DNA of 64,000 nt from Nonomuraea lactucae (lineage in GTDB: Bacteria; Actinomycetota; Actinomycetes; Streptosporangiales; Streptosporangiaceae): the NCBI RefSeq assembly GCF_003313395.1, contig NZ_QNFZ01000257.1, positions 16,364 to 80,363 on the forward strand, written 5' to 3'. The translations under genes and the position numbers were made by a program. Under the pieces are notes generated by a model. It worked only from the letters and a program-made list of their open reading frames with translations. It did not search any database and had not been told where the DNA came from. Below are positions 1-64,000 of this stretch, in pieces. Every line of letters begins with the position of its first letter. Within the stretch, counting starts at the first letter, position 1.

Positions 1-971
1 ATCAGCTTCTCCGCGAGCTCGGGGTCATGGACCCGCTCACGGACCTTCTCGGCCACGAAGGCAGAGAACTCCGCGTTGGCCTCCCGATCAACGAAGATCT
101 CGCGGAAGTTCGCCAACCACACCGCGAATCCCGGCTGAGCGTAGAGCTCCTCCCAGAAGCGCCGGCGCTGCTCGGCAGTGAGGGAATGGAAGCCTCGGCG
201 GTCGGGCTGGTGCACGTAACCACCGGGGCTGACGGCACAGAGCGCGAAGATCTCGTCGTAGCGCGAGCGGATCTCCGCCATCTCCTCAACGGTGATCTCG
301 CTGTTGCCGAGGGGCGTGTGCCAGTTTGGACGACGCTGGAAGACCGTCAGGCTCGCTACCTCGGGGGCGATGGCGGCGATCGCCTGCACACCGGTCGCAC
401 CCGTGCCGACCACCCCGACTCGCTTGCCACGCAGGTCAATTCCGTCCTTGGGCCAGTCGAAGGTGTGGAACGACGGGCCTTCGAAGGTGTCGATGCCATC
501 GACACGCGGCATCGTCGGCGTGGACAGCATGCCGAGGCAGGTCATCAGGAAACGTGACCGGATCGAACGGCCGCCCTCGATGTGCACGACCCACGTCCGC
601 GTGCTCTCCTCCCAGTGAGCACCGGTAACCGTCGTGTTGAAGCGGATGACGTCGCGCAGCGCCAACTTCTCGGTGACGAACCGCAGGTAGCGCAGGTTCT
701 CCGGCTGCGGTGAGTAGCGTTCCTTCCAGTGCCACTCCCGGAGGACCTCCTGGGAGAAGGAGTAGCCGTAGGTGTAGCTCTCGGAATCGAAGCGGCAGCC
801 GGGATAGCGGTTGTGGTACCAGGTCCCGCCTACGTCGGGGTTCCGCTCCAGAGCAACCACATCGACCCCGCGCGCCTTGAGATGGTGCAGGGCCGCGAGT
901 CCGGACACACCCGTGCCGACGACGACCACCTCGGTGTCGGTTACCGCGTCATCCACTCGTCCGTCGTCCAT
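1..971 (-). CDS. Baeyer-Villiger flavin monooxygenase (C-terminus beyond left edge)
   Basis: FAD/NADPH-dependent cytosolic enzyme that would insert oxygen next to a ketone to give an ester or lactone. Read from the ATG at 971, about 323 residues lie in the window. The FAD-binding GxGxxG is at residues 19-24 (GTGVSG). The family fingerprint FxGxxxHxxxWP is present as FEGPSFHTFDWP at residues 163-174. The NADPH-binding GTGATG follows at 189-194. Family members are usually 500-600 aa, so the C-terminal part is outside the window. It is divergent from the thiolase at 1081, and a 14-bp palindrome lies between them. The natural substrate cannot be read from sequence; association with a thiolase, lactonase-like hydrolases and an FAH enzyme suggests catabolism of a cyclic or branched ketone (inference). 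Confidence 0.9.
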   Translation of the reverse strand, partial: MDDGRVDDAVTDTEVVVVGTGVSGLAALHHLKARGVDVVALERNPDVGGTWYHNRYPGCRFDSESYTYGYSFSQEVLREWHWKERYSPQPENLRYLRFVTEKLALRDVIRFNTTVTGAHWEESTRTWVVHIEGGRSIRSRFLMTCLGMLSTPTMPRVDGIDTFEGPSFHTFDWPKDGIDLRGKRVGVVGTGATGVQAIAAIAPEVASLTVFQRRPNWHTPLGNSEITVEEMAEIRSRYDEIFALCAVSPGGYVHQPDRRGFHSLTAEQRRRFWEELYAQPGFAVWLANFREIFVDREANAEFSAFVAEKVRERVHDPELAEKL

Positions 972-1034
972 AAGCCCCTCACTGGTCCGCGTCTGCGTGC
1001 CAACACCCTGGTCAATGTAATCGATGTTCTATAC

Positions 1035-1048
1035 AATAATCGATTATT
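1035..1048. promoter_or_regulatory. Operator-like palindrome AATAATCGATTATT (site 1 of 3)
   Basis: Perfect 14-bp palindrome in the AT-rich divergent promoter region between the Baeyer-Villiger monooxygenase and the thiolase, ending 32 bp before the thiolase ATG. The same 12-bp core, ATAATCGATTAT, occurs at 4052-4063 and 11867-11878, each time in front of a gene of the same catabolic set. Probable binding site for the GntR/FCD regulator at 4101-4772 (inference). Confidence 0.75.
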
Positions 1049-1080
1049 ATGCAACATCACGACAGCAGGAGAGACCAACC

Positions 1081-2256
1081 ATGCTGGACCAGGACCTCTT
1101 CATCGCGGGCTGGGGACACTCGCGATTCGGCCGTCTCGAAGACCAGAGCCTCGAAACCCTGGTCGTCTCCGTCGCCGACCAGGCGCTGCGTTGCGCCGGC
1201 CTCGAGCCCGGGGAGGTCGACGCGATCTTCCTGGGCCAGTTCAACGCGGGTCTGCACCCGCTGGCCTTCACGTCATCGCTGGCACTCCAGGTCTCCCCCG
1301 ACCTCTTCGGGGTGCCCGCGACCCGCGTCGAGAACGCCTGCGCCTCCGGCGCCGCAGCGGTCCACCAGGGCATCGCAGCGCTGCTCGCCGGTACCGCTGA
1401 GCGCGTCCTGGTCATCGGCGCGGAGAAGATGACGCACGCTTGTCCCGCGACCGTCGGCTCCGCACTCCTCGGCGCCGACTACGAGCTCGCGGGCCACCAG
1501 TCGGAGACCGGCTTCGCCGGCATCTTCGCGAGTGTCGCCACCGCCTACCAGGACCGCTACGGACCCGTGAGCGACGCTCTCGGCGCCATCGCCGCCAAGA
1601 ACCATCGCAACGGCGTCCACAATCCATATGCGCACCTCCGCAAGGACCTGGGCGCTCAGTTCTGCCAGAACATCTCCGACGCCAACCCCGTCGTCGCGGG
1701 ACCGTTGAGACGCACCGACTGCTCGCCCGTGTCCGACGGGGCGGCTGCCCTCGTCCTGACCCGAGATCGCCTACCCCACGCGTCCGTCGAGCCCGTCCGG
1801 ATCATCGGGTTCGCCCAGGCCAACGACTTCCTTCCACGCGGCAGTCGCGACCCCCTGGTCTTCCGCGGCAGCGAGGCCGCCTGGTGGCGTGCCCACGAGA
1901 TGGCGGGGACCTATCTCGCCGACCTCGACCTCGTGGAGCTCCACGACTGCTTCACCATCGCCGAGCTCATCCTCTACGAGGCCATCGGCCTGACCGACCG
2001 CGGGAAAGGTCGCATGGCGATCGACAACGGCTGGGTCACCCCCGAGGGGTGCATGCCCGTCAACGTCTCCGGGGGACTCAAGGCGAAGGGGCACCCGGTC
2101 GGCGCTACCGGAGTGTCCCAGCACGTGATGGCTGCCCTGCAGCTGACCGGCACCGCGGGTGACATGCAGCTGCCGACGGCATCGCTCGCCGCCGTCCACA
2201 ACATGGGTGGTCTGGCGGTCGCCAACTACGTCAGTATTCTCGAATCGACGGGCTGA
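1081..2256 (+). CDS. Thiolase family protein (acetyl-CoA acyltransferase-like)
   Basis: Predicted CoA-dependent thiolytic cleavage of a 3-oxoacyl-CoA, or the reverse condensation, in the cytosol. The 391-aa product has the nucleophile motif ENACASG with Cys87, an HDCFT motif, and the C-terminal GHPVGATG loop typical of the SCP-x/lipid-transfer type of thiolase. Start ATG 1081 has an AGGAGAG ribosome site about 10 nt upstream; in-frame codons further upstream lie in the operator and are not used here. The gene for an SCO6745-family protein begins 9 nt after its stop. In this regulon it would release acetyl- or propionyl-CoA from the ring-opened product (inference). Confidence 0.85.
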   Translation: MLDQDLFIAGWGHSRFGRLEDQSLETLVVSVADQALRCAGLEPGEVDAIFLGQFNAGLHPLAFTSSLALQVSPDLFGVPATRVENACASGAAAVHQGIAALLAGTAERVLVIGAEKMTHACPATVGSALLGADYELAGHQSETGFAGIFASVATAYQDRYGPVSDALGAIAAKNHRNGVHNPYAHLRKDLGAQFCQNISDANPVVAGPLRRTDCSPVSDGAAALVLTRDRLPHASVEPVRIIGFAQANDFLPRGSRDPLVFRGSEAAWWRAHEMAGTYLADLDLVELHDCFTIAELILYEAIGLTDRGKGRMAIDNGWVTPEGCMPVNVSGGLKAKGHPVGATGVSQHVMAALQLTGTAGDMQLPTASLAAVHNMGGLAVANYVSILESTG

Positions 2257-2265
2257 GGAACGATC

Positions 2266-3093
2266 ATGAAGCTGCAGGCAATTCGCGAGGTCAGCGTCGC
2301 TATCCAGGCGACTCACCGGTTCATCTACTTCATACCCGAGATCGCTGAGGAGGCCACCCGGCTGGGCGTCGCCGAGCGCGGACGGACCTACTTCGCGTTC
2401 CGATCGGCCGCCATGGGGGCGGTCCCGTGGCAGGTCACGCTGGCGACCTTCTACAACTTCAGCCCCCGAGCAGTGCAGACCATGACGGGCGTCTGGGACG
2501 CCGCCCCACCCGCACAGTGGCAGGCCGCCCGGTTGACGGCCGCCGGCGGTGCCATGCGGCGCGTCGGCGTCGCCCTTACGGACCATGAGATCGCGGAGGC
2601 CAGGTCGCTGCTCGACCCGCTCGTATCCGACGCGGACTACGCAGGCAAGCCGCTGGCGGCCGCGAACGCATCTGTCGCTCTCCCGGATGATCCGCTGCTC
2701 GCCCTCTGGCAGGAGCTCACGGTGCTTCGCGAGTGGCGCGGCGACGCCCACGTCCTCGTGCTCGCCGACAACCGCGTCGGACCCTGCGAGTGCAACATCC
2801 TGCAGGCGGCGACGGGCCGCTTCCCGGCGGCGCCGGTCGCTCGCGCGACCCGCCTTTGGAGCGACCGGGAATGGACCGAGGCGACAGCGCGACTGGCCGC
2901 CCGCGGCTGGCTCAACGACGACGGCACGGCAACCGCAGCGGGCTACGAGGCCAGAGAGCGGATCGAGGTCGAGACCGATGAGCACTGCGCGGCGCTCTGG
3001 AGTCGGGTCGACGAACGGTCTGCCCATCGCTTGGCCGCGCTCGTCACTCCCATCAACGATGCCTTCACCGCGGCCGGCACCTACAGCGGCTGA
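2266..3093 (+). CDS. SCO6745-family protein, helix-turn-helix-like
   Basis: 275-aa soluble, alanine-rich helical protein resembling the actinobacterial SCO6745 family (MarR-like winged-helix fold, function unknown). The C-terminal half contains a GWLNDDGTATAAG element like a wing after a recognition helix, followed by a conserved TDEHCA segment. ATG 2266 follows the thiolase stop by 9 nt, so the two are probably co-transcribed from the palindrome-bearing promoter. Members often sit beside CoA-ester or thiolase genes, which fits here, but whether it binds DNA or a small ligand is unknown. Its stop codon lies in a hairpin shared with the convergent hydrolase gene. Confidence 0.6.
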   Translation: MKLQAIREVSVAIQATHRFIYFIPEIAEEATRLGVAERGRTYFAFRSAAMGAVPWQVTLATFYNFSPRAVQTMTGVWDAAPPAQWQAARLTAAGGAMRRVGVALTDHEIAEARSLLDPLVSDADYAGKPLAAANASVALPDDPLLALWQELTVLREWRGDAHVLVLADNRVGPCECNILQAATGRFPAAPVARATRLWSDREWTEATARLAARGWLNDDGTATAAGYEARERIEVETDEHCAALWSRVDERSAHRLAALVTPINDAFTAAGTYSG

Positions 3094-3116
3094 CCGGCTG
3101 CTGCGACCCCGGTCAG
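3090..3116. terminator. Bidirectional hairpin over two convergent stop codons
   Basis: CTGACCGG (3090-3097) pairs perfectly with CCGGTCAG (3109-3116) around an 11-nt loop. The stops of the SCO6745-family gene (3091-3093) and of the convergent MBL hydrolase (3113-3115) both lie inside the stem. No U-tract; this form is common in actinomycetes. Confidence 0.55.
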
Positions 3117-4027
3117 GTCAGCTCGGGGATCAGCCGGTACGTCGCACCGTCCCGCACGATGCGGCCGGCGGCGGGGGTGCCGAAGTGAGTTCCGATCACC
3201 AGGGTGGAGGAATCGGCGAAGCGCTCGAGGAACCGCTTCCGCGCAGCGACCGCCGCCTCGGCGTCGGTGTCCATCTCCACCAACCAATCGGGACGGGCGA
3301 CCTGGACCTGGCTGTGCAGCAGGTCGCCCGTGACCACGGCGCTCTCGCCCGCGTCCTCGATCATGACCGAGACGTGCCCCGGGGTGTGGCCAGCTGTGCT
3401 GATCAGCGAAATCCCCGGCACGACGACCTGGCCGGATTCGACCCAGGAGATCAGGCCGGCGTCCTCGACAGGGGCAAGCGAGTCCTCGAAGACCGCGACC
3501 GCGTCCACGAGGCTGTAACCCCACTCCGAGTACGCCCGTGAGGCGAGCGGATCCTGAGCGAATGCCTTCCAGTGGTCGTACTCCTGGCGCACAAAGCAGT
3601 AACGCGCATGAGGGAAGGTCGGCTGCCAGCGACCATCCACCAGCGTCGTGTTCCAACCTACGTGGTCGACGTGCAGATGGGTGCACAGCACGACGTCGAC
3701 CTCATCGCGCGGGCATATCCGCTCGAACCGGTCCATGAAATCGGTGTCCAGGTTGTCAAGCAGGGGCATCAGCCGCTTCTTGCCGTTGCCGATGCCCGTG
3801 TCGATGACGATCCTGTGCTCGTCCGTCTCGACGAGCAACGAGTGGACCAGGAGCGCATTGACCCTGTCCTCGTCCAGGTATGTCGGCTTGAGCCAGCCGA
3901 CCGCCGCGATCTCCTCACGGGTCGCTGCGGGCAGTACGCGCAAGAAGAGTTCGAGCGAGGCCCACTCCATCGTCTCCTCGATCTTGGTGATCGAGATGTC
4001 GCCCACCATCCACCGCTCCGTGGCCAT
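3113..4027 (-). CDS. MBL-fold metallo-hydrolase (lactonase-like), copy 1
   Basis: 304-aa metallo-beta-lactamase-fold hydrolase. The zinc motif HxHxDH is present as THLHVDHVGW, with a downstream GHTPGH and a C-terminal GTHFG supplying further ligands. ATG 4027 is preferred because GAGGAGA lies directly before it; a longer in-frame extension would bury that site. The protein resembles N-acyl-homoserine-lactonase/AttM-type MBL proteins, so opening of a lactone made by the Baeyer-Villiger enzyme is plausible (inference). A paralogue, about 70% identical by eye, is at 10854-11765. The gene is divergent from the GntR regulator, with a palindrome 24 bp upstream of its start. Confidence 0.85.
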   Translation of the reverse strand: MATERWMVGDISITKIEETMEWASLELFLRVLPAATREEIAAVGWLKPTYLDEDRVNALLVHSLLVETDEHRIVIDTGIGNGKKRLMPLLDNLDTDFMDRFERICPRDEVDVVLCTHLHVDHVGWNTTLVDGRWQPTFPHARYCFVRQEYDHWKAFAQDPLASRAYSEWGYSLVDAVAVFEDSLAPVEDAGLISWVESGQVVVPGISLISTAGHTPGHVSVMIEDAGESAVVTGDLLHSQVQVARPDWLVEMDTDAEAAVAARKRFLERFADSSTLVIGTHFGTPAAGRIVRDGATYRLIPELT

Positions 4028-4051
4028 GACTCTCCTCAACACTCGGCACTG

Positions 4052-4063
4052 ATAATCGATTAT
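4052..4063. promoter_or_regulatory. Operator-like palindrome ATAATCGATTAT (site 2 of 3)
   Basis: Perfect 12-bp palindrome (13/14 match to site 1) between the divergent MBL hydrolase (start 4027) and GntR regulator (start 4101). The position fits autoregulation of the regulator together with control of the hydrolase. Confidence 0.75.
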
Positions 4064-4100
4064 TTAGGGTTTGTGTGAGGTGTCGCGCTATTATCGCGGC

Positions 4101-4772
4101 ATGTCCCGCGACGCTCCGGAGAAGCGAAGCACGTCCAAACAGATGCGGTCGGCGACCGTGTACTCGACGTTGCGAACCCAGATCCTGCATGGCGAGTTCG
4201 GCCCGAGCGAACCGCTCAAACCGCAGCAACTGGCGTCCAGCATGGGGGTCAGTCTCTCCGTCGTCCGGGAGGCCCTGCAACAGCTGATCGGGGAAGGGCT
4301 GGCGGACCGGCATGCGAACCGAGGATTCTCGGTGCCGGCGTTCTCGGACCTGCGCTGGCAGCAGATCGCCGAAGCGAGGCGGACGCTCGAGTCCAGCATG
4401 CTCCGCATGTCGATCGAGCGGGGCGACGTCGAGTGGGAGGCGCGGGTGCGCGGCTCGCACCACCGCCTCTACCGAACGCCGCTGCGAGCCGCGACCGACG
4501 ACCCGTACATCAGCGACGAATGGGCATCGGCGCATCACGCGTTCCACCGCGCCCTGCTCGACGGGTGTGGGAACCCCGTGCTGCTCGAGACGTTCGACCG
4601 CCTGTGGACCGCCAGCGAACTGGCGCGCAGGTGGGCTGAACGAGGGCCTGTTCGCGACTACGTGACTGAGCACAGCAGGCTCGAGGAGGCCACGTTGGCA
4701 CGTGACGCCGACGCCGCCGCCGACCTTCTCGGTCAGCACCTCACCCTCACCGCCGCTGCGCTGTCCTCATGA
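4101..4772 (+). CDS. GntR family regulator, FCD (FadR) subgroup
   Basis: 223-aa transcription factor. Residues about 15-80 form the winged helix-turn-helix, with the typical ASSMGVSLSVVREAL recognition region. The rest is an all-helical FCD effector domain with the FHRALLDGCGN motif and a C-terminal EHSRLEEA...LLGQHL helix whose histidines usually coordinate a metal. ATG 4101 gives a family-typical N-terminus. It is the only regulator inside the 0-12 kb catabolic set and lies beside one of three identical palindromes, so it is the likely repressor, released by a pathway acid or CoA ester (inference). The 3' end overlaps the convergent SnoaL-like gene by 26 bp. Confidence 0.9.
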   Translation: MSRDAPEKRSTSKQMRSATVYSTLRTQILHGEFGPSEPLKPQQLASSMGVSLSVVREALQQLIGEGLADRHANRGFSVPAFSDLRWQQIAEARRTLESSMLRMSIERGDVEWEARVRGSHHRLYRTPLRAATDDPYISDEWASAHHAFHRALLDGCGNPVLLETFDRLWTASELARRWAERGPVRDYVTEHSRLEEATLARDADAAADLLGQHLTLTAAALSS

Positions 4773-5331
4773 GCGAGTAGAGGGCATCCTCGGGGCCACG
4801 CACTGGCTCGACCGAGATGGGTGGGCCCGTGCGCCTGTCCACGAGCGTCGCGTCGACGACCTCGATGACCACGATCCGGTGCGCGATCTTCCACTCGCAC
4901 CGGCGCTTCTCGAAACGGTCGTTGAAGCGGGCGTACATCACGACGCGCAGCTGTTGGTGGGCGGGCACATCGATATCCCCAACCCAGGCGTGGATGGTCT
5001 CCTCAGCCTCCGCGGGATAGCACTGAACGCTCAGGTCATAGGTCTCCGCGACCGCGACGTCCTCGGCAAGGAAGTCGATCTGCGTCTGACCCAGCAGATG
5101 CATCGACTGCTCGATCAAGGCATGACGACGAGAGATCCACTCGACCAACCCGTCCACGCCACCCTGGTAGGCGCCGTGATCGTCGTAGGCGTCGGGGTGG
5201 TAGGCGCTACGGACGAGGTCGTAATCACGTCGGTCGACACCTCGGGCGTAGCGGTGCATCACCGACCGGATCTGCTCCTTGTCCAGCAGTATCCGGAGTC
5301 CGGCGGTCAACGAGTCCTGCGCGGATGACAT
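4747..5331 (-). CDS. SnoaL/NTF2-like protein
   Basis: 194-aa cone-shaped NTF2-fold protein of the SnoaL-like 4 type, a fold used by small dehydratases, isomerases and hydrolases. The N-terminal helix DKEQIRSVMHRYARGVDRRD followed by YHPDAYDDHG is characteristic; Asp and His in that stretch are the usual catalytic positions. It begins 6 bp after the permease stop and is the last gene of the leftward operon that starts at 11765. The exact reaction is unknown. Dehydration or isomerisation of a pathway intermediate is inferred from the fold and from operon position. Its 3' end overlaps the GntR gene. Confidence 0.75.
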   Translation of the reverse strand: MSSAQDSLTAGLRILLDKEQIRSVMHRYARGVDRRDYDLVRSAYHPDAYDDHGAYQGGVDGLVEWISRRHALIEQSMHLLGQTQIDFLAEDVAVAETYDLSVQCYPAEAEETIHAWVGDIDVPAHQQLRVVMYARFNDRFEKRRCEWKIAHRIVVIEVVDATLVDRRTGPPISVEPVRGPEDALYSLMRTAQRR

Positions 5332-5337
5332 GGTCGC

Positions 5338-6411
5338 CTACTCCGGCGCGCGTGAAGGTGAGAGCCTGACCTTGGACCGGCGGATCTCGCGCTTCTGCAG
5401 GTACACCGTCAGCCCTACGGCGACGAGCAACGCCAACCCGTTGAACATGTCGGGGATCCACACCTCGCCGCCCAGGAGCGAAAAGCCCTTGACCCCTGTC
5501 CCCAGCAGGAACAGGGCAATGAGCAGTCCCGCCACGTTGTACCTGCCCGGTTTCACCTGCGTGGTGGCAAGGAAGCAGCCGGCGAAGACCGGCAGCAGGT
5601 AGCCGGCCCCGGCCGCCGGCGAGATGCTGCCGACACTGGCGCTCAGCAGCACGGCGGACAGCCCCGCTCCGAGGCCGCAGGTCACCAGAGCCCCGACCAC
5701 GTACCGGTCGGTGCTGATGCCCGCGAGCGTCGCGGCGGCCTTGTTCGCACCTGTGGCGTAGAGGCGCCGGCCGAGCGGAGTGTGCTCGAGCACGTACCAG
5801 GCGACCAGGCAGAGCGCGAGTGCGTAGATGACGAGGACAGGGATGCCCCACGGCTGCCAGGCGGCGATGCTTTGGAAGCCGGACGGGGCCGGGCCGACGA
5901 TCACGCCGCCGCTGGCCATCAGGGTGATGGCTGTGAGGATCGAGCTCACCCCCAGCGTCGCGATGAAGCTGTCCATGCCGACGCCCACTACGAGCACGGC
6001 GTTGACAGCTCCCACGGCCGCGCACACGAAAACGGTCGCGACCGAGGCGAGAAGTGGACTCCATCCGTGGGTCGCCATCAGGCTCAGGGCCAGCACGGCG
6101 CCGAAGCCGACGTTCGACCCGATCGACAGGTCGAAGACACCTGCGCTCAGGCACACCGTGAGGCTGAGGGCGAGGACGATGGTGATCGACTGCCCCCGCG
6201 CGACAGACGTCGCCGTCTGCATCGTCAGGAACGTTTCCGGCATGGCGGCACCGAACCCCGCGATCAGCGCCGCCAATAGGATCAGGCCGCCGAAACGAGG
6301 CAGTCGGAGCCCGCCGAGCCGCCCCGCGATGCTCGCGGTAGAGACGGTGGACTGGCCGGCCGGATCGGCTCCCTCTGCCGAACGCCGGTGCTCAAGCAGT
6401 TGGTCGGTCAT
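5338..6411 (-). CDS. ABC importer permease, RbsC type (system 1)
   Basis: 357-aa integral membrane subunit of a carbohydrate-uptake-2 (ribose-like) ABC transporter. About eight to ten hydrophobic segments are visible, with the family features DLSIGSNVGFGA and FIATLGVSSIL and a TPLGRRLYATGANKAAA loop that normally contacts the ATPase. ATG 6411 has AGGAGG 6-7 nt upstream, which decides it over an in-frame GTG at 6426. It lies between the binding-protein and SnoaL genes in the same operon. Despite the sugar-type name, the surrounding genes point to an organic acid or ketone-derived substrate (inference). Confidence 0.88.
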   Translation of the reverse strand: MTDQLLEHRRSAEGADPAGQSTVSTASIAGRLGGLRLPRFGGLILLAALIAGFGAAMPETFLTMQTATSVARGQSITIVLALSLTVCLSAGVFDLSIGSNVGFGAVLALSLMATHGWSPLLASVATVFVCAAVGAVNAVLVVGVGMDSFIATLGVSSILTAITLMASGGVIVGPAPSGFQSIAAWQPWGIPVLVIYALALCLVAWYVLEHTPLGRRLYATGANKAAATLAGISTDRYVVGALVTCGLGAGLSAVLLSASVGSISPAAGAGYLLPVFAGCFLATTQVKPGRYNVAGLLIALFLLGTGVKGFSLLGGEVWIPDMFNGLALLVAVGLTVYLQKREIRRSKVRLSPSRAPE

Positions 6412-6436
6412 CGGTTCCTCCTGCACGACGATGCCG

Positions 6437-7540
6437 CTAGCCGATGTTCCAGGCCGAGGTGAACTCGGCCTGAATGTGGGGCCACTCGCTCAGGTTGCCC
6501 AGGTCGTCCACGTTGTCCCTCGTCACGATGACGCTCTCCCACATCGGGTTGGCGTCCGCGATCGGGTCGCCGACCATCTTCCGGACGATCGCGTCCACGA
6601 GGTACCAGCCGTTGATGAGGACCGGGTGCGCAGTGCTGGCGAGCAGCTGGCCGTTCTCCAGGGCCGCCTTCGATTCCTCGGACGCAGCCTCACCGACGAC
6701 CTTGACGTGGTCCAGGCCCGCGCTCTTGAGCGCCTGCGGGACACCGGAGAGGAAGTCGTCATTGGGCAGAAGCACGTACTTCACCCCTGGGTTCGCCTGG
6801 AGGTTGGTGACGATCTGGGCCGGCACGCCCTTGCCGATCTCCGACGAGCTGACCTTCAGCAGCGCGACCCGGCTGCCTACGGACTTGAGGACCTCGGTGC
6901 TCGCCGCGACCTGAGCCTTCGTCGGAACCTGGGCCGGGTCGTTGACGATCAGCACGTCGGTGGCTCCCTTCGCGTCATTGATGACGGCCAGGCCCTGCTC
7001 GCGCCCGTCGACGCTCAGTGCTTTCGCAGAGGTGGTGCCGAAGGTGAAGGGTGAGTCCCCGCCCGCCTGGACGTCGAGGCCGTAGCCCACGACCACGATG
7101 CCCTGCTCATTGGCCTGCGTGACCTGGTCGATGACCGTGTCGGTCGGCACGACGCCGGCCATCACCACGGCGTCGGGCTTGTCCTGAAGGACGGTGTCCC
7201 AGGTCTCCTTGAAGCCCTCAGGCGTGAACGATGCGACCACTGTCTTCGTCTTCCAGCCCAGGGCCTGCGCCGCCTTGGTGGCGCCCTCGGTGTAGAGCGC
7301 GCAGATCGGGACCGCGCAGGTGATGACCTCGAGCGTCTTCCCGCTCGGAGCCGGCTTGCTGATCGGCTTGATCGCGATGTCGGGATGGGTGTTGCCCACC
7401 GCCGCCTCGTACTCGTCGATGAGCTTGCCGACGGCCGCCGGAGCCGCTGACGTGCCCCTGGCATCGGACTGTCCTCCAGAGCCGCATGCGGCGAGCAGGG
7501 TCATGGACGCAGCCCCGAGTGCGATCACGATCTTCTTCAT
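6437..7540 (-). CDS. ABC importer substrate-binding lipoprotein (system 1)
   Basis: 367-aa exported solute receptor with a type-1 periplasmic-binding fold. A lipoprotein signal peptide is clear: KK start, hydrophobic core, lipobox LAAC with Cys19. Just inside the mature domain is CAVPICAL with Cys75 and Cys80, an unusual cysteine pair that recurs in the second importer (48052-49242). The start overlaps the ATPase stop (ATGA at 7537-7540), so the gene is translationally coupled. Ligand unknown; RbsB-like proteins bind sugars, but several relatives carry small organic acids. Confidence 0.87.
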   Translation of the reverse strand: MKKIVIALGAASMTLLAACGSGGQSDARGTSAAPAAVGKLIDEYEAAVGNTHPDIAIKPISKPAPSGKTLEVITCAVPICALYTEGATKAAQALGWKTKTVVASFTPEGFKETWDTVLQDKPDAVVMAGVVPTDTVIDQVTQANEQGIVVVGYGLDVQAGGDSPFTFGTTSAKALSVDGREQGLAVINDAKGATDVLIVNDPAQVPTKAQVAASTEVLKSVGSRVALLKVSSSEIGKGVPAQIVTNLQANPGVKYVLLPNDDFLSGVPQALKSAGLDHVKVVGEAASEESKAALENGQLLASTAHPVLINGWYLVDAIVRKMVGDPIADANPMWESVIVTRDNVDDLGNLSEWPHIQAEFTSAWNIG

Positions 7541-9093
7541 GTGCGTTGGTGCCTTTCACTCGTTGTCGCGGTGACACGCTCGCCGGGCGAGACGCTAGGA
7601 GCGGCGGCCCTCATACAGGCCGCCACGATCGAGTCGGGAGATAGGGGTGTGGAGCGCTCCTCGACCACTCGGCCGCCGCCGAAGATCAGCACCCGGCTGC
7701 ACACAGCGGCCAGTTCCTCGGCATCGGACGAGGCGATGACCACGCCCGCCCCGGCGTCGGCTGCGTTGCGCAGCTCCCGATAGATGCCGAGCTTTGCCCC
7801 CGCATCGACACCGATCGTCGGCTCGTCGAGCAGGAACACCTTCGGAAGACACCGCAGCCAGCGAGCGATCACTACCTTCTGCTGGTTGCCGCCACTCAGC
7901 GATGCGAATCGCGCCTCCGGGTCGCCCGGCTTCACCTGCAGGCGGCGCAGCCAGTGAGCAGTGTCGACAGACTCCCACCGAGTACTCAGCCGGCGAGCGA
8001 GCCCTCGGGGCTTGAGGTTCGGGAGCGTCAGGTTCTCCCGCACCGTCCAGTCAGTCAGTGCCCCTCGAGTGCGGCGGTCGGCAGGCGCGTACGCGATCCC
8101 GGCTGCGAGGGCCCGCTTGGGGCCGGCCCGCAACAACGGGCGACCGCTCACGCGGACCGTGCCCGTCGAGCCGGGGACTGCCCCGAAGGTCGCGCCGAGG
8201 ATGGACTCGTGACCGGAACCGATGAGTCCGGTGAGCCCCAGGACCTCTCCTGCGTGAACGGTGAAGGAGGCGTCATCGATCCCCTCGGCAGTGAGGCCGT
8301 CGACCTCCAGGACCGGCTCGCCTCGAAGGCTCGGATCCGCCGCCTGGTAGGGCTCGAGCGTCCGACCGAGGATCATCTCGAGGAGTCGGTCGCCGCGCAC
8401 CTCGTCGATGGGTTCCGTCCCGATGACCGCACCGTCGCGCAGCACCGTCACCGTATCGGCGATCTCGAAGACCTCGTGGAGCCGATGCGTCACATACACG
8501 ATCGAGACACCTCGGTCGCTCAGACGACGCACGAGATCCATCAGGTGACGGACCTCATCCGGTGGAAGCGCAGCGGTCGGCTCGTCGAGCACGAGGATGC
8601 CGCCGCCGTGGAGACCGTCCTCGACGGCGCGGACGATGGCGACCATGCTCTTCTCCGACGGGGGAAGGCCGGCCACGAGGCGCCGCGGATCGAGGTTGAC
8701 GCCGTGCTTGCGCAGCGCAGTTGCCGCCGAGTCCCACTCGCGTCGGCTTGACAGCCAGAATCGGCGCGAGGCGGTAGCCCCCAGCAGGAGGTTCTCCGCG
8801 ATGTCCAACTCGTCGACGAGCCCGAGGTCCTGGTGGATGAAGCGGAACCCCGCCGCATGTGACGCGCGGGCAGAGCCGAACTCGAGCCGCTCACCACGCA
8901 CGTTGACGACCGATCCCGCCTCAGGCCGATGAACGCCGGCAAGCACCTTGATGAGGGTCGACTTGCCCGAGCCGTTCGCGCCCAGCAGGGCGTGGACCTC
9001 ACCCTCGCGGATGCTCAGACTGACCCGATCGAGCGCGCGCTGCCCGGCGAAGTCCTTGGAGACGCCTTGTATCTCCACCCTGACGACGTTCAC
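7537..9093 (-). CDS. ABC importer ATPase with two nucleotide-binding domains (system 1)
   Basis: 518-aa RbsA/MglA-type energising subunit. The first domain has Walker A GANGSGKS at 38-45 and a Walker B LVLDEPTA, but a degenerate signature (GLPPSEKSMVAI). The second domain has a degenerate Walker A (GLIGSGHES), a canonical signature LSGGNQQK and FLLDEPTIGVD. This asymmetry is normal for the family. The start is GTG 9093 inside the SDR stop (GTGA overlap 9090-9093). It is coupled to the binding-protein gene downstream. Confidence 0.9.
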   Translation of the reverse strand: MNVVRVEIQGVSKDFAGQRALDRVSLSIREGEVHALLGANGSGKSTLIKVLAGVHRPEAGSVVNVRGERLEFGSARASHAAGFRFIHQDLGLVDELDIAENLLLGATASRRFWLSSRREWDSAATALRKHGVNLDPRRLVAGLPPSEKSMVAIVRAVEDGLHGGGILVLDEPTAALPPDEVRHLMDLVRRLSDRGVSIVYVTHRLHEVFEIADTVTVLRDGAVIGTEPIDEVRGDRLLEMILGRTLEPYQAADPSLRGEPVLEVDGLTAEGIDDASFTVHAGEVLGLTGLIGSGHESILGATFGAVPGSTGTVRVSGRPLLRAGPKRALAAGIAYAPADRRTRGALTDWTVRENLTLPNLKPRGLARRLSTRWESVDTAHWLRRLQVKPGDPEARFASLSGGNQQKVVIARWLRCLPKVFLLDEPTIGVDAGAKLGIYRELRNAADAGAGVVIASSDAEELAAVCSRVLIFGGGRVVEERSTPLSPDSIVAACMRAAAPSVSPGERVTATTSERHQRT

Positions 9094-9860
9094 TGGTTGC
9101 GCCCCCCACTGAGGTCGACGACCTGCCCGGTCACGAAGCTGGCCTCGCTGGACAGAAGCCAGCCGGCCAGTGCGGCGAACTCCAGAGCCGTACCGGGACG
9201 ACCGAGTGGGACCTTGGCGAGGAGTGTGGCGAACCGAGCCTCATCAAGACCTGCCAGCATGGGCGTGTCCATCAGCGATGGAGCGATGGTGTTGACGGTG
9301 ACGGAGTCGTCCGCGCACTCCTTGGCGACGCTCTTGACGAGGGCGTTCAGACCGGCCTTCGAGGCGGAGTAGGCCGCTTGGCGCGGGTTCGCCGTGACCG
9401 CGCCGATCGATGACACCGCGACGATGCGACCGTACGAGGTCCGCCTCATCACCGGAACGAGCGCCCGCAGTCCGTAGAAGGCGCCGGTCAGGTTGACCTC
9501 GATCGTGTGCGCCCAGTCCGAGGCCGAGGTCTCCTGCGCCAGCGTCACGGGCCCGGCCACGCCGTGCGCAAAAAGCGCACCGTCAAGCCTGCCGTACTCG
9601 GCCATGATCTCGGCGACCAGCGACTGCCAGGCGCGGCGGTCCGTGACGTCCAACTCCCGACAGCGATCCGGCGAGCTGCCGTCACCCGTCGCCCCGACGT
9701 CCGTACAGACGACAGTGCCGCCCTCGGCCGAGATGCGGTCGCAGGTAGGTGCGCCGAGCCCACCCGATGCACCGGTCACCAACACGACCTGGCCCGCGAA
9801 CCGCCCTGCCCACGTCGCCTCATGGCGGCCTCGCGCCCAACGCTCACGAAGATCGTCCAT
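9090..9860 (-). CDS. SDR family oxidoreductase
   Basis: 256-aa classical short-chain dehydrogenase. The Rossmann motif GASGGLG is at residues 30-36, with catalytic Ser150/151, Tyr164 and Lys168 (YSASK). The C-terminal GQVVDLSGG is also typical. ATG 9860 gives the usual N-terminal length; an in-frame GTG three codons upstream is possible. It lies 16 bp downstream of the FAH gene and overlaps the ABC ATPase. Probably oxidises or reduces an alcohol/ketone in the pathway fed by the importer; substrate unknown. Confidence 0.87.
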   Translation of the reverse strand: MDDLRERWARGRHEATWAGRFAGQVVLVTGASGGLGAPTCDRISAEGGTVVCTDVGATGDGSSPDRCRELDVTDRRAWQSLVAEIMAEYGRLDGALFAHGVAGPVTLAQETSASDWAHTIEVNLTGAFYGLRALVPVMRRTSYGRIVAVSSIGAVTANPRQAAYSASKAGLNALVKSVAKECADDSVTVNTIAPSLMDTPMLAGLDEARFATLLAKVPLGRPGTALEFAALAGWLLSSEASFVTGQVVDLSGGRNQ

Positions 9861-9876
9861 CGTTGCCACGGTGTTC

Positions 9877-10764
9877 TCAGACCGAAAGGCGGGCGACCCC
9901 GCCCGGCGCTTGCGGCCGAAACTCGTCGGGTCCCACGATGGGCGTGCGCAGAACACCGATCGACTCGAACTCGACCTCGACGACATCTCCGGGACGGAGG
10001 AACTGGGGCGGTTTCATCGCCGCACCGACGCCATCCGACGTACCGGTCGCGATCACGTCTCCGGGCATCAGGGTCACGGTGTCACTGATATACGCGATCA
10101 CCCGGGCGATGCTGTGCACCATCTCCGCGGTGTTCGCCCGCTGCCGGAGCTCACCGTTCACACGCGTGCAGAACTCCAGGCTCGGCGAGTCGCCGATCTC
10201 GTCCGCGGTGACCACGACCGGGCCGATCGGCCCACTCCGGTCGGCGTTCTTCCCGAGCGTCCACTGGATGGTGTCCGCCTGCTTCTTGCGAGCGGACAGG
10301 TCGTTGAATCCCGTGTACCCGAGGACCGACGCCAACGCGTCTTCCTCCTTCGCACACCAGGTCTTCTTGCCGATCACGACGGCAAGTTCAGCTTCCCAGT
10401 CCAGTCCCTCCTCGTTGGGCGGGACCGGCACCGGGTCACCGTCCGCCACAAGGGTGCTGGGCCAGCGACCGAAGATCATCGGCACCTCCGGTGCGCCCAG
10501 ACCCGCCTCTTGCGCCTCCATCACGTGCAACGGGTAGTTGACTCCGACGCAGAAGATGCGGGCGGTACTCGGCACTGGTGGAACCTGGTGCAGATCGGCG
10601 AGCCGCAGACTCGACAACTCCACAGCGCGGGCAACCGCATCGGGGTCGAGGTAGGAATCAGGATCGGCGAAGAAGTCGTCGATCGGAGCGAGATCCCTCA
10701 CTTGGGTTCCGACGACTTGCCCGATCCGGGCTCCTGCGGGCGCGTCGAACGCGATCAGCTTCAC
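9877..10764 (-). CDS. Fumarylacetoacetate hydrolase family enzyme
   Basis: 295-aa FAH-fold enzyme; the family hydrolyses C-C bonds of acylpyruvates or hydrates/decarboxylates 2-oxo-enoic acids using Mg or Ca. The metal-site segment DWEAELAVVIG, the GFNDLSARKKQ region and the C-terminal TGTSDGVGAA loop are all present. A short N-terminal domain of about 65 residues precedes the catalytic barrel. It follows the second MBL hydrolase by an 89-bp gap in the same direction. It is a distant relative of the FAH protein at 38337-39185. A carbon-carbon cleavage or hydratase step after ring opening is likely (inference). Confidence 0.87.
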   Translation of the reverse strand: MKLIAFDAPAGARIGQVVGTQVRDLAPIDDFFADPDSYLDPDAVARAVELSSLRLADLHQVPPVPSTARIFCVGVNYPLHVMEAQEAGLGAPEVPMIFGRWPSTLVADGDPVPVPPNEEGLDWEAELAVVIGKKTWCAKEEDALASVLGYTGFNDLSARKKQADTIQWTLGKNADRSGPIGPVVVTADEIGDSPSLEFCTRVNGELRQRANTAEMVHSIARVIAYISDTVTLMPGDVIATGTSDGVGAAMKPPQFLRPGDVVEVEFESIGVLRTPIVGPDEFRPQAPGGVARLSV

Positions 10765-10853
10765 GAGTGCCTACTTTCCGGATATGACGGGACTGGGGAT
10801 CCGGTGGGAGCCGGACGGTTTGGAGGAGCCGGACGGTCGGAGGAGCCGGACTC

Positions 10854-11765
10854 TCAGCCAGGCGTGGGGAGCAACTTGTAGGTGGAGCCGTCGCGAGCGA
10901 TGTAGCCGGCAGCAGGCGCGCCGAAGTGCGTGCCGATCACGAGCGTGGGCGTGTCCGCGAAGCGTTCGACGAAGTCCTTGCGGGTGAGGGCGGCCACCTC
11001 GGGGTCGGTATCCATCTCCGCGGACCAGTCAGGTCGGGCGATCTGCACCTGGGTGTGAAGTAGATCGCCCGTGATCACCGCGCTCTCGCCCGCGTCCTCG
11101 ATGAGCACCGCGACATGGCCGGGAGTGTGACCGGCGGTGCTGATGAGCGTGACCCCTGGGACGACCTCCTGCCCCGGCTCAACCCAGGTGATCAGTCCCG
11201 CCTGCTCGATCGGGGCGAGCGAGTCCTCGAACACGGCGACCGCGTCGACGAGGCTGTAGCCGAATTCGGAGTACGCGCCGGGGGCGAGTGGGTCCAGCGC
11301 GAACGCCTTCCAGTGTTCGTACTCCTCACGCACGAAGCAGTACCTGGCATTTGGAAAGGTCGGCTGCCACCGACCGTCCTCGAGCATGGTGTTCCAGCCC
11401 ACGTGGTCCATGTGCAGGTGCGTGAAGATGACGCCGTCAACCTGATCGCGGGGACACAGCTTCTCGAAGCGCTCCAGGAAATCGGTGTCGAGGCGGTCGA
11501 ATCCCGGTGCCATTCGCTTCTTCCCGTTGCCGACACCCGTGTCGATCACGAGCTTGTGGGTCGGCGTCTCCAGCAGGAACGAGTTGACGAGAGTGTTCAT
11601 CTCGCCGTCCCTCAGATAGGTCGGGGTCAGCCAGTCGACGGCCTCGATCTCTCCGAGAGTTGCTGCCGGCAAGACGTCCAGAAGGAACTCGAGCGGGGTC
11701 CAGCCCGAAGTCTCCTCAATCTTCGTGAGGCGGAACTCGCCCACCTTCCACCGTTCGATGGTCAC
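10854..11765 (-). CDS. MBL-fold metallo-hydrolase (lactonase-like), copy 2
   Basis: 303-aa paralogue of the protein at 3113-4027, collinear over its full length and about 70% identical by eye, with the same zinc motif THLHMDHVGW, GHTPGH and GTHFG. The start is GTG 11765, chosen because AGAGGAG lies directly upstream and the product then begins like its paralogue (TIERWKVG). It is the first gene of the long leftward operon (MBL, FAH, SDR, ABC ATPase, binding protein, permease, SnoaL-like) and has a palindrome 101 bp upstream. Two copies under the same operator suggest two lactone or thioester substrates, or a recent duplication. Confidence 0.85.
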   Translation of the reverse strand: MTIERWKVGEFRLTKIEETSGWTPLEFLLDVLPAATLGEIEAVDWLTPTYLRDGEMNTLVNSFLLETPTHKLVIDTGVGNGKKRMAPGFDRLDTDFLERFEKLCPRDQVDGVIFTHLHMDHVGWNTMLEDGRWQPTFPNARYCFVREEYEHWKAFALDPLAPGAYSEFGYSLVDAVAVFEDSLAPIEQAGLITWVEPGQEVVPGVTLISTAGHTPGHVAVLIEDAGESAVITGDLLHTQVQIARPDWSAEMDTDPEVAALTRKDFVERFADTPTLVIGTHFGAPAAGYIARDGSTYKLLPTPG

Positions 11766-11866
11766 GACGCTCCTCTGTGATTGGTCCGGCCGTTTCGAGC
11801 CCAACGCCGGAGGCTCGTGGGCCGGCTCTCAAACGCCGACCCGATCGTAGATCGATCATTAGAAGA

Positions 11867-11878
11867 ATAATCGATTAT
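11867..11878. promoter_or_regulatory. Operator-like palindrome ATAATCGATTAT (site 3 of 3)
   Basis: Third copy of the perfect 12-bp palindrome (13/14 match to site 1), 101 bp upstream of the first gene of the leftward importer operon. A related shorter element, ATCGAT, lies at 11851-11856. Confidence 0.72.
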
Positions 11879-11944
11879 CATGGCGATTACAACCCTGGCC
11901 CGCTGCGCATGCCCCGGCGGCGACCGCCCGCGCAGCCCGACCGG

Positions 11945-12030
11945 ACCGGCGTGGCCGCCGGCGGGTATCGGAGAACACCGTCGCAGCGCGGATGGCCGAG
12001 CTCGGCCTGGCCGCCCGGGTGCCCAAATAG
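11945..12030 (+). pseudogene. IS3-family transposase fragment
   Basis: A short open frame ending at TAG 12028-12030 reads RRRVSENTVAARMAELGLAA..., which matches the conserved region of IS3-type OrfB transposases that follows the helix-turn-helix (RVSxNTVAxLMxxxGL). Nothing else of the element is recognisable around it. It marks an old insertion at the edge of the catabolic regulon. Confidence 0.5.
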
Positions 12031-12076
12031 GGCCCCCAGGGAGAAACAGGGTGCGGGTATGCGGCGCGAGTGGGAG

Positions 12077-12251
12077 TTAGAGGACCCTGATTTGAGGCGC
12101 CCAGTCCTCTTCGGTGCTCTTCAGGAACGGCAGGGCCGCATCGACCTTCACCTGGCCCGCCACGTAGTCCACCGCGGCCTTCGGCACGTCCTCACGGCGC
12201 GGGGTGAATTGATCTGGGGAATCCTGCTCGGCGACTGCAACTCTGAGGCAC
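12077..12251 (-). pseudogene. Orphan C-terminal reading frame of unknown family
   Basis: Between the IS3 relic and the LuxR-type gene a leftward frame ending at TAA 12077-12079 reads ...REDVPKAAVDYVAGQVKVDA...STEEDWAPQIRVL. It looks like the tail of a real soluble protein (balanced composition), but no start codon or body exists upstream, because the LuxR gene ends at 12252 in another frame. Probably the stump of a gene cut by insertion or deletion. I cannot name the family. Confidence 0.3.
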
Positions 12252-15085
12252 TCATGGGTGTCGGGGCGGGGTCATCGGGGCGAAGCCAAGCTCGGCCACC
12301 GCGGCCGTGCCGTGGGCGGCATGGTCGCCGCCGGCGAGCATCCGGGTCCGCGCTGACTGATAGCGGCATCCGGCGGTGTCAAACGCGTTTACCGTGGCGA
12401 GCAACCGCTCCTGGTCATTGTCGAGCAGCGCTTGGGCCCGCTCCACCATGGCAGTGGCGACCGGGTTGCCGGCCACGACGGTGCGAGCCTCGGCCAGGCG
12501 GTCGCCTGCATCGGAGCTCCCGGCGAGCACGGCGGCTTCGGCGCGCAGCGCCACATACCAGTGAAGCCAGATCCAGGTGACCCATTGCCACACCTCGCCG
12601 GGCTCGGGCGCCAGCCGCTCCAGCGCCTGTGGTGCCTGCCCGCGGTGGAGCAGGAGCATCGCGTCGAAGACCGCCCCGTAGCCGTGAGTGTTCGCAGGTG
12701 AGGGGTCGAGCTGTTTCAGCACCGCGCTCCATTCGCGCCAGGCATCCTGGTCGTCGCGTAGGCCGTGGATCGTCGCCACTGCGGCCGCCGGCGGACCCAG
12801 AGTGGACCTGGCGGGGCCGCCGGCCCGGTGCCACGCGTCGAGGAACCGAACGCTGCCGGTGAGTACCTCTTCCACGTTGCCCGCCAACGTGTCGGCCACA
12901 AGGAGCCAGCCCACGGCACGATGGGCGACCTCCGCCAGCAGCGGATGATCCGCGAGTTGCCGTGCCCACCGGCGGGCGCCCGGCAGGTCCCCCACGCCGA
13001 GGCTGGCCTCGGTGGCCTCAACAAGCGCCTCGATCAGCTCGTGGGTACCGGCCGGGGTGCCTGGTGTGGACGAGAGCAGCGTGATCCGGCGCCGCGCCGT
13101 GCCGGCGGCGGCGAACGTGTCACCGGCCCAGCTCAGGGCGCCGGTGAGCGTATCGAGCGCGGCGGACTCGGCGAGCGGGTCACACGTGCGGTGAGCGAGT
13201 TCGACCGCTCGTTCGGCGCGCGCGAGCGTCACCGGGACCGCGTTGTCGTCCAGGTCGTCCGGGGCGTCCAGGCCCTGTGCGGCACCGATCGCGTCGCTGA
13301 GCGCCCTCCCGGCCTCGGCCAGCGCCACCGCGGCCTGGGCGGCCGGGTCGTCGCCGGCCAGCTCCCGCGCCTGCGTGATGAGCGCGATCGCCTCTTCCAG
13401 CGGCAGCTTCCGTACGAACTTGCTGGAGAACCGGTAGGTGTTGGCGGCGGCGGTCGCGAGGTCACAGGCGGCGCCGGCGGTGTCACCTGACTGGCGGGCG
13501 GCAGCGGCGGCCGCACGGTGCAGGCGGTCCATGTCATCACCGTGCATCCGGCAGCCGGCCACCGCCGCGGCCTGCCGGAGCATAGACGCGGAGGCTGCAG
13601 GCTCGGTCGCAAGCGCGGCGGCCGCTCATAGCGCCCCTGGGACTCGCCGATCAGGTGACGGGTGAAGGTGAGCTCCGCCAGGGAACGAGCGAGGCGGTAC
13701 GCGTCCGCGCGCTGCTCCGGCCGGTCGACCGCCCACGCCAGGGCCGCGCGGAGGTCATCAGCCACCGCGTCGAACCGGGCCCGCCAGTTCGCCCGTGCCA
13801 CCGCCAGCTCGGCGGCCTTGGCCAGGCACCAGCGAACGTGGCGGAATCGAGCGTCGATCAGCTCACCGGCCTCGGCGAGCCGGTCCATGCCGTACTGGCG
13901 GATGGTCTCCAACGCCCGGTACTCCGTACCGCCCGGGGACGCCGACACCACCAGCAGGCTCTGTTCAGCGAGCCGGGCCAGCCCGTCGGCGACCACGCTT
14001 TCCTCGGATCCGGCCACCTCCGCCGCCGCGGCGGTGGTGAACGGCGCCACGAACACCGACACCTGGCGCAGCAGCGCCCGGTCGGCCGGCTTCAGCAGGG
14101 CATGGCTCCAGTCCAGCGCCCCCCGCACCGAACGATGCCGCTCATCGGCACGGGAGCCGCCGGTGAGCATCCGCAGCGGGTGGGACAGGGCGGCGGTGAT
14201 GCCGTCCAGCCCGAGCGTGGGGTACCGGGCGGCGGCCAGCTCGATCGCGAGCGCCATCCCATCCAGCCGCTCACAGATCGAGGCGATCTGGTCGCGCAGT
14301 GGCGGATCCAGCGGCCGGCCGACCGCCGCCGCCCGCTCCATGAACAACGCGACCGCGTCCGAGTCACCATCGACGGCCAGCGACAGCGGCGGAACCTGAT
14401 AGACCCGTTCGAACGGCACCATCAGCCGGGCCCGGCTGGTCGCCAGCACCGTCACTCGGGGGCACGCCGCCAGCAGCCGCTCGAGAAACAGCGCCACTCC
14501 GTCCACCACTTGCTCGCAGTTGTCCAGCACCAGCAGCGCATGACGGTCGGCTAGCGCGGCGACCACGGACTCGGTCATGTCGCGGCCGGGTTGCTCACCG
14601 AGGCCGAGCGCCCCGGCGACCGCAGTGGCGATCAGCTCCGGATCGGTGACCGGGACCAGGTCGACGAACCACACCCCGTCGGAGTACTCGCCGGCTGCTT
14701 CCGCGGCCACCGCCAACGCGAGCCGGGTCTTGCCCACTCCGCCGGGACCGACCGCGGTCACCTGACGGTGTGCGTTGATCATCTCGGTCAGCTCGGCCCG
14801 CTCGTTCACCCGGCCGATGAACGACGTCAGCGGGGCCGGCAGAACCGCTGCCGGGCGAGAAGGGCCGGCGCCGGCCGGCTCGGACGCATGCTGGGCGAGC
14901 GCCCGCCGATCCGGCATCTCGAGCTTGCGCAGCAGCGAGGAGACGTGACTCTCCACGGTACGGACCGAGATGCACAGCCGTGCCGCGATCTCGGCGTTGC
15001 TGAGGTGCGCCCCGATCAGCTCCAATACCTCGGCCTCCCGAGGTGAAATGTCCACCGTCGATACCACTTGCCTAGTTTGCCGCAT
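12252..15085 (-). pseudogene. LuxR/NB-ARC ATPase regulator split by a frameshift
   Basis: Large signal-transduction ATPase regulator of about 944 codons. From ATG 15085 the product starts with a LuxR helix-turn-helix (SPREAEVLELIGAHLSNAEIA, TVESHVSSLLRKL), then an NB-ARC-like ATPase with P-loop GPGGVGKTRLA and LLVLDNCEQ, then helical repeats. The frame is lost near 13620-13630: after ...GESQGRYE the reading must shift by one base to continue as AAALATEPAASASMLRQAA, after which the second frame runs open to 12252. A one-base deletion or a sequencing error explains it. The second half keeps normal codon use, so any inactivation would be recent. Target genes unknown. Confidence 0.75.
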
Positions 15086-15105
15086 CCCCCAGCGTCCACT
15101 GCGCG

Positions 15106-15140
15106 CGATCCGTGCTGTCGATCCGTGCTGTCGATCCGTG
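15106..15140. repeat. Tandem 13-bp repeat CGATCCGTGCTGT, 2.7 copies
   Basis: Copies at 15106-15118 and 15119-15131 plus nine bases at 15132-15140, just upstream of the start of the LuxR/ATPase regulator and of the divergent VOC gene. Could be a regulator-binding array or replication slippage. Confidence 0.6.
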
Positions 15141-15242
15141 GGCGTCTCCGTGGTCGCCACGGATGTGGATCGGCCAGGCCGGAAGCCAAGCTTTGACCAC
15201 GCCAACGGCGGGTCGATGTGACCCACAACTAAAGGAGCGACC

Positions 15243-15599
15243 ATGACCAGCTCTTCCACCCAGGGCATCAAGACCGTGCTGCACCCCGTGTCCGACCTGG
15301 GGAAGGCCAAGGCGGTGTACGCGGCCCTGCTCGGCATCCCGCCGCAGACCGACTCGCCCTACTACGTCGGCTTCGAGGCCGAAGGCCAGCACATCGGACT
15401 GGTGCTGGGCGGTGGACCGCAGGGCATGACCTCGGCGGTGGCCTACTGGCACGTACCGGACATCGAGGAGAAGCTGGCCGAGATGACCGCCGCGGGGGCC
15501 ACCCTGAAGGAGGCCGCGCACGAGGTCGGCGGCGGCCGCCTCGTGGCCACGGTCACCGACCCCGACGGCAACGTCCTCGGGCTGATCCAGGACCGGTGA
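15243..15599 (+). CDS. VOC family protein (glyoxalase/bleomycin-resistance fold)
   Basis: 118-aa single-domain VOC protein. It has the usual N-terminal LHPVSDLGKAKAVYAALLG strand-helix and the C-terminal VTDPDGNVLGLIQ strand that carries the metal or ligand position. ATG 15243 is supported by AAAGGAG 6 nt upstream. It is transcribed away from the frameshifted LuxR-type gene and followed by another VOC gene and a DUF1801 gene, a grouping common in actinomycetes. VOC proteins of this size act as small-molecule binding or detoxifying dimers; the ligand is unknown. Confidence 0.82.
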   Translation: MTSSSTQGIKTVLHPVSDLGKAKAVYAALLGIPPQTDSPYYVGFEAEGQHIGLVLGGGPQGMTSAVAYWHVPDIEEKLAEMTAAGATLKEAAHEVGGGRLVATVTDPDGNVLGLIQDR

Positions 15600-15681
15600 G
15601 CGCCGCCCCGCCCCTGTCATGACCGCCGCCGTTGCGGCCCGCCGACAAGACGACAAACCTACCCCACTCAAAGGACCTGCC

Positions 15682-16293
15682 ATGAACTCCTTCGCATCCG
15701 TCACCCTGGAAGTTCCCGACCCCGCGACCGCGGACGCCTTCTACCAAGCCTTCGGATTGGGCTCGTACGTGAACGTACGCGCCTCGGATACGCCGACGAC
15801 CGGCTTCCGCGGGTTCGCGCTGTCCCTCGTGGTGTCCCAGCCGGGCAACGCCGACGCCCTCATCGACGCCGCCCTCGATGCCGGCGCCACGACGTTGAAG
15901 CCGGCCACAAAGGGGTTCTGGGGCTACGGCGGCATCGTACGCGCCCCGGACGGGACGATCTGCAAGATCGCGACCTCGAAGAAGAAGGACACCGGCCCTG
16001 CCGCCCGGCAGATCGACCAGGTCGCGCTCCTGCTGGGAGTGGCGGACGTCAAGGCCAGCAAGCGGTTCTACGTCGACCGTGGCCTGGCCGTGGCCAAGAG
16101 CTTCGGCGGCAAGTACGTCGAGTTCGACACCCCGTCGTCGGCCGTCACGCTGGCGCTCTACCCGCGTCGCGCCCTCGCCAAGGACACCGGTGTCTCCCAG
16201 GAGGGCACCGGATCGCACCGGATCGTGATCGGCGGCGATGCCGGGCCCTTCATCGACCCGGACGGGTTCGTCTGGGAGGCCGCGTCCGTCTGA
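15682..16293 (+). CDS. VOC family protein (two-repeat glyoxalase-like)
   Basis: 203-aa protein with two VOC-like halves: residues 1-105, starting SVTLEVPDPATADAFYQAFGL, and residues 110-203, starting QVALLLGVADVKASKRFYV and ending FIDPDGFVWEAASV. ATG 15682 follows an AAAGGACC site; the longer in-frame extension to 15619 has none. It lies 82 bp after the first VOC gene and is probably co-transcribed. The metal-binding residues are not obvious, so it may be a binding protein rather than an enzyme. Confidence 0.75.
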   Translation: MNSFASVTLEVPDPATADAFYQAFGLGSYVNVRASDTPTTGFRGFALSLVVSQPGNADALIDAALDAGATTLKPATKGFWGYGGIVRAPDGTICKIATSKKKDTGPAARQIDQVALLLGVADVKASKRFYVDRGLAVAKSFGGKYVEFDTPSSAVTLALYPRRALAKDTGVSQEGTGSHRIVIGGDAGPFIDPDGFVWEAASV

Positions 16294-16546
16294 GGCAGGC
16301 GGCGGGGCGACCTCGACGGAATCACCACGCAGGCACAGGCCGGTGGTGCCGAGGTCATCCAGGCAGACCGGCAGCGAACTGCCCCACCGCGAGCTGATCC
16401 GCGATGGCAGCTGGTTGGTCTGACGCCTCTGCCGGACGCGCCGCCTGGTCGCGGCTCCACGGTCCGGTGGCACCGGCCCGAAACAGAGGACCATGAGGTC
16501 CTTCTCAGGACTCCGAAAGACAAGATCCTCAAGGAGGAAATCTGCC

Positions 16547-17017
16547 ATGAGCAGCCCCAAGAGCAGCACGTACGAGGGATTCACGGCCGAGGAACGAGCC
16601 GCGATGAAGGAGCACGCCCAAGACCAGAAGAAGGCAGCACGCCGTAGCTCACGTGCGGACAAGGCGGCGCAGGACCAGAGGGACGTACTCGCGAAGATCG
16701 CCGGGATGCAGGAATCGGACCGGATCCTGGCCGAGCGCGTTCACGCCATCATCACAGCCAGCGCCCCGGTCCTGGCGCCGAAGCTCTGGTACGGGATGCC
16801 TGCCTACGCGCTGGACGGCAAACTCGTCTGCCACTTCCAGCCCGCGGCGAAGTTCAAGACGCGCTACGCGACGCTCGGGTTCAGCGACCATGCAAACCTG
16901 GACGACGGCACGATGTGGGCGACCGCTTTCGCCCTGACCGAGATGACCGCCGAGGTGGAGGCCCGGATCAATGCACTGGTCAAGCAGGCAGTGAGTTGGG
17001 ACGCGCCCAGCAGCTAG
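16547..17017 (+). CDS. DUF1801 (YdhG-like) domain protein
   Basis: 156-aa protein. After a charged, lysine-rich N-terminal helix (residues 10-50) comes the DUF1801 core with LWYGMPAYALDGKLVCHFQ and a final helix EARINALVKQAV. ATG 16547 has a strong AAGGAGG 10 nt upstream. Members of this fold occur as iron-chaperone-like (frataxin-like) proteins and uncharacterised stress proteins; no function can be given. The 253 bp before it hold no gene that I can support. Confidence 0.75.
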   Translation: MSSPKSSTYEGFTAEERAAMKEHAQDQKKAARRSSRADKAAQDQRDVLAKIAGMQESDRILAERVHAIITASAPVLAPKLWYGMPAYALDGKLVCHFQPAAKFKTRYATLGFSDHANLDDGTMWATAFALTEMTAEVEARINALVKQAVSWDAPSS

Positions 17018-17165
17018 ATTTCGTCCGCGCCGCATGTCGCACCTTCCATCCGAGCCGGCGGTCACATCCTCAGCGCCGCCGACCCCCTGCCCACCGACCA
17101 CCGCGACGTCCCCAACCAGATCCACGGCCAGGAAGGTGCGCACCAGGTTGGACCGCCCATGAGTC

Positions 17166-18977
17166 TCAGCGGCCCACGGCATAGCCCTGCATGCCTCGCG
17201 CATTGGCGGCGCCCCACATGACACCTGGCCGCTCAGGGTCGCGCCCGACGGCCGACAGGCGGCCGAGTGCCCAGTCACCGGCCCGGGTGATCCGATGGCC
17301 ACGGCGTTCCAGGCCGGCGATGACACGATCCCCGAGACGGTCTTCGACGACAGCCCCGGCCGGTGTGCGGTGACGGGGCCAGAACGAAGCCGGTGAAGAG
17401 GTCGTGTGGAAGGCAGGGGCGTCGATCGCCTGTTGCGGTGTGAAACCACCGACGAGGGTGCGGAGCAGGTAGAGCAACTGCCACTGATCCTGCTGATCAC
17501 CGCCCGGGGAACCGAGCGCGGCGATCGGGTTCTCGTCGCGCAGCACCAAGGTCGGGGTCAGGGTGGTGCGCGGTCTGCGGCCCGGGGTGAGTGTGTCGGG
17601 CAGGCCGTCTTGCAGCCAGGTCATCTGCAATCGCGTGCCCAGGGAGAAACCCAGTTCCGGGATCACCGGCGAGGATTGCAGCCAGCCGCCGGACGGCGTG
17701 GCCGAGACCAGGTTGCCCCAGCGGTCCACGACGTCCAGATGGCAGGTGTCGCCCCGGGTCTCCCCGCCGATCCGCACCGTCGGCTCCCCCAGGGCTCCCC
17801 CTTCTTCGGCTGCGGCGGAGTCCTCGACGTCCGCGAGATCAGGGAGGCGCGGGACACGTCCCGCGAGACGCCCCGGACGCAGATCCGCGGACGCCTCCTC
17901 GCCGATCAGGGCGCGGCGCTCGGCGACGTAGCCGGGATCCAGCAGGGCTGCGACGTCGATGGGGCCTCCGTCGCTCTCGCCGTACCAGGCGTCCCGGTCG
18001 GCCATTGCGAGCTTCATCGCCTCCAGCGCCAGATGGGCGCCGCGTTCGGTGGACGGATCGAGGTCGACGTCGTCGAACCCGTCCAGGATGGCCAGCGCGG
18101 CCAGCAGCGCCGGGCCCTGCCCCCACGGCGGCGTCTTGGCGATCCGGTGTCCCCGGAACTCGTGCATCACCGCGCCGGTGACCCGGGCGCGGTATCCGGC
18201 CATGTCGGCGCCGGTCAGCACGCCGGCGTGATCGGTGCCGGAGGAGTGCCGGTGCGGCACCAGGCAGAACTTCTCGACCTCCCCGGCGACGAATCCCTCG
18301 CCCCAGGCCGTGCGCACCGCGTCCACCCGGGCTTCGCGTGTCGGCCCGGCGGCGGCCGCGGTCAGCCGCTCCAGTGTGTCGGCCCAGGCTGGATTGCGCA
18401 GGATCTGCCCCCGTACCGGGGGTCGGCCGCCCGGCAGCCACAGGGCCGCGGAGTCGGTCCAGTGGTCGCGGAACAAGCCGGATACGGTCGATATCGTGGC
18501 GCAGATACCTTCCACCGCGGGGAATCCGTGGCGGGCGTAGCCGATCGCCGGTGCCACCACGTCGGCGACCTCCCAGGTCCCCAGATCGCGGAGTAGCATC
18601 AGCCACGCGTCCACGGCCCCGGGGATCGCCGCGGCCAGGGCGCCCGCCCCGGGCACCCGGTCCATGCCCAGTTCGCGGTACCGCTTCGCGCTTGCCCCAG
18701 CCGGCGCCGGTCCCTGCCCGTCGAGTACGCGCGGCGTGGGATCGCTGCCAGTGGTGAACAGCGCGACCAGGTCACCGCCGGGCCCGTTGAGGTGCGGCTC
18801 CACCACCTGCAGCACGAACCCTGCGGCCACGGCGGCGTCGAAGGCCGTCCCGCCTCGCTCCAGGACTCCCATCGCGGTGGCCGACGCCGCCCAATGCGTT
18901 GAGGCCGCCATGCCCACGGTGCCCTCCAGTGTCGGGCGCGTGGTGAACGGCGCGGCCCCGATCCATGCCGATCTCAT
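17166..18977 (-). CDS. Gamma-glutamyltransferase family enzyme
   Basis: 603-aa N-terminal-nucleophile hydrolase that would transfer or hydrolyse gamma-glutamyl (or related amide) groups. The autoprocessing site is visible as GDTCHLDVVDRWGN, with Thr411 as the nucleophile of the small subunit after maturation. The PGGDL segment near residue 67 and TLTPTLVLRDE later are also typical. Start ATG 18977: the long in-frame extension toward 19145 crosses the operator and is rejected. No clear signal peptide, so possibly cytosolic. It is divergent from a GntR/FCD regulator and separated from it by two ATTGGATCCAAT-type sites. Together with the permease and cupin it suggests use of an amidated compound (inference). 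Confidence 0.87.
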   Translation of the reverse strand: MRSAWIGAAPFTTRPTLEGTVGMAASTHWAASATAMGVLERGGTAFDAAVAAGFVLQVVEPHLNGPGGDLVALFTTGSDPTPRVLDGQGPAPAGASAKRYRELGMDRVPGAGALAAAIPGAVDAWLMLLRDLGTWEVADVVAPAIGYARHGFPAVEGICATISTVSGLFRDHWTDSAALWLPGGRPPVRGQILRNPAWADTLERLTAAAAGPTREARVDAVRTAWGEGFVAGEVEKFCLVPHRHSSGTDHAGVLTGADMAGYRARVTGAVMHEFRGHRIAKTPPWGQGPALLAALAILDGFDDVDLDPSTERGAHLALEAMKLAMADRDAWYGESDGGPIDVAALLDPGYVAERRALIGEEASADLRPGRLAGRVPRLPDLADVEDSAAAEEGGALGEPTVRIGGETRGDTCHLDVVDRWGNLVSATPSGGWLQSSPVIPELGFSLGTRLQMTWLQDGLPDTLTPGRRPRTTLTPTLVLRDENPIAALGSPGGDQQDQWQLLYLLRTLVGGFTPQQAIDAPAFHTTSSPASFWPRHRTPAGAVVEDRLGDRVIAGLERRGHRITRAGDWALGRLSAVGRDPERPGVMWGAANARGMQGYAVGR

Positions 18978-19048
18978 GTTGTCGCTGCGACTCCTTTGGT
19001 ACCGGCCGGGCGGTCCAGCTCGGCGATAGTGAGCTTTGATCGTAGCAT

Positions 19049-19060
19049 ATTGGATCCAAT
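19049..19060. promoter_or_regulatory. Operator-like palindrome ATTGGATCCAAT (site B1)
   Basis: Perfect 12-bp palindrome in the divergent region between gamma-glutamyltransferase (start 18977) and the GntR/FCD gene (start 19178). Two 11/12 matches occur at 19104-19115 and 22117-22128. Confidence 0.7.
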
Positions 19061-19103
19061 TTGGCGAGATTGCATGCAGGAGCATGCGGGGCGTTGAAGA
19101 GTC

Positions 19104-19115
19104 ATAGGATCCAAT
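19104..19115. promoter_or_regulatory. Operator-like site ATAGGATCCAAT (site B2)
   Basis: One mismatch from the perfect palindrome at 19049; the centres lie 55 bp apart, about five helical turns, which would suit cooperative binding of a regulator dimer pair. Confidence 0.6.
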
Positions 19116-19177
19116 CACCACAACTTCATATCCATCCTCGGGCAACCGGCTCGACCGACGAAGAAGGGAGGCTCAGG

Positions 19178-19912
19178 GTGCCGAAATCCGGCTCAGGGCA
19201 TGTCGCGACCTCGTCGTCGCGGGACCAGGAGCGCTTGGTCGCCGGCCTGGTCAACGCGCTGCAGGATCGGATCAGCGAGGGCGACATCAAGATCGGGTCA
19301 TGGATCCGTCAGGAGCGGATAGCCCAGGAGTACGGCGTGAGCCGCACCCCGGTGCGCGAAGCCCTGCGCCAGCTGGAGGCGCTCGGCGTGGTGGAGATGG
19401 TCGCCAACCGGGGCGCCCGGGTGACGTTGCCCTCCGTACGGGCCATCACCGAGGCGTTCGAAGTGCGCGGGGTGCTCGAAGGGCACGCGGCCTGTCTGGC
19501 GGCCCGCAACATCACCCAGGCGCAGCTCGACGTGCTGCACGAGATGAACGGGATCTTCCGGGAGGCGGTGCGGTACGCGCGGGCCGGGGACGAGGAGTCG
19601 CTGGCGAAGGCGCGCACCCTGTGGTACCGGGCGAACGACACCTTCCACGCCACCATCGTCGCCGCATGCGGCAACCGGCAGCTCCAGCTCACCCTGGAGA
19701 CGCTGCACCATCGGATGCCGCGCAACCTCTCCTGGACCGCGCTGAACGGTGATCCGCGGCTGCTCGGGGAGAACGCCGACGAGCATGCGCAGATCGCCAC
19801 CGCCATCGACGGGCGGGACGGTGAGCTGGCGCGGCAGCACGTCATGCACCACAGCCGCCGCGCTCAGGAGCTCATCTTGCTCCGCTTCGAGGACGTCCCC
19901 CCCGAGCCGTAG
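19178..19912 (+). CDS. GntR family regulator, FCD subgroup
   Basis: 244-aa FadR-subgroup transcription factor. Residues 16-84 form the winged helix with EYGVSRTPVREALRQLEALG. The FCD domain has FHATIVAACGN and DEHAQIATAI ... QHVMHHSRRA, supplying the usual metal-binding histidines. The start is GTG 19178, preceded by GAAGGGAGG; longer in-frame extensions pass through the operators. Probable local repressor of the gamma-glutamyltransferase / permease / cupin genes through the ATTGGATCCAAT sites (inference). Convergent with the permease gene, 17 bp apart. Confidence 0.88.
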   Translation: MPKSGSGHVATSSSRDQERLVAGLVNALQDRISEGDIKIGSWIRQERIAQEYGVSRTPVREALRQLEALGVVEMVANRGARVTLPSVRAITEAFEVRGVLEGHAACLAARNITQAQLDVLHEMNGIFREAVRYARAGDEESLAKARTLWYRANDTFHATIVAACGNRQLQLTLETLHHRMPRNLSWTALNGDPRLLGENADEHAQIATAIDGRDGELARQHVMHHSRRAQELILLRFEDVPPEP

Positions 19913-19929
19913 GCACCTCACCTTCCGGC

Positions 19930-21357
19930 CTACCCGCCGGCGACGTCGTCCAGCGATACCTCACCCTTGCGGCGGGACACCAGCACCCCGTACAGGGCGG
20001 CGAGCACCGGTATGACTGGCATGAACGCCACCACGATCGAGTCGCTGCCGGTCAATGCCTGATAGTTGACCACCACGATGCCCATCGTGACCAGCACCCC
20101 GATCCCGGCGATGCCCGGCGCCAGCACCGTCTCCCACCACCTTTCGGTCACCTTGCCGCGGAAAGCGGCCGCGATCACGCTGGCGCAGCAGCCGAGCATC
20201 AGCGCGAGCATGGAGAGCGAGGTGATGCCGGACGCCGCCGGGAAGAGATGCATGATCGGGTCCAGGCCGCTCGCCGCGAACGGGACGAGCATCACCAGGG
20301 TGAACACCGTCTGCGCGTACGTGCTCAGGTACGGGGTGCCGTGACGGTGGTGCACCCGGGCCAGGAAGCCGGGCAGCAGGCCGGCGCGGCCCAGTGAGAA
20401 CAGGTACCGGGTGGATATGTTGTGAAACGCCACGGCGGCGGCCAGGAAGCTGAAGGCCACCAGCGCGCTGAACAGCGGGCCGGACCAATCGCCGAGGTAC
20501 AGGTCCGCGGTACGGAAGATCAGTGAGCCTGGATCCTCGGCGGCCACCGTCCGCACGTCGGCGAAGGCGGCAGCGAGGGACCAGGTGGAGAAGACGAAGG
20601 CGACCAGCAGCAGGCCCAGGCCCAGGTACGTCGCGATCTTGATCGCCCTGCGCGGAGCGTGCGCCTCCTCACCATAGACCGCGGCCGCCTCGAATCCGCC
20701 GAAGCACAGCAGGCAGAACACCAGGGTCATCGCCACATTGCCGCCGAACATCTCGCCGGGTGAGAGCACGGACAGCGACCAGCCGCCCGGCCGCTGGACG
20801 ACGATCGCCAGGCCGAGCAGCAGGATGATCCCGAATTGGGCGACCGAGATGACGGTGGTCACCCGCTGTGCGAGCTCCACCCCGCGCAGCCCCAGGAAAA
20901 ACGTGATCACCAGCGCGACCGCTCCGTACGCGTACCAGGGCAGATCCACGTCCAGGTAGGAGGTGACGGTGATGTCGAGGAAGTAGCCGGTCGCCACGAT
21001 CATCCCACCCGCCGCCAGGTTGTAGGCGAGCGTGGCGATGAACGCGGCCGCTGCCCCGCTGCTCCGCCCCAGGCCGAATCCGATGAAGGCGTAGTAGGCG
21101 CCGGCGTTGGTGACGTATCGGGTGAGCACGACGTACCCGACGGCGAACACGGCGAGCAGCGCGCCGGTCAACACCAGCAGCCCGACGCTTCCCGCGCCGA
21201 CGCCGAGCCCCAGGCTCAGCGACATGTTGGAGGCCATCGCGGTCAGCGGCGCGGTCGCCGCGATGACCATGAAGGCCATCCCGAACACCCCGATGGTGCC
21301 TTTGCGTAGCCCGCCCGTGCGGACCGGCTCGGCCACGGGTTGATCGTGCAGGGACAT
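19930..21357 (-). CDS. APC superfamily amino acid permease
   Basis: 475-aa secondary transporter with about twelve hydrophobic segments. The N-terminal GTIGVFGMAFMVIAATAPLTA is the typical first helix of APC/YjeH-like permeases, and FGGFEAAAVYGEEAHAPRRA is the conserved loop after helix 6. ATG 21357 has GGAGG 7 nt upstream. It lies in the gamma-glutamyltransferase neighbourhood, so uptake of an amino acid, amine or gamma-glutamyl compound is likely. No ATTGGATCCAAT-type site was found directly upstream of it. Confidence 0.87.
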   Translation of the reverse strand: MSLHDQPVAEPVRTGGLRKGTIGVFGMAFMVIAATAPLTAMASNMSLSLGLGVGAGSVGLLVLTGALLAVFAVGYVVLTRYVTNAGAYYAFIGFGLGRSSGAAAAFIATLAYNLAAGGMIVATGYFLDITVTSYLDVDLPWYAYGAVALVITFFLGLRGVELAQRVTTVISVAQFGIILLLGLAIVVQRPGGWSLSVLSPGEMFGGNVAMTLVFCLLCFGGFEAAAVYGEEAHAPRRAIKIATYLGLGLLLVAFVFSTWSLAAAFADVRTVAAEDPGSLIFRTADLYLGDWSGPLFSALVAFSFLAAAVAFHNISTRYLFSLGRAGLLPGFLARVHHRHGTPYLSTYAQTVFTLVMLVPFAASGLDPIMHLFPAASGITSLSMLALMLGCCASVIAAAFRGKVTERWWETVLAPGIAGIGVLVTMGIVVVNYQALTGSDSIVVAFMPVIPVLAALYGVLVSRRKGEVSLDDVAGG

Positions 21358-21613
21358 GCTTTCCTCCAGGGGGATAGGCCACGACAGCGGGCGCGGAACG
21401 AGAATCCGGGCGGCCGTGACGGCCGCCGCTTCACAAGGGGCGAGTACGAGGATTCGTGACACCACCGGTCCACCGGGCACCGGGCGACCGCCCCCTCGGC
21501 CTGGATTCACGAATTCACGTATGCATCGGCGGTGGGAGATGGAAGAGAAGAGAAATCAGACGAAAGGGCCGACAACCGTCCGGGCCATGAGGCGCAGGTG
21601 CGCCCCACCCGCT

Positions 21614-22042
21614 TCACCCGGTGACGCCCTCCTTCACCTCACCTGTGAGGTCGTCCAGCATCCCGAACACGCCGCGTCCGTTGGACACCCACGGATGCGC
21701 CTCGGCACTGGGCGATTCCTCCAGCAGTTCGATGATGTAGTGCGTGACGGTGTTGTCCCCCACGTTTCTGATCCGGTGCGGGGGGAGTGGCGCGGCACGC
21801 CCCACGGTCCGGTAGAGCACGAAGCCGGGCTCGGCGTTCTGCACCAGCCCCCAGTCCGCAGCACCCAGCTCGTTGGCCTGCGCTCGCCCCGCATCCGGCC
21901 ACAGCACCACATGGTCGTGATGGTGCCGGTGATAGTCGACCGCCTCCCCCGGCTTCAGGGTCATCGACCACACCCGAACCCGGTCGTTCGCGAACAACAA
22001 CGCATCCCCTGGGGCTTCTGGGTACACCTTGCCCTCAGTCAT
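21614..22042 (-). CDS. Cupin-like protein
   Basis: 142-aa small beta-barrel protein. The metal-binding cupin signature is recognisable as VDYHRHHHDHVVLW, with a later PPHRIRNVGD strand. It begins at ATG 22042 with a weak ribosome site. An 11/12 copy of the ATTGGATCCAAT palindrome lies 75 bp upstream, which ties it to the second GntR/FCD regulator. It resembles in size and barrel layout the cupin at 26946-27365, but the two are clearly divergent. Substrate unknown; such proteins are dioxygenases, isomerases or ligand-binding proteins. Confidence 0.72.
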   Translation of the reverse strand: MTEGKVYPEAPGDALLFANDRVRVWSMTLKPGEAVDYHRHHHDHVVLWPDAGRAQANELGAADWGLVQNAEPGFVLYRTVGRAAPLPPHRIRNVGDNTVTHYIIELLEESPSAEAHPWVSNGRGVFGMLDDLTGEVKEGVTG

Positions 22043-22116
22043 ACGAAGGCCACATCCTCTCGGCGGCCCCTCCCCCATCCACAGGAACGAGAAGGGTTGG
22101 ATGCCTTTACGAGCAA

Positions 22117-22128
22117 ATTGGATCCTAT
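22117..22128. promoter_or_regulatory. Operator-like site ATTGGATCCTAT (site B3)
   Basis: An 11/12 match to the palindrome at 19049 and the exact reverse complement of site B2, 75 bp upstream of the leftward cupin gene. Extends the predicted GntR/FCD regulon across about 3 kb. Confidence 0.6.
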
Positions 22129-22228
22129 TTTGGAGAGTGCCACCCGCCGCCTCGCAGAGTCAAGACGTCCGGGGTCGGGATCTGCGACGTCATTGACGTT
22201 CCGGTCCGACGATGGAACCCTTCTGACA

Positions 22229-22247
22229 GGACGGTACCGTACCGTCC
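22229..22247. promoter_or_regulatory. TetR-type operator GGACGGTACCGTACCGTCC (site C1)
   Basis: Perfect 9-bp inverted repeat (GGACGGTAC / GTACCGTCC) around one base, ending 20 bp before the RidA ATG. A close copy is at 24088-24106 beside the TetR gene. Size and symmetry fit a TetR-family operator overlapping a promoter. Confidence 0.75.
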
Positions 22248-22267
22248 AATGATTGAGAAGGACGACG

Positions 22268-22696
22268 ATGAGCCATACCGAGCCGACGGAACCGGCGGAC
22301 CACGTGTCGAAACACATCATCGAGGTGCCAGTCGTCTCGGACGCCGTACGCGGGACAGGCGCGCCGCTGTCGCCCGTCGTGCGGGCCAACGGGTTCGTCT
22401 TCGTGTCCGGGCTCCCGGGGATCGACGTGGAGTCCGGCCGCATCGTGACCGGCGGGATCGCCGAGCAGACCGAGGCGTCGCTCCGAACCCTCGCACGCTC
22501 CTTGCGGGCTGCCGGCTCATCCTTGGACAAGGTCGTCAAAGCGACGATCTGGGTCAGCAACGCAGCGCACTTCGACACCGTCAACGCGATCTACGCTCGC
22601 TTCTTCCCCACCGACTTCCCGGCCCGTACCTTCGTCGCCGTCGGGTCGTGGCCGATGCCGTTCGACATCGAGATCGAATGCATCGCCCTGGCCTGA
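22268..22696 (+). CDS. RidA family protein (reactive imine deaminase-like)
   Basis: 142-aa YjgF/YER057c/UK114 protein. RidA enzymes hydrolyse reactive enamines/imines released by PLP enzymes, as cytosolic trimers. The conserved C-terminal PARTFVAVGSWPMPFDIEIE carries the substrate-carboxylate-binding arginine, and VVRANGFVFVSGLPG is the usual start of the fold. ATG 22268 is preceded by GAGAAGGACG. A TetR-type dyad lies 20 bp upstream. It overlaps the DUF1275 gene by 19 bp, so both are probably translated from one mRNA. In such operons RidA-like proteins may act on specific pathway intermediates rather than general imines. Confidence 0.86.
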   Translation: MSHTEPTEPADHVSKHIIEVPVVSDAVRGTGAPLSPVVRANGFVFVSGLPGIDVESGRIVTGGIAEQTEASLRTLARSLRAAGSSLDKVVKATIWVSNAAHFDTVNAIYARFFPTDFPARTFVAVGSWPMPFDIEIECIALA

Positions 22697-23367
22697 AGGC
22701 GCGCATCCGGCGTCACGCCGTCCTGGTCGCCATGCTGGCGCTGACGTTCTCGACCGGCATCGTCGACGCCGTCGGCTTCCTCGTACTGGATCGGGTCTTC
22801 GCCGGCAACATGACCGGGAACGTCGTCGTGCTCGGGATGGCGATCGCTCGAGCCGACGACCTGCCCGTGCTCGGACCGCTGCTCGCGCTGGCCGGCTTCT
22901 TCGCCGGCGCGGTATGGGGTGGCGCGGCGATGCGGGGCGTTCCGGCGCGGTGGACGGGCCGGACGACCGCGGCGCTGGTGGGCGTGGGCGCGGTGTTCGC
23001 GGTGTTGGCCATCGTGCTCGAGACCGCGCCGGCGGGTCAGACGACCATGGTCTCGAGCAGTACGGTCCTGGCCACGGCCATGGGGGTGCAGGCGGCCGCG
23101 GCGCGGCACCTCGCCGTCCGCGACGTCACGACCGTGGTGGTGACCTCCACGCTGGTCGGCCTTGCGGCGGAGCTGCGGTTCCTCGGGCGTACCAAGGGCG
23201 TCGCCCGGCGTGTCCTGGCGGTCGGCCTGCTGATCGCGGGCGGCGTGGCCGGGGCGCTGAGCCTACGGTGGAGTCCGTCGCTCGGCCTTGCCTGCGCCGG
23301 CGTCATCGTCCTCGTGGTCGCCGTGCTCGGCGCGATCACCGCGCCTCGCGCGGACGGTCGCGCCTGA
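22678..23367 (+). CDS. DUF1275 (YoaK-type) membrane protein
   Basis: 229-aa membrane protein with about six transmembrane segments. The N-terminal FSTGIVDAVGFLVLDRVFAG followed by NMTGN is diagnostic of the DUF1275/YoaK family. ATG 22678 lies inside the 3' end of the RidA gene, a 19-bp overlap in another frame. Family function is unknown; proposed roles are small-molecule transport. It is convergent with the TetR gene, 9 bp apart. Co-expression with RidA under the same TetR-type operator suggests export or uptake of a pathway compound (inference). Confidence 0.82.
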   Translation: MHRPGLKARIRRHAVLVAMLALTFSTGIVDAVGFLVLDRVFAGNMTGNVVVLGMAIARADDLPVLGPLLALAGFFAGAVWGGAAMRGVPARWTGRTTAALVGVGAVFAVLAIVLETAPAGQTTMVSSSTVLATAMGVQAAAARHLAVRDVTTVVVTSTLVGLAAELRFLGRTKGVARRVLAVGLLIAGGVAGALSLRWSPSLGLACAGVIVLVVAVLGAITAPRADGRA

Positions 23368-23376
23368 CGACCATCC

Positions 23377-23988
23377 TCAGCTGATGGCGTCGACCGCCGC
23401 GACGATCGCCGCCGCCACCCGGTCCAGATATTCCGGCGTGGCCTTCTCGCGTCGAGCGGCGACCTTCCAGAAGACCATCGCGCCCATGAGGTCCAGGATG
23501 AGCTCGCGGTCGGCCGATGCGGACAGCTCCCCCCGCCGCTCGGCGCGGTCGAAGATCACCATGGCGCGCGTCCGGCGGGGCCGGCCGATATGCGTGGTCA
23601 GCGCGTCGGCCATCGCCGGGCTGCGCAGGCCCTGCGCCAGCATGTCCGTGTAGATGCGGCTGATCCGCTCGTCACTGAGCCATTCGACCATCTCGTCGAG
23701 CGCCGCGCGCACGTCGCCCCGGAGCGAGCCGGTGTCCTCCAGGAAGTGGTCGGCCAGGACGATCAGCTCGCCCAAGGCCTCGACCACCATGCGTTCCTTT
23801 GACGGCCAGCGACGGTAGATGGCGCTCTTGCCCACGCTGGCGCGCCGCGCGACGGCGTCCATGGACATTCCGGCGAAGCCCTTCGCCGCGAGTTCGTCCA
23901 ATGCGGCAGCGGTGATCGCTTCAGTGACCTCAGGACTGAAAACGGCGGCGCCCGTGGCGCGCCGCTTGGGCCTCGCGTCGCCTGCCAT
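23377..23988 (-). CDS. TetR family regulator
   Basis: 203-aa one-component repressor. The N-terminal helix-turn-helix, MDAVARRASVGKSAIYRRWPSKERMVVEAL, is at about residues 43-72. The C-terminal helical domain is of the TetR_C type found in AcnR-like proteins (DMLAQGLRSPAMADAL, RAERRGELSASAD). It is divergent from the flavin monooxygenase operon, and a 19-bp dyad at 24088-24106 lies between them; a second dyad stands before RidA. Likely represses both units and itself. Confidence 0.9.
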   Translation of the reverse strand: MAGDARPKRRATGAAVFSPEVTEAITAAALDELAAKGFAGMSMDAVARRASVGKSAIYRRWPSKERMVVEALGELIVLADHFLEDTGSLRGDVRAALDEMVEWLSDERISRIYTDMLAQGLRSPAMADALTTHIGRPRRTRAMVIFDRAERRGELSASADRELILDLMGAMVFWKVAARREKATPEYLDRVAAAIVAAVDAIS

Positions 23989-24087
23989 GGCCCCAAAGCT
24001 ACCAGCATCGGATCACTCCCAGTGCGTACGGCGTCGGCCTGCGGCACTCCAACCGAGGGAATGCGCCGGGCGTCTTGCGCCACTGTA

Positions 24088-24106
24088 GGACGGAACGGTA
24101 TCGTCC
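24088..24106. promoter_or_regulatory. TetR-type operator GGACGGAACGGTATCGTCC (site C2)
   Basis: Imperfect 9-1-9 dyad closely matching site C1 at 22229-22247 (same length, spacing and outer GGACG/CGTCC arms). It lies between the TetR gene (start 23988) and the monooxygenase (start 24192), as expected for divergent autoregulation. Confidence 0.7.
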
Positions 24107-24191
24107 TGTCTGTGAACGGACGACCGCGCGGCGCGGCCGGGAGCCCATCCCGCCACCCATCATCGGCAGCATCGGAGAAGGACACGATCGC

Positions 24192-25463
24192 ATGACGACG
24201 ACCAAGCAGGTGAGCGACCTGAGCGACCAGGTGAGCGACCAGGTGAGCACGGTGCCGGCCTGGACCGCCTTGCCGGAGAGCTTCGACGAGGTGGTCTCTC
24301 GGGCGAAGGCGCTGCGGCCGACGTTGTCCGACCTCGGATTCGATGTGGACCGCCACGGCACCGACCCAACCGAGGGCATGCGGCTGCTCGGCGAGGCGGG
24401 GCTGCAGCGTGCCAACGTGCCCGTCGAGTTGGGCGGGCTGTGGTCCGGTGGGCCGTTCGGCGACTGGGACCGGGTCATCGAGACCGCGCTGGAGGTGACG
24501 GCCGCGGACGGGTCCATGGGGCAGTGCTGGGCGACAACGGCCATCCAGGCCCGGGAGCTCATGACCGCGCCGCTGCCCACCGAGACGAAGCAGGCTCTCG
24601 CACACGAGCTCATGCACGACGCTCGCCGCCTCGTCGCCTCCAACGCCGAGACAGGCGGCACCGGTCCGGTCACCGGCCGGCGCGTCACCGACGGCATCAT
24701 CGTGACCGGGGTCAAGACCTTCAACACCAACAGCGGTGGCGGCGGCCGCGATCTCGCCAATGTGGGCGTCCGGATGCCCGACGCGGACGGCCGGCCGGCA
24801 CGGCACCACGCCCTGGTCCGGCTCGACGCCCCGGGGGTGGTGCCGCACGGCAACTGGGACAACATGGGCCAGCGCGGCACCGTCAGCCAGACCATCGCCT
24901 ACCACGAGGTATTCGTCCCGGACGGATGGCACTACCCGGCCGCTCGCAGCGACCGGCATTTCCTCCAAGCCGCCCTGTCCGGTCACGCGATGCTGCTTCA
25001 GGGCATCGGCGAGGGCGCGTTCCACGCGATGATCGACTACATCCGCCGGGTCAACCGCCCGAGCATGCCGATGTTCTCCTCCGCCGCCGACGACGTCCTG
25101 ATGCACCGGCAGATCGGGGAGATCTCCGCGGCTCTGTCGGCCGGTCGCGCCTACCTGCTCCAGGCGTGCCACCGGCTCGCGCAGGCCGACGAGTCCACGG
25201 ATTCCCGCGCGCTGGTGGTGGAGATGTTCAAGGTCAAGGTCGCCTGCACGGCGGCGGCGTTGGACGCCTCAGCCCGGCTGCACGACCTGACGGGCGCGCG
25301 CAGCACCTCCAACGGCTACCGGCTCGACAGGTTCTGGCGCAACGCACGCACCTTTGCCAGCCACGACAGCGTCGACGCCAAGAACGCTTTCGTAGGGGCC
25401 TACGAATTGACCGGCGAGCTCCCCGACGGGTCCCGGTACCTGCCCGGGCTGGGGAAACTGTGA
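24192..25463 (+). CDS. Flavin-dependent monooxygenase of the acyl-CoA dehydrogenase fold (DszC/HsaA-like)
   Basis: 423-aa oxygenase component of a two-component flavin system. The fold is that of acyl-CoA dehydrogenase, but the C-terminal RNARTFASHD (residues 383-392) is the hallmark of the oxygen-activating DszC/HsaA/SfnC group rather than of dehydrogenases. The middle domain has GVKTFNTNSGGG. ATG 24192 has GAGAAGGA upstream. The stop overlaps the next start (GTGA). A flavin reductase encoded two genes downstream would supply FMNH2 or FADH2. Substrates of relatives include phenols, sulfones and amines; this one is unknown. Confidence 0.85.
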   Translation: MTTTKQVSDLSDQVSDQVSTVPAWTALPESFDEVVSRAKALRPTLSDLGFDVDRHGTDPTEGMRLLGEAGLQRANVPVELGGLWSGGPFGDWDRVIETALEVTAADGSMGQCWATTAIQARELMTAPLPTETKQALAHELMHDARRLVASNAETGGTGPVTGRRVTDGIIVTGVKTFNTNSGGGGRDLANVGVRMPDADGRPARHHALVRLDAPGVVPHGNWDNMGQRGTVSQTIAYHEVFVPDGWHYPAARSDRHFLQAALSGHAMLLQGIGEGAFHAMIDYIRRVNRPSMPMFSSAADDVLMHRQIGEISAALSAGRAYLLQACHRLAQADESTDSRALVVEMFKVKVACTAAALDASARLHDLTGARSTSNGYRLDRFWRNARTFASHDSVDAKNAFVGAYELTGELPDGSRYLPGLGKL

Positions 25464-26413
25464 CCGCCCCACGTCACGTGCCGCACCCCGCGGACATGGG
25501 CTTCCCCGCCCTTTCGCCGCACCACCTCGCGGCGCCTGACCTGTGGCGCGCCGAGCCGGTGCGGCGTCTGGGCGCAGCCGTGTCACTGATGGGACTGACC
25601 TACGCCAGGCCCGCCGGGTGGCGGCCGCTCCGCCTGGACCTGCATCTGCCCCCCGAACGGACCGATCCGGTGCCCGTGGTCGTCTACGCTCACGGCGGCA
25701 GCTTCGTCGGCGGGGTCAAGGAGATGGGCCCGTGGGCGTCGCTGCCCGCGCGGGGCATCGCCGTCGCGAGCATCGAGTACCGGCTGGCCGGCGAGGCGTC
25801 CTACCCCGAACCGATCGAGGACGTCCTGGCCGCGATCCGCTGGGTCCGCGCCCGCGCGGGCGAGTTCGGGCTCGACGCCGACCGCATCGCCGGATGGGGC
25901 AGCTCGGCCGGTGGCTACCTCATGACCCGCGCCGCGCTCGCCGACGACGAGCCCGTCGGACGGCCCGTGGGCGAGCACCAGGACACCTCCGCGAGGCTGT
26001 CGGCCCTGGCCTTGCACTACCCCGTGATCGACTTCGGCCACCTGCTGGAGGACGCGTTGGACCCGACGCCCGCGTCCCAGGAGGCAGTCATCGACGTCGT
26101 GTCGGTCTTCCTGGGCCGGCCCATGGCCGAGGCCGCGGGCACCGTCGCCGCCGCGTCGTGCTCGCGTGCCGCGGAGCGGGCTCGCCACCTGCCGCCGCTG
26201 CACGTGAGCCACGGCGACGACGATCACCGCTGCGGCCTTGCGCAGAGCCGCCGGCTGCACGCCGCGTGGACCGCGCGGGACCGTCCCGCGACACTTCGGG
26301 TCATCCCCGGCGCCGATCACGCGGACCCGGTGTTCGCGACGGACGCCGTGGTGTCCGAGGCGGTCGCGTTCCTGAACCGGACGTGGCACGAGCCAGGACA
26401 GGGCTCGCCATGA
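25460..26413 (+). CDS. Alpha/beta hydrolase (HSL family)
   Basis: 317-aa hormone-sensitive-lipase-type esterase. The oxyanion motif HGGS is at residues 78-81, the nucleophile elbow GSSAG is at 147-151 with Ser149, and the acid/base residues are suggested in GDDDH and PGADHADP near the C-terminus. The start is GTG 25460, overlapping the monooxygenase stop; ATG 25496 is a possible alternative. It overlaps the flavin reductase gene by ATGA. A pathway ester or lactone hydrolysis after monooxygenation is a reasonable role (inference). Confidence 0.84.
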   Translation: MTAPRHVPHPADMGFPALSPHHLAAPDLWRAEPVRRLGAAVSLMGLTYARPAGWRPLRLDLHLPPERTDPVPVVVYAHGGSFVGGVKEMGPWASLPARGIAVASIEYRLAGEASYPEPIEDVLAAIRWVRARAGEFGLDADRIAGWGSSAGGYLMTRAALADDEPVGRPVGEHQDTSARLSALALHYPVIDFGHLLEDALDPTPASQEAVIDVVSVFLGRPMAEAAGTVAAASCSRAAERARHLPPLHVSHGDDDHRCGLAQSRRLHAAWTARDRPATLRVIPGADHADPVFATDAVVSEAVAFLNRTWHEPGQGSP

Positions 26414-26907
26414 CCGCCGTGATCCCTCCCATGGCCACCGTGAACCCGGCGACGCTGCGCCTAGGGTTCGGCCAGATCCCGAGTGGCATCGCCGCGTTGT
26501 GCGCCCTGCTCGACGACGAACCGACCGGCATGGTCGCGAGCACCCTCACCGGGGTCTCACTCGACCCGGTGCTGGTGTCGGTGTGCGTCCAGCGGTCGTC
26601 GCGTACCTGGCCACGCCTGCGTGAGGCGCCCCGGCTCGGCATCAGCGTCCTCGCCGAGGACCAAGGCCATCTCTGCCTCCGGCTGGCCCGGCCCGAGGGT
26701 GACCGCTTCTCCGGTGTGCCGTGGCGCGGGCGCCACCACGGCGCGATCCTCATCGACGGCGCCGCCCTGCACCTGGAGACCCACCTGGTGGCCGAGTACG
26801 AGGCCGGGGACCACGTCATCGCACTGCTCGGCGTGGAGGTCCTGCGCGGCCGGACGGACGTCGAGCCGGCCGTGTTCCACCGCAGCGCGATCCGCCGGTT
26901 GCGATGA
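26410..26907 (+). CDS. Flavin reductase (HpaC-like)
   Basis: 165-aa NAD(P)H:flavin oxidoreductase of the flavin-reductase-like split-barrel family. The N-terminal TLRLGFGQIPSGIAALCALLD and the flavin-binding ASTLTGVSLDPVLVSVCVQ are typical, as is the HLVAEYEAGDHVIALLGV region. It starts within the hydrolase stop (ATGA). As the only flavin reductase in this operon it is almost certainly the partner of the DszC/HsaA-like oxygenase at 24192-25463. Confidence 0.87.
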   Translation: MTAVIPPMATVNPATLRLGFGQIPSGIAALCALLDDEPTGMVASTLTGVSLDPVLVSVCVQRSSRTWPRLREAPRLGISVLAEDQGHLCLRLARPEGDRFSGVPWRGRHHGAILIDGAALHLETHLVAEYEAGDHVIALLGVEVLRGRTDVEPAVFHRSAIRRLR

Positions 26908-26945
26908 CCGGCGATCGATCCGTCCTCTCCCCATCAGGAGTACAC

Positions 26946-27365
26946 ATGACATCGCAGGCAGGCACTCCCGAGACCACCAAGAAGCCCGCCCCCGGCCAGA
27001 CGATCGGCGCCCGGCCCGGCCCCGTGTTCGACCCGGCCGACTTCGCCGACGAACTGGCCACCGCCGCGCGGAACGAGGCCGTCGGCACAGAGATCTGGTT
27101 CGAGAACGACCGGGTCCAGGTGTGGGACCTGGCACTGGCCCCGGGCGAGCGCGTGGCCTTCCACTGTCACCAGCGAGACTACTTCTGGACCGTCACCGAC
27201 CCGAGCCGGCTCATGCAGCGCTTCGACGACGGCACCAGCCGGATAGCGGACGTCGCCGTCGGCCACACCAACTTCATGGAGTACGGCGACGGCGAGAAGA
27301 CCATCCACGATCTCCAGAACATCGGTGAGGACTTCTTCCGGTGCGTGACGGTGGTGCTCAAGTGA
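26946..27365 (+). CDS. Cupin-type protein
   Basis: 139-aa protein with a single cupin-like barrel: WFENDRVQVWDLALAPGERVAFHCHQRD carries the first histidines, and later strands end in FFRCVTVVLK. About 40 residues of flexible, Pro-rich N-terminus precede the barrel. ATG 26946 has CAGGAG upstream. It lies between the flavin reductase and a SnoaL-like gene in a tightly packed operon. It could be a metal-dependent isomerase, a ring-cleavage enzyme or a ligand-binding protein; no closer assignment is possible. Confidence 0.7.
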   Translation: MTSQAGTPETTKKPAPGQTIGARPGPVFDPADFADELATAARNEAVGTEIWFENDRVQVWDLALAPGERVAFHCHQRDYFWTVTDPSRLMQRFDDGTSRIADVAVGHTNFMEYGDGEKTIHDLQNIGEDFFRCVTVVLK

Positions 27366-27394
27366 CAACGCGATCAACGACGAGAGGAATCGTG

Positions 27395-27844
27395 ATGACC
27401 GACAGCGACGACAGCAGGCGGCAGCGCACCCGGGACACGTTCGCCACCCTGATCCGCTTGCTGCGTGAGCATGACATGCAGGGATTCGCCAGGATGTGGG
27501 CCCCCGACGGGATGATGGAGTTCCCGTTCGCGGTCGGCGAGCAGCCGCGGCGCATCGAGGGGCGGGCCGCGGTGGAGCAGTACTTGGCGCACTACACCGA
27601 CATGGTCGACGTGCGGGACGTCACGGTGCACGCCGTCCACGACCTTCTCGACCCGGGCACCATCGTGGTGGAGTTCGACGCCGCCGGGATCGTGGTCAGC
27701 ACGGGCCGGCCCTACCGGATGCCCTACATCGCCGTGATCCGGGTCGGTGACGAGGGTGTCGAGAGTTACCGCGACTATTGGACTCTCGCCGTGGTCGCCG
27801 ACGCGCTGCGACCCGCCGACGAGCAGCCGGGGACTCCGGCATGA
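27395..27844 (+). CDS. SnoaL/NTF2-like protein
   Basis: 149-aa NTF2-fold protein. The N-terminal helix RDTFATLIRLLREHDMQGFARMW is followed by EFPFAVGEQPRRIEGRAAVE, the usual SnoaL-like arrangement, and by SYRDYWTLAVVADAL at the end. ATG 27395 is preceded by GAGAGGAA. It overlaps the next gene by ATGA. Third gene of this fold in the window (others at 4747 and 28761). Likely dehydratase/isomerase or binding role in the monooxygenase pathway; substrate unknown. Confidence 0.75.
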   Translation: MTDSDDSRRQRTRDTFATLIRLLREHDMQGFARMWAPDGMMEFPFAVGEQPRRIEGRAAVEQYLAHYTDMVDVRDVTVHAVHDLLDPGTIVVEFDAAGIVVSTGRPYRMPYIAVIRVGDEGVESYRDYWTLAVVADALRPADEQPGTPA

Positions 27845-28674
27845 GCGCGCCGATCCTGGTCACCGGCGCGACCGGCACCACTGGTTCACGTGTCGTCGCC
27901 CGGCTCCGGCGGCAGGGCCGCGACGTGCGTGCCGTGAGTCGCGGCACGCCGGGCGCCGGACACTTCGAATGGGCCGACCCGAAAGGTTGGCCGGCGCTCC
28001 TCGAAGGGGTCGAGGCGGTGTATCTGGTCGCGCCCACGGACGGGTCGGACCCGGTGCCGCCGTTCGCCGAATTCCTGGCGGTCGCACGCGAGTCCGGCGT
28101 CCGCCGCGGGGTGCTGCTCAGCTCCTCTGCGCTGCCGGAGGTGGGCGCGGGGCCGGGCGCGCTGCCTAGGCTGGTGCGTGACCACCTGGAGGAGTATGCG
28201 ATCCTGCGGCCGTCATGGTTCATGACGAACGTCCTCGGCGCTACGCCGCTGGCGGCCGGCCTGCGGTCCGGCGAGGTCGTCACAGCCACTGGTGACGGCC
28301 GCGTGGCGTTCGTCGACCCCGACGACATCGCGGCGGTCGCGGTGGTGTGCCTGCTCGCCGATCAGACGCCCGGCACCGACCTCGTCCTCACCGGACCGGA
28401 GGCCCTGGGCTATGCCGAGGTGTGCGCCATGGTCTCCGCTCTCCTGCGTCGCCCGATCGTCCACCGCAGCGTGGACGTCGGCACCTACAGCCGGTTCCTC
28501 GTCGAGCACGGGATCCCGGCGTCGTACGCCCCGCTGCTCGCGGCCCTCGATGAACCGATCAGCCGCGGGAGCGAGGATCGCGTGACCGACGGCGTGCAGC
28601 GGATCACAGGACGACCACCCAGGTCGTTCCGGGCCTTCCTGCAGGACCACGCCGCCGAACTCGCCGCCGGCTGA
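27841..28674 (+). CDS. NmrA-like NAD(P)-binding protein
   Basis: 277-aa atypical SDR of the NmrA/TMR group. The N-terminal ILVTGATGTTGSRVVARLRRQG is the dinucleotide-binding motif, and the middle LRPSWFMTNVLG is the conserved region of this subgroup. The classical YxxxK is absent, as usual for NmrA-like proteins, so it may be a reductase or a redox-sensing protein. It starts in the stop of the SnoaL-like gene and is the last gene of the operon. A hairpin overlaps its stop codon. Confidence 0.83.
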   Translation: MSAPILVTGATGTTGSRVVARLRRQGRDVRAVSRGTPGAGHFEWADPKGWPALLEGVEAVYLVAPTDGSDPVPPFAEFLAVARESGVRRGVLLSSSALPEVGAGPGALPRLVRDHLEEYAILRPSWFMTNVLGATPLAAGLRSGEVVTATGDGRVAFVDPDDIAAVAVVCLLADQTPGTDLVLTGPEALGYAEVCAMVSALLRRPIVHRSVDVGTYSRFLVEHGIPASYAPLLAALDEPISRGSEDRVTDGVQRITGRPPRSFRAFLQDHAAELAAG

Positions 28675-28689
28675 AATTCCCCGGCGGCG
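28662..28689 (+). terminator. Hairpin overlapping the stop codon of the NmrA-like gene
   Basis: CGCCGCCGG (28662-28670) pairs with CCGGCGGCG (28681-28689), a 9-bp GC stem with a 10-nt loop that contains the TGA stop. Likely the end of the rightward monooxygenase operon. Confidence 0.55.
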
Positions 28690-28760
28690 GCCGCCTTCTC
28701 GCCTACTGGTTCAACGACCGAGTCGTAGTCGCGGGTCGCGGCGGTGGGGACGCCACCTTC

Positions 28761-29216
28761 TCAGGTGCGCGCCTGGGCGGCGGCTTCGGCCTCGGAGTCC
28801 TGGATGCCTAGGTTTGCGTAGGCCACCGGGTTGGCGTACTCCCACACCTTGACGATCTTCCCACCCTCGACGTCGATTTTGAAGATGTACACGTTGCGGT
28901 AGACGAGCTTCTCGGCCGTGGACAGGATGTCGCCGTTGGCCTGCAGGAAGACCGAGCGGGCGTCCTGGCTGACGGTGTAGACCTTGTCCAGGAAGGCGAC
29001 CCGGTCGAACCCCGCCGCAACCGACCGGATGTAGCCCATCACGTGCTCCTTGCCGTCGAAGACGTACCAGGGCTCGGGCGTGCCCTCGATCGACAGCGGG
29101 ATGGTGATGTTGGCCTCCGGCGCGAGCAGGGCCGCCACACCCTCGGGGTCACGGCCCTCGAAGGCGGCGAAGAAGGCCTGGGCGAGGGACAGGGCGTCCT
29201 GATGAGCGTCGCTCAT
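28761..29216 (-). CDS. SnoaL/NTF2-like protein
   Basis: 151-aa NTF2-fold protein with AQAFFAAFEGRDPEGVAALLA at the N-terminus and KIVKVWEYANPVAYANLG near the end, typical of ketosteroid-isomerase-like SnoaL proteins. It is transcribed leftward on its own, convergent with the monooxygenase operon. The ATG 29216 has a GAAAGGAA site upstream. No paired enzyme is obvious; it could serve the neighbouring P450 or the monooxygenase operon. Confidence 0.75.
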   Translation of the reverse strand: MSDAHQDALSLAQAFFAAFEGRDPEGVAALLAPEANITIPLSIEGTPEPWYVFDGKEHVMGYIRSVAAGFDRVAFLDKVYTVSQDARSVFLQANGDILSTAEKLVYRNVYIFKIDVEGGKIVKVWEYANPVAYANLGIQDSEAEAAAQART

Positions 29217-29520
29217 GGTGAATTCCTTTCGTTGCGACAGAACCGGCCGGGGCGAAGCGGGCCATCCGCCTCACCGTGGCCCAGCGGCGAATCTGACGTC
29301 GGGCACGGCGCGCGGGAACTCCCTCGCCTCGGCGTTACCGGGACTGCCGGCACCATGCTCACAGTACGTCAATGCCGCAGATTGGACGGCGTGACCTCGC
29401 ATGACAACGAGTCCGTCCGCGTTGCTCCCGCACGTCTGGCGCGACCGCGCAGACAACCCCTCGCCGTATGTCGTGGCGGCGCTCGGGCGCGCTGCTGTCG
29501 CGCCGACGGGCTCCACCGCG
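29217..29520. other. Intergenic stretch without a supported gene
   Basis: 304 bp between the start of the SnoaL-like gene and the stop of the P450 gene. It should hold the SnoaL-like promoter. Open frames crossing it run antisense into the P450 and have no credible start, so none is called. No repeat or hairpin stands out. Confidence 0.5.
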
Positions 29521-30723
29521 CTAGGCGGCGGTGAACCGGACGGGCAGCGCGACAGGGCCACGGCTGATGCCCGCGGGCAGCCAGCGCCGCTCGGCCGACG
29601 GGTCGGCCCAGGACAGGTCCGGCAGCCGGTCAAGCAGCACGCGCAGCGCGATGGCGCCTTCGAAGCGGGCCAGCGGGGCGCCCAGGCAGTAGTGGATGCC
29701 GTGCCCGAAGGCCAGATGCCGTGGCTCTGAGCGAGTCACGTCGAGCCCGTCGGCGGGGTCGGCCGCGCGGCCGGCGGAGGTGAGGGCGACCGTGACCGTC
29801 TCGCCGCGCCTGATGAGCTGGCCGGCGAGCGCGAGATCCTCGGTGGCGAAGCGGGCCGGTGTGATCTCCACGGGAGGGTCGAAGCGCAGGAACTCCTCCA
29901 CGGCGTTGGGGATGCGTTCGGGATGGGCCCTCAGGTACGCGGCCTGGTCCGGGTGGTCCAGGAGGGCGGTGACGGCGTTGCCGAGAAGGTTCACCGTGGT
30001 CTCGTGGCCGGCGGCGACCAGGATGACGGCGGTGCCGAGCAGTTCGGCCTCCGACAGGCGGTCCTGGTCGTCGTCGTGTACCCGGATCAGCTCGGAGAGC
30101 AGGTCGTCGGCCGGCACGCGGCGCTTCATCGCCAGCAGCCGCTGCAGGTAGGAGTTGAGCGCCAGCAGGGCGTTACGCTGCCCGGCCGAGGGGTTGCCCA
30201 TGCCCTGCCGCGTCCAGCGCTGCAGATCGTCGCGGTGCTGCTCGGGCACGCCGAGCAGCTCGCAGATGACCGCCATGGGCAGCGGGCCGGTGAAGGAGAC
30301 GACCAGGTCGGCCGCGCCCGCGGACGCGAAAGCGTCGATCAGCTCGTGTGCCAGCCGTTCGATGCGCGGGGCGAGCCGCTCGACGGCACCGGCGGTGAAG
30401 GCCCTGGATACCAAGCGGCGCAGCCGGGTGTGCTCGGGCGGGTCGGCCATCAGCATGTTGCCGCCGAAACCCGACCCGGCCAGCAGGATGTGCCGTCCGG
30501 AGGCGCGCAACCCCTTGGCGAACGGCTCCGGGTTCTTGCTCAGCTTCGGGTGGGCGAGCGCCTGGCGGCCCAGCTCGTAGTCGACGACCAGCCAGGTGGT
30601 CGATCCGTCGGCGGAGCGCACCCGGTGGAGGGGACCCTGCCTGCGCAGCTCGGCGTAGCGGGCGTGCGCGTCGGCTTTGAATTCCGGGGTTCCGACCAGG
30701 ATGGTGCCATCTCGGGTGGTCAT
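29521..30723 (-). CDS. Cytochrome P450 (bacterial class I)
   Basis: 400-aa soluble P450. The heme loop FGHGIHYCLGAPLAR places the thiolate at about Cys346; the I-helix is AAGHETT and the K-helix is EEFLR. ATG 30723 (TTRDG) is used; a nearby ATG three codons upstream is equally possible. No ferredoxin or reductase gene lies next to it, so it depends on partners encoded elsewhere. It begins 54 bp after the stop of the large ATPase regulator and may be co-transcribed with it. The CYP105/107-like layout suggests hydroxylation of a hydrophobic compound. Confidence 0.92.
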   Translation of the reverse strand: MTTRDGTILVGTPEFKADAHARYAELRRQGPLHRVRSADGSTTWLVVDYELGRQALAHPKLSKNPEPFAKGLRASGRHILLAGSGFGGNMLMADPPEHTRLRRLVSRAFTAGAVERLAPRIERLAHELIDAFASAGAADLVVSFTGPLPMAVICELLGVPEQHRDDLQRWTRQGMGNPSAGQRNALLALNSYLQRLLAMKRRVPADDLLSELIRVHDDDQDRLSEAELLGTAVILVAAGHETTVNLLGNAVTALLDHPDQAAYLRAHPERIPNAVEEFLRFDPPVEITPARFATEDLALAGQLIRRGETVTVALTSAGRAADPADGLDVTRSEPRHLAFGHGIHYCLGAPLARFEGAIALRVLLDRLPDLSWADPSAERRWLPAGISRGPVALPVRFTAA

Positions 30724-30777
30724 GACCGGCATGCTCGGCCGCGCAGCACGTCAGCGGCCAGAGCAGAAGCACGTCAA

Positions 30778-32823
30778 TCACCCGTCATTTCCGCGCAGCT
30801 CGCGTTCCCACAACTGGTTGATGATCAGGCGGGTGCCGCGCTCCAGGTGGCGGCGGTAGGTGCTCAGGGACACGGCCAGGCGCTCGGCTCCCGCCTGCTG
30901 GCTCGGGGCGCCACGCAAGTGGGCGGTGGCCAGGGCCCGGTGGAGCTTGGCCGTGCGGGGGTCGCCGGCCAGGGCGTCGATCGCGCCGGTCAGCAGGTTT
31001 CGCAGGGTCTCGGCCCGCTGGTCTCCTCCCGTGTCTTTCCCGGCGTCGGCCACGACCCTGGAACGGGTCAGCGGGTTGGCGGTCAGCCGGTCGGGGCGGC
31101 GCAGGCAGTGCAGCGCCTCGACCACGGCCGCCTCGAACTGCTCACGGGTCAGGACGGTGAACGGCTCGCTGTCGCCGCGGCGTGGCCCGGTGAGCGGCCG
31201 GGCGCGCGGGCCGGTCAGCTCCACCGCGCCACTGACCTCGAGCCACCTGTCGACCGGCACCGTGCGCCAGTCATGCGCGTACAGGCTGATGGGCCTCTCA
31301 CCGGCGAGGACGGCCCGCGGCAGGACGAGCTGGTCGATGTAGGCCATCAGCGGCTCCCAGAACCGGTCCTCGCCCAGAGCGACGAAGGACCAGGCGAGGC
31401 GGCGGGCGTGGATGAACTCCGCCAACACCCGGTGGATCATAAGGTCCATCACGGGAGAGGGCCGCTGGTAGGCCGCCGGGTGCACCAGGAACCGGGCGAC
31501 GCCGATCTCCTCGCCCCGGCGCAGCGGACGGTGAGCGCGGGCGTGCTCCCAGGCGGCGGCCACGACCGGGTCGCGCTCCACCTCGTCCAGACTCTCGGCG
31601 TCCAGGCGCAGCCATGCCAGCACGGCGACCGGCCCGCCATGATCGGAGCGCCGATACACGCGGAAGGCGGACGGCTGCCGCTCCAGCCAGAAGCCGGCGA
31701 TCGCGGCTGAGCGCGTCCCCTCGGCCTGCTCGATGAGGCCCAGCGTCGCAGTGCGGTCGGCGGGCCGATAGCCGTCCTCGTACAGGCCGTCCGCCTCGCG
31801 CCAGGTGATGAAGCGGGAGACGAAGCCGTTGTGCCGGTGCAGAAAGGACAGCGCCAGCGTGGCGGGCAGGACGTCGGACCCCGACGCGGCCCTGGCGCGT
31901 CCGACCAGATGGGTGCGGATGCGCTCGTGCATGTCCTGGTAGCCGTCGGGGTCGCGCCAGCGAAGGTCCGCATCGAGGAGCTCCCGTACGAGGTCGTGCG
32001 GGTGGAGGCCGTGGCGGCCGGCCACGATGTACGGCTGGCGGCGCAGCCATCCGAACAGCTCATCGGCCCGGCCCGGGACGGCGGCGCCCAGCAGCGCCTG
32101 GGTGGTGTCGAGCACGTGGGCGCACACCTCCAGCGCCCGGCGATGCGCGGCGCTGGGGACCTCGCCGACGAGCCGGTCCAGTAGGCGGCGCAGGACGTCG
32201 CCCCCCGGTCGCCATCGGCCCGGCTCGTCGCCGCGCCCGGCCGCGAGCTGGACCGCCATGCTCAGGGCCAGAGGGTGGCCACCGGTGAAGCGGATCAGCG
32301 CATCGTGCAACGCGATGGCCACCCCCGAGGCGTGCAGCAGCCTCCTGGCCTCCTCATCGCGCAGGTTGCCCAGCGGCAGCACCCGCATCGCCTCCACCCA
32401 GCCGGCGTCGTCGCTCCAGCGGCTGCCGGGCGGCTGCCGACCGGCGATGACCGTGCGCGCCGTGGCGGGCAGCCTTGGCAAGAACGTACCGCTCAGCCAC
32501 CCTTCGAGCCCCTGGCAGCGTTCGAAGTCGTCCACCAGCAGGACCGCGGACGGGTCGTCGAGGACGGCGCCCGCCTCGGCCTCGAAGGCCGCGGGAGAAG
32601 GGGTGATGTCCCGGCCGTTGACCAGCGTGACGCGGCGGCCAGCGCGGCGGGCCTCTTCGGCATAGCTCCGGAGCAGGGTGGTCTTGCCGACCCCGCCGGC
32701 GCCGTGCACGTACAGCACCGCGATCGTGTCCCCGGCGAGGGCGTCACGGAACGCCGCCAGGTGCTCGGCACGGCCGGTGAAGGCCCGTCCTCGTGCGGCG
32801 TCCAGGCGGTCGGCGAGTCGCAT
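30778..32823 (-). CDS. Large ATPase regulator with P-loop and C-terminal HTH-like segment
   Basis: 681-aa STAND/NB-ARC-like protein. The P-loop GAGGVGKTT is at residues 41-49, a Walker B AVLLVDDFERCQG follows, and arginine-rich helical domains fill the middle. Near the C-terminus ERLAVSLSTYRRHLERG looks like a helix-turn-helix, placed where LuxR domains normally sit. Such proteins act as ATP-dependent signal-sensing transcription factors. It is the gene upstream of the P450 and probably controls it. The effector is unknown, and DNA binding is inferred only from the short C-terminal motif. Confidence 0.7.
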   Translation of the reverse strand: MRLADRLDAARGRAFTGRAEHLAAFRDALAGDTIAVLYVHGAGGVGKTTLLRSYAEEARRAGRRVTLVNGRDITPSPAAFEAEAGAVLDDPSAVLLVDDFERCQGLEGWLSGTFLPRLPATARTVIAGRQPPGSRWSDDAGWVEAMRVLPLGNLRDEEARRLLHASGVAIALHDALIRFTGGHPLALSMAVQLAAGRGDEPGRWRPGGDVLRRLLDRLVGEVPSAAHRRALEVCAHVLDTTQALLGAAVPGRADELFGWLRRQPYIVAGRHGLHPHDLVRELLDADLRWRDPDGYQDMHERIRTHLVGRARAASGSDVLPATLALSFLHRHNGFVSRFITWREADGLYEDGYRPADRTATLGLIEQAEGTRSAAIAGFWLERQPSAFRVYRRSDHGGPVAVLAWLRLDAESLDEVERDPVVAAAWEHARAHRPLRRGEEIGVARFLVHPAAYQRPSPVMDLMIHRVLAEFIHARRLAWSFVALGEDRFWEPLMAYIDQLVLPRAVLAGERPISLYAHDWRTVPVDRWLEVSGAVELTGPRARPLTGPRRGDSEPFTVLTREQFEAAVVEALHCLRRPDRLTANPLTRSRVVADAGKDTGGDQRAETLRNLLTGAIDALAGDPRTAKLHRALATAHLRGAPSQQAGAERLAVSLSTYRRHLERGTRLIINQLWERELRGNDG

Positions 32824-33017
32824 GATGGCGCATCCTCGTGGTCAGGAGGTCAGGGTGCTCAGCAGGATCAGGCCTTCGGCGGAGCGGGATCCGATTCTCG
32901 GCATGTGCCGATTGTGGCGGATACCGACATGCACAGTCGCTCCATTGTCGTCTTTCCGATCATGGCCCCGCACCGACCCTAGATGGGCGACTGGCAACGA
33001 CGGTGCGTGCCTAGCGG

Positions 33018-33061
33018 CGATAACGGATTCCTGTTGTCATTGACATCGCTTGGTGTTATCG
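33018..33061. promoter_or_regulatory. Nested dyad in front of TetR gene
   Basis: An inner palindrome TGTCATTGACA (33035-33045) sits inside an outer inverted repeat CGATAAC (33018-33024) / GTTATCG (33055-33061); both share nearly the same centre, just upstream of the TetR ATG at 33070. Possible autoregulatory operator. Confidence 0.4.
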
Positions 33062-33069
33062 TCGATGAC

Positions 33070-33786
33070 ATGGATACGAGATCATCGATAATCGAGGCCA
33101 CCGCGGAGCTGCTCGCGCGCTCCCCCAGTGGCGATGTATCCACTCGAGCGGTCAGTGAGGCCGCCGGTGTACAGCAGCCTGTCTTGTACCGACTGTTCGG
33201 CGACAAGAGTGGGCTGCTCAGAGCCACGGTCGACTACGTCTGGGATCAGTACCTGGGCAGCAAAAGGGCCGCCGAGAAATCCGACGACCCGTTGGAGGAC
33301 CTGCGGGCGGGATGGGACAGTCATACCGCGTTCGCGCTGGCACACCCCAACGCCTACAAGCTGATGTTCTCCTCGGCGCTGGACTCGGAGCCCGAGGCCG
33401 CGGAGGAGGCCATGCGCATCCTGCGCGAAGTCCTTGAGCGGCTCGCCAAGCAGGGGCGCCTGCGAGTCACACCGGACATGGCCGCACGCATGGTCATGAC
33501 CGCGAACACCGGAGTCGCACTCGCCCTGATCACCCGCCCCAGACTGTATCCAGACCAGAACCTGTCCGTCATGGTCCGCGATGCGATCCACCGGGCCATC
33601 CTCCTCGCCCCGGAGGGCACCGCAGCCCATGCGGCAGACGCCGCAGCGCACGACGCACGGCGGGCAGCAGCCACCACGCTGCTGTCGTCCGTGGACGAGT
33701 TCACGCCGCAGCCCTTCACACCCGCCGAGTCCGCACTGCTCAAGCAATGGCTGGCCCAAATCGCAGGCTCCGGCCAGCCGAGCTGA
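33070..33786 (+). CDS. TetR family regulator
   Basis: 238-aa repressor. The helix-turn-helix STRAVSEAAGVQQPVLYRLFGDKSGLLRA is at about residues 21-50, followed by a helical ligand domain (AHPNAYKLMFSSA). ATG 33070 sits directly after the nested dyad. It is co-directional with two SDR genes and is probably autoregulated together with them. It has an unusually long alanine-rich C-terminal part from about residue 180. Confidence 0.88.
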   Translation: MDTRSSIIEATAELLARSPSGDVSTRAVSEAAGVQQPVLYRLFGDKSGLLRATVDYVWDQYLGSKRAAEKSDDPLEDLRAGWDSHTAFALAHPNAYKLMFSSALDSEPEAAEEAMRILREVLERLAKQGRLRVTPDMAARMVMTANTGVALALITRPRLYPDQNLSVMVRDAIHRAILLAPEGTAAHAADAAAHDARRAAATTLLSSVDEFTPQPFTPAESALLKQWLAQIAGSGQPS

Positions 33787-33893
33787 CTTTCCCGTCCGCG
33801 CCGCCCGAGTGCAGCTCGCGGCGCTGGTCAAGCACGCCCGAAATCAGGACACGCCCTCACACTCCGCTGCCTGCATTCACCAAAGGACGAATC

Positions 33894-34631
33894 ATGAACA
33901 ACAACGTGACCCGCGTCGCCCTCGTCACCGGCGGCTCCGGCGGCATCGGCCGGGCTGTCGCGGAACGCCTGGCGTCGGACGGCCTAGCCGTCGGCGTGCA
34001 CTACGCAGGCAACAAGGCCAGGGCCGACGAGACGGTCGCCGCCATCACCGCGTCCGGTGGCAGGGCCGTGGCGGTGGGGGGTGACGTGGCTGACGAGCAC
34101 GCGATGTCCGCCGCCTTCGACGCTGTGGAGCGGGAGTTCGGCGGCATCGACGTCGTGGTCAACACCGCCGGGATCATGATCCTGTCGCCCATCGCGACGC
34201 TGGACCTCGACGACCTTGACCGCATGCACCGCACCAACATCCGCGGCACCTTCGTCGTCTCCCAGCAGGCGGCCCGGCGCGTGCGCGGCGGCGGCGCGAT
34301 CATCAACTTCTCCACGTCCGTCACCCGCCTGCAGTTCCCGACCTACGGCGCCTACGTGGCGAGCAAGGGCGCGGTCGAGGCCATGACGCTCGTGCTGGCC
34401 CGCGAACTGCGCGGCAAGGACATCACCGTCAACGCCGTGGCACCCGGCCCCACCGCCACTCCGCTCTTCCTCGAGGGCAAGGACGAGACCACGATCGAAA
34501 ACCTGTCCAAGGCGGCACCGCTCGAACGCCTGGGCACCCCGCGGGACATCGCCGAAGCGGTGGCCTTCCTCGCTGGGCCGGCCCGGTGGATCAACGGTCA
34601 GGTCCTCTACGCCAACGGCGGCATCGCATGA
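33894..34631 (+). CDS. SDR family oxidoreductase (FabG-like)
   Basis: 245-aa classical SDR. The cofactor motif TGGSGGIG is at 12-19, with Ser140, Tyr154 and Lys158 (YVASK) as the catalytic residues. The VNAVAPGPTATPLF and GQVLYANGG endings are typical of FabG-like 3-oxoacyl reductases and glucose dehydrogenases. ATG 33894 has AAAGGA upstream. It follows the TetR gene by 107 bp and precedes another SDR gene by 80 bp; the three form one likely transcription unit. Confidence 0.88.
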   Translation: MNNNVTRVALVTGGSGGIGRAVAERLASDGLAVGVHYAGNKARADETVAAITASGGRAVAVGGDVADEHAMSAAFDAVEREFGGIDVVVNTAGIMILSPIATLDLDDLDRMHRTNIRGTFVVSQQAARRVRGGGAIINFSTSVTRLQFPTYGAYVASKGAVEAMTLVLARELRGKDITVNAVAPGPTATPLFLEGKDETTIENLSKAAPLERLGTPRDIAEAVAFLAGPARWINGQVLYANGGIA

Positions 34632-34711
34632 TCCCAACGCCGCAACCGGCCGCAGCCATTCAACGGCGGCGGCCGGCCCCGGTCGTCCAGACACCCCAGG
34701 AGATACCTCTC

Positions 34712-35611
34712 ATGAGCAACATCGTCGTCATCACCGGTGCCTCCAGCGGATTCGGCGCCCTCACCGCCCGGGCCCTCGCGGACGCCGGGCACACCGTGTA
34801 CGCCGGAATGCGCCAGACCACCACCCGCAACGCCCCACAGGTCGAAGCCGCTAGCGTCTACAGCAAGGAACACAACGTCGACCTGCGTTCCATCGAAATG
34901 GACGTCACCTCGCAGGAGTCCGTCGACGCCGCGATCAGCCGGATCCTCGACGAGCACGGCCGTATCGACGTCCTGATCCACAACGCCGGCCACATGGTCA
35001 CCGGCCCCACCGAGGCCTTCACCCCCGAGCAACTCGCCGACCTGTACGACGTCAACGTGTTGTCGACGCAGCGCGTCAACCGCGCCGCCCTGCCCAGCAT
35101 GCGTCACGCGAGCCGAGGCCTGGTGATCTGGGTGTCCAGCACCAGCGTCAAGGGAGGCACCCCGCCCTACCTGGCACCATACTTCGCCGCCAAGGCCGCG
35201 ATGGACTCCCTCGCCGTCAGCTACGCGGCCGAACTTGCCCGCTGGGGAGTCGAGACATCCATCGTGGTCCCCGGCGCGTTCACGAGCGGCACCAACCACT
35301 TCACCCACTCCGGTCGTCCGTCCGACCGCGATGTCGAAGCGGAGTACGAGACCAAGTACGCCGGCCTGGTCGGTCAGGTGGGCGAGAAGCTCGCCGCGCT
35401 GACCCCTGAAGATGCGGAGGCGTCCCTCGTCTCCGCCGAGATCGCCCGCATCATCGCACTTCCCGCCGGGCAGCGCCCCCACCGAGTCACCATAGACCCG
35501 ATCGACGACGGTTCCGAAGAAGTCTCGGACGCCGCCGACCGGATCCGACGCGAGTTCCTCACCCGCGTGGGCCTCGCCGACCTGCTCACGGTGCACCAGG
35601 CGAACAGCTGA
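34712..35611 (+). CDS. SDR family oxidoreductase (long form)
   Basis: 299-aa SDR with TGASSGFG at 8-15 and Tyr157/Lys161 (YFAAK). Its loop after the active site is longer than in classical SDRs (FTSGTNHFTHSG, DRDVEAEYE), a layout found in many TetR-controlled actinobacterial SDRs of unknown substrate. ATG 34712 is preceded by CAGGAG. It is the last gene of the TetR-SDR-SDR unit and ends at a strong hairpin shared with the convergent dioxygenase gene. Confidence 0.87.
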   Translation: MSNIVVITGASSGFGALTARALADAGHTVYAGMRQTTTRNAPQVEAASVYSKEHNVDLRSIEMDVTSQESVDAAISRILDEHGRIDVLIHNAGHMVTGPTEAFTPEQLADLYDVNVLSTQRVNRAALPSMRHASRGLVIWVSSTSVKGGTPPYLAPYFAAKAAMDSLAVSYAAELARWGVETSIVVPGAFTSGTNHFTHSGRPSDRDVEAEYETKYAGLVGQVGEKLAALTPEDAEASLVSAEIARIIALPAGQRPHRVTIDPIDDGSEEVSDAADRIRREFLTRVGLADLLTVHQANS

Positions 35612-35641
35612 CGCCGCGGCGCCGCGGGGCACCAGGTTTGT

Positions 35642-35681
35642 TCGCGGGCGCCGTCGGGTCACTGTTCGACGGCGCCCGCGA
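35642..35681. terminator. Strong bidirectional hairpin terminator
   Basis: TCGCGGGCGCCGTCG (35642-35656) pairs perfectly with CGACGGCGCCCGCGA (35667-35681), a 15-bp stem with a 10-nt loop, placed exactly between the convergent SDR and dioxygenase genes. Confidence 0.8.
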
Positions 35682-35685
35682 GGTC

Positions 35686-36648
35686 TCACGGGTGGCTGGA
35701 GATCATCAGGTCCGCCAGGTCTTCGGGCTTGATGAAGGAGGGCGGGGGCGGAGGACCCCACTGAAAGAGCCCGCGTGCTCCTTCGAGCTCCTCCGGGGTC
35801 CACAGGGCGTCTTCAGGGATGCAGTCCATGTCGCTGTGGTACTCGGCGAAGTTGCCGGCCGGGTCCTTCAGGTACCAGAAGAAGTTGCTTCCGGCGTAGT
35901 GGCGGCCCAGTCCCCACACATGACGGCCAGGGTCCCTCTCCAGCATGCTCATCGCGCCGCGGCCGATCTCGTCGACGTCGTCGACCTGCCAGCTGGTGTG
36001 GTGCAGGAAGGGCACCGGGGCACGCTGGACCAGCAGATTGTGGTGGTCGGTGGAGCACCGCAGGAACACTCCGACGTCCTTGACGATGTCGCTGACCTTG
36101 AACTCCAGTCCGTCGGTGAAGAACTTGCGCGTGGTGGCGAAGTCCGTCGTGCCCAGGACGAAGTGGCCCAGTCGACGCGGCCGGACCGGATCGGGGCGCA
36201 GCAGGCCCGGGGCGCGCTGTGCGATGCGGGGCGTGCGACCGGGGCCGTTGTACACCGGGGCAGGTGCGGGCGGTTGCACCAGGCGTGAGCGGACGACGAT
36301 ACGGACGCTGACGCCGGTGGCCGGCTCGACTGTCACGCACTGGGTCTCCTTGCCGGTGCCGGTCGTGGTGACCGGCACCGGGAAGTCCAGGTGCCGCAGT
36401 CGGCGCGTGATGCGTGCCAGGTCGTCGGGGTCGTCGGCGGCGAACGTGGCCTCGAGCAGCCGGCGCCGGGCGCTGTGCACGAGGCGGAGCTGGTCGCCAC
36501 CGTCTGTGGTGCCGAAGACGGGGCCGGGTTCGGCGCTTCCGCTGGGCGTGGTGTGGCTTCGGACGAGGCCGAAGTCCTCGTAGAAGACGGCGGCAGCGGC
36601 GACGTCGGGCACTCCGAGAGTCAGCTGTTCGATCCTGTGGAGTGGCAC
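35686..36648 (-). CDS. Extradiol (type I, VOC-fold) ring-cleavage dioxygenase
   Basis: 320-aa two-domain VOC dioxygenase. The iron ligands are recognisable in the C-terminal domain: His162 (GHFVLG), His216/217 (LHHTSW) and Glu269 (NFAEYHSD). Proteins of this type cleave catechols next to the hydroxyls to give 2-hydroxymuconic semialdehydes or acids. The gene starts 3 bp after the hydroxylase stop and is the last of a three-gene operon (FAH, hydroxylase, dioxygenase). The order of chemistry is therefore hydroxylation, meta-cleavage, then FAH-type hydrolysis. The aromatic substrate is unknown. Confidence 0.85.
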   Translation of the reverse strand: MPLHRIEQLTLGVPDVAAAAVFYEDFGLVRSHTTPSGSAEPGPVFGTTDGGDQLRLVHSARRRLLEATFAADDPDDLARITRRLRHLDFPVPVTTTGTGKETQCVTVEPATGVSVRIVVRSRLVQPPAPAPVYNGPGRTPRIAQRAPGLLRPDPVRPRRLGHFVLGTTDFATTRKFFTDGLEFKVSDIVKDVGVFLRCSTDHHNLLVQRAPVPFLHHTSWQVDDVDEIGRGAMSMLERDPGRHVWGLGRHYAGSNFFWYLKDPAGNFAEYHSDMDCIPEDALWTPEELEGARGLFQWGPPPPPSFIKPEDLADLMISSHP

Positions 36649-36651
36649 GGG

Positions 36652-38337
36652 TTACTCCCCTGCGGGGGCGGGCTGCACGGCCGTGGCCTGGTCGAGGAGG
36701 TCGTCGGCGAGCGCTGCCAGGCCGGCCGTGTCGGTGCCGCCGAAGACGTAGAAGTCCGGCCGGTTGATGACGACCTCGATGCCGCGGGTACGGAAGTACT
36801 CCGCGTAGGTTCCGTCGACGTCGACGATGTCGGTAGGGCTCGGAGTGCCGGGGCTGCTACCCGGGTCGGAGGCGGCTGGGCGCACCGTGTAGAAGTGGCA
36901 GCCGAGGCGTTCAAGGGCGGCGGTGCGCCGGGGGCCGAGCGCGGTGCGTGGGTCGTGGGTGATGCTGACGACGGTGAAGCCGGTGGCGGGCAGCAGGCGG
37001 TCGAACAGGTCGGTCCGGTCTGCGATCTGGACGCGTCCTTGGAGCCCGAGTTCTCCGGCGGGCGCCACCGGGCGGCCGTCGGACGCGCGGTGCAGGACTC
37101 CGTCGACCAGCTGCGGAAAGTCCGGCATGGGCGGGCGGAAGCCGGCGCGGAACATCTCGTCGCGTTTGCGGGCCTCGTCCGGGTCGATGATGCAGGGAAT
37201 CTTGCCGCTCTCCAAGGAGATGACCGTCCAGTCCCTGACATGGGGGTCGCGCTCGACCTGGTAGGTGTCGAGGAGCGTCTCGTCGGCCGCTCCGGAGAGC
37301 ACCAGGTCGAGTTTCCAGGCGAGGTTGCGGGCGTCCCGCATGCCCGAGCACATGCCCTGGCCCATGAAGGGCGGCATCGTGTGGGCGGCGTCACCGGCCA
37401 GGAAGACGCGGCCGGAGCGCCAGCGATGGGCGATCCGTGCTTCGAAGGTGTACACGAGTTGCCGGACCGGTTCGACGTCGTGCTCGGTGACGTCGAACGG
37501 GGCGAGCAGTTCCCACGCCTTGTCCGGCCGGAGGAAGTCTTCCGGGTCCTCATCCGGTCGGAGATGCCATTCCCAGCGTCGGTGGTCCTTGCCCAGCGGC
37601 AGCACGGTGGTCGGCCGGCGCGGGTCGCAGACCTGGCCGGAGTCGAAGGCCAGCCAGAAGGGACGTTTGATACGGGCGTCGATGACCAGCCACTTCTCGT
37701 TGAAGCCCAGATCGTCGCGGTCGATGCCGAGCATCTGGCGGGTTCGGCTGTTGGCACCGTCGCAGGCGACGACGTACCGGCCGCGGAATCGGCGGTGCTC
37801 AGCTGTGAGGACGGGGCGCGGCTCGCCCGGGACCGTGCGGGTGCGTTCCACGGTCAGTTCGACGTGGTCGTCGTGCTGGACGAGGTCCACGACTTCCCAG
37901 CTCGGCATGTGCGCGACGGTCTGGGACTGGAGGATCCGGTCGAGCAGGCTGCGTTCCAGGACGGCGGAGTTCTGCATGTAGTCCGAGTGCCAGCCGGAGA
38001 TGCCCTCCTCGCCCCAGGGGAACTCCAGCAGGGTCTCACCCTCGGCGTTGATCCAGGTGTAACTCTTGGTCGCGTAGGCGTCCTCGAGGGTGGGGCCTTC
38101 GGCGCCCAGTTGCTGGAGCATCCGCATAATCTCGTGATCGACGTGGCCGGCCCGGGGAAGGCCGTACAGACCCGGTTGCCGGTCGAAGACGACGGCGTCG
38201 CGGCCGAGCATCGTCCAGGTCGCCCCCAGGGTCAGGCCCACGGAGCCTCCGCCGATGATCAGAAGGTCGTGGATCCTGTCGCCGTCCGCTGTGAGGGAGG
38301 TGTCGGCGTCGTTGTGGGATCGCGCTCTGGTGGACAT
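36652..38337 (-). CDS. FAD-dependent aromatic hydroxylase (MhpA/PheA-like)
   Basis: 561-aa group A flavoprotein monooxygenase. GGGSVG at 29-34 binds FAD, ACDGANS at 192-198 is the DG motif, and FLAGDAAHTMPPFMGQG from 312 is the GD motif with the usual Pro-rich loop. Length and order match 3-(3-hydroxyphenyl)propionate hydroxylases and related phenol hydroxylases. It would add a second hydroxyl to a phenol to give the catechol substrate of the neighbouring dioxygenase. Start and the FAH stop share one base (TGATG). Confidence 0.88.
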   Translation of the reverse strand: MSTRARSHNDADTSLTADGDRIHDLLIIGGGSVGLTLGATWTMLGRDAVVFDRQPGLYGLPRAGHVDHEIMRMLQQLGAEGPTLEDAYATKSYTWINAEGETLLEFPWGEEGISGWHSDYMQNSAVLERSLLDRILQSQTVAHMPSWEVVDLVQHDDHVELTVERTRTVPGEPRPVLTAEHRRFRGRYVVACDGANSRTRQMLGIDRDDLGFNEKWLVIDARIKRPFWLAFDSGQVCDPRRPTTVLPLGKDHRRWEWHLRPDEDPEDFLRPDKAWELLAPFDVTEHDVEPVRQLVYTFEARIAHRWRSGRVFLAGDAAHTMPPFMGQGMCSGMRDARNLAWKLDLVLSGAADETLLDTYQVERDPHVRDWTVISLESGKIPCIIDPDEARKRDEMFRAGFRPPMPDFPQLVDGVLHRASDGRPVAPAGELGLQGRVQIADRTDLFDRLLPATGFTVVSITHDPRTALGPRRTAALERLGCHFYTVRPAASDPGSSPGTPSPTDIVDVDGTYAEYFRTRGIEVVINRPDFYVFGGTDTAGLAALADDLLDQATAVQPAPAGE

Positions 38338-39185
38338 CAGGCACCTCCGGTGAAGGTCTGCCGGAGGTCGCCCAGGCCGGTGATGTGGCTGTGCAGTGTC
38401 TGCCCCGGCCGCAGGTAGAGCGGCGGGGTCCGGCCCGCGCCGACTCCGGCAGGCGTACCCGTGAAGACCAGGTCGCCGGGGTAGAGGGTCACCACGGACG
38501 AGAGGTGGGCGATCAGCTCCCGCACCGGGAAGATCATCTGGCTGGTGCGTCCCTTCTGCAGCACCACGCCGTCGACCTCGCAGCTCAGCGGCAGATCCTC
38601 GGGATCGTCGAGCTCGTCCGGTGTGACGAGGAAGGGGCCGGTCGGCGAGAACCCGGGAAAGGACTTGGCAAGACTGAACTGCGGAGCGGGGCCGGCGTGC
38701 TGGGAGGTGCGTTCGGAGAGGTCCTGGCCCACGGTGAGCCCGGCGACATAGGCCCAGCTCTCGTCCGCGGAGATGTGCCGGGCCTCACGCCCGATCACGG
38801 CGACCAGCTCCACCTCCCAGTCGACGGTGTCCGTGGGCAGCTCCACGGTGCTCACCGGCCCGGTGAGCGAGGACACGTACTTGGTGAAGACCAGTGGCGT
38901 GGCCGGGCGCACAAAGCCGGATTCACGGGCGTGCTCGTCGTAGTTCAGTCCGACGGCGAACACCTGCCGGGGGGCCGGGACGGGCGGCCCCAGGTCCTCC
39001 GGCCGGAACGGGAGCACCTCGGCGCCCTCGAGGTCGGCCGTCGCAACCCAGCGGGACAGTTCGTCCCAGCGCTCGAAGGCCTGCTGCGGATCGGGACCGA
39101 AGCGCCCGCCGCTGAGTCGCCCGATGTCGACCAGGCCGTCGCCGTGCACGAGGGAGAGCCGTCCGCCTAGATTCGCCAACCGCAT
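38337..39185 (-). CDS. Fumarylacetoacetate hydrolase family enzyme (meta-pathway)
   Basis: 282-aa FAH-fold enzyme with the metal-site segment DWEVELVAVIG, LTVGQDLSERTSQ and FTGTPAGVGAG. Start ATG 39185 gives the usual N-terminus (MRLANLGG); the open frame continues upstream across the promoter and over the divergent kinase, which is clearly artefactual. As the first gene of the hydroxylase-dioxygenase operon it probably hydrolyses or hydrates the ring-cleavage product, like 2-hydroxyhepta-dienedioate isomerase/hydratase or acylpyruvase. Confidence 0.86.
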   Translation of the reverse strand: MRLANLGGRLSLVHGDGLVDIGRLSGGRFGPDPQQAFERWDELSRWVATADLEGAEVLPFRPEDLGPPVPAPRQVFAVGLNYDEHARESGFVRPATPLVFTKYVSSLTGPVSTVELPTDTVDWEVELVAVIGREARHISADESWAYVAGLTVGQDLSERTSQHAGPAPQFSLAKSFPGFSPTGPFLVTPDELDDPEDLPLSCEVDGVVLQKGRTSQMIFPVRELIAHLSSVVTLYPGDLVFTGTPAGVGAGRTPPLYLRPGQTLHSHITGLGDLRQTFTGGA

Positions 39186-39349
39186 GGGAAGCCTTTCAGA
39201 AAAGGAACGCAGGGAGTGCCGGTGGACGCAACGTGGGCGGCACACTGGCGTGACGCGAGTCTCCTGCCTGACGGCTGCCCCGCACATCCGACGGCTGACG
39301 CTCAGCGCACGCGCGGACACGGAGTCATCGGGTAGCCGACCGGGCAACC

Positions 39350-39366
39350 GCAAATGGGACATTTGC
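39350..39366. promoter_or_regulatory. Inverted repeat GCAAATGGGACATTTGC, with a further half-site
   Basis: Perfect 7-bp arms around GGA in the divergent region between the meta-cleavage operon (start 39185) and the two-component system. A further GCAAATGGGGCA half-site follows at 39383-39394. Candidate binding site for the NarL-type response regulator. Confidence 0.55.
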
Positions 39367-39404
39367 CCTATGCGAAATGGGTGCAAATGGGGCACGCTTC
39401 GAGC

Positions 39405-40931
39405 GTGTCCCTGGAAAACATGGGTTTGGCAGTACTCGTGGAGCTGGTGGAGAGCGCAGTCGACGGAATCGCCGTGCTCAGCCCGGACGGCGAGCACTTT
39501 CAGCACGTCAACCAGGCAGGCTGCCACATTCTCGGCCGCCGGCTCGAAGAGCTGCGCGCCCTGCCCGCCGCCGACTTCCCGCTGCCAGTGGTCGGCGCGC
39601 AACCCGGTGTCATGGCCGTCATGGCCCTCGGGGACCGGGAGATCGAATACATGTCGGCGGTGGTACGGACGCCCGCGAATCCCGTACGGATCGCCCGGTT
39701 CCGTGATGTGACCGATGCGCGGCGCCAGGAGCGGCGGCTCAAGGCGTTCAGCCGGACCTCCGCGAGCATCGCCTTCGCCGAGTCGCTCACCACGGGCCTC
39801 GACTCCCTGGCACGGGACGTCCGGCACGCGTCGGGCATGGAAGCGTGCACTTTTCTGATCATGGATGAGCAGGGCGAGCTGCGGCAGGTGGGCACGTGCG
39901 GCGACTACCCGGGCACGCCGGACTATGTGGACCGTCTCAAGGCATGCCGGGAGCTCGGGGCTCCCTTGCTGTCGGCGGAGGTCTTCGAGACCGGCAAGCC
40001 CGCTGTGATCGAAGGATGGCGGGAGCTCACCCTTGCCGACGAGCGTTTCGCGCCGCTGCACGAGATCAGCCAGCGGCAGAGCTGGGACACCATCGCCGTG
40101 CTGCCGCTCATCGTGCGCGGCACGACCGTCGGGGTGTTCAACGGCTTCTATCTCAAGGGCAGTCAGCCCTCCGACTCCGACCTGGCGTTTCTGTCGGCCA
40201 TCGCCGACCAGGCGGCAGTGGCCGTCGACAACGCTCGGATGCTGGTTCAGCTCGAGGCGAAGGCCGCCCTGGACGAACGGCACCGCCTGGCCCGTGACCT
40301 GCACGACTCGGTGAGCCAGGCACTGTTCTCCATGACTCTGCGCAGCCGTGCGGTGCAGATACTGGCCGAACAGGCCTCACCCCCGATGCCGGAGGTGACG
40401 GCCGGCCTCGCCGAACTGCGTGACCTCGTTCAGGGAACACTGGCGGAGATGCGGGCGCTGATCTTCCAGCTCCGCCCCGAAGCTCTCCATGAAGAGGGAC
40501 TGGTCTCCGCCGTCAGGCGGCACGCCGCGGCCATCGAGGCCCGGCATCATCTGCCCGTCGTCGTGGAGAGTCCTCAGCATCCCTTGTCGCTGCTCCCGGA
40601 CCAGGAGACCGACCTGTTCCGGATGGTCAGCGAGGCGATGATCAACGCTGTGAAACACGCCGAGGCGCGGCAGCTGGAAGTCCACATCCGGTGCGAGGGC
40701 ACGGACGGGCGGGACCTGCTGATCGAGGTACGCGACGACGGCCAGGGCTTTGACCCGGACACACCGCACCCGGGCCATCTGGGGCTGGTCTCCATGTCCG
40801 AGCGGATCGCACGGCTGGGGGGCACGTTCACGGTCGTCTCCTCCCCCGGGCGGCCGACCTCCGTACGTGCCGCGGTTCCTGGAGTATTGCGTTCCCCGGA
40901 CGACGGGGTGAGAGAAGGGACGGCGCATTGA
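39405..40931 (+). CDS. NarL-type sensor histidine kinase (PAS-GAF-HisKA_3)
   Basis: 508-aa soluble kinase with no membrane segment. A PAS-like domain spans about residues 8-105 and a GAF domain about 130-280; the dimerisation/phosphoacceptor helix is ERHRLARDLHDSVSQALF with His300, and a GHKL ATPase follows (NAVKHAE, DDGQGFD, GLVSMSERI). Start GTG 39405 or ATG 39420: frames starting earlier lie within the inverted repeat. Its stop overlaps the response-regulator start. A PAS-GAF sensor beside an aromatic operon suggests direct sensing of an aromatic compound or redox state (inference). Confidence 0.88.
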   Translation: MSLENMGLAVLVELVESAVDGIAVLSPDGEHFQHVNQAGCHILGRRLEELRALPAADFPLPVVGAQPGVMAVMALGDREIEYMSAVVRTPANPVRIARFRDVTDARRQERRLKAFSRTSASIAFAESLTTGLDSLARDVRHASGMEACTFLIMDEQGELRQVGTCGDYPGTPDYVDRLKACRELGAPLLSAEVFETGKPAVIEGWRELTLADERFAPLHEISQRQSWDTIAVLPLIVRGTTVGVFNGFYLKGSQPSDSDLAFLSAIADQAAVAVDNARMLVQLEAKAALDERHRLARDLHDSVSQALFSMTLRSRAVQILAEQASPPMPEVTAGLAELRDLVQGTLAEMRALIFQLRPEALHEEGLVSAVRRHAAAIEARHHLPVVVESPQHPLSLLPDQETDLFRMVSEAMINAVKHAEARQLEVHIRCEGTDGRDLLIEVRDDGQGFDPDTPHPGHLGLVSMSERIARLGGTFTVVSSPGRPTSVRAAVPGVLRSPDDGVREGTAH

Positions 40932-41599
40932 GCGGGCAAGCGGGAGCGGAGCCGATCAGGCTGCTGGTCGTGGACGATCACGCGGTCGTGCGGCAGGGGA
41001 TGAAGGCTTTTCTGTCCCTGCAGGCCGACATGGAGGTGGTCGGAGAGGCGGGCGACGCTCAGGCCGCGCTCGACTTCCTCGCCACAGCGGCGGTCCGGGG
41101 CGTCATGCCGCACGTGGTGCTGATGGATCTGGTGATGCCCCGACTCGACGGGGTGTCCGGCATCCAGGCGATCAAGAAGCTCCACCCCGGGGTGGAGGTC
41201 GTGGCGATGACGAGCTTCAGCGAAACCGAGCGGGTCCGTGCCGCGCTGGCCGCCGGGGCCGCCGGCTACCTGCTGAAGGACGCCGAGGCCGACGAAGTGG
41301 CGACGGCGATCCGGGCCGCGACAGCCGGCGAGACCCATCTGGACACAGCCGTGGCACGAAAGATCACTCGCGCACTGACCGGGGTGTCCGACGGCGTGGC
41401 GTCCCTGAGCCAGCGTGAACGCGAAGTGCTGGTGCTGGTCGCCGACGGCTACAGCAACAGGGACATCGCCCGTACTCTGACCATCAGCGAGCGTACGGCT
41501 CGTACCCATGTCAGCAGCATCCTGCTGAAGATCGGGGTGACGTCCAGGACGCAGGCGGCACTGTGGGCGATCCGCCAGGGACTGACGTCGGCTTCGTGA
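40928..41599 (+). CDS. NarL/LuxR-type response regulator
   Basis: 223-aa response regulator. The receiver domain has VVDDHAVVRQG and phosphoacceptor Asp67 (VLMDLVMPRLDG); the DNA-binding domain is LSQREREVLVLVADGYSNRDIA...RTARTHVSSILLKI. The start is probably the TTG at 40928, overlapping the kinase stop, with AGAAGGG in the right place; no ATG fits. Partner of the kinase at 39405 and probable activator of the divergent meta-cleavage operon. Its stop codon lies in a perfect hairpin. Confidence 0.9.
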   Translation: MSGQAGAEPIRLLVVDDHAVVRQGMKAFLSLQADMEVVGEAGDAQAALDFLATAAVRGVMPHVVLMDLVMPRLDGVSGIQAIKKLHPGVEVVAMTSFSETERVRAALAAGAAGYLLKDAEADEVATAIRAATAGETHLDTAVARKITRALTGVSDGVASLSQREREVLVLVADGYSNRDIARTLTISERTARTHVSSILLKIGVTSRTQAALWAIRQGLTSAS

Positions 41600-41611
41600 G
41601 CCGACGTCAGT
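41581..41611. terminator. Hairpin overlapping the response-regulator stop codon
   Basis: ACTGACGTCGGCT (41581-41593) and AGCCGACGTCAGT (41599-41611) form a perfect 13-bp stem with a 5-nt loop; the TGA stop lies at the loop-stem junction. The convergent SDR gene ends 19 bp further on, so it can serve both strands. Confidence 0.75.
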
Positions 41612-41629
41612 TGCGCCGAATCCGGCCTC

Positions 41630-42400
41630 TCAGCGGGCGATCATCCCGGCTGAGAGGTCGACGTCGGCGCCCGTCATTCCGGGCATCTGCAGCATGGCCA
41701 CCACCGCAGCGGCGACTTCGTCCTCCTCGACCATCCGGCCCAGGGCGGAACGCGACACGAAGGCCGCCTCTGCGGCAGCGGCATCAGTGCCCGTCCGCTC
41801 CGCTTCCAGACGGAAATTGCGTTCCATGCGCGGCCCCTTGACCGGCCCCGGTGAGAGGCTGTTCACGGACACACCGTGCGGACCGGCCTCGCAGGCCAGG
41901 GTCGCGGTCAGTCCGAGTACAGCCGTCTTCGAGGCGGCATAGGGGGTGCGGCGGGCCAGCGGACGCTTGCCGGTCACCGAGGCGATGTTGATCACGTCGC
42001 CGCGTCCGGCCGCCATCATGGCCGGCAGGAACGCCCGGCAGACGAGGAAGACCCCCCGCACGTTGACGGCGAAGACGTCGTCCCAGTCCTGGGGGTCGAT
42101 GTCGACCAGCGGAGCCACCGGCCCTGCCACGCCCGCGTTGTTGACCAGCGTGCAGATCACTTCGTCGTTCAGCTCCGCGCGTAGCCGTTCCACGGACTCC
42201 GGATCCGAGGTGTCGCAGATGGCCGTGCGTGCGGCGCCGCCGCGCCGGCCGATCTCCTTCGCCACCTGGTCCAGCTTGTCCCGGGTGCGGCCCGTGAGGA
42301 CGACCCGTGCTCCGGCTCCGGCCAGGGCGAGCGAGATGGCCCGCCCCAGGCCGTTGCCGGCTCCCGTCACCAGGGCCGTGCGGCCCGCGAGCACGCTCAT
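41630..42400 (-). CDS. SDR family oxidoreductase
   Basis: 256-aa classical SDR with TGAGNGLG at 12-19 and catalytic Ser141, Tyr154 and Lys158 (YAASK). ATG 42400 overlaps the stop of the histidinol-dehydrogenase-like gene (ATGA). A pair of SDR plus HisD-like dehydrogenase is found in 2,3-dihydroxypropane-1-sulfonate catabolism and in other polyol-acid pathways, so the two probably work on the same hydroxylated carbon chain (inference). Confidence 0.86.
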   Translation of the reverse strand: MSVLAGRTALVTGAGNGLGRAISLALAGAGARVVLTGRTRDKLDQVAKEIGRRGGAARTAICDTSDPESVERLRAELNDEVICTLVNNAGVAGPVAPLVDIDPQDWDDVFAVNVRGVFLVCRAFLPAMMAAGRGDVINIASVTGKRPLARRTPYAASKTAVLGLTATLACEAGPHGVSVNSLSPGPVKGPRMERNFRLEAERTGTDAAAAEAAFVSRSALGRMVEEDEVAAAVVAMLQMPGMTGADVDLSAGMIAR

Positions 42401-43719
42401 GCCGACTCGGCCCGGTAGACGTCCGGGGCCCACGCCAGGTCGCCACCCGCGTACTTCGCCGCCCGGACGTCACCGGAGCGCGCGTGGCCCTCGAAGAACT
42501 CCACCCGTGCGGCGCGTCCGCACAGCTCGCCCAGCTCGGCGCTGGAGCCGGTGTTCACCACCTCCTGGTACGTGACCGTCTTGAGGTACTTGCCGACCCA
42601 CAGGCCGCCGGTGTAGCGGGCCGCGCCCCGGGTGGGCAGGGTGTGATTGGTGCCGATGACCTTGTCCCCGTACGAGACGCAGGTGCCCTCGCCCAGGAAC
42701 AGCGCCCCGTACTGGCTCATCCGCTCCAGCGCCTCTCGCGGGTGCCGGGTGAGGATCTGCACATGCTCACTGGCGAAGCCGTCGGCGACGGTGTACGCCT
42801 CGTCGAGGCCGGCGACCACGATGACCTGTCCGTGGTCCCGCCACGCGGGGCCGGCGTAGTCCTGCGTGGACATCGTGGGCAGCAGCGTGTCGATGTACTC
42901 CAGCGTCTGCCGCGCCACCTGCTCGGATGTGGTGATGAGCACGGCCGGCGAGTCCGGTCCATGTTCCGCCTGGGAGAGCAGGTCGACCGCGACCACGAAG
43001 GGGTCGGCGTACTCGTCGGCGACCACGAGTATTTCGGTGGGGCCGGCGAACAGGTCGATGCCCACCTCACCGAAGAGCTGGCGCTTGGCCTCGGCCACGT
43101 AGGCGTTGCCCGGCCCGGCCAGCAGGTCGACCCGCCCGATGGTTTCGGTGCCGACCGCCATGGCGGCCACCGCCTGCACCCCGCCGAGCAGGTGGATCTC
43201 GTCGGCGCCCGCCAGGGACATGGCGGCGACGGTGGCGGCCGGAATCTCACCCTTGATGGGCGGAGTACAGGCCACCGTGCGCTCCACACCGGCCACCTTC
43301 GCGGTCACGATGGTCATGTGGGCGGAGGCCACCAGCGGATACCGTCCGCCGGGCACGTAGGCGCCGGCCGCACTGACGGGGATGTTGCGCTGGCCGAGGA
43401 AGACCCCCGGCATGGTCTCCACCTCGAAGTCGCCGATCGACTCGCGCTGCGCCTTGGCGAACTCGCGCACGTTGCGCTGCACGGTGCGGATGTCGTCCAG
43501 AGTCGTCTCGGGCACGCCGGCCACGATGCCGCGTATCTCGTCCTCGGTGAGCCGGAAAGAGGCGGGAGACCAGTTGTCGAACTTCTCCGAGTAGGCGCGC
43601 ACCGCCTCGTCTCCCCGGGTGCGGATGTCATTGATGACTCCCGCAACGGTCTCTCTCACCCGGTCGTCGGTGACTCGGGCGCTGCTGGGCGAGGTCGCGC
43701 CCTTGATGATCTGAGGCAT
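42397..43719 (-). CDS. Histidinol-dehydrogenase-like enzyme (HpsN-like)
   Basis: 440-aa NAD-dependent alcohol-to-acid dehydrogenase of the HisD fold. The catalytic and zinc positions of HisD are kept: SQAEHGPDS, ASEHVQI, YGDKVIGTNHTLPT and FEGHARSGDV. The N-terminus (SPASFRLTEDEI) and the absence of other his genes fit the HisD paralogues used in catabolism, for example sulfopropanediol 3-dehydrogenase, rather than histidine biosynthesis. ATG 43719 has AAGGAG upstream. It oxidises a terminal hydroxyl to a carboxylate in two steps in characterised relatives. The substrate here is unproven. Confidence 0.8.
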   Translation of the reverse strand: MPQIIKGATSPSSARVTDDRVRETVAGVINDIRTRGDEAVRAYSEKFDNWSPASFRLTEDEIRGIVAGVPETTLDDIRTVQRNVREFAKAQRESIGDFEVETMPGVFLGQRNIPVSAAGAYVPGGRYPLVASAHMTIVTAKVAGVERTVACTPPIKGEIPAATVAAMSLAGADEIHLLGGVQAVAAMAVGTETIGRVDLLAGPGNAYVAEAKRQLFGEVGIDLFAGPTEILVVADEYADPFVVAVDLLSQAEHGPDSPAVLITTSEQVARQTLEYIDTLLPTMSTQDYAGPAWRDHGQVIVVAGLDEAYTVADGFASEHVQILTRHPREALERMSQYGALFLGEGTCVSYGDKVIGTNHTLPTRGAARYTGGLWVGKYLKTVTYQEVVNTGSSAELGELCGRAARVEFFEGHARSGDVRAAKYAGGDLAWAPDVYRAESA

Positions 43720-43788
43720 GGAAACTCCTTGTCGGTGTGCGGGTGGTGTGCGCGTCGGATGCGCAGTGCGTGGAACCTGGGGGGCCGG

Positions 43789-44667
43789 TCAGGGCCAGCC
43801 GGCACCGGAAGCCGCCGTGAGGGTGTGGATCAGCCCCTTGCTCACGCCGCGGGCGAGGTCGGCCATGGTGGTATCGGCCGAACAGAGGAAGAGCGTGCGC
43901 CGGTCGTGCCCGCCGAGCGCGCAGGCCACGGCGAGTCGGCCGTCCGCGGACACGACGTCCGTCGTGGTCCCGTCGGCGCCGATCCGCCGGAATTCACCTC
44001 GCCGCAGCAGGGCGACCCACAGGGCGCCGGTCTCATCGAGACAGAGGCCGTCGGGCATGTCCGGCAGCTCGGCGAAGGTGCACCGTTCCACGAGATCGCC
44101 ATCAGCGGTGACGCGGAAGCGGGAGACTCGGTGGGCCGCCGTCTCAGCCACCCAGTACACGTGGCCGTCCGGGGAGACAGCCGCCCCATTGGGAAAGACC
44201 ACGTCACGGGTCACGACCCGGGTCCGGAATTCGCGCGTCCGGGGATCCTCCACAGCGAGAATCACCTGACCAGGCCGGGGCTCCTCACCGGCCATGAGGT
44301 TGAAACCGGTGTCGCCGACGAACGCCCGCCCGGTGCCGTCGACGACCATGTCGTTGAGGAAACCGCGGGCCACACGGCTCAGGTCCGCAACCAGAGCAAG
44401 CGCATCCCCGTCCCATGTCCACAGACACCGGTCGAGGGCGCTGGCGATCAGCAGACGGCCGTCGGGCAGGAAGCCCAGACCGGCAGGTCGGCCGGGAACA
44501 CCGACGACCGTGTGCACGGAGCCGTCGGCGGTCGTGCGCTTGACGGCATAGTCGTGCACGTCGGAGAACCACAGCACGCCGTCTCTCCACCGGGGCGATT
44601 CGGGGTAGACGATCTGTTCACTGAGCCGGAGCGGGGCCGGCGCGGGGACCGGCTGGGTGGCGCTCAC
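43789..44667 (-). CDS. SMP-30/gluconolactonase family protein
   Basis: 292-aa six-bladed beta-propeller lactonase. Glu in YPESPRW, Asn in VFPNGAAVSPDG and Asp in PDMPDGLCLDE are the expected metal ligands. It starts at GTG 44667 overlapping the stop of the receiver-domain gene. No signal peptide. It probably opens a sugar-type or hydroxy-acid lactone before or after the HisD-like oxidation. Followed by the HisD-like gene after a 69-bp gap. Confidence 0.85.
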   Translation of the reverse strand: MSATQPVPAPAPLRLSEQIVYPESPRWRDGVLWFSDVHDYAVKRTTADGSVHTVVGVPGRPAGLGFLPDGRLLIASALDRCLWTWDGDALALVADLSRVARGFLNDMVVDGTGRAFVGDTGFNLMAGEEPRPGQVILAVEDPRTREFRTRVVTRDVVFPNGAAVSPDGHVYWVAETAAHRVSRFRVTADGDLVERCTFAELPDMPDGLCLDETGALWVALLRRGEFRRIGADGTTTDVVSADGRLAVACALGGHDRRTLFLCSADTTMADLARGVSKGLIHTLTAASGAGWP

Positions 44668-45104
44668 GCCGGGTCCGCCTGGATCTCGCCGCGCGGGGCC
44701 GTCGGCACGCCTCGTCGGGCACCGGCAACGCTGCGGGCCGCCTCCAGGACCTGGTCAGGTCCACACCCTTTGTCGACGAAGGCGGCGGCTCCCGCCTTCA
44801 GGGCCAGAGCGCCGACCCGCTCCCTCGGGGTCAGCGCCAGCACCGCCACCTCGTACTGGCACAGGGCCGTGACCACAGTCAATCCTCTCGATACCTCATC
44901 AGCGGTGGACCACAGATCCACGATGCCGAGGTCCGGTGCGTGACGGGCGGCCTGCTCCACGGCCTCGGCAGGATCGGCGACCACCGCGACCAGCCGGAAA
45001 CCGGCTGCCGCGGACAACAGGTCCCTCATCGCCTCACGGACACGGACGTCGTCGACGACGAGCAGCGTGGTCACACTGCGGTCGGAGATCCGGGTAGTCC
45101 TCAC
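44664..45104 (-). CDS. Stand-alone receiver (REC) domain protein
   Basis: 146-aa response-regulator receiver domain without a DNA-binding output. The acidic pair is Asp18/Asp19 (VVDDVRV), the phosphoacceptor is probably Asp63 (LGIVDLWS), with Thr92 and Lys112 (FVDKG) in the expected places. After the receiver only about 25 residues of Pro/Arg-rich tail remain. As the first gene of an operon with lactonase, HisD-like and SDR genes it is unexpected; it could be the remnant of a LuxR-type regulator or a phosphate sink for the kinase at 39405. Confidence 0.75.
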   Translation of the reverse strand: MRTTRISDRSVTTLLVVDDVRVREAMRDLLSAAAGFRLVAVVADPAEAVEQAARHAPDLGIVDLWSTADEVSRGLTVVTALCQYEVAVLALTPRERVGALALKAGAAAFVDKGCGPDQVLEAARSVAGARRGVPTAPRGEIQADPA

Positions 45105-45334
45105 AGTTCCCCCCTGGACTCTTCAGCTCGGCGCCTCCTGGAGAAGGCGGCTCCAGTCAAGCCCGGGGCAGGCTCGGGGAGATCGTCTTACTGACGGCAA
45201 GTGGTCCGGCTGTTGGGGACACTGCCGGTCGGACATTTGTCGTGCGAGGTGCGGCTGGTTCGGCGGCTTCCGCGAGGCCGCCCCGGCACGGGCAGACCTT
45301 CGCTGAATCCGGTGAGATCGAGCCTGGGCATGCG
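45105..45334. other. Upstream region of the receiver-protein operon
   Basis: No gene supported. It should contain the promoter of the leftward operon. GGACATTTG at 45231-45239 is identical to the right half of the inverted repeat in front of the two-component system (39358-39366 region), hinting at shared control. Confidence 0.4.
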
Positions 45335-45391
45335 CAAGAAGCGGGCCGACCGCCGGACCTCCTCGGTTCACCGGCGTTCGCCCGCTTCTTG
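45335..45391 (-). terminator. Hairpin downstream of importer operon 2
   Basis: CAAGAAGCGGGC (45335-45346) pairs perfectly with GCCCGCTTCTTG (45380-45391); an inner CGCCGG/CCGGCG stem can form in the loop. It lies about 50 bp beyond the permease stop and separates the importer operon from the receiver-lactonase operon. Confidence 0.6.
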
Positions 45392-45444
45392 CCTGACAGT
45401 CGTGCTCCTGGCCCTGCCCTCCCTTTCGTCGGCCGTAGCCGGCG

Positions 45445-46512
45445 TCATGCCTCCTGTGACGACCGGCGGCGCCGCAGGAGACGGGCGATCGCCGAGGTAC
45501 GGCCCGTATCGCCCCGCCGTACGGCCATCCCGACGGCGAGCAACAGCGCCAGACCGTTGAAGAGGTCGGGAATCCACACCGGGGCCCCGGCCAGTTGCAG
45601 TCCCTTGACCCCGGTCGCCAGGACGTAGACGGCGATGACGGTGCCCCACACGTTGTAGCGGCCGCCGCGGAACTGCGTCGATCCCAGGAACGCCGCGGCG
45701 AACGCGGGAAGCAGATAGCCGGGGCCGATGCTCGGGTCCCCCGTGGCCAGACGGGAGGAGACCAGGGTGCCTGCGGCGGAGGCGATCAGCCCGCAGGCGA
45801 TCAGCGACAGCACGATCGTGGTGGAGGTGCGCACGCCGGCCAGGCGTGCGGCGTCCAGGTTCCCGCCGGTGGCGTAGACCCGGCGGCCGGCAGGGGTGCG
45901 TTCCAGGACGTACCAGACGGCCAGTGCCACGAGCACCAGGAAGTAGACGGGGTAGGTGATGCCGAACAACTGGCCCGTGGCGAGTTCCTGGTAGGCGGCT
46001 CCGAGGTCGAGGATCTGCTGGCCGTCGGAGATCCAAGTCGTGAGCGCCAGCAGCATCGAGGACACGCCCAGGGTCGCGATGAACGAGTCGATCCGGGCGC
46101 GCACGATCAACAGTCCGGTCGCCAGGCCGATGGCGGCGCCAGCGACCAGCGTGAGCGTGACGGTGGCGGGAATCGGCAGGTGCTGGGACAGCAGCCACGC
46201 CGACAGGATCGAACCGACGGCGACCTGGGACCCGATCGCCAGGTTGAAGACACCGGCGGACAGCGGGATGACCAGACTGACCGCGGTCAGTGCCGTGATG
46301 GCCTGGTCGTCCAGCATGGCCTTCCAGGTGTCCCCGTCGAGGAAGGTGCTCGGCACCCAGAGGGAGAACAGCAGGAACAGCGCGGCGAAGATGTAGATGG
46401 CGCTGATGCTGCGGAAGGACAGTGCCTCACGGAGCCGGTGCCGCGGGCGCGCACGTTCGTACGGGTGCTCGGTGAGCGTCTCGGTGTCATCGATCAAGGT
46501 CATGTGGCTCAT
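45445..46512 (-). CDS. ABC importer permease, RbsC type (system 2)
   Basis: 355-aa integral membrane protein with the same landmarks as the permease of system 1: FNLAIGSQVAVGS, FIATLGVSSML, a TPAGRRVYATGGNLDAA loop and VWIPDLFNGLALL near the end. ATG 46512 lies one base after the ATPase stop; ATG 46503 is an alternative. It is the last gene of an operon in the order binding protein, ATPase, permease. The two permeases are clear paralogues, so both importers probably take related ligands. Confidence 0.87.
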   Translation of the reverse strand: MSHMTLIDDTETLTEHPYERARPRHRLREALSFRSISAIYIFAALFLLFSLWVPSTFLDGDTWKAMLDDQAITALTAVSLVIPLSAGVFNLAIGSQVAVGSILSAWLLSQHLPIPATVTLTLVAGAAIGLATGLLIVRARIDSFIATLGVSSMLLALTTWISDGQQILDLGAAYQELATGQLFGITYPVYFLVLVALAVWYVLERTPAGRRVYATGGNLDAARLAGVRTSTTIVLSLIACGLIASAAGTLVSSRLATGDPSIGPGYLLPAFAAAFLGSTQFRGGRYNVWGTVIAVYVLATGVKGLQLAGAPVWIPDLFNGLALLLAVGMAVRRGDTGRTSAIARLLRRRRSSQEA

Positions 46513-46513
46513 C

Positions 46514-48052
46514 TCAATCAAGTGGGTGGCGGGGCGCGGACGTCGTGGAAAGCCCGAGGCTTTCGCTGATCAGGCGGGCCTCGCTGAGCTCGTGGCGACC
46601 GAGTTCGGCACTCACCCTGCCGTCGCGGAGGATGAGGACCCGGTCGCAGAGATCAAGGATTTCCCCCGTGTCCGTGGAGGACACGAGGACACCTGTGCCC
46701 GCCGCCCGGGCTTCGGCGATCAGCTCGTGAATCGCGGCCTTGGCGGCGATGTCGACGCCCTGGGTGGGCTCGTCCAGCAGCAGCACCGCGGGCGCCATGC
46801 GCAGCCATTTGGCCATCACGATCTTCTGCTGGTTGCCACCGGAGAACAGGCGCAGCGGCCGGTCCGGCTGCGGCGGACGCAGCGCGACGCGATCCGTCCA
46901 GGCCCTCGTCTCACCCCGTTCCGCGGCCCGGTCCAGGCGTCCGAACGCGCTGCGCAGCGGACGCAGCCAGGGAAGGGTCAGATTCTCCATCGCCGTCATG
47001 GTCATGACGGCGCCCTGCCGCAACCGGTCGGCGGGCACGTAGGCCAGTCCGTGCCGGATGCTGTGGGCGGGGTCGGCGGCTTTCAGGGCCCGTTCGGCCA
47101 CGGTCACCGAACCGGCGTGCCGGTCCATGGCGCCGAAGAGGGTGGCCGCCAGGTGCTCGCGCCCTGAGCCGAGCAGCCCGCAGACTCCGACGATCTCGCC
47201 CTCGTGGATGTCGAGGTCCACGCCGCGCAGGACGTCGGTGACCAGGCCACGGGCCCGCAGCGCGCGGCGGCCCCGCTCGTCGGCGTGTTCCATCCGGAAC
47301 TCGGCCAGCTCACTTCCCGCGATCAGGGCCACCAGCCTGTCGTGGTCGACCTCGCCCGCCGGGACATCGGCCACGAGCTTTCCGTCCCGGAGGGCGACGA
47401 CGCGGTCGGACAGCCCGAGTACCTCGTCGAGGCGGTGGGAGATGAAGACGACTGCCGCGCCTTCGGCGGCCACCCTGCGCACCGCGTCGAAGAGCAGATC
47501 GGCCTCGGCCGCGCCGAGTGCCGCCGTCGGCTCGTCGAGCACCAGCACGTTGCCCGTCGGTGACCAGTCGCTCATCGCGCGGGCGATGGCCGCGATGGTC
47601 CGCTCGGCCGCCGTGATCCGGGCAATGGGCTCCGTGACGTCGAAATCGCCGCCGAACCGCCGGATCATCCGTTCCGCGGCCTGGCGCTCCTCGCGTGCCT
47701 TGGCCGGCCGGAAGCCCCGCAGCCCGAGCGGACGGGCGATGTCCAGGTTCTCGATCGTCGACAGGCCGGGCACCAGGCCGAGGTCCTGGTGGATGAACCG
47801 TATGTCCCGGTGCTCGATCACGGCGCCCGGGTCGGGCGTATGGATGCCCGCCAGAACCTTGACCAGCGTGGACTTTCCCGAGCCGTTCTGTCCGACGACC
47901 GACACGACCTCACCGGCGTTCACCTCGAAGCCGACGCCGTCCAGGGCTTTGGTCCCGGCGAACGATTTCGACAGCCCGTGAACACGCAGCAGCGGACCCG
48001 CGGCGCCGGGCAGGTCGGCGGTACGGGGAACCTGAGAAGCGGAGTCACCCAT
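46514..48052 (-). CDS. ABC importer ATPase with two nucleotide-binding domains (system 2)
   Basis: 512-aa RbsA/MglA-type ATPase. Walker A GQNGSGKS is at 54-61 in domain 1, with Walker B LVLDEPTAAL and a degenerate signature (ITAAERTIAAI). Domain 2 has GLLGSGREH, LFSGGNQQK and LLLDEPTQGVD. Its start shares one base with the stop of the binding-protein gene (TGATG). Same architecture and the same kind of degenerate sites as system 1. Confidence 0.9.
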   Translation of the reverse strand: MGDSASQVPRTADLPGAAGPLLRVHGLSKSFAGTKALDGVGFEVNAGEVVSVVGQNGSGKSTLVKVLAGIHTPDPGAVIEHRDIRFIHQDLGLVPGLSTIENLDIARPLGLRGFRPAKAREERQAAERMIRRFGGDFDVTEPIARITAAERTIAAIARAMSDWSPTGNVLVLDEPTAALGAAEADLLFDAVRRVAAEGAAVVFISHRLDEVLGLSDRVVALRDGKLVADVPAGEVDHDRLVALIAGSELAEFRMEHADERGRRALRARGLVTDVLRGVDLDIHEGEIVGVCGLLGSGREHLAATLFGAMDRHAGSVTVAERALKAADPAHSIRHGLAYVPADRLRQGAVMTMTAMENLTLPWLRPLRSAFGRLDRAAERGETRAWTDRVALRPPQPDRPLRLFSGGNQQKIVMAKWLRMAPAVLLLDEPTQGVDIAAKAAIHELIAEARAAGTGVLVSSTDTGEILDLCDRVLILRDGRVSAELGRHELSEARLISESLGLSTTSAPRHPLD

Positions 48053-49242
48053 CAGCCGGCCGTTCTCGCCTTGGCCCAGAGCTGGGAGAAGCGCTGCACG
48101 AAGTCCGGGTACGCCGAGAAGCCCTTGCTCACGTCGGCGGGAAGGTCTTCCTTGGTGATCAGCTGCAGGGGCACCTCACCGGCCTTCTGCGCGTCGGTGA
48201 GGGGCTGGTCGGTGGCCAGGCGCACGGCCGCGTCGAGCTGAGTGAAGGCGAGAACACCCGCGTCCAGGCCGACCGCGGCGTCGATGCCGCCATTCTTCAT
48301 GTCCTGCAGGTTGGCCGGCACAGGTGCGGAGCCGGCGATCTTCATCTCGGTGATGCCCGCGCTGCGCAGCGCGGGCGGCAGCCCGGTAGCGGTCTCCAGG
48401 CTGCTGAAGAGGGCGATGTCGGTGTCCGGATGGGCCTGAAGATCGCTCACCACTCGGCTGGGCGCGGTGGTGCCGATCGCCGACAGGGGAATGTCGACGT
48501 AGCGCACCGTGCATCCCGGGCAGTTCTTCTTCAACTCTTCCGTGAACGCCTGCGTCGAGACCTTCGTGAAGTCGAGTTCCGGATTGCCGTACCAGACGAT
48601 GTTGGCGTCGCCGCCTCCGGTGACGATCGCCCAGTCGGCGAGGATCGTGCCCTGCCGCTCGTAGTTGATCGGACCGTTGATGGGCGCGTCGATGCCCTGC
48701 TCCGGGCCTCCCATCACGCCTGCCCCGACGATGGGGATGCCCGCTTGCTTGACCTTCTTGATACTCGCGCCGACCGAGCCGAGGTTGACCGCGGGAAGCA
48801 GCAGCGCTGCCGGGCCGTCGGCGGTGATCGAGGACAGGGCGGTCTGTACACCGTCGGCCGAGTGGCCGCCCTTGACGGTGTCGACCGGCGCTATGCCCAT
48901 GGTCTCGGTCCCCATGCCGTAGAGCTGGGCCAGCAGGGCGCAGAACGGGGAGGCGCACTGCATGAAGGAGATGCGCTGCCCGGCCGCCAGACCTCGGCTC
49001 AGCGGCTGATCGACGGGGAAGGACGTGGGCTTGGAGTAGGTCTCGACGACCTCTTTCGCCGCCGCCAGATTCGCATCGCCCTTCGATGCCTGGGAGCCGC
49101 TGGTGCCATCGCCGTCCGTGGCTGCACAGCTCGCCCCTGTCAGACAGATCGCGACAGCCATAGCCGCCAGGGTCCGAGTCTTCCAGGGGCGCGGGAAGAC
49201 TCTTGACACTCGGGGCATACGAGCATTGCTGGAGATGGACAT
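48052..49242 (-). CDS. ABC importer substrate-binding lipoprotein (system 2)
   Basis: 396-aa solute receptor. An Arg-rich n-region, hydrophobic stretch and lipobox TGASC give a lipid-anchored protein at about Cys39. The mature N-terminal strand carries QCASPFCAL with Cys96 and Cys101, the same CAxPxCAL pattern as in system 1 (Cys75/Cys80). ATG 49242 has AAGAGGC upstream; a longer extension is unsupported. First gene of the importer operon. The ligand is unknown, but the shared cysteine motif suggests the two receptors belong to one uncommon subfamily. Confidence 0.85.
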   Translation of the reverse strand: MSISSNARMPRVSRVFPRPWKTRTLAAMAVAICLTGASCAATDGDGTSGSQASKGDANLAAAKEVVETYSKPTSFPVDQPLSRGLAAGQRISFMQCASPFCALLAQLYGMGTETMGIAPVDTVKGGHSADGVQTALSSITADGPAALLLPAVNLGSVGASIKKVKQAGIPIVGAGVMGGPEQGIDAPINGPINYERQGTILADWAIVTGGGDANIVWYGNPELDFTKVSTQAFTEELKKNCPGCTVRYVDIPLSAIGTTAPSRVVSDLQAHPDTDIALFSSLETATGLPPALRSAGITEMKIAGSAPVPANLQDMKNGGIDAAVGLDAGVLAFTQLDAAVRLATDQPLTDAQKAGEVPLQLITKEDLPADVSKGFSAYPDFVQRFSQLWAKARTAG

Positions 49243-49479
49243 GAGTGCCTCTTCTCGCCGGTGGCTACGGTCCGCGGCGGGAACAGCCGCCGATGCTCCA
49301 AGCAAGCCGTCCGGAGCCGCCGGCCGCGTCGTCGTCCCTGCCGACGGGGTGTACGGTCAGCTTGGCTGCACCGGCGAGCCACGGCATCGTCCACTCGACG
49401 CGCCTGAAACGGCTGTTTCGGTCAAAGGACCCGCAATACCCGGCAGAACGCACTACGACATTGGTCGCATCGGGAAGCA

Positions 49480-49812
49480 GCCACCACCGAGGCGGGCGCA
49501 CCGGACACGCCCACGCCGCAGCACATCCGCAGCCGAGTCTCGGGGAGCTCCCGCGCGGCGGTCCACAGCGTGACTGTGCTGTCGGCCGCTCCCGAGGGGG
49601 GCGGGACCGAGCCGTTCGCGGTGGCGAGGACGCGCCCGTCCGGGCTGAATGCGCCCGCCCGCGCCGGCCAGGGAGCGGCCGTCTGAGCTCAAGGCGACGT
49701 CGTTGACCCACGTGCCGTGGCGGCGAGGGTGGCGCGCGTGATGTCCTCCAGGATGATCGTCCCGTCCTCGCCGGCTGCGGCGAGCGTGGGGCCGCTCACT
49801 GACCGCCTATGA
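49480..49812 (-). pseudogene. Decayed WD40-repeat gene fragment
   Basis: Three successive leftward frames together spell WD40 blades: TLAAAGEDGTIILEDITRAT, then TWVNDVALSSDGRSLAGAG, then FSPDGRVLATANG and STVTLWTAARELPETRL. Each blade is in a different frame and there is no start codon, so this is a frameshifted relic of the C-terminal part of a WD40 protein. The rest of the 598-bp gap between the importer operon and the MarR gene shows nothing else I can support. Confidence 0.6.
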
Positions 49813-49840
49813 CCACTAACCCGACTTAGGACTTGCTCAT

Positions 49841-50269
49841 CTAGGACTCTGTCATCAGGTAGAGCAGGTCGCGGAGGGTGCGGCGCTGAGGTTCGGTGAG
49901 CGCGGCGAGCGGGTCGCTGGCGAACCGGAGGTGGCTGCGCAGCTCCGTGGCGACGGACTTCCCGGCGTCGGTCGTGGCGATGAGCTTGATGCGCCGGTCG
50001 CTGGGGTCGGCCTGCCGTTCGACGAGTCCACGCGCCTGGAGCCGGTCGACGATGCCCGTGATGTTGGACGGTTCGGCACCCACGCGTTCGGCGACGCGCC
50101 GCATCGGCAGCGCCTCGTCGAGGGCGAGCAGCGCCTTGGCCTGCTGCGGCGTGAGCCCGTGCTGTGCGGCCGCCGCCTCGTACTCGCGTATGTAGCGGTC
50201 TGTGATGCGCCCGAACAGGGCCACCACCTCGGCAGAGAGCGCGTCCTGGGTTGCCATGGCAACCATCAT
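49841..50269 (-). CDS. MarR family regulator
   Basis: 142-aa winged-helix repressor. The recognition region is MRRVAERVGAEPSNITGIVDRLQARGLVERQADPSDRR, whose DxR wing is diagnostic of MarR proteins. Three ATG codons (50269, 50266, 50257) are possible starts. It is divergent from an aldo/keto reductase; an 8-5-8 inverted repeat lies between them. Typical arrangement for a repressor released by a phenolic or oxidative signal. Confidence 0.9.
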   Translation of the reverse strand: MMVAMATQDALSAEVVALFGRITDRYIREYEAAAAQHGLTPQQAKALLALDEALPMRRVAERVGAEPSNITGIVDRLQARGLVERQADPSDRRIKLIATTDAGKSVATELRSHLRFASDPLAALTEPQRRTLRDLLYLMTES

Positions 50270-50289
50270 AGGCGATATTGGTAGCGATG

Positions 50290-50310
50290 ACTATCATTGA
50301 CTATGATAGT
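50290..50310. promoter_or_regulatory. MarR operator: inverted repeat ACTATCAT-N5-ATGATAGT
   Basis: Perfect 8-bp arms (50290-50297 and 50303-50310) in the AT-rich divergent region between MarR and aldo/keto reductase genes. Size and symmetry fit a MarR dimer site. Because it covers codons that could extend the reductase upstream, it also argues for the later start at 50360. Confidence 0.75.
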
Positions 50311-50359
50311 TCTACTGTATAAGTTCTTTTCGATGACACCTTCAAGCAAGGAGTTCGGC

Positions 50360-51343
50360 ATGAAGCAGCGCACGCTCGGCACGAGCGGTCCGTCAGTCTC
50401 GGCCCTGGGGCTCGGCCTCATGGGCATGTCCGAGTTCTACGGCGCCACGGACGATGAGCGGTCCATCGCGACGATCCACCGCGCTCTCGATCTGGGCGTG
50501 AACTTCCTCGACACCGCGGACGTCTATGGCGGCGGCCACAACGAGCAGCTTCTGGGCCGCGCGCTGGCCGGCCGGCGCCGCGACGAGGCCGTCGTGGCCA
50601 CCAAGTTCGGCGCCCGGCGGCAGGGCAACGTCGCGACGGTGGACTCGACGCCGGAGTACGCCCGGCAGGCGGTTGACGCGTCCTTGGCCCGGCTCGGAAT
50701 CGACCACATCGACGTGTACTACCTGCACCGGCGTGATCCGGAGGTGCCGATCGAAGACACCGTCGGGGCGCTCGCCGACCTGGTCGCCCAGGGGAAGATC
50801 CGGCACATCGGGCTGTCGGAGGTCAGCGCCGACACGCTACGGCGGGCCCACGCCGTGCATCCGATAGCCGCGCTGCAGAGCGAGTACTCGCTGTGGGAGC
50901 GCGGGCTGGAGGCCGAGGTGCTGCCCGCCGCACGCGAGCTCGGCGTCGCCGTGGTGCCGTACTCGCCGGTCGGCCGCGGCTTCCTGACCGGCACGGTGAC
51001 GGATCTCAATGCTCTCGCTCCGGACGACTACCGCCGCGTCGACCCGCGCTTCCAAGGCGACAACCTGGCGCGGAACCTCGCGCTGGCGGAGCGGGTCAAG
51101 GCGCTGGCCGAGCAGGTCGGCGTCACCCCCACGCAGCTCGCGCTCGCGTGGCTGCTGCACCAGGGCCCGGACGTGATCCCGATTCCCGGCACGAAGCGCA
51201 TCAGCTACCTGGAACAGAACGCCGCAGCCGCCGACGTGAATCTCGATGCCGACACCCTGATCGCCTTGGACGCGGCGGTCCCGCGGGGCGCGGCGGCCGG
51301 TGACCGCTACCCCGAGCAACTGATGTCCCGCCTCAACGGTTAA
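50360..51343 (+). CDS. Aldo/keto reductase
   Basis: 327-aa NADPH-dependent (beta/alpha)8 reductase of the AKR13-like type. The catalytic tetrad is visible as Asp51 and Tyr56 (DTADVYG), Lys82 (ATKFG) and His in YYLHRRDP. The NADP-binding [15 protein letters not shown] is at the C-terminus. ATG 50360 has AAGGAG 8 nt upstream and is chosen over an ATG at 50297 that lies in the operator. Probably detoxifies or recycles aldehydes and ketones under MarR control. Confidence 0.91.
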
Positions 51344-51542
51344 GCCATGTCTCTTCGTCCGCGACCCTATGCGGGCCGGGCCAGAACACGGCGGAAAACG
51401 GCTCGACCGGCCTCATCTGCTCATCCACGATCAGCGGCAGACCGCACGGCAACGCCCGCTGTTCCAGAACCGCTGTCGTGGCGAGGCCGTCGGGCTGAGG
51501 CCATGAAGCCGCCGGCTTCCGGCTCATGCAAACGTTCTCCAT
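51333..51542 (-). pseudogene. Fragment resembling the N-terminus of a phage-type integrase
   Basis: A 69-codon leftward frame ends in PCGLPLIVDEQMRPVEPFSA..., which resembles the N-terminal segment of actinobacterial tyrosine recombinases (GLPFLxDDDMRPVEP). The rest of the gene, including the catalytic domain, is missing. It overlaps the last bases of the aldo/keto reductase gene. Similarity is judged by eye only. Confidence 0.4.
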
Positions 51543-51987
51543 TTCTCCCGCCGAGACAACTCCAACCCTGCGGAGTAGCCGTCATCCATGATCGATGGGA
51601 TTCTCCCGGCGATGTCGATCTCTATGGGCCTACCCGCAACGACTTGAGCGCGTTGTCATCCCTGATCCGACACGATGGTCCAGCGGCGGGCGAGCACACC
51701 GGCCCGGGACCGCCGTCGGGCGTGCGATCAGATCGACCCGGCGATCCCGGAGGCTCGCAGGTCGCAGCACCGCAGGGTGCGGCTGCCGGAAAGTAGGGGC
51801 CGATGGCAGCCCGACGGCGCTCGCCCTCAAGGGGTGACCGGGTAGCGTTGCTTTATCGCGGTGATATTCAGCGCTGGAGTCACGTCTTCGGTATGGTGAT
51901 CTCGTCTTCCCAGGTCTCACCTGGCTAGACGCGCGGTGCGGGGTATCTGGACCGTTCATCGGCTCCGGACTGTCCTGCGAGACCTCG
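51543..51987. other. Intergenic stretch without a supported gene
   Basis: 445 bp between the integrase fragment and the BtpA/SgcQ gene. Open frames here lack ribosome sites and recognisable motifs. The final 150 bp are less GC-rich (around 51840-51920) and probably hold the promoter of the BtpA/SgcQ gene. Confidence 0.4.
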
Positions 51988-52902
51988 ATGGAGATCATGG
52001 CCGCCCTGAGCAGGACAGTGACCGACCGTACTGGTGGTGTGCCCGAGTGCGGAGATCTGGAGCGGCTCTTCGGGCGACGCTTCGCCCTGATCGGCATGAT
52101 CCACCTGCTGCCGCTCCCCGGTTCGCCAAGATTCACCCCGAAGCGCGGGATGGACGCGGTGATCCGACAAGCGACGGACGAGGCCCGAGTTCTCGTCGAT
52201 GCCGGCTTCGACGGGCTGATCGTCGAGAACGGCTGGGACATCCCCTTTCTCAAGCCCGATGACATCGGCCCTGAGACTCCGGCGGCGATGGCTGTCGCCG
52301 CGGCCGAGGTGGCTCGCACCGTGGGAGTCCCGCTGGGAATCAACTGCCTGGCGAACGCCGTTGACAGGTCGCTTGCCGTCGCCGCGGCGGCGGGAGCCCA
52401 GTTCGTGCGCTCCAACCAGTGGGTCAACGCCTACGTGGCGAACGAGGGCCTCGTCGAGGGGCGCGCCGGCATGATGACGCGCTACCGGCACGCGATCGGC
52501 GCCGACCACGTCACGGTGTGGGCCGACGTCCAGGTCAAGCTCGGGGCACACGCGATCACGGCGGACCGCTCACTGACCGACCAGGCGAGGGACGCCGCGT
52601 GGTTCGACGCTGATGCCCTCATCGTCACCGGCACCCGGCTCGGTGATGCGCCCACGACGGCCCATCTGCAGACGATTCGTGCGGCCACGGGCCTGCCTCT
52701 GGTAGCCGGATCCGGCGTGCGGATCGACAACCTGGCCGACATCGTTCCGCACACCGACGGCGCTATCGTCGGCAGCTCGATCAAATCCGGTGGCGTCTGG
52801 CGTGGCCACATTGACCGGGACGTGTGCGAGCGGCTGTGTGCCGCGCGGGACGTTCTGGAGAGACAGGCCGAGGAAGCCGCGTCCCAGGACGGATCGAGAT
52901 GA
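51988..52902 (+). CDS. BtpA/SgcQ family TIM-barrel protein
   Basis: 304-aa protein of the BtpA/SgcQ family, a phosphate-binding TIM barrel related in fold to TrpA and other indole/ribosyl-phosphate enzymes. Diagnostic segments are LIGMIHLLPLPGSPRFTP near the N-terminus, GFDGLIVENGWDIPF, VGVPLGINCLANAV, and a C-terminal phosphate site GSGVRIDNL...GAIVGSSIKSGG. The start may be 51988 or 51997; no strong ribosome site is seen. Family function is poorly known (photosystem I biogenesis factor in cyanobacteria, sugar-phosphate operons in enterics). It is the first gene of the unusual cluster up to 60.9 kb. Confidence 0.82.
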   Translation: MEIMAALSRTVTDRTGGVPECGDLERLFGRRFALIGMIHLLPLPGSPRFTPKRGMDAVIRQATDEARVLVDAGFDGLIVENGWDIPFLKPDDIGPETPAAMAVAAAEVARTVGVPLGINCLANAVDRSLAVAAAAGAQFVRSNQWVNAYVANEGLVEGRAGMMTRYRHAIGADHVTVWADVQVKLGAHAITADRSLTDQARDAAWFDADALIVTGTRLGDAPTTAHLQTIRAATGLPLVAGSGVRIDNLADIVPHTDGAIVGSSIKSGGVWRGHIDRDVCERLCAARDVLERQAEEAASQDGSR

Positions 52903-52959
52903 CCGACGGGGCAACCACTCGGCTCCGGCCGCGCTGTGTCTCGTACCTCCAGCCCTGCG

Positions 52960-53215
52960 TTTAGCTCTGGGGTGCCCTGAGCTTTCCGACAGCTGGTTTG
53001 TGGTCAGTTCAAAGCCGCTTGTTGTCGTTTGAGGTGGTCCGTCCTCGTAGGCCTGGCGAGGATTGCAGTAACCGAGGGTGAGTGCGGGCTTCGGTGGTCG
53101 TACCAGAATTCGATGTATCTGATGACGTCATGACGGGCGCGTTCGCGGTGTTCTACAAGGTGGCGAAGAACGACTCGGCGAGTGAGCTATGGAAACAGGT
53201 TCCGGTCCGGTCGAC
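52960..53215 (-). pseudogene. IS3-family transposase C-terminal fragment, frameshifted
   Basis: Leftward frames read SLAESFFATL, a stop, then HRERARHDVIRYIEFWYDHR, then after another shift LGYCNPRQAYEDGP. Together they form the conserved C-terminus of IS3-type OrfB (LAESFFATLK...IxxYIExxYNxxRxHSxLGY). Two frame changes and a stop show it is dead. It interrupts the space between the BtpA/SgcQ gene and the P450 block. Confidence 0.75.
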
Positions 53216-53442
53216 CGATTGACGTAGGGCGTGTCGGCGAAGGGGGGCGGCGAACTTCTTCGGGGTTTAGTTGCCCTGCGTGCTCTTTCCGGTACGCGCC
53301 ACTTCTTCTCCGGCGAGCTGGATAAACACCTTCCGGACATCCCCATCGTAGTGTGGGTGCTGTCCGGAAATCCTCATAGCATCCCACTCCCGTATCGAGT
53401 GACTCGGCAGGTTGCGAAAGTTGTTGCGGGCCTCCTATATTG

Positions 53443-53491
53443 ACCGGGTCGTCTTATATGAACCGGGTCGTCTTATATGAACCGTGTCGTC
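53443..53491. repeat. Tandem 19-bp direct repeats ACCGGGTCGTCTTATATGA
   Basis: Two exact 19-bp copies (53443-53461, 53462-53480) and a partial third (53481-53491, one mismatch), preceded by a degenerate TATATTG. The repeats lie 53 bp before the 36-codon ORF and 215 bp before the P450, in an AT-rich patch, and may be an activator-binding array for the cluster. Confidence 0.7.
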
Positions 53492-53543
53492 GCGGAAGCC
53501 ATGGGCCGGCGTTCGTACTGGAGACGACCTGGAAGGGGGGATC

Positions 53544-53654
53544 GTGCGAGCCACTTTCGCGGCTGAGTACAACAGGGCTAAAGATGGCTCGACCTTCAGC
53601 ACCGAGCTCAAGGAAGCTGCTCCCCCCACTACGTGGGACCGCCCGAGCCGCTGA
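53544..53654 (+). CDS. Small ORF, 36 aa, upstream of P450 (possible precursor or leader peptide)
   Basis: GTG 53544 is preceded at good spacing by GGAAGGGGGG. The 36-residue product is hydrophilic, with a charged N-terminal helix (MRATFAAEYNRAKDG), a TELKEAAPP stretch and a C-terminal TTWDRPSR holding the only Trp. There is no hydrophobic signal. The P450 gene begins 51 bp after its stop with its own GAGGAG site. Short peptides directly before a P450 can be RiPP precursors, but no protease, radical-SAM or lanthipeptide enzyme is present, so a leader or unrelated small protein is equally possible. Confidence 0.4.
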   Translation: MRATFAAEYNRAKDGSTFSTELKEAAPPTTWDRPSR

Positions 53655-53705
53655 CGGGGGCGAGCCGGTTCGCCGGGGATGCCTTGAAGTGTTGAGGAGC
53701 AGATC

Positions 53706-55190
53706 ATGAGGCCATTCCTGTACGTCTCGACGGCAGCTGCCGGCGTCGCCTCTCTCGCATTCGCCGCGAGGGTGGCGCGAACGGTTCTCGACCGCAGGTA
53801 CTACGAGAAGCAGGGCGTCACTTTCAGTAGGACCTACCCGTTCATCGGTTCCGAAACGGATGTGTCCGGACTCATTGATCGGAACAAGACGCGGGACTAC
53901 CTGTACCTGGACCAGCCGGCCACGGACTTCGTCGGCAGTATTCGCGGGTTCGACATCCAGCTGTATGCGGTGAACAGGCAGACGACCGAGATCCTGGTCA
54001 GCCCGGCGATCACCGGAAAGTACATCGATCGGGACACGCCCGCATTATATTCTTTCGGGCAGCTGTCGCCGTCGGCAATGACCTTCCAGAAGATCACCAC
54101 AGAGCACTTCGGTGACCGGAAGCGCAACCTCGGAAAGGGCTTCGACCAAGAACGGATCTCCGAGGTCTCCAACCGGCGAGCAGCCGAGTTGTGCGGCGAG
54201 TTCGACGAGGACGCTCCGCTCGATCTGAAGCGCATCGCGGGTGACTATACCCGCGATGTCATGGGAGAGTTCGTCTGGGGACAGGACGCGATGAGGCTGG
54301 CGGTGTCCTACAAGGATCGCGACGGCGGCTTATCGAAGGTGCCCTTCATGTTCGCGTTGAACGAGACGTTCACGCGCCTGCGGTTCTACTCCAACCGATT
54401 CTGGAACCGAGTCTACTTCCCGATGGCGACCTGGCCGATCACCCAGGAAGCGAGGCGTCTGCAGTACAACATCAAACAGCTGCAGGAGCATCTGGCGAAC
54501 GTGTTGCAGGGAACCCCCGGGGCTGGGACGGTGTGGGAGCAGGTCGCCACGGGCAATGGGAAGCTCGGTATCCCGATCGAGATCACGCGTGACGACCTTC
54601 TGACGGCCTCCATCGCCGGTCTGGACACGGTCCAGAACACCATCCTCGCCACCTTGTGGTACGTCCTCCTCCCGGAGAACGTGAAGTGGCGCGAGGCAAT
54701 CGCGTCCAGCGGTGGCGAGCGGAAGGATGAGTTGGTCGAGGCGTGTGTCAGCGAAACACTTCGCCTCAGCCCCCCTGGATCCGTCATCAACAATAAGGTC
54801 ATCGATGACCTCGACATGGACGTCGAGGGGCGGAAGTACCTGCTGAAGAAGGGTACCCGCGTGATGCCCAACATCCACGCGCTTCACGCTCAGTACGGAG
54901 ACGCCTTCCAACCCGAGCGGTTCTTGCTGACGGAGAAGGGCGCCGAGCCTTACGTGATGCCCTTCGGCAAGGGGCGACGCAGCTGTCCTGGTCGCAATCT
55001 CGGCATGGTCATGGCGAAGAACTTCGTCAGTCAGTTCATCACCGCTCACCCGGGCGCCCGGATCACCAACACCGCGGACAAGGACATCCACTTCAACAAC
55101 CTCTCACAGTCCCAGCTCATGGTCGTGATCGGTCCCGGTGCGGCACAGGGCTTCGCGACCGCACGCTCCTGCCCCGTCCTGTCCTCCTAG
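53706..55190 (+). CDS. Cytochrome P450 with N-terminal membrane anchor
   Basis: 494-aa P450, longer than typical bacterial class I enzymes. Residues about 4-22 (LYVSTAAAGVASLAFAARV) form a hydrophobic anchor. The heme loop FGKGRRSCPGRNLG places the thiolate at Cys427; the K-helix is SETLR. The I-helix region, TASIAGLDTVQNTILATLW, lacks the usual acidic-Thr pair, which may alter oxygen activation. ATG 53706 has GAGGAG upstream. The Rieske protein at 57020 could be an electron donor (inference). Confidence 0.85.
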   Translation: MRPFLYVSTAAAGVASLAFAARVARTVLDRRYYEKQGVTFSRTYPFIGSETDVSGLIDRNKTRDYLYLDQPATDFVGSIRGFDIQLYAVNRQTTEILVSPAITGKYIDRDTPALYSFGQLSPSAMTFQKITTEHFGDRKRNLGKGFDQERISEVSNRRAAELCGEFDEDAPLDLKRIAGDYTRDVMGEFVWGQDAMRLAVSYKDRDGGLSKVPFMFALNETFTRLRFYSNRFWNRVYFPMATWPITQEARRLQYNIKQLQEHLANVLQGTPGAGTVWEQVATGNGKLGIPIEITRDDLLTASIAGLDTVQNTILATLWYVLLPENVKWREAIASSGGERKDELVEACVSETLRLSPPGSVINNKVIDDLDMDVEGRKYLLKKGTRVMPNIHALHAQYGDAFQPERFLLTEKGAEPYVMPFGKGRRSCPGRNLGMVMAKNFVSQFITAHPGARITNTADKDIHFNNLSQSQLMVVIGPGAAQGFATARSCPVLSS

Positions 55191-55219
55191 CCGTGGCGCT
55201 TCAGAACGAGGAGGTCGGC

Positions 55220-56230
55220 ATGACGTGGGAGACCGGGCACCCGTGGCTGCCCTCAGTCGCGGTGTCCCGATGCGTCGGCGACGGCACCGGCTACGAGCAG
55301 CCCAGGCTGACGGCGAACGAGGTGGGGAGCCTGGCCGAGTTCAGCGCGGACGCGATCCAGTTCGGGTTCTCGGTCTTCGAAGGGATGCGCGCCTACATCG
55401 CGGATCCGACCTTCCTCGTCTTCAGAGCGCACGACCACCACGAGAGATTGAGGGCCTCGTGTGCGGCGCTTGCGCTGCCCTGCCCGGCGTACGACGTGTT
55501 CATCGAGGCCATCGAACAAGCAGTGCGAGCCAACTGGAACGGTAGGGCGACGCGCCTGTATGTCAGGCCCGTCGTGTTCGCGGCGGGCGGCGATGTCATG
55601 CCGCGGCAGAGCCACAAGTACGTCTTCGTGGTCCTCGTGAAGAGGTTCGACCCCGTCCTGGAGAGCATGAGTGTTCTCGTCGAGGAGAGCATGCCGCGAA
55701 CGGTTCCGATGTTCGCAGCCGTCAAAACCGCCGGTAACTACACGAGCGCCGCACTGGCGATGCAGAACGCGCGCAAGGCGGGATGCGACACGATCCTGTG
55801 GCTCAACGGCGACGGCCACCTTCAGGAATGTACGACCATGAACGTCTTCTTGTGTCTCGACGGTCAGATCGTCACTCCGAAGCTCGGCTCGATCCTGCCC
55901 GGCGTCACCCGCAGGACTGTCCTGGACCTGCTGGCCGGGATGGGGGAACGGGTGGTCGAACGGGACATCCGGATTTCGGAGGTGTCCGACGCGCTCGCAC
56001 GGGAGGAGGGGCTGAGCATGTTCACGACATCCACCGCGCTCGGTATCCATAAGGTGGCGCGCTTGCGACTGGGCTCCGGCGACCACGTGCTCGAGGGGAA
56101 GGTGCCGAGCACGTGGAGCCGCGTGGAGGAGCAGTACTCCTTGGTGACGGAGCGGTTCACAGAAGCAGATGGCTCATATTCGGCGATCATGTCGCGTTCT
56201 CATCGCGGCGATGTGAGCCGTCCGAGCTGA
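55220..56230 (+). CDS. Class IV aminotransferase (branched-chain aminotransferase-like)
   Basis: 336-aa PLP fold-type IV enzyme. The Schiff-base lysine is Lys169 in AAVKTAGNYTSA, the signature CTTMNVFLCLDGQIVTPKLG is close to that of BCAT/D-amino acid transaminases, and PGVTRRTVLDL follows. The phosphate and substrate loop FSVFEGMRAY is at about 50-59. ATG 55220 has GAGGAGG directly upstream, which decides against the longer GTG start at 55193. In a cluster with trpBA it may make or remove the amino group of an unusual amino acid (inference). Confidence 0.86.
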   Translation: MTWETGHPWLPSVAVSRCVGDGTGYEQPRLTANEVGSLAEFSADAIQFGFSVFEGMRAYIADPTFLVFRAHDHHERLRASCAALALPCPAYDVFIEAIEQAVRANWNGRATRLYVRPVVFAAGGDVMPRQSHKYVFVVLVKRFDPVLESMSVLVEESMPRTVPMFAAVKTAGNYTSAALAMQNARKAGCDTILWLNGDGHLQECTTMNVFLCLDGQIVTPKLGSILPGVTRRTVLDLLAGMGERVVERDIRISEVSDALAREEGLSMFTTSTALGIHKVARLRLGSGDHVLEGKVPSTWSRVEEQYSLVTERFTEADGSYSAIMSRSHRGDVSRPS

Positions 56231-56283
56231 GCCGGTCAGAGTGCCGGCTCCGATCGTACGTTCCCGAAACGGATTGGATCGAA

Positions 56284-56868
56284 GTGATAGTTCTTTTGGC
56301 GCAGGGGCCGATGCACACGCGGTTCGGCGATTTCACCGAGTACTTGTTCTACGACGGCCAGAGCGAATCGATCGCCATCGTCAAGGGAGAGGTTTCGGGG
56401 AAAGAAGGAGTGCTCTGCAGGGTACATTCGCACTGCACAACCGCGCATGTCTTCAACGGCATTGAATGTGATTGCCGAGAACAGATGGCCATGGCGCAGC
56501 AGAAGGTCGAGCAGGACGGTACCGGCATCATCATCTGGCTGGACCAAGACGGGAAGGGCAACGGCCGCATGGCCGAGCTGCTGACAGCCAATCTCAGAGC
56601 CGAGGGAGTTGCGCAGACCGAGGCTTACGCACAGCTGGGATTCAAGCGGGACGCACGGTCGTTCGATCGGGCGGCGGCCATTCTGAAGTACTTCAACCTG
56701 GGCTCCATCACGCTGATGTCCAACAACCCCGAGAAGGCCAGCGGGTTGAGCGAGTGCGGCATCGCGGTCTGTGGCACGGTGAATCTGGCTGTCGTCCCGG
56801 AGAATCCTCATCTGCACAAGACGTATCGAGACAAGGTCCAGTACCAGAACCACTCGATCGAGCTCTAA
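56284..56868 (+). CDS. GTP cyclohydrolase II-like protein with altered active site
   Basis: 194-aa RibA-fold protein. The zinc ligands of GTP cyclohydrolase II are kept: Cys51, Cys62 and Cys64 (VHSHC, ECDC), as are the counterparts of E. coli Asp126 and Arg128 (RDARSF). The residue matching the catalytic Tyr105 of the E. coli enzyme is Ala102, and the conserved YHRQEGRNIGL loop reads WLDQDGKGNGRM. The protein is therefore unlikely to be a normal riboflavin enzyme. The start is GTG 56284 or ATG 56311; neither has a strong ribosome site. No other rib gene is nearby. It may act on a different nucleotide or stop at an intermediate. Confidence 0.78.
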   Translation: MIVLLAQGPMHTRFGDFTEYLFYDGQSESIAIVKGEVSGKEGVLCRVHSHCTTAHVFNGIECDCREQMAMAQQKVEQDGTGIIIWLDQDGKGNGRMAELLTANLRAEGVAQTEAYAQLGFKRDARSFDRAAAILKYFNLGSITLMSNNPEKASGLSECGIAVCGTVNLAVVPENPHLHKTYRDKVQYQNHSIEL

Positions 56869-57019
56869 GGTGACTCGGCGTCGATGTCCCGGTGCCGCGC
56901 GACCGGGCTGTCGGAGGCGGCCGTGCGCGTGAGTCGGGGCGGCGGGGAGGATGCCCTGGTTCGGCCCGGGAGCGCAGCGTGCGCTGGTCTCGGTGACAGG
57001 AGTCGTCAGGAGAGAGAGC

Positions 57020-57379
57020 ATGGCCGCTGATCTGATCAAAGTCTGTGAGATGTCGGACTTGTCCACGCACAAGGGCTACCGGGTCACGTCCGTGTCACCG
57101 CCCCTTGCGATCTTCCTCACCGAGGACGGCGCGGTACACGTGCTCGACGACACCTGCACCCATCAGGACGCGGCGTTGTCGGACGGGTGGGTCGATGACT
57201 GCATCGTCGAGTGCCCGTTGCACATGTCCCGGTTCGATCTGCGCACCGGAGCGGTGGACGCTCCGCCCGCGGAGCTGCCCGTGCGGGTGCACACGGCCGA
57301 GGTCGTCAACGGTGAGGTCTGGGTGACGCTGTCGAAGGAAGCCCCGAACCTGCCTCCGGGTGTCAGGCATCGTTCGTAG
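57020..57379 (+). CDS. Rieske-type [2Fe-2S] ferredoxin
   Basis: 119-aa soluble Rieske protein. Ligands are Cys46 and His48 (CTH) and Cys65 and His68 (CPLH), with the usual 16-residue loop between them. ATG 57020 is preceded by AGGAGAGAG. It resembles the ferredoxin components of aromatic dioxygenases and the small subunit of nitrite reductases, but no oxygenase alpha subunit is nearby. It may donate electrons to the membrane-anchored P450 or to an enzyme encoded elsewhere. Its 3' end is followed by the convergent permease gene. Confidence 0.85.
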   Translation: MAADLIKVCEMSDLSTHKGYRVTSVSPPLAIFLTEDGAVHVLDDTCTHQDAALSDGWVDDCIVECPLHMSRFDLRTGAVDAPPAELPVRVHTAEVVNGEVWVTLSKEAPNLPPGVRHRS

Positions 57380-57487
57380 CGGCTGGACACCGTCCACGAC
57401 AGCGGCCGGGTCTCGATCATCACGTTGTCCCGCATCGTCCACTGCTTCCGTCGGTGTTCCTCGCGGTGTGCCAGATCTGGTCGGAGG

Positions 57488-58705
57488 TCAGGCTGATTCG
57501 ACTGATTCATCCGCGGCGGGCGTCGCTTCAGAGCTCCACGGTGGTGCTGTGAATGCGAGACATACCATGAGGCCGGCGAGCAGCGCCCAGAAGGCCGAGC
57601 TGACCCCCGCCAGAGTAGTGCCTGACGCGGCGACCACGAAGGTGACAGTCGCTGCCGTTCGTTCCGCTGGCGAGAGGGCGCCGCCGGATCCGGCGATCGC
57701 AGCGGTCAGCGCATAGCTCAGCGTCCCGAGGAGACCGAGACCGGCCACGGTACCGACGACTTCCGGTGGAGCAACGGCGAGAAAGCTGGTGAGTGCCGTG
57801 GTCCCTGCGGCGATTCCCAGATAGGTGACGCCGAAGGCCTGGGATGCCATCCACCGCCGTCCGGGGTCCGCGTGGGCCTGCGGCGACGCCGGCAGGGCCG
57901 CACTGATCGCGGCAAGGTTGACGGCGTGCCCGCCGAACGGTGCGGCGAGGACACTGCCGAGACCGGTGACCCCCATGGCCGCGCGCCATGGAACTTGGTA
58001 GCCGAAGGAACTCATGATCGCGACGCCGGGCACATTTTGTGCGGCCATCGTCACGACATACAGCGGGAGGGCGATACCGGCGATTGCAGGCCAGGTCAGT
58101 TGGGGTGCCGTCAGGGTGAGTTGCGGCAACCAGGGCCCGTTCAGGCCACCACTACGAACGGCGAGGAAGCCGACGACAATCACAGTCGCTCCGAAAGCGG
58201 CTGGGATCGCCCACCGCGGAGCGGTCACGACAGTAATCAGCCAGGTAAAGAGGATCGGGGCGACCTCCCAGGGGTGCGAGGTGAGTGCCTTCACGGGGAC
58301 CAAGCAAAGTTCAAGAAGGACACCGGCGAGCATCGCCTGCGCGATCGACGCCGGGATCGCCGCTACCAAGGCGCCGAGACGTGGCCAGAAGCCGGTAAGG
58401 GCCACCAGGCCGCCTGCAACCAGGAACGCGCCCACTGCTGCCTGCCATCCGCCGGCCACGTGGCCCGCGCTCGCCAGCACGGCAGCACCTGGCGTCGACC
58501 AGGCAAGGGTGATCGGCATGCGACAGCGCCGGCTCAACCACAGGGTACCGAGCCCAAGCGAGGCGCAGAGCGCGACCAGGCCCGAGGTTGCTTCGGCCGG
58601 GCTGGCGCCAACCGCGCGCAAGCCCGCCAGGACTACCGCGAAAGTGCTTGTATAGCCGATAAAAGCAATCGCGACCCCGGCCACGACAGGCTGTCCTCGT
58701 TCCAC
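57488..58705 (-). CDS. BenE-type (benzoate/H+ symporter family) permease
   Basis: 405-aa membrane protein with about twelve transmembrane segments. The start AIAFIGYTSTFAVVLAGL and the segments STPGAAVLAS, PAFGATVI-like and AAPFGGHAVNLAAISAA are typical of BenE. The start is GTG 58705, divergent from the small peptide and trpB. The family takes up benzoate and related aromatic acids, but members in biosynthetic clusters could also move an aromatic product or precursor. Only membrane transporter inside the 52-61 kb cluster. Confidence 0.85.
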   Translation of the reverse strand: MERGQPVVAGVAIAFIGYTSTFAVVLAGLRAVGASPAEATSGLVALCASLGLGTLWLSRRCRMPITLAWSTPGAAVLASAGHVAGGWQAAVGAFLVAGGLVALTGFWPRLGALVAAIPASIAQAMLAGVLLELCLVPVKALTSHPWEVAPILFTWLITVVTAPRWAIPAAFGATVIVVGFLAVRSGGLNGPWLPQLTLTAPQLTWPAIAGIALPLYVVTMAAQNVPGVAIMSSFGYQVPWRAAMGVTGLGSVLAAPFGGHAVNLAAISAALPASPQAHADPGRRWMASQAFGVTYLGIAAGTTALTSFLAVAPPEVVGTVAGLGLLGTLSYALTAAIAGSGGALSPAERTAATVTFVVAASGTTLAGVSSAFWALLAGLMVCLAFTAPPWSSEATPAADESVESA

Positions 58706-58782
58706 CTGCGGAACACTAACTGATAAATCCGCATTAGGGGACCCTGTTTGCTGGTGTCAGAGACGTGAAGGGATTGACGGGC

Positions 58783-58881
58783 ATGGTCGGAAAACGTATC
58801 CGCAGGGCACGCGGCCTTCCGCTCGGCGCACTTGCCGTGCTCCTCGCCGTGGCCAGTCTTCTCACTTCTGTAATAGTCTGA
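58783..58881 (+). CDS. Small basic membrane peptide (32 aa)
   Basis: ATG 58783 is preceded by GAAGGG about 10 nt upstream. The product begins with a basic segment ([11 protein letters not shown]) and continues into one hydrophobic stretch ([17 protein letters not shown]), so it should be a single-span membrane peptide. It ends one base before the trpB GTG. It has no Trp and so is not a classical trp attenuator leader. It could couple translation to trpB, act as a small membrane regulator, or be chance. Confidence 0.4.
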
Positions 58882-58882
58882 C

Positions 58883-60082
58883 GTGGTGTCTTCACATATC
58901 ACCGGCCCCTACTTCGGGGAATATGGCGGCCAGTTCGTACCGCAGATCCTCGTCGAGCCCCTCCGCCAACTGGAGAAATGTTTCGTCGAGGCGTGGTCCG
59001 ATGAGACATTCAGGCAGGAGTACCTCTCTCTCCTGAAGGAGTACGCCGGGCGGCCGACGTCGCTGACCCGGGTGCGTAATCTGACCGAGGGCACCAGGAC
59101 CCGGCTGTACCTCAAGCGGGAGGACCTGCTGCACGGCGGCGCGCACAAGACCAACCAGGTGATCGGCCAGGCGCTGCTCACCAAGCGGATGGGCAAGTCC
59201 TCGATCATTGTCGAGACCGGCGCCGGACAGCACGGCGTGGCGTCCGCGATCGCGGCGGCGCTGTTCGGGCTGAGGTGCCGAATCTACATGGGCCGCATCG
59301 ATACCGAGCGGCAGAGGCCCAATGTGGAGCGGATGCGGTTGCTCGGTGCCGAGGTGATCCCGGTCGACTCGGGGTCGCGCACGTTGAAGGATGCGTGCAA
59401 CGAGGCGCTGCGCGACTGGTCGGGGTCGTACGAGGACAGTCACTACGTGCTCGGCACCGCGGCCGGGCCGCACCCGTTCCCCACCATCGTGCGGGAGTTC
59501 CAGCGGGTGATCGGCGATGAGGCCCGGGCGCAGATCCTCGAGCGCGAGGGCCGCCTGCCCGACCGGGTGGTCGCCTGTGTCGGTGGCGGCTCCAACGCGA
59601 TCGGCGTGTTCACCGCGTTCGTGCCGGATGAGTCTGTGGAACTGGTGGCGGTCGAGCCCGGTGGGCTCGGGGTCGACACTGACAAGCACGGCGCGTCCAT
59701 CGGGAAGGGCGAGGCGGGTGTCTTCTTCGGCATGCGCTCGAAGCTGTTGTCCGACCCCGATGGGCAGATCTTCGAGTCGCACTCGATCTCGGCCGGTCTG
59801 GACTTCCCATCGGTCGGCCCTGAGCTGTCCTACCTCGTCGACTCGGGCAGGGTGCGCTGCGAGGCGGCCACCGACGACGAGGCGGTCGGCGCGTTCGTGG
59901 AGCTGACCAAGGGCGAGGGCATCATCCCGGCGCTGGAGAGCTCGCACGCGCTGACGTTCGCGCTCAAGGAGATCCGTGCCGAGCCCGATAGGGAGCAGGT
60001 GGTCGTGGTCAACCTCTCAGGTCGAGGCGACAAGGATCTCGCCACCGTGACGTCGTATCTCCGGCAGAGGGGGGAGCTCTGA
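58883..60082 (+). CDS. trpB: Tryptophan synthase beta subunit, enteric type
   Basis: 399-aa PLP enzyme that joins indole (or an analogue) to serine. The Schiff-base lysine is Lys89 in HGGAHKTNQ, the catalytic glutamate is Glu111 (VETGAGQHG), the PLP phosphate loop is GGGSNAIG, and NLSGRGDKD is near the C-terminus. The HGGAHKTNQ form is that of E. coli, whereas actinobacterial housekeeping TrpB has HTGSHKINN, so this copy has a different ancestry. Start GTG 58883 or 58886. It shares one base with trpA (TGATG). No trpC, D, E or F gene is near, which argues for a specialised role. Confidence 0.88.
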
Positions 60083-60903
60083 TGAGCCGCTACGCCGCGA
60101 TGTTCGAGTCGGCCAGGGCGGAGCGCAGTGCGCCGGTGATCGCGTGGTCGGTCGTCGGTGACCCGACTCCGGAGACGTGGCTGGACACCGTCGACGCACT
60201 CGTGTCGGCGGGGGCGGCGGCGCTGGAGCTGTCGATCGCGTTCTCGGACCCGTCTGCAGACGGGCCGGTCAACCAGGGCGCCTACTCCCGGGTGCTCGGC
60301 AAGGTGGACAAGAATCACGCGGTCGCGCTGATCAAACAGGTGCGTGAGCGCTACCCCGATCTGCCAATCGGGCTGATGACCTATGCGAACCTGGTCTACA
60401 TCCCCTCCCCGGAGGCGTTCTACGCCGCGTGCGCTGCGGCAGGCGTGGACTCGGTGCTGGTCGCGGACGTGCCGGTGCACGAGGTCGAGATCTTCAGCGA
60501 CAGGGCGGCGGCTCACGACATCGAGATGGTGCTCATCGCCCCGCCGAACGCGCAGGAGCCCGAGCTCAAGGCGATCGCCGAGCAGTCGCAGGGGTTCGTC
60601 TACCTGGTGTCCCGCGCCGGCGTCACCGGCACCGACCGTGAGGCCCAGTCGCCGCTGAAGTCAGTGATCGCGACGCTGAAGAAGTACGGCGCCCCGCCCA
60701 CCGTCCTCGGCTTCGGCATCTCCCGAGCCGAGCACGTCCGCAACGCGATCGCCGCAGGGGCGGACGGCGTCGTGGTCGGGTCCGCGTTCGCGAAGCTGGT
60801 CGCCGAGCACCTCGACGACCCGGCCGCACTCACTGCGGCGTCGACCGGGCTGGTCACCAACCTGCGCTCAGGCGCCGGCATTGAGCGCGCCGCACCGCGG
60901 TGA
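60082..60903 (+). CDS. trpA: Tryptophan synthase alpha subunit, enteric type
   Basis: 273-aa TIM barrel that releases indole from indole-3-glycerol phosphate. The catalytic Glu49 (ALELSIAFSDP) and Asp60 (SADGP) match E. coli numbering exactly; YLVSRAGVTG and the phosphate loops GFGISRAEHV and VGSAFAKL are intact. Segments such as LMTYANLVY, GVDSVLVADVPV and APPNA are E. coli-like rather than actinobacterial. ATG 60082 overlaps the trpB stop, so an alpha-beta complex is likely. It may supply indole or an analogue, or be a resistant copy protecting against a Trp-synthase inhibitor (inference). Confidence 0.87.
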   Translation: MSRYAAMFESARAERSAPVIAWSVVGDPTPETWLDTVDALVSAGAAALELSIAFSDPSADGPVNQGAYSRVLGKVDKNHAVALIKQVRERYPDLPIGLMTYANLVYIPSPEAFYAACAAAGVDSVLVADVPVHEVEIFSDRAAAHDIEMVLIAPPNAQEPELKAIAEQSQGFVYLVSRAGVTGTDREAQSPLKSVIATLKKYGAPPTVLGFGISRAEHVRNAIAAGADGVVVGSAFAKLVAEHLDDPAALTAASTGLVTNLRSGAGIERAAPR

Positions 60904-61009
60904 TGCCCAGGCTCTCAAGTGATCCCCAGCGCCCCGAGCGGGCGGCATGACGGCCGGCCGACGTACCCGTCGGATCCAGCCGCCACCGAGGACCTCTCCT
61001 GTCGGTCAG

Positions 61010-63667
61010 TCAGCGGCCGGCTGCGCTGTCAGGCAGGCCGGTGCACAGGGCGTCCTTCACGGGAGGCTCGTTGGTGTCCAGCCGGCCGCAGCGCACGACG
61101 GGACGCGCGTGACCCCACTGCGCCTGCTCCACTCTCATGATGGCGATCGCCTTGTCGGTGGGAGTGTGCTGGTCTGCGGCGCTGAAGTTCACCACACCGC
61201 TGGATCCCGCCCACGAGGTGTCCCCTGACGTGCGGGCCAGCCTGTAGAGGATGTCGCCCCGGCTGGGCAGCCGCTCGTCCTCCTGCCCTCCTGCGGCGCT
61301 GGCGGCCCGGTAGGCGGCGTTGGCCGCCCGGTAGACCACGTCGGCCGCGTCGTAGGTGAGGATGAGGTTGTCGTCGGAGGCCTTGGGGTGGGCGCCGTTC
61401 AGCAGCTTGCCGACGAACGCGGTGGCCTTGGCACGCTGCCACAACGCCCGGTGCCCCAACGCCATGTGGTAGACCTCGACCTGCTTCATGTTCGCGATCT
61501 CGTCGCCGTGGTCGCTCACCACCTTGACGACGTCGTCGCCCGCGATCACCTTCACCTCACCGCAGGCCTGGCCCTCGATCGCCGTGAGGAACGGACGGAA
61601 CTCGGACGCGCGTCCCGCGTAGACCAGGACGTCCGGCTCGAGCTTGCACGCCTTCTCCGCGGCCGTGGAGATCCCGCCCTCGTCGACGGTGTACGGAATC
61701 CGGCCCGTGACCTTGACATGCTCCTTCTCCAGCGCCTTCTCGAAGTCGTCCGCCAGGTTGTTGGTGTACTCGTCGGCGGGCGACTGGTCCTCGACGATGG
61801 CCGCGGACGGTCCGTCCAAGGCCGGCAGGAGGGTCCGCCGGGCGAACCGGGCGCCCAATGTCGCCTGGCGGAAGTTCGTCGGACCCACCTGGAAGTAGTA
61901 GGGGGATGGGTCGCCAGGATCGCCGGTCTTGGCCGGGTTCTTGATGTAGCCGAGCCCGTCCGCGGTCGCCGTGCTCGCCACCATCGGGATCTTCGCCAGG
62001 TGCAGTTCCGCGATCGCGTCGCTGACGCCCGTCACGCTGCGCGGCAGGCCCACGACGCCCATCACGTGCGGGTCCTGCTCCGCCATCTCGGTGATGAGCT
62101 GTGCCGTCCTGCGCCCCTGGCCGAAGTTGTCGCCCGCGTTCGCGATCAGCACACGTAACCGGGGAGTGCTCGAGACCGTCCGCTGGTACTCCTCGAGCGC
62201 CATGAGCTCGGAGACCGCTGCCGCGAGCCTGGTGTCGTCCGGCGCGGTCTTCCTGATCGAGAACTCGCCGAACAGGACCAGGCTGACGTACCGTCCGGAG
62301 TCCGTGGCATAGACGTTGTTCGCGTCGATCTTCTTGATCAGCCCCTTCACGTCACCGTCGAACAGGTCATCGGGCGTGGCCCGGGTGGCATTGACGATGC
62401 CGACGCACTCGCCGCCGATCCGCTCGGCCCACGGCAGGCCACCGCAGTGCCCGTCCCTGTCGCGCTGGATCCAGTAGACCAGCGCGAGCGGGACGACCAG
62501 GAGCAGAGCCATCGCCGCCCAGTAGCCCATGGCCCGCGCACGGTGCGGCGACGCCGGATCGTCAGGCGGGTTCGCGGGCAGGGCGGTGGCCTCGATGTTC
62601 AGCCGCAGGTCGGGGACGCCCAACCGGGCCGTGTTCTGCCACTGCCGGACCGCCTGCTCGAGATTGCGGAGGTCCTCCGGCGTCGCCGCGCCGTGCGCGG
62701 GCGGGCCATCCGGCACGGCCGCCAGCACGACCATCGGGGCGAACAACCCGGTCTTCTTGGTGATCTCCTCCAACAGCCGCAGGAACCGCGCGTTGGTCCC
62801 GCTGGGATCGGTGACCTGGAGGACCAGGAGGGAATACTGGCCCCTGCCCCAGCTCGGCCACGGAATGATCCACTTCTTGTACGCCTCGTGCAGGTCCTGC
62901 ATCAGCGCGTGGACCAGCAACTCATCGATCTCCTCGTCCCCTGCGGCCGCCAGGCGCAGCGCGTACTGCGGCAGCCGCTCGAAAGGCCTTCTCCTCAGTT
63001 TCGGTTTCTTGGCGAACCAGCCGGTGAAGAGCGACCCCCGGATCGACAGAACGCCCTGCGCGGCGGTGCCGGCCAGGGCCACCAGGGCGCCGAGCAGCCA
63101 GGGAATGACACCGACGAGGTCGGAGGCGCCACCGGCCCACCAGACGGCCAGGGTGCCGACCGGCACCCAGGTCGTGGCGGCCCGTGTCAGGAAGTCGGCC
63201 GAGGTCTTGACGCCTTGGTCGCCGCCGCGTTTGCCCCTCCGCCATTCCTTGAGACGCTTCTTGAACGCCTGGTAGTCCGTGTGCGACTGCGGGTTGGGCG
63301 GCGCGGCGCCCTTCGGCCTCTCCCTCGCCCACAGCACGAACTGGGCGAGCGGGAAGCGCGGCGGCGGCAGGAGCGACCCGCCCACCGGCTTGCCCAGCCG
63401 GCCGTCTTCACCCGCCAGCGACTTCACCAGGCCCAGGACCGACGTGTGCTCGCCGTCCGTGACGCGGGCATAGGGCACGGCGTCCTCGAACGGCTTGGCG
63501 AGCATGTCGACCGCGGCGAGCGCCTGCCGGCCGGTCACCAGCACGGTCGGCAGCGGCGGATCCGCCCGCCAGAACCTGTGCCGGCCAATCAACATCTCGA
63601 TGACGCTGCGCAGATCGGCCACCTGGATGGCCCTCCAGCCGGTGCCCACCCCGATTCGGTGAACCAA
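61010..63667 (-). CDS. Membrane protein with C-terminal type-1 periplasmic-binding (receptor ligand-binding) domain
   Basis: 885-aa protein. The N-terminal third is cytosolic, with possible relics of a P-loop region and a segment LLVLQVTDPSG; two hydrophobic segments lie at about 175-210 and another at about 385-405 (AAMALLLVVPLALVYWI). From about residue 450 to the end is a LivJ-like binding domain (GVVGLPRSVTG, IPMVASTATADG, YYFQVGPTNFRQ, SAAIVEDQSPADEYTNN). Such proteins are common in actinomycetes, with unknown ligands. The start TTG 63667 is doubtful: an in-frame stop lies just upstream, and a neighbouring frame reads EPLLLIIGSPNRG, which would join on if one G near 63643 were extra. Confidence 0.65.
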   Translation of the reverse strand: MVHRIGVGTGWRAIQVADLRSVIEMLIGRHRFWRADPPLPTVLVTGRQALAAVDMLAKPFEDAVPYARVTDGEHTSVLGLVKSLAGEDGRLGKPVGGSLLPPPRFPLAQFVLWARERPKGAAPPNPQSHTDYQAFKKRLKEWRRGKRGGDQGVKTSADFLTRAATTWVPVGTLAVWWAGGASDLVGVIPWLLGALVALAGTAAQGVLSIRGSLFTGWFAKKPKLRRRPFERLPQYALRLAAAGDEEIDELLVHALMQDLHEAYKKWIIPWPSWGRGQYSLLVLQVTDPSGTNARFLRLLEEITKKTGLFAPMVVLAAVPDGPPAHGAATPEDLRNLEQAVRQWQNTARLGVPDLRLNIEATALPANPPDDPASPHRARAMGYWAAMALLLVVPLALVYWIQRDRDGHCGGLPWAERIGGECVGIVNATRATPDDLFDGDVKGLIKKIDANNVYATDSGRYVSLVLFGEFSIRKTAPDDTRLAAAVSELMALEEYQRTVSSTPRLRVLIANAGDNFGQGRRTAQLITEMAEQDPHVMGVVGLPRSVTGVSDAIAELHLAKIPMVASTATADGLGYIKNPAKTGDPGDPSPYYFQVGPTNFRQATLGARFARRTLLPALDGPSAAIVEDQSPADEYTNNLADDFEKALEKEHVKVTGRIPYTVDEGGISTAAEKACKLEPDVLVYAGRASEFRPFLTAIEGQACGEVKVIAGDDVVKVVSDHGDEIANMKQVEVYHMALGHRALWQRAKATAFVGKLLNGAHPKASDDNLILTYDAADVVYRAANAAYRAASAAGGQEDERLPSRGDILYRLARTSGDTSWAGSSGVVNFSAADQHTPTDKAIAIMRVEQAQWGHARPVVRCGRLDTNEPPVKDALCTGLPDSAAGR

Positions 63668-63782
63668 TGATCAGCAGAAGTGGTTCATCATGTCTCAGGA
63701 TCGGCGAGATTGAAACGGCAAGGCGGGAGACCGAGGGCCCGCACAGTCGGCGTCCGGTCCTCTGACGCGGCCACGTAAGGTC

Positions 63783-63797
63783 ATGATCGAGGATCAT
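63783..63797. promoter_or_regulatory. Inverted repeat ATGATCGAGGATCAT
   Basis: 6-bp perfect arms with a 3-bp centre, 37 bp before the ATG of the Tat-exported protein. Possible operator; no regulator gene is near. Confidence 0.35.
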
Positions 63798-63834
63798 CGC
63801 GATCTGTACGACCGCATCCAGGAGGAAAGTCGCC

Positions 63835-64000
63835 ATGCCCCCTGCCCCGGCCTCCCCCGACGCGCCGCTCCCTGCCGCCGGGCCGGCGTCACCACCGTCC
63901 CCACCGCTCACACCGTCCCGCCGGGCCGTCTTAGCCGGCGCCGGCGCCGCCCTCGCCGCCACGATCATCCCCGCCACCGCCACGCGCGCCCGGGCCGACG
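63835..64000 (+). CDS. Tat-exported protein, N-terminus only (runs off right edge)
   Basis: ATG 63835 has a strong CAGGAGGAAAG ribosome site. The 55 visible residues consist of a Pro/Ala-rich leader, the twin-arginine motif SRRAVLAGAG, a hydrophobic stretch (AALAATIIPATA) and a likely cleavage region (TRARAD). The protein should therefore be exported folded, as many cofactor-containing oxidases, phosphodiesterases and hydrolases are. The catalytic part lies beyond the window, so no function can be given. Confidence 0.75.
   Translation, partial: MPPAPASPDAPLPAAGPASPPSPPLTPSRRAVLAGAGAALAATIIPATATRARAD

Follow-up and report, generated by a model that had tools for sequence, protein, structure and literature searches.

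A conserved and rare P450-aminotransferase-cyclohydrolase gene set with an adjoining trpBA pair in Nonomuraea lactucae, probably making a small molecule from a purine nucleotide

The window, that is, the whole stretch of DNA analysed here, comprises 64,000 nucleotides of Nonomuraea lactucae (assembly GCF_003313395.1, contig NZ_QNFZ01000257.1, positions 16,364-80,363 of the forward strand). The genes and features of interest are as follows.

51988..52902, + strand: BtpA/SgcQ-family barrel protein (PF03437 2.8e-64; TIGR00259 207.7 bits)
53412..53441, + strand: promoter TTGCGA-N18-TATATT of the P450 operon (motif also at L034, L035, L037 and G053, see below)
53443..53491, + strand: 19-base tandem repeat, 2.6 copies, right after the -10 box (Tandem Repeats Finder)
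53706..55190, + strand: N-terminally anchored cytochrome P450 (PF00067 2.2e-22, residues 295-445 matched)
ORF 55193-56230, + strand, likely ATG 55220: class IV aminotransferase, BCAT-like, called AT4 (PF01063 2.1e-36)
56284..56868, + strand, inferred start GTG 56284: GTP-cyclohydrolase-II-like variant, called GCH2 (PF00925 3.4e-40)
within 56951-57379, + strand, likely ATG 57020: Rieske ferredoxin (PF00355 8.4e-17)
57488..58705, - strand: BenE-type permease (PF03594 1.2e-76)
58883..60082, + strand: TrpB, second copy, gamma-proteobacterial type (TIGR00263 592.9 bits)
60082..60903, + strand: TrpA with altered alpha-site region (TIGR00262 267.5 bits, cut-off 102.35)

Pfam and NCBIfam profile matches place all the named protein families where an earlier note, made from the sequence alone, had put them. 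The starts given for AT4 (ATG 55220), GCH2 (GTG 56284) and the Rieske ferredoxin (ATG 57020) are likely the true ones; with its start at GTG 56284, GCH2 does not overlap AT4. As BtpA lies 5' of the P450 promoter and BenE is on the opposite strand, both are neighbours of the operon rather than members of one transcript. RNA elements above threshold were not found within 46-64 kb of the window.

The order BtpA, P450-AT4-GCH2-Rieske, BenE (reversed) is collinear in the window, in two Herbidospora species and in Planotetraspora (loci L034, L035 and L037), and the P450-AT4-GCH2-Rieske core is also present in Nocardiopsaceae YIM 96095 (L036). The latter cluster is devoid of BtpA, BenE and the promoter, and a 51% identical BtpA relative sits elsewhere in that genome. 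The P450 is 72-81% and the Rieske ferredoxin 78-81% identical to their counterparts in these four loci, and AT4 is 67-82% identical to those of five other loci, including that of the congener G053 described below. BtpA adjoins the P450 in the three full-block loci, in which BenE (82%) keeps its position and orientation. The two Herbidospora species have a common block with sharp edges, and the flanks of the locus vary from host to host. Collinearity in three further loci, together with the core in a fourth, indicates that the block is more than chance. The gene set that the earlier note proposed is a real, conserved and rare unit. BtpA accompanies GCH2 in three other loci, and a TrpB of the window's type was found in none of the four other host species.

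These searches covered samples of genomes (n=198, 394, 296, 55, 342, 198 and 149) rather than all genomes; in the sample of 394, three candidates per genome were scored among the matches listed, and one search used exact 8-residue patterns, which distant relatives can escape. Spread by plasmids was considered and rejected, as PLSDB contained no match to the P450 at 1e-20 or to AT4 at 1e-30. The sugar ABC system upstream in the window (45445-49305) was likewise not counted as belonging to the unit: the ATPase shares 36-37% identity with that of Herbidospora, where the binding protein has no match. The literature matches listed include no description of this gene set, in agreement with the earlier statement that no pathway with this combination was known.

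In the window and in the three full-block loci, the promoter TTGC[AG]A-N17/18-TATATT stands in front of the operon, and in G053 it stands in front of AT4; it was not found at YIM 96095. When the upstream 500 bases at these five distinct sites were shuffled 2000 times, it turned up in 1, 0, 0, 0 and 0 of the shuffles, and 637 kb of examined, partly overlapping sequence held no further site. The tandem repeat that follows the -10 box is possibly an operator. Two tiny ORFs had been counted as parts of the cluster. One, which we match to the 36-codon ORF of the earlier note, is present mechanically at 53267-53377 (- strand), and the other, of 38 codons, encodes a membrane peptide before trpB (58765-58881). 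Six-frame translations inspected by eye revealed no shared ORF in the BtpA-P450 or pre-P450 gaps of the four other loci; what these gaps have in common (L036 excepted) is the promoter, and the window and Herbidospora also share a block right before the P450 start codon. The first ORF was consequently rejected as a peptide precursor for the P450. The second was rejected because just its last portion matches G053 DNA.

GCH2 scores 137.8 bits against PF00925 (cut-off 23.3) and 127.4 bits, below the cut-off of 205.85, against the curated family TIGR00505. Cys54, Cys65 and Cys67, which we take to be the zinc-binding residues (E. coli RibA numbering), are kept in all five GCH2 copies and in 26 of 26 other sequences. 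Lys154 is also kept, as are, in all five copies, Asp126 and Arg128, presumably the catalytic pair of GTP cyclohydrolase II. Position 105, on the other hand, is alanine in 5/5 copies, compared to tyrosine in 20, histidine in four and methionine in two of the 26 others, and the base-pocket region is changed in every copy. Tyr105 is needed for removal of the formyl group. The "altered GTP cyclohydrolase II-like protein" of the earlier note is confirmed in this way, and its alteration is sharpened to a Tyr105 to Ala replacement. The many changes beyond Tyr105 may mean that GTP is no longer used.

Streptomyces GTP cyclohydrolase II homologues of the SCO6655 type reportedly have Tyr105 replaced and yield a formylated product. 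GCH2 resembles them in the replacement and differs from them in having Ala105 and further pocket changes, the residue being Met in the Streptomyces-like loci L014 and L018. A small specialised-metabolite cluster with a GTP cyclohydrolase II homologue is also found in the pseudoiodinine (psd) system and, as cited there, in toxoflavin biosynthesis (PMC9911603); the clusters for toxoflavin/fervenulin and pseudoiodinine are in this respect similar to ours. The products of the psd genes are methyltransferases together with a WD-40 protein, a RibD-type protein and a sulphatase-modifying-factor protein (PMC9911603). Compared with the psd genes listed there, the present locus has instead a P450, AT4, a Rieske ferredoxin, BtpA and an Ala105 GCH2, and there is no methyltransferase, RibD-type or sulphatase-modifying-factor partner among the operon genes. 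The 8-azaguanine (ptn) cluster makes an antimetabolite by opening the imidazole ring of the guanine in GTP, a step of the kind suggested below, and nitric oxide gives the new nitrogen; its cyclohydrolase PtnA is GCH-I-like, for which reason this route was rejected (PMC7109123).

The P450 carries the haem-cysteine motif FGKGRRSCPG, an ExxR motif (ETLR) and the acid-threonine motif AGLDTV. AT4 belongs to the fold-type IV family (126.3 bits against PF01063), and the lysine of its AAVK motif aligns with the mycobacterial BCAT lysine, presumably the PLP lysine. As its score against PRK13357 is 164 bits, below the cut-off of 307, it can be called BCAT-like only. In all full loci AT4 is located within the operon, a position equally consistent with biosynthesis and with protection. 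BtpA, the sole BtpA found in its genome, exceeds the cut-off of TIGR00259 (207.7 against 153.4 bits) and falls below that of the photosystem equivalog NF045918 (177.6 against 400); the folds nearest to its predicted model are HisF and TrpA (fold search). Members of the family occur beside genes for sugar import and for kinases: the Herbidospora block contains an FGGY kinase and a sugar-type ABC importer near BtpA, and in G059 BtpA has a sugar-type ABC importer and a PfkB kinase as neighbours. Unlike in such settings, the BtpA of the window adjoins the P450-AT4-GCH2-Rieske operon.

By its sequence, the trpBA pair is a second pair of foreign type. TrpB (592.9 bits, cut-off 392.45) aligns with Salmonella TrpB over residues 6-399 with 602.8 bits, its catalytic motifs included. 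TrpA is 40-48% identical to plasmid-borne copies of gamma-proteobacterial and Deinococcus taxa, and the pair differs from those in being a second genome copy, in the altered TrpA alpha-site region and in its place behind the operon. A duplicate of a housekeeping gene inside a cluster is a mark of self-resistance, and here another TrpB, 56% identical, is encoded elsewhere in the genome. In TrpA, Glu49 and Asp60 of tryptophan synthase alpha are kept. The window and G053 have Ser51, Ala53 and Asn64 in place of the Gly, Pro and Ile common to 19 of 19 others, and Trp22 is present in both copies. Changes at 58, 100 and 101 are not claimed, as other TrpA either vary there or carry the same residues.

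In the congener G053, the operon promoter stands before AT4-trpB-trpA, and this TrpB is 93% identical to that of the window. The gap between AT4 and trpB retains scars of the GCH2 start (1/1000 shuffles as good) and of the BenE 5' end (0/1000); the middle of the deleted stretch left, as expected, no remnant in a shuffle test. A TGA in the AT4 match falls before the ATG, and translation shows the frame to be open. The genome has no GCH2-type gene (within the 198-genome sample) and no BtpA. No P450 remnant was found in the part of the genome searched for P450, Rieske and BenE, so the loss of the P450 is presumed. The dN/dS values between window and G053 are 0.31 for AT4, 0.13 for TrpB and 0.31 for TrpA: the locus is reduced and under purifying selection. 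The trpBA pair, which the earlier note took as part of the cluster, is thus not core, because no TrpB of its type was found in the four other host species, and no chance neighbour either, because AT4-trpB-trpA still follows the operon promoter in G053. It belongs to the locus in this genus, since a close relative kept it with AT4 after losing other members of the gene set.

By combining these observations, it is possible to outline what the locus may do. The gene set probably makes a small molecule from a purine nucleotide. Our tentative proposal, held with clearly less than even confidence, is a small, non-modular operon that makes an amine or amino acid derived from a purine, and whose AT4-TrpBA portion can act alone, most likely in protection; the substrates, the order of steps and the protective role are what we infer from the sequences. 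One conserved promoter would drive the P450, AT4, the ring-opening GCH2 and the Rieske ferredoxin, with BtpA, a ribose-phosphate-type barrel, in front and the BenE permease facing the operon. GCH2 would act on a purine nucleotide by opening its imidazole ring and, for want of Tyr105, would stop at a formamidopyrimidine-type ribosylamine phosphate. BtpA might then isomerise, cleave or remove the ribosyl phosphate, the P450 would oxidise with electrons from the Rieske ferredoxin, AT4 would transaminate to the amine or amino acid, and BenE may move substrate or product. The trpBA pair with its altered alpha-site region would have been acquired and added in this genus. AT4 and TrpBA would also work without the rest, most likely in protection, TrpBA remaining uninhibited by the cell's own or a rival's product and AT4 detoxifying it. 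With four other host species devoid of this trpBA type, protection by trpBA would not be general.

Overall, the interpretation in the earlier note is partly supported. G053 suggests that AT4 with TrpBA can be useful without GCH2, which favours protection, or a supply of tryptophan or indolepyruvate, over the action of TrpBA on a GCH2-derived heterocycle. Of the three readings offered by the earlier note, resistance and a tryptophan-derived product are favoured by this locus, and its main idea, a heterocyclic amino acid made through TrpBA, is disfavoured. In that idea GCH2 and BtpA would give a heterocycle-glycerol phosphate, from which the altered TrpA would release the heterocycle for TrpB to join to serine. 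The changed alpha-site region (both copies have Asn64 and Trp22) and the fold class that BtpA would share with TrpA according to its model are consistent with it; yet G053 keeps TrpBA and AT4 without a GCH2-type gene or BtpA, and the core operates in four other hosts that have no such trpBA, which makes it distinctly improbable. If AT4 and TrpBA are instead biosynthetic, TrpBA would give tryptophan or an analogue, AT4 would interconvert it with the 3-pyruvate, and the P450, Rieske ferredoxin and GCH2, the latter acting on something other than GTP, would elaborate a tryptophan-derived product. The common promoter of AT4-trpB-trpA in G053, the alignment of the TrpB catalytic motifs with Salmonella TrpB and the changed base pocket of GCH2 all point this way. 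However, the four other host species are without this TrpB type (housekeeping tryptophan could serve), the block revealed no further gene that would modify tryptophan, and we regard this possibility as somewhat unlikely.

A catabolic or detoxifying unit can also be imagined. In it, an aromatic or heterocyclic acid would enter through BenE and be oxidised by the P450 and Rieske ferredoxin; AT4 would take away nitrogen, GCH2 would open a ring, and BtpA, in Herbidospora together with the sugar importer and kinase, would handle an attached sugar. A BenE permease and a ferredoxin of the HcaC/AndAb-like kind are typical of pathways that break down aromatics, and the sugar importers and kinases near BtpA in Herbidospora and G059 would fit, but the block has no recognisable ring-cleaving dioxygenase or CoA ligase, and an aminotransferase and an extra trpBA suit breakdown poorly; such a function seems improbable. 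That unrelated genes merely happen to adjoin is very improbable indeed: it would agree with the differing flanks and with the lack of such a trpBA in four other host species, but the order conserved across genera, the one promoter, the sharp-edged Herbidospora block and the AT4-trpBA retained in G053 speak against it, and for P450-AT4-GCH2-Rieske it is already contradicted.

Returning to the proposed purine-derived product, a more specific version, which we consider unlikely, is an antimetabolite of a new class. GCH2 and BtpA would turn a purine nucleotide into a heterocycle or a glycerol-phosphate mimic, to be finished by the P450, Rieske ferredoxin and AT4; its target would be the TrpA alpha site, and the altered trpBA would be the resistance, kept by the relative after losing other members of the gene set. 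If this were true, the locus would provide a natural tryptophan synthase inhibitor with its own resistance gene and an enzymatic role for the BtpA family.

The locus is a compact orphan pathway, easily expressed, in whose conserved block no polyketide or peptide synthase was recognised; rule-based cluster finders tend to overlook clusters of this kind. The reduced locus of G053 makes the role of AT4-trpBA directly testable. The pathway could be a new outlet of GTP cyclohydrolase II chemistry, and through it a BtpA/SgcQ protein could gain a biochemical role in specialised metabolism.

The gene families from which the earlier note had proposed a biosynthetic cluster were all found within positions 51,988-60,903 of the window.

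Genes of the region, with the basis of each assignment
First gene of 51,988-60,903, plus strand: BtpA/SgcQ barrel (family search)
After BtpA, within 51,988-60,903, plus strand: P450 (family search)
Likely start ATG 55220, plus strand: class IV aminotransferase, AT4 (family search; start from sequence and alignments)
Likely start GTG 56284, plus strand: GTP-cyclohydrolase-II-like protein, GCH2 (family search; start from sequence and alignments)
Likely start ATG 57020, plus strand: Rieske ferredoxin (family search; start from sequence and alignments)
Between Rieske and trpB, minus strand: BenE permease (family search)
Last genes, region end 60,903, plus strand: trpB, then trpA (family search)

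The P450 and the Rieske protein both look functional, because the AGLDT, ExxR and haem-Cys motifs are present in the former and CTH...CPLH in the latter. The G+C content is 63-66% across 52-60 kb, compared to 65-72% in the remaining 2-kb steps of the window. An 885-aa protein is encoded behind trpA on the minus strand (61010-63667), and its C-terminal periplasmic-binding-like domain lies barely above the Pfam cut-off. Positions 29521-41599, which contain a second P450 (29521-30732), SDRs, a glyoxalase-fold protein, an FAD monooxygenase and an FAA hydrolase, look like a separate aromatic-degradation region.

A GCH2 scan of GTDB species genomes yielded four other loci, in Herbidospora yilanensis (L034), H. 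galbida (L035), Nocardiopsaceae bacterium YIM 96095 (L036) and Planotetraspora sp. A-T 1434 (L037). The order BtpA-P450-AT4-GCH2-Rieske-BenE, with BenE reversed, is collinear in L034, L035 and L037, and the YIM 96095 cluster consists of P450-AT4-GCH2-Rieske only. Identities to the window proteins are 72-81% for the P450, 77-81% for GCH2 and 67-78% for AT4. All three types are rare. The GCH2 type is present in four of 198 relatives (next best match 116 bits versus at least 352) and, among 296 genomes of the phylum, in that of the window alone; the P450 type, taken at E<=1e-40, is found in 3 of the 394 genomes searched in the class, with other relatives in 9 further genomes (n=148) that match from residue 242 onward only, at 30-37% identity. 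The AT4 type occurs in six of 342 family genomes, and these include all four GCH2-type genomes. The two Herbidospora loci share a single block (10,665 alignment columns, 92% identity) and nothing else across the 20.7 kb compared; the block begins shortly ahead of BtpA and stops where a periplasmic binding protein ends. As read in L035, it further includes an ABC ATPase of sugar type together with a permease and an FGGY kinase; the content beyond BenE therefore varies between hosts, being trpBA in the window and sugar import plus a kinase in Herbidospora.

The motif TTGC[AG]A-N17/18-TATATT lies upstream of the P450 in the window (53412), L034, L035 and L037, and upstream of AT4 in a congener genome, G053. 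All 18 matches in the 637 kb searched (109 partly overlapping sources) are copies of these five sites. When the upstream 500 bases were shuffled 2000 times with dinucleotides preserved, the motif arose 1, 0, 0, 0 and 0 times. In the window a 19-base tandem repeat directly follows the -10 box. The promoter was looked for in L036 and not found; a 549-aa ORF upstream of that cluster (L036:5555-7204), which joins a periplasmic-binding-like (Phosphonate-bd/NMT1) portion to a DNA-binding end of AraC type, is possibly a regulator that senses a ligand in this locus without the shared promoter.

The description of the GCHII-like protein as altered was borne out when the five GCH2 copies were compared with E. 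coli RibA, whose numbering is used, and 26 sampled homologues. Cys54/65/67, Arg49, His51, Asp126, Arg128 and Lys154 are retained, and position 105 is Ala in all five copies (in the other 26, Tyr 20, His 4 and Met 2); nine further positions, 53, 64, 68, 88, 92, 94, 96, 101 and 118, are also changed. Streptomyces GCHII homologues that have lost Tyr105 reportedly halt at the formylated product, and the changes other than that at 105 may point to another substrate. Four homologues from relatives (L009, L017, L029, L030) combine His105 with Ala118, and two Streptomyces-like ones (L014, L018) carry Met105; both kinds appear to be further GCHII subtypes.

The window TrpBA pair resembles gamma-proteobacterial and Deinococcus copies, and the genome encodes a further TrpB, 56% identical, plus one remoter. 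The co-occurrence of GCH2, BtpA and this TrpB type, put forward earlier as a check, held for GCH2 with BtpA in L034, L035 and L037 and failed for TrpB, whose copies in the other hosts (four species, seven handles) are at most 58% identical. Among 55 genus genomes a close TrpB copy (93% identical) occurs only in G053, and TrpA at E<=1e-50 is found in only one other of 198 phylum genomes. The TrpB catalytic motifs match those of Salmonella, and TrpA retains Glu49 and Asp60. TrpA differs at positions that we take to be the alpha site: Ser51, Ala53 and Asn64 replace the Gly, Pro and Ile of all 19 TrpA compared, and Trp22 replaces the Phe or Tyr of the 16 that are readable there. The G053 TrpA has all four changes.

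The G053 locus reads promoter-AT4-trpB-trpA. No P450, GCH2, Rieske, BenE or BtpA gene was found in the 15.4 kb that surround it, and neither a GCH2-type match nor BtpA is present in that genome. Its junctions retain remnants in the window's order: equally good matches were obtained in 1 of 1000 shuffles for the GCH2 start region and in 0 of 1000 each for the BenE 5' end, the pre-trpB stretch and the promoter, versus 842 of 1000 for a control BenE piece. The simplest account is that the locus arose by deletions sparing AT4 and trpBA; as a P450 remnant was looked for there and not found, we infer the loss of the P450. The AT4 frame is open from its ATG, and Nei-Gojobori dN/dS values between the window and G053 (AT4 0.31, TrpB 0.13, TrpA 0.31) show that the remnant is still under selection. 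Upstream (L051:4255-6139) are three adjacent genes whose starts resemble, by eye, an ArsR-type regulator, an arsenite transporter and an arsenate reductase, and an MFS-like gene, also judged by eye, is closer to AT4.

Judged from sequence comparison, the gene set is a conserved unit, and that its members are chance neighbours is scarcely credible. We tentatively prefer to see in it a small biosynthetic operon whose product would be an amine or amino acid derived from a purine, and in which AT4-TrpBA can stand alone, most likely as protection. Against the protective role speak the four other host species, which are without this trpBA type, and the fact that AT4 is embedded in the operon wherever the locus is complete. 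Biosynthetic roles for TrpBA have the reduced G053 locus counting against them, both if the product is Trp-derived, which is conceivable though unlikely, and if TrpBA works on the cluster's own heterocycle, which is quite improbable. A catabolic unit, as a reading of the same conserved genes, is improbable. The earlier note knew of no pathway with this combination. The gene set is without a description among the open-licence full-text matches listed, PMC7109123, PMC7288161 and PMC9911603 included, which is weak evidence of absence given that restriction.

The presence of BtpA by itself says little, because 20 of 149 relatives have one above its cut-off; what is informative is its adjacency to the unit in four loci. 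Modelled with AlphaFold2 on the basis of four sequences (mean pLDDT 70, pTM 0.73), BtpA is closest to HisF and TrpA, and other phosphate-binding barrels rank lower (TM ~0.5, best E 6e-9). The single BtpA match in the YIM 96095 genome, 51% identical, lies on a contig other than the cluster's and adjoins a PfkB kinase and a sugar-type ABC importer, with a periplasmic binding protein, an ABC ATPase and a permease. This stretch (L092:4786-9433) is likely a sugar or nucleoside import operon, and it may reveal the ordinary role of BtpA.
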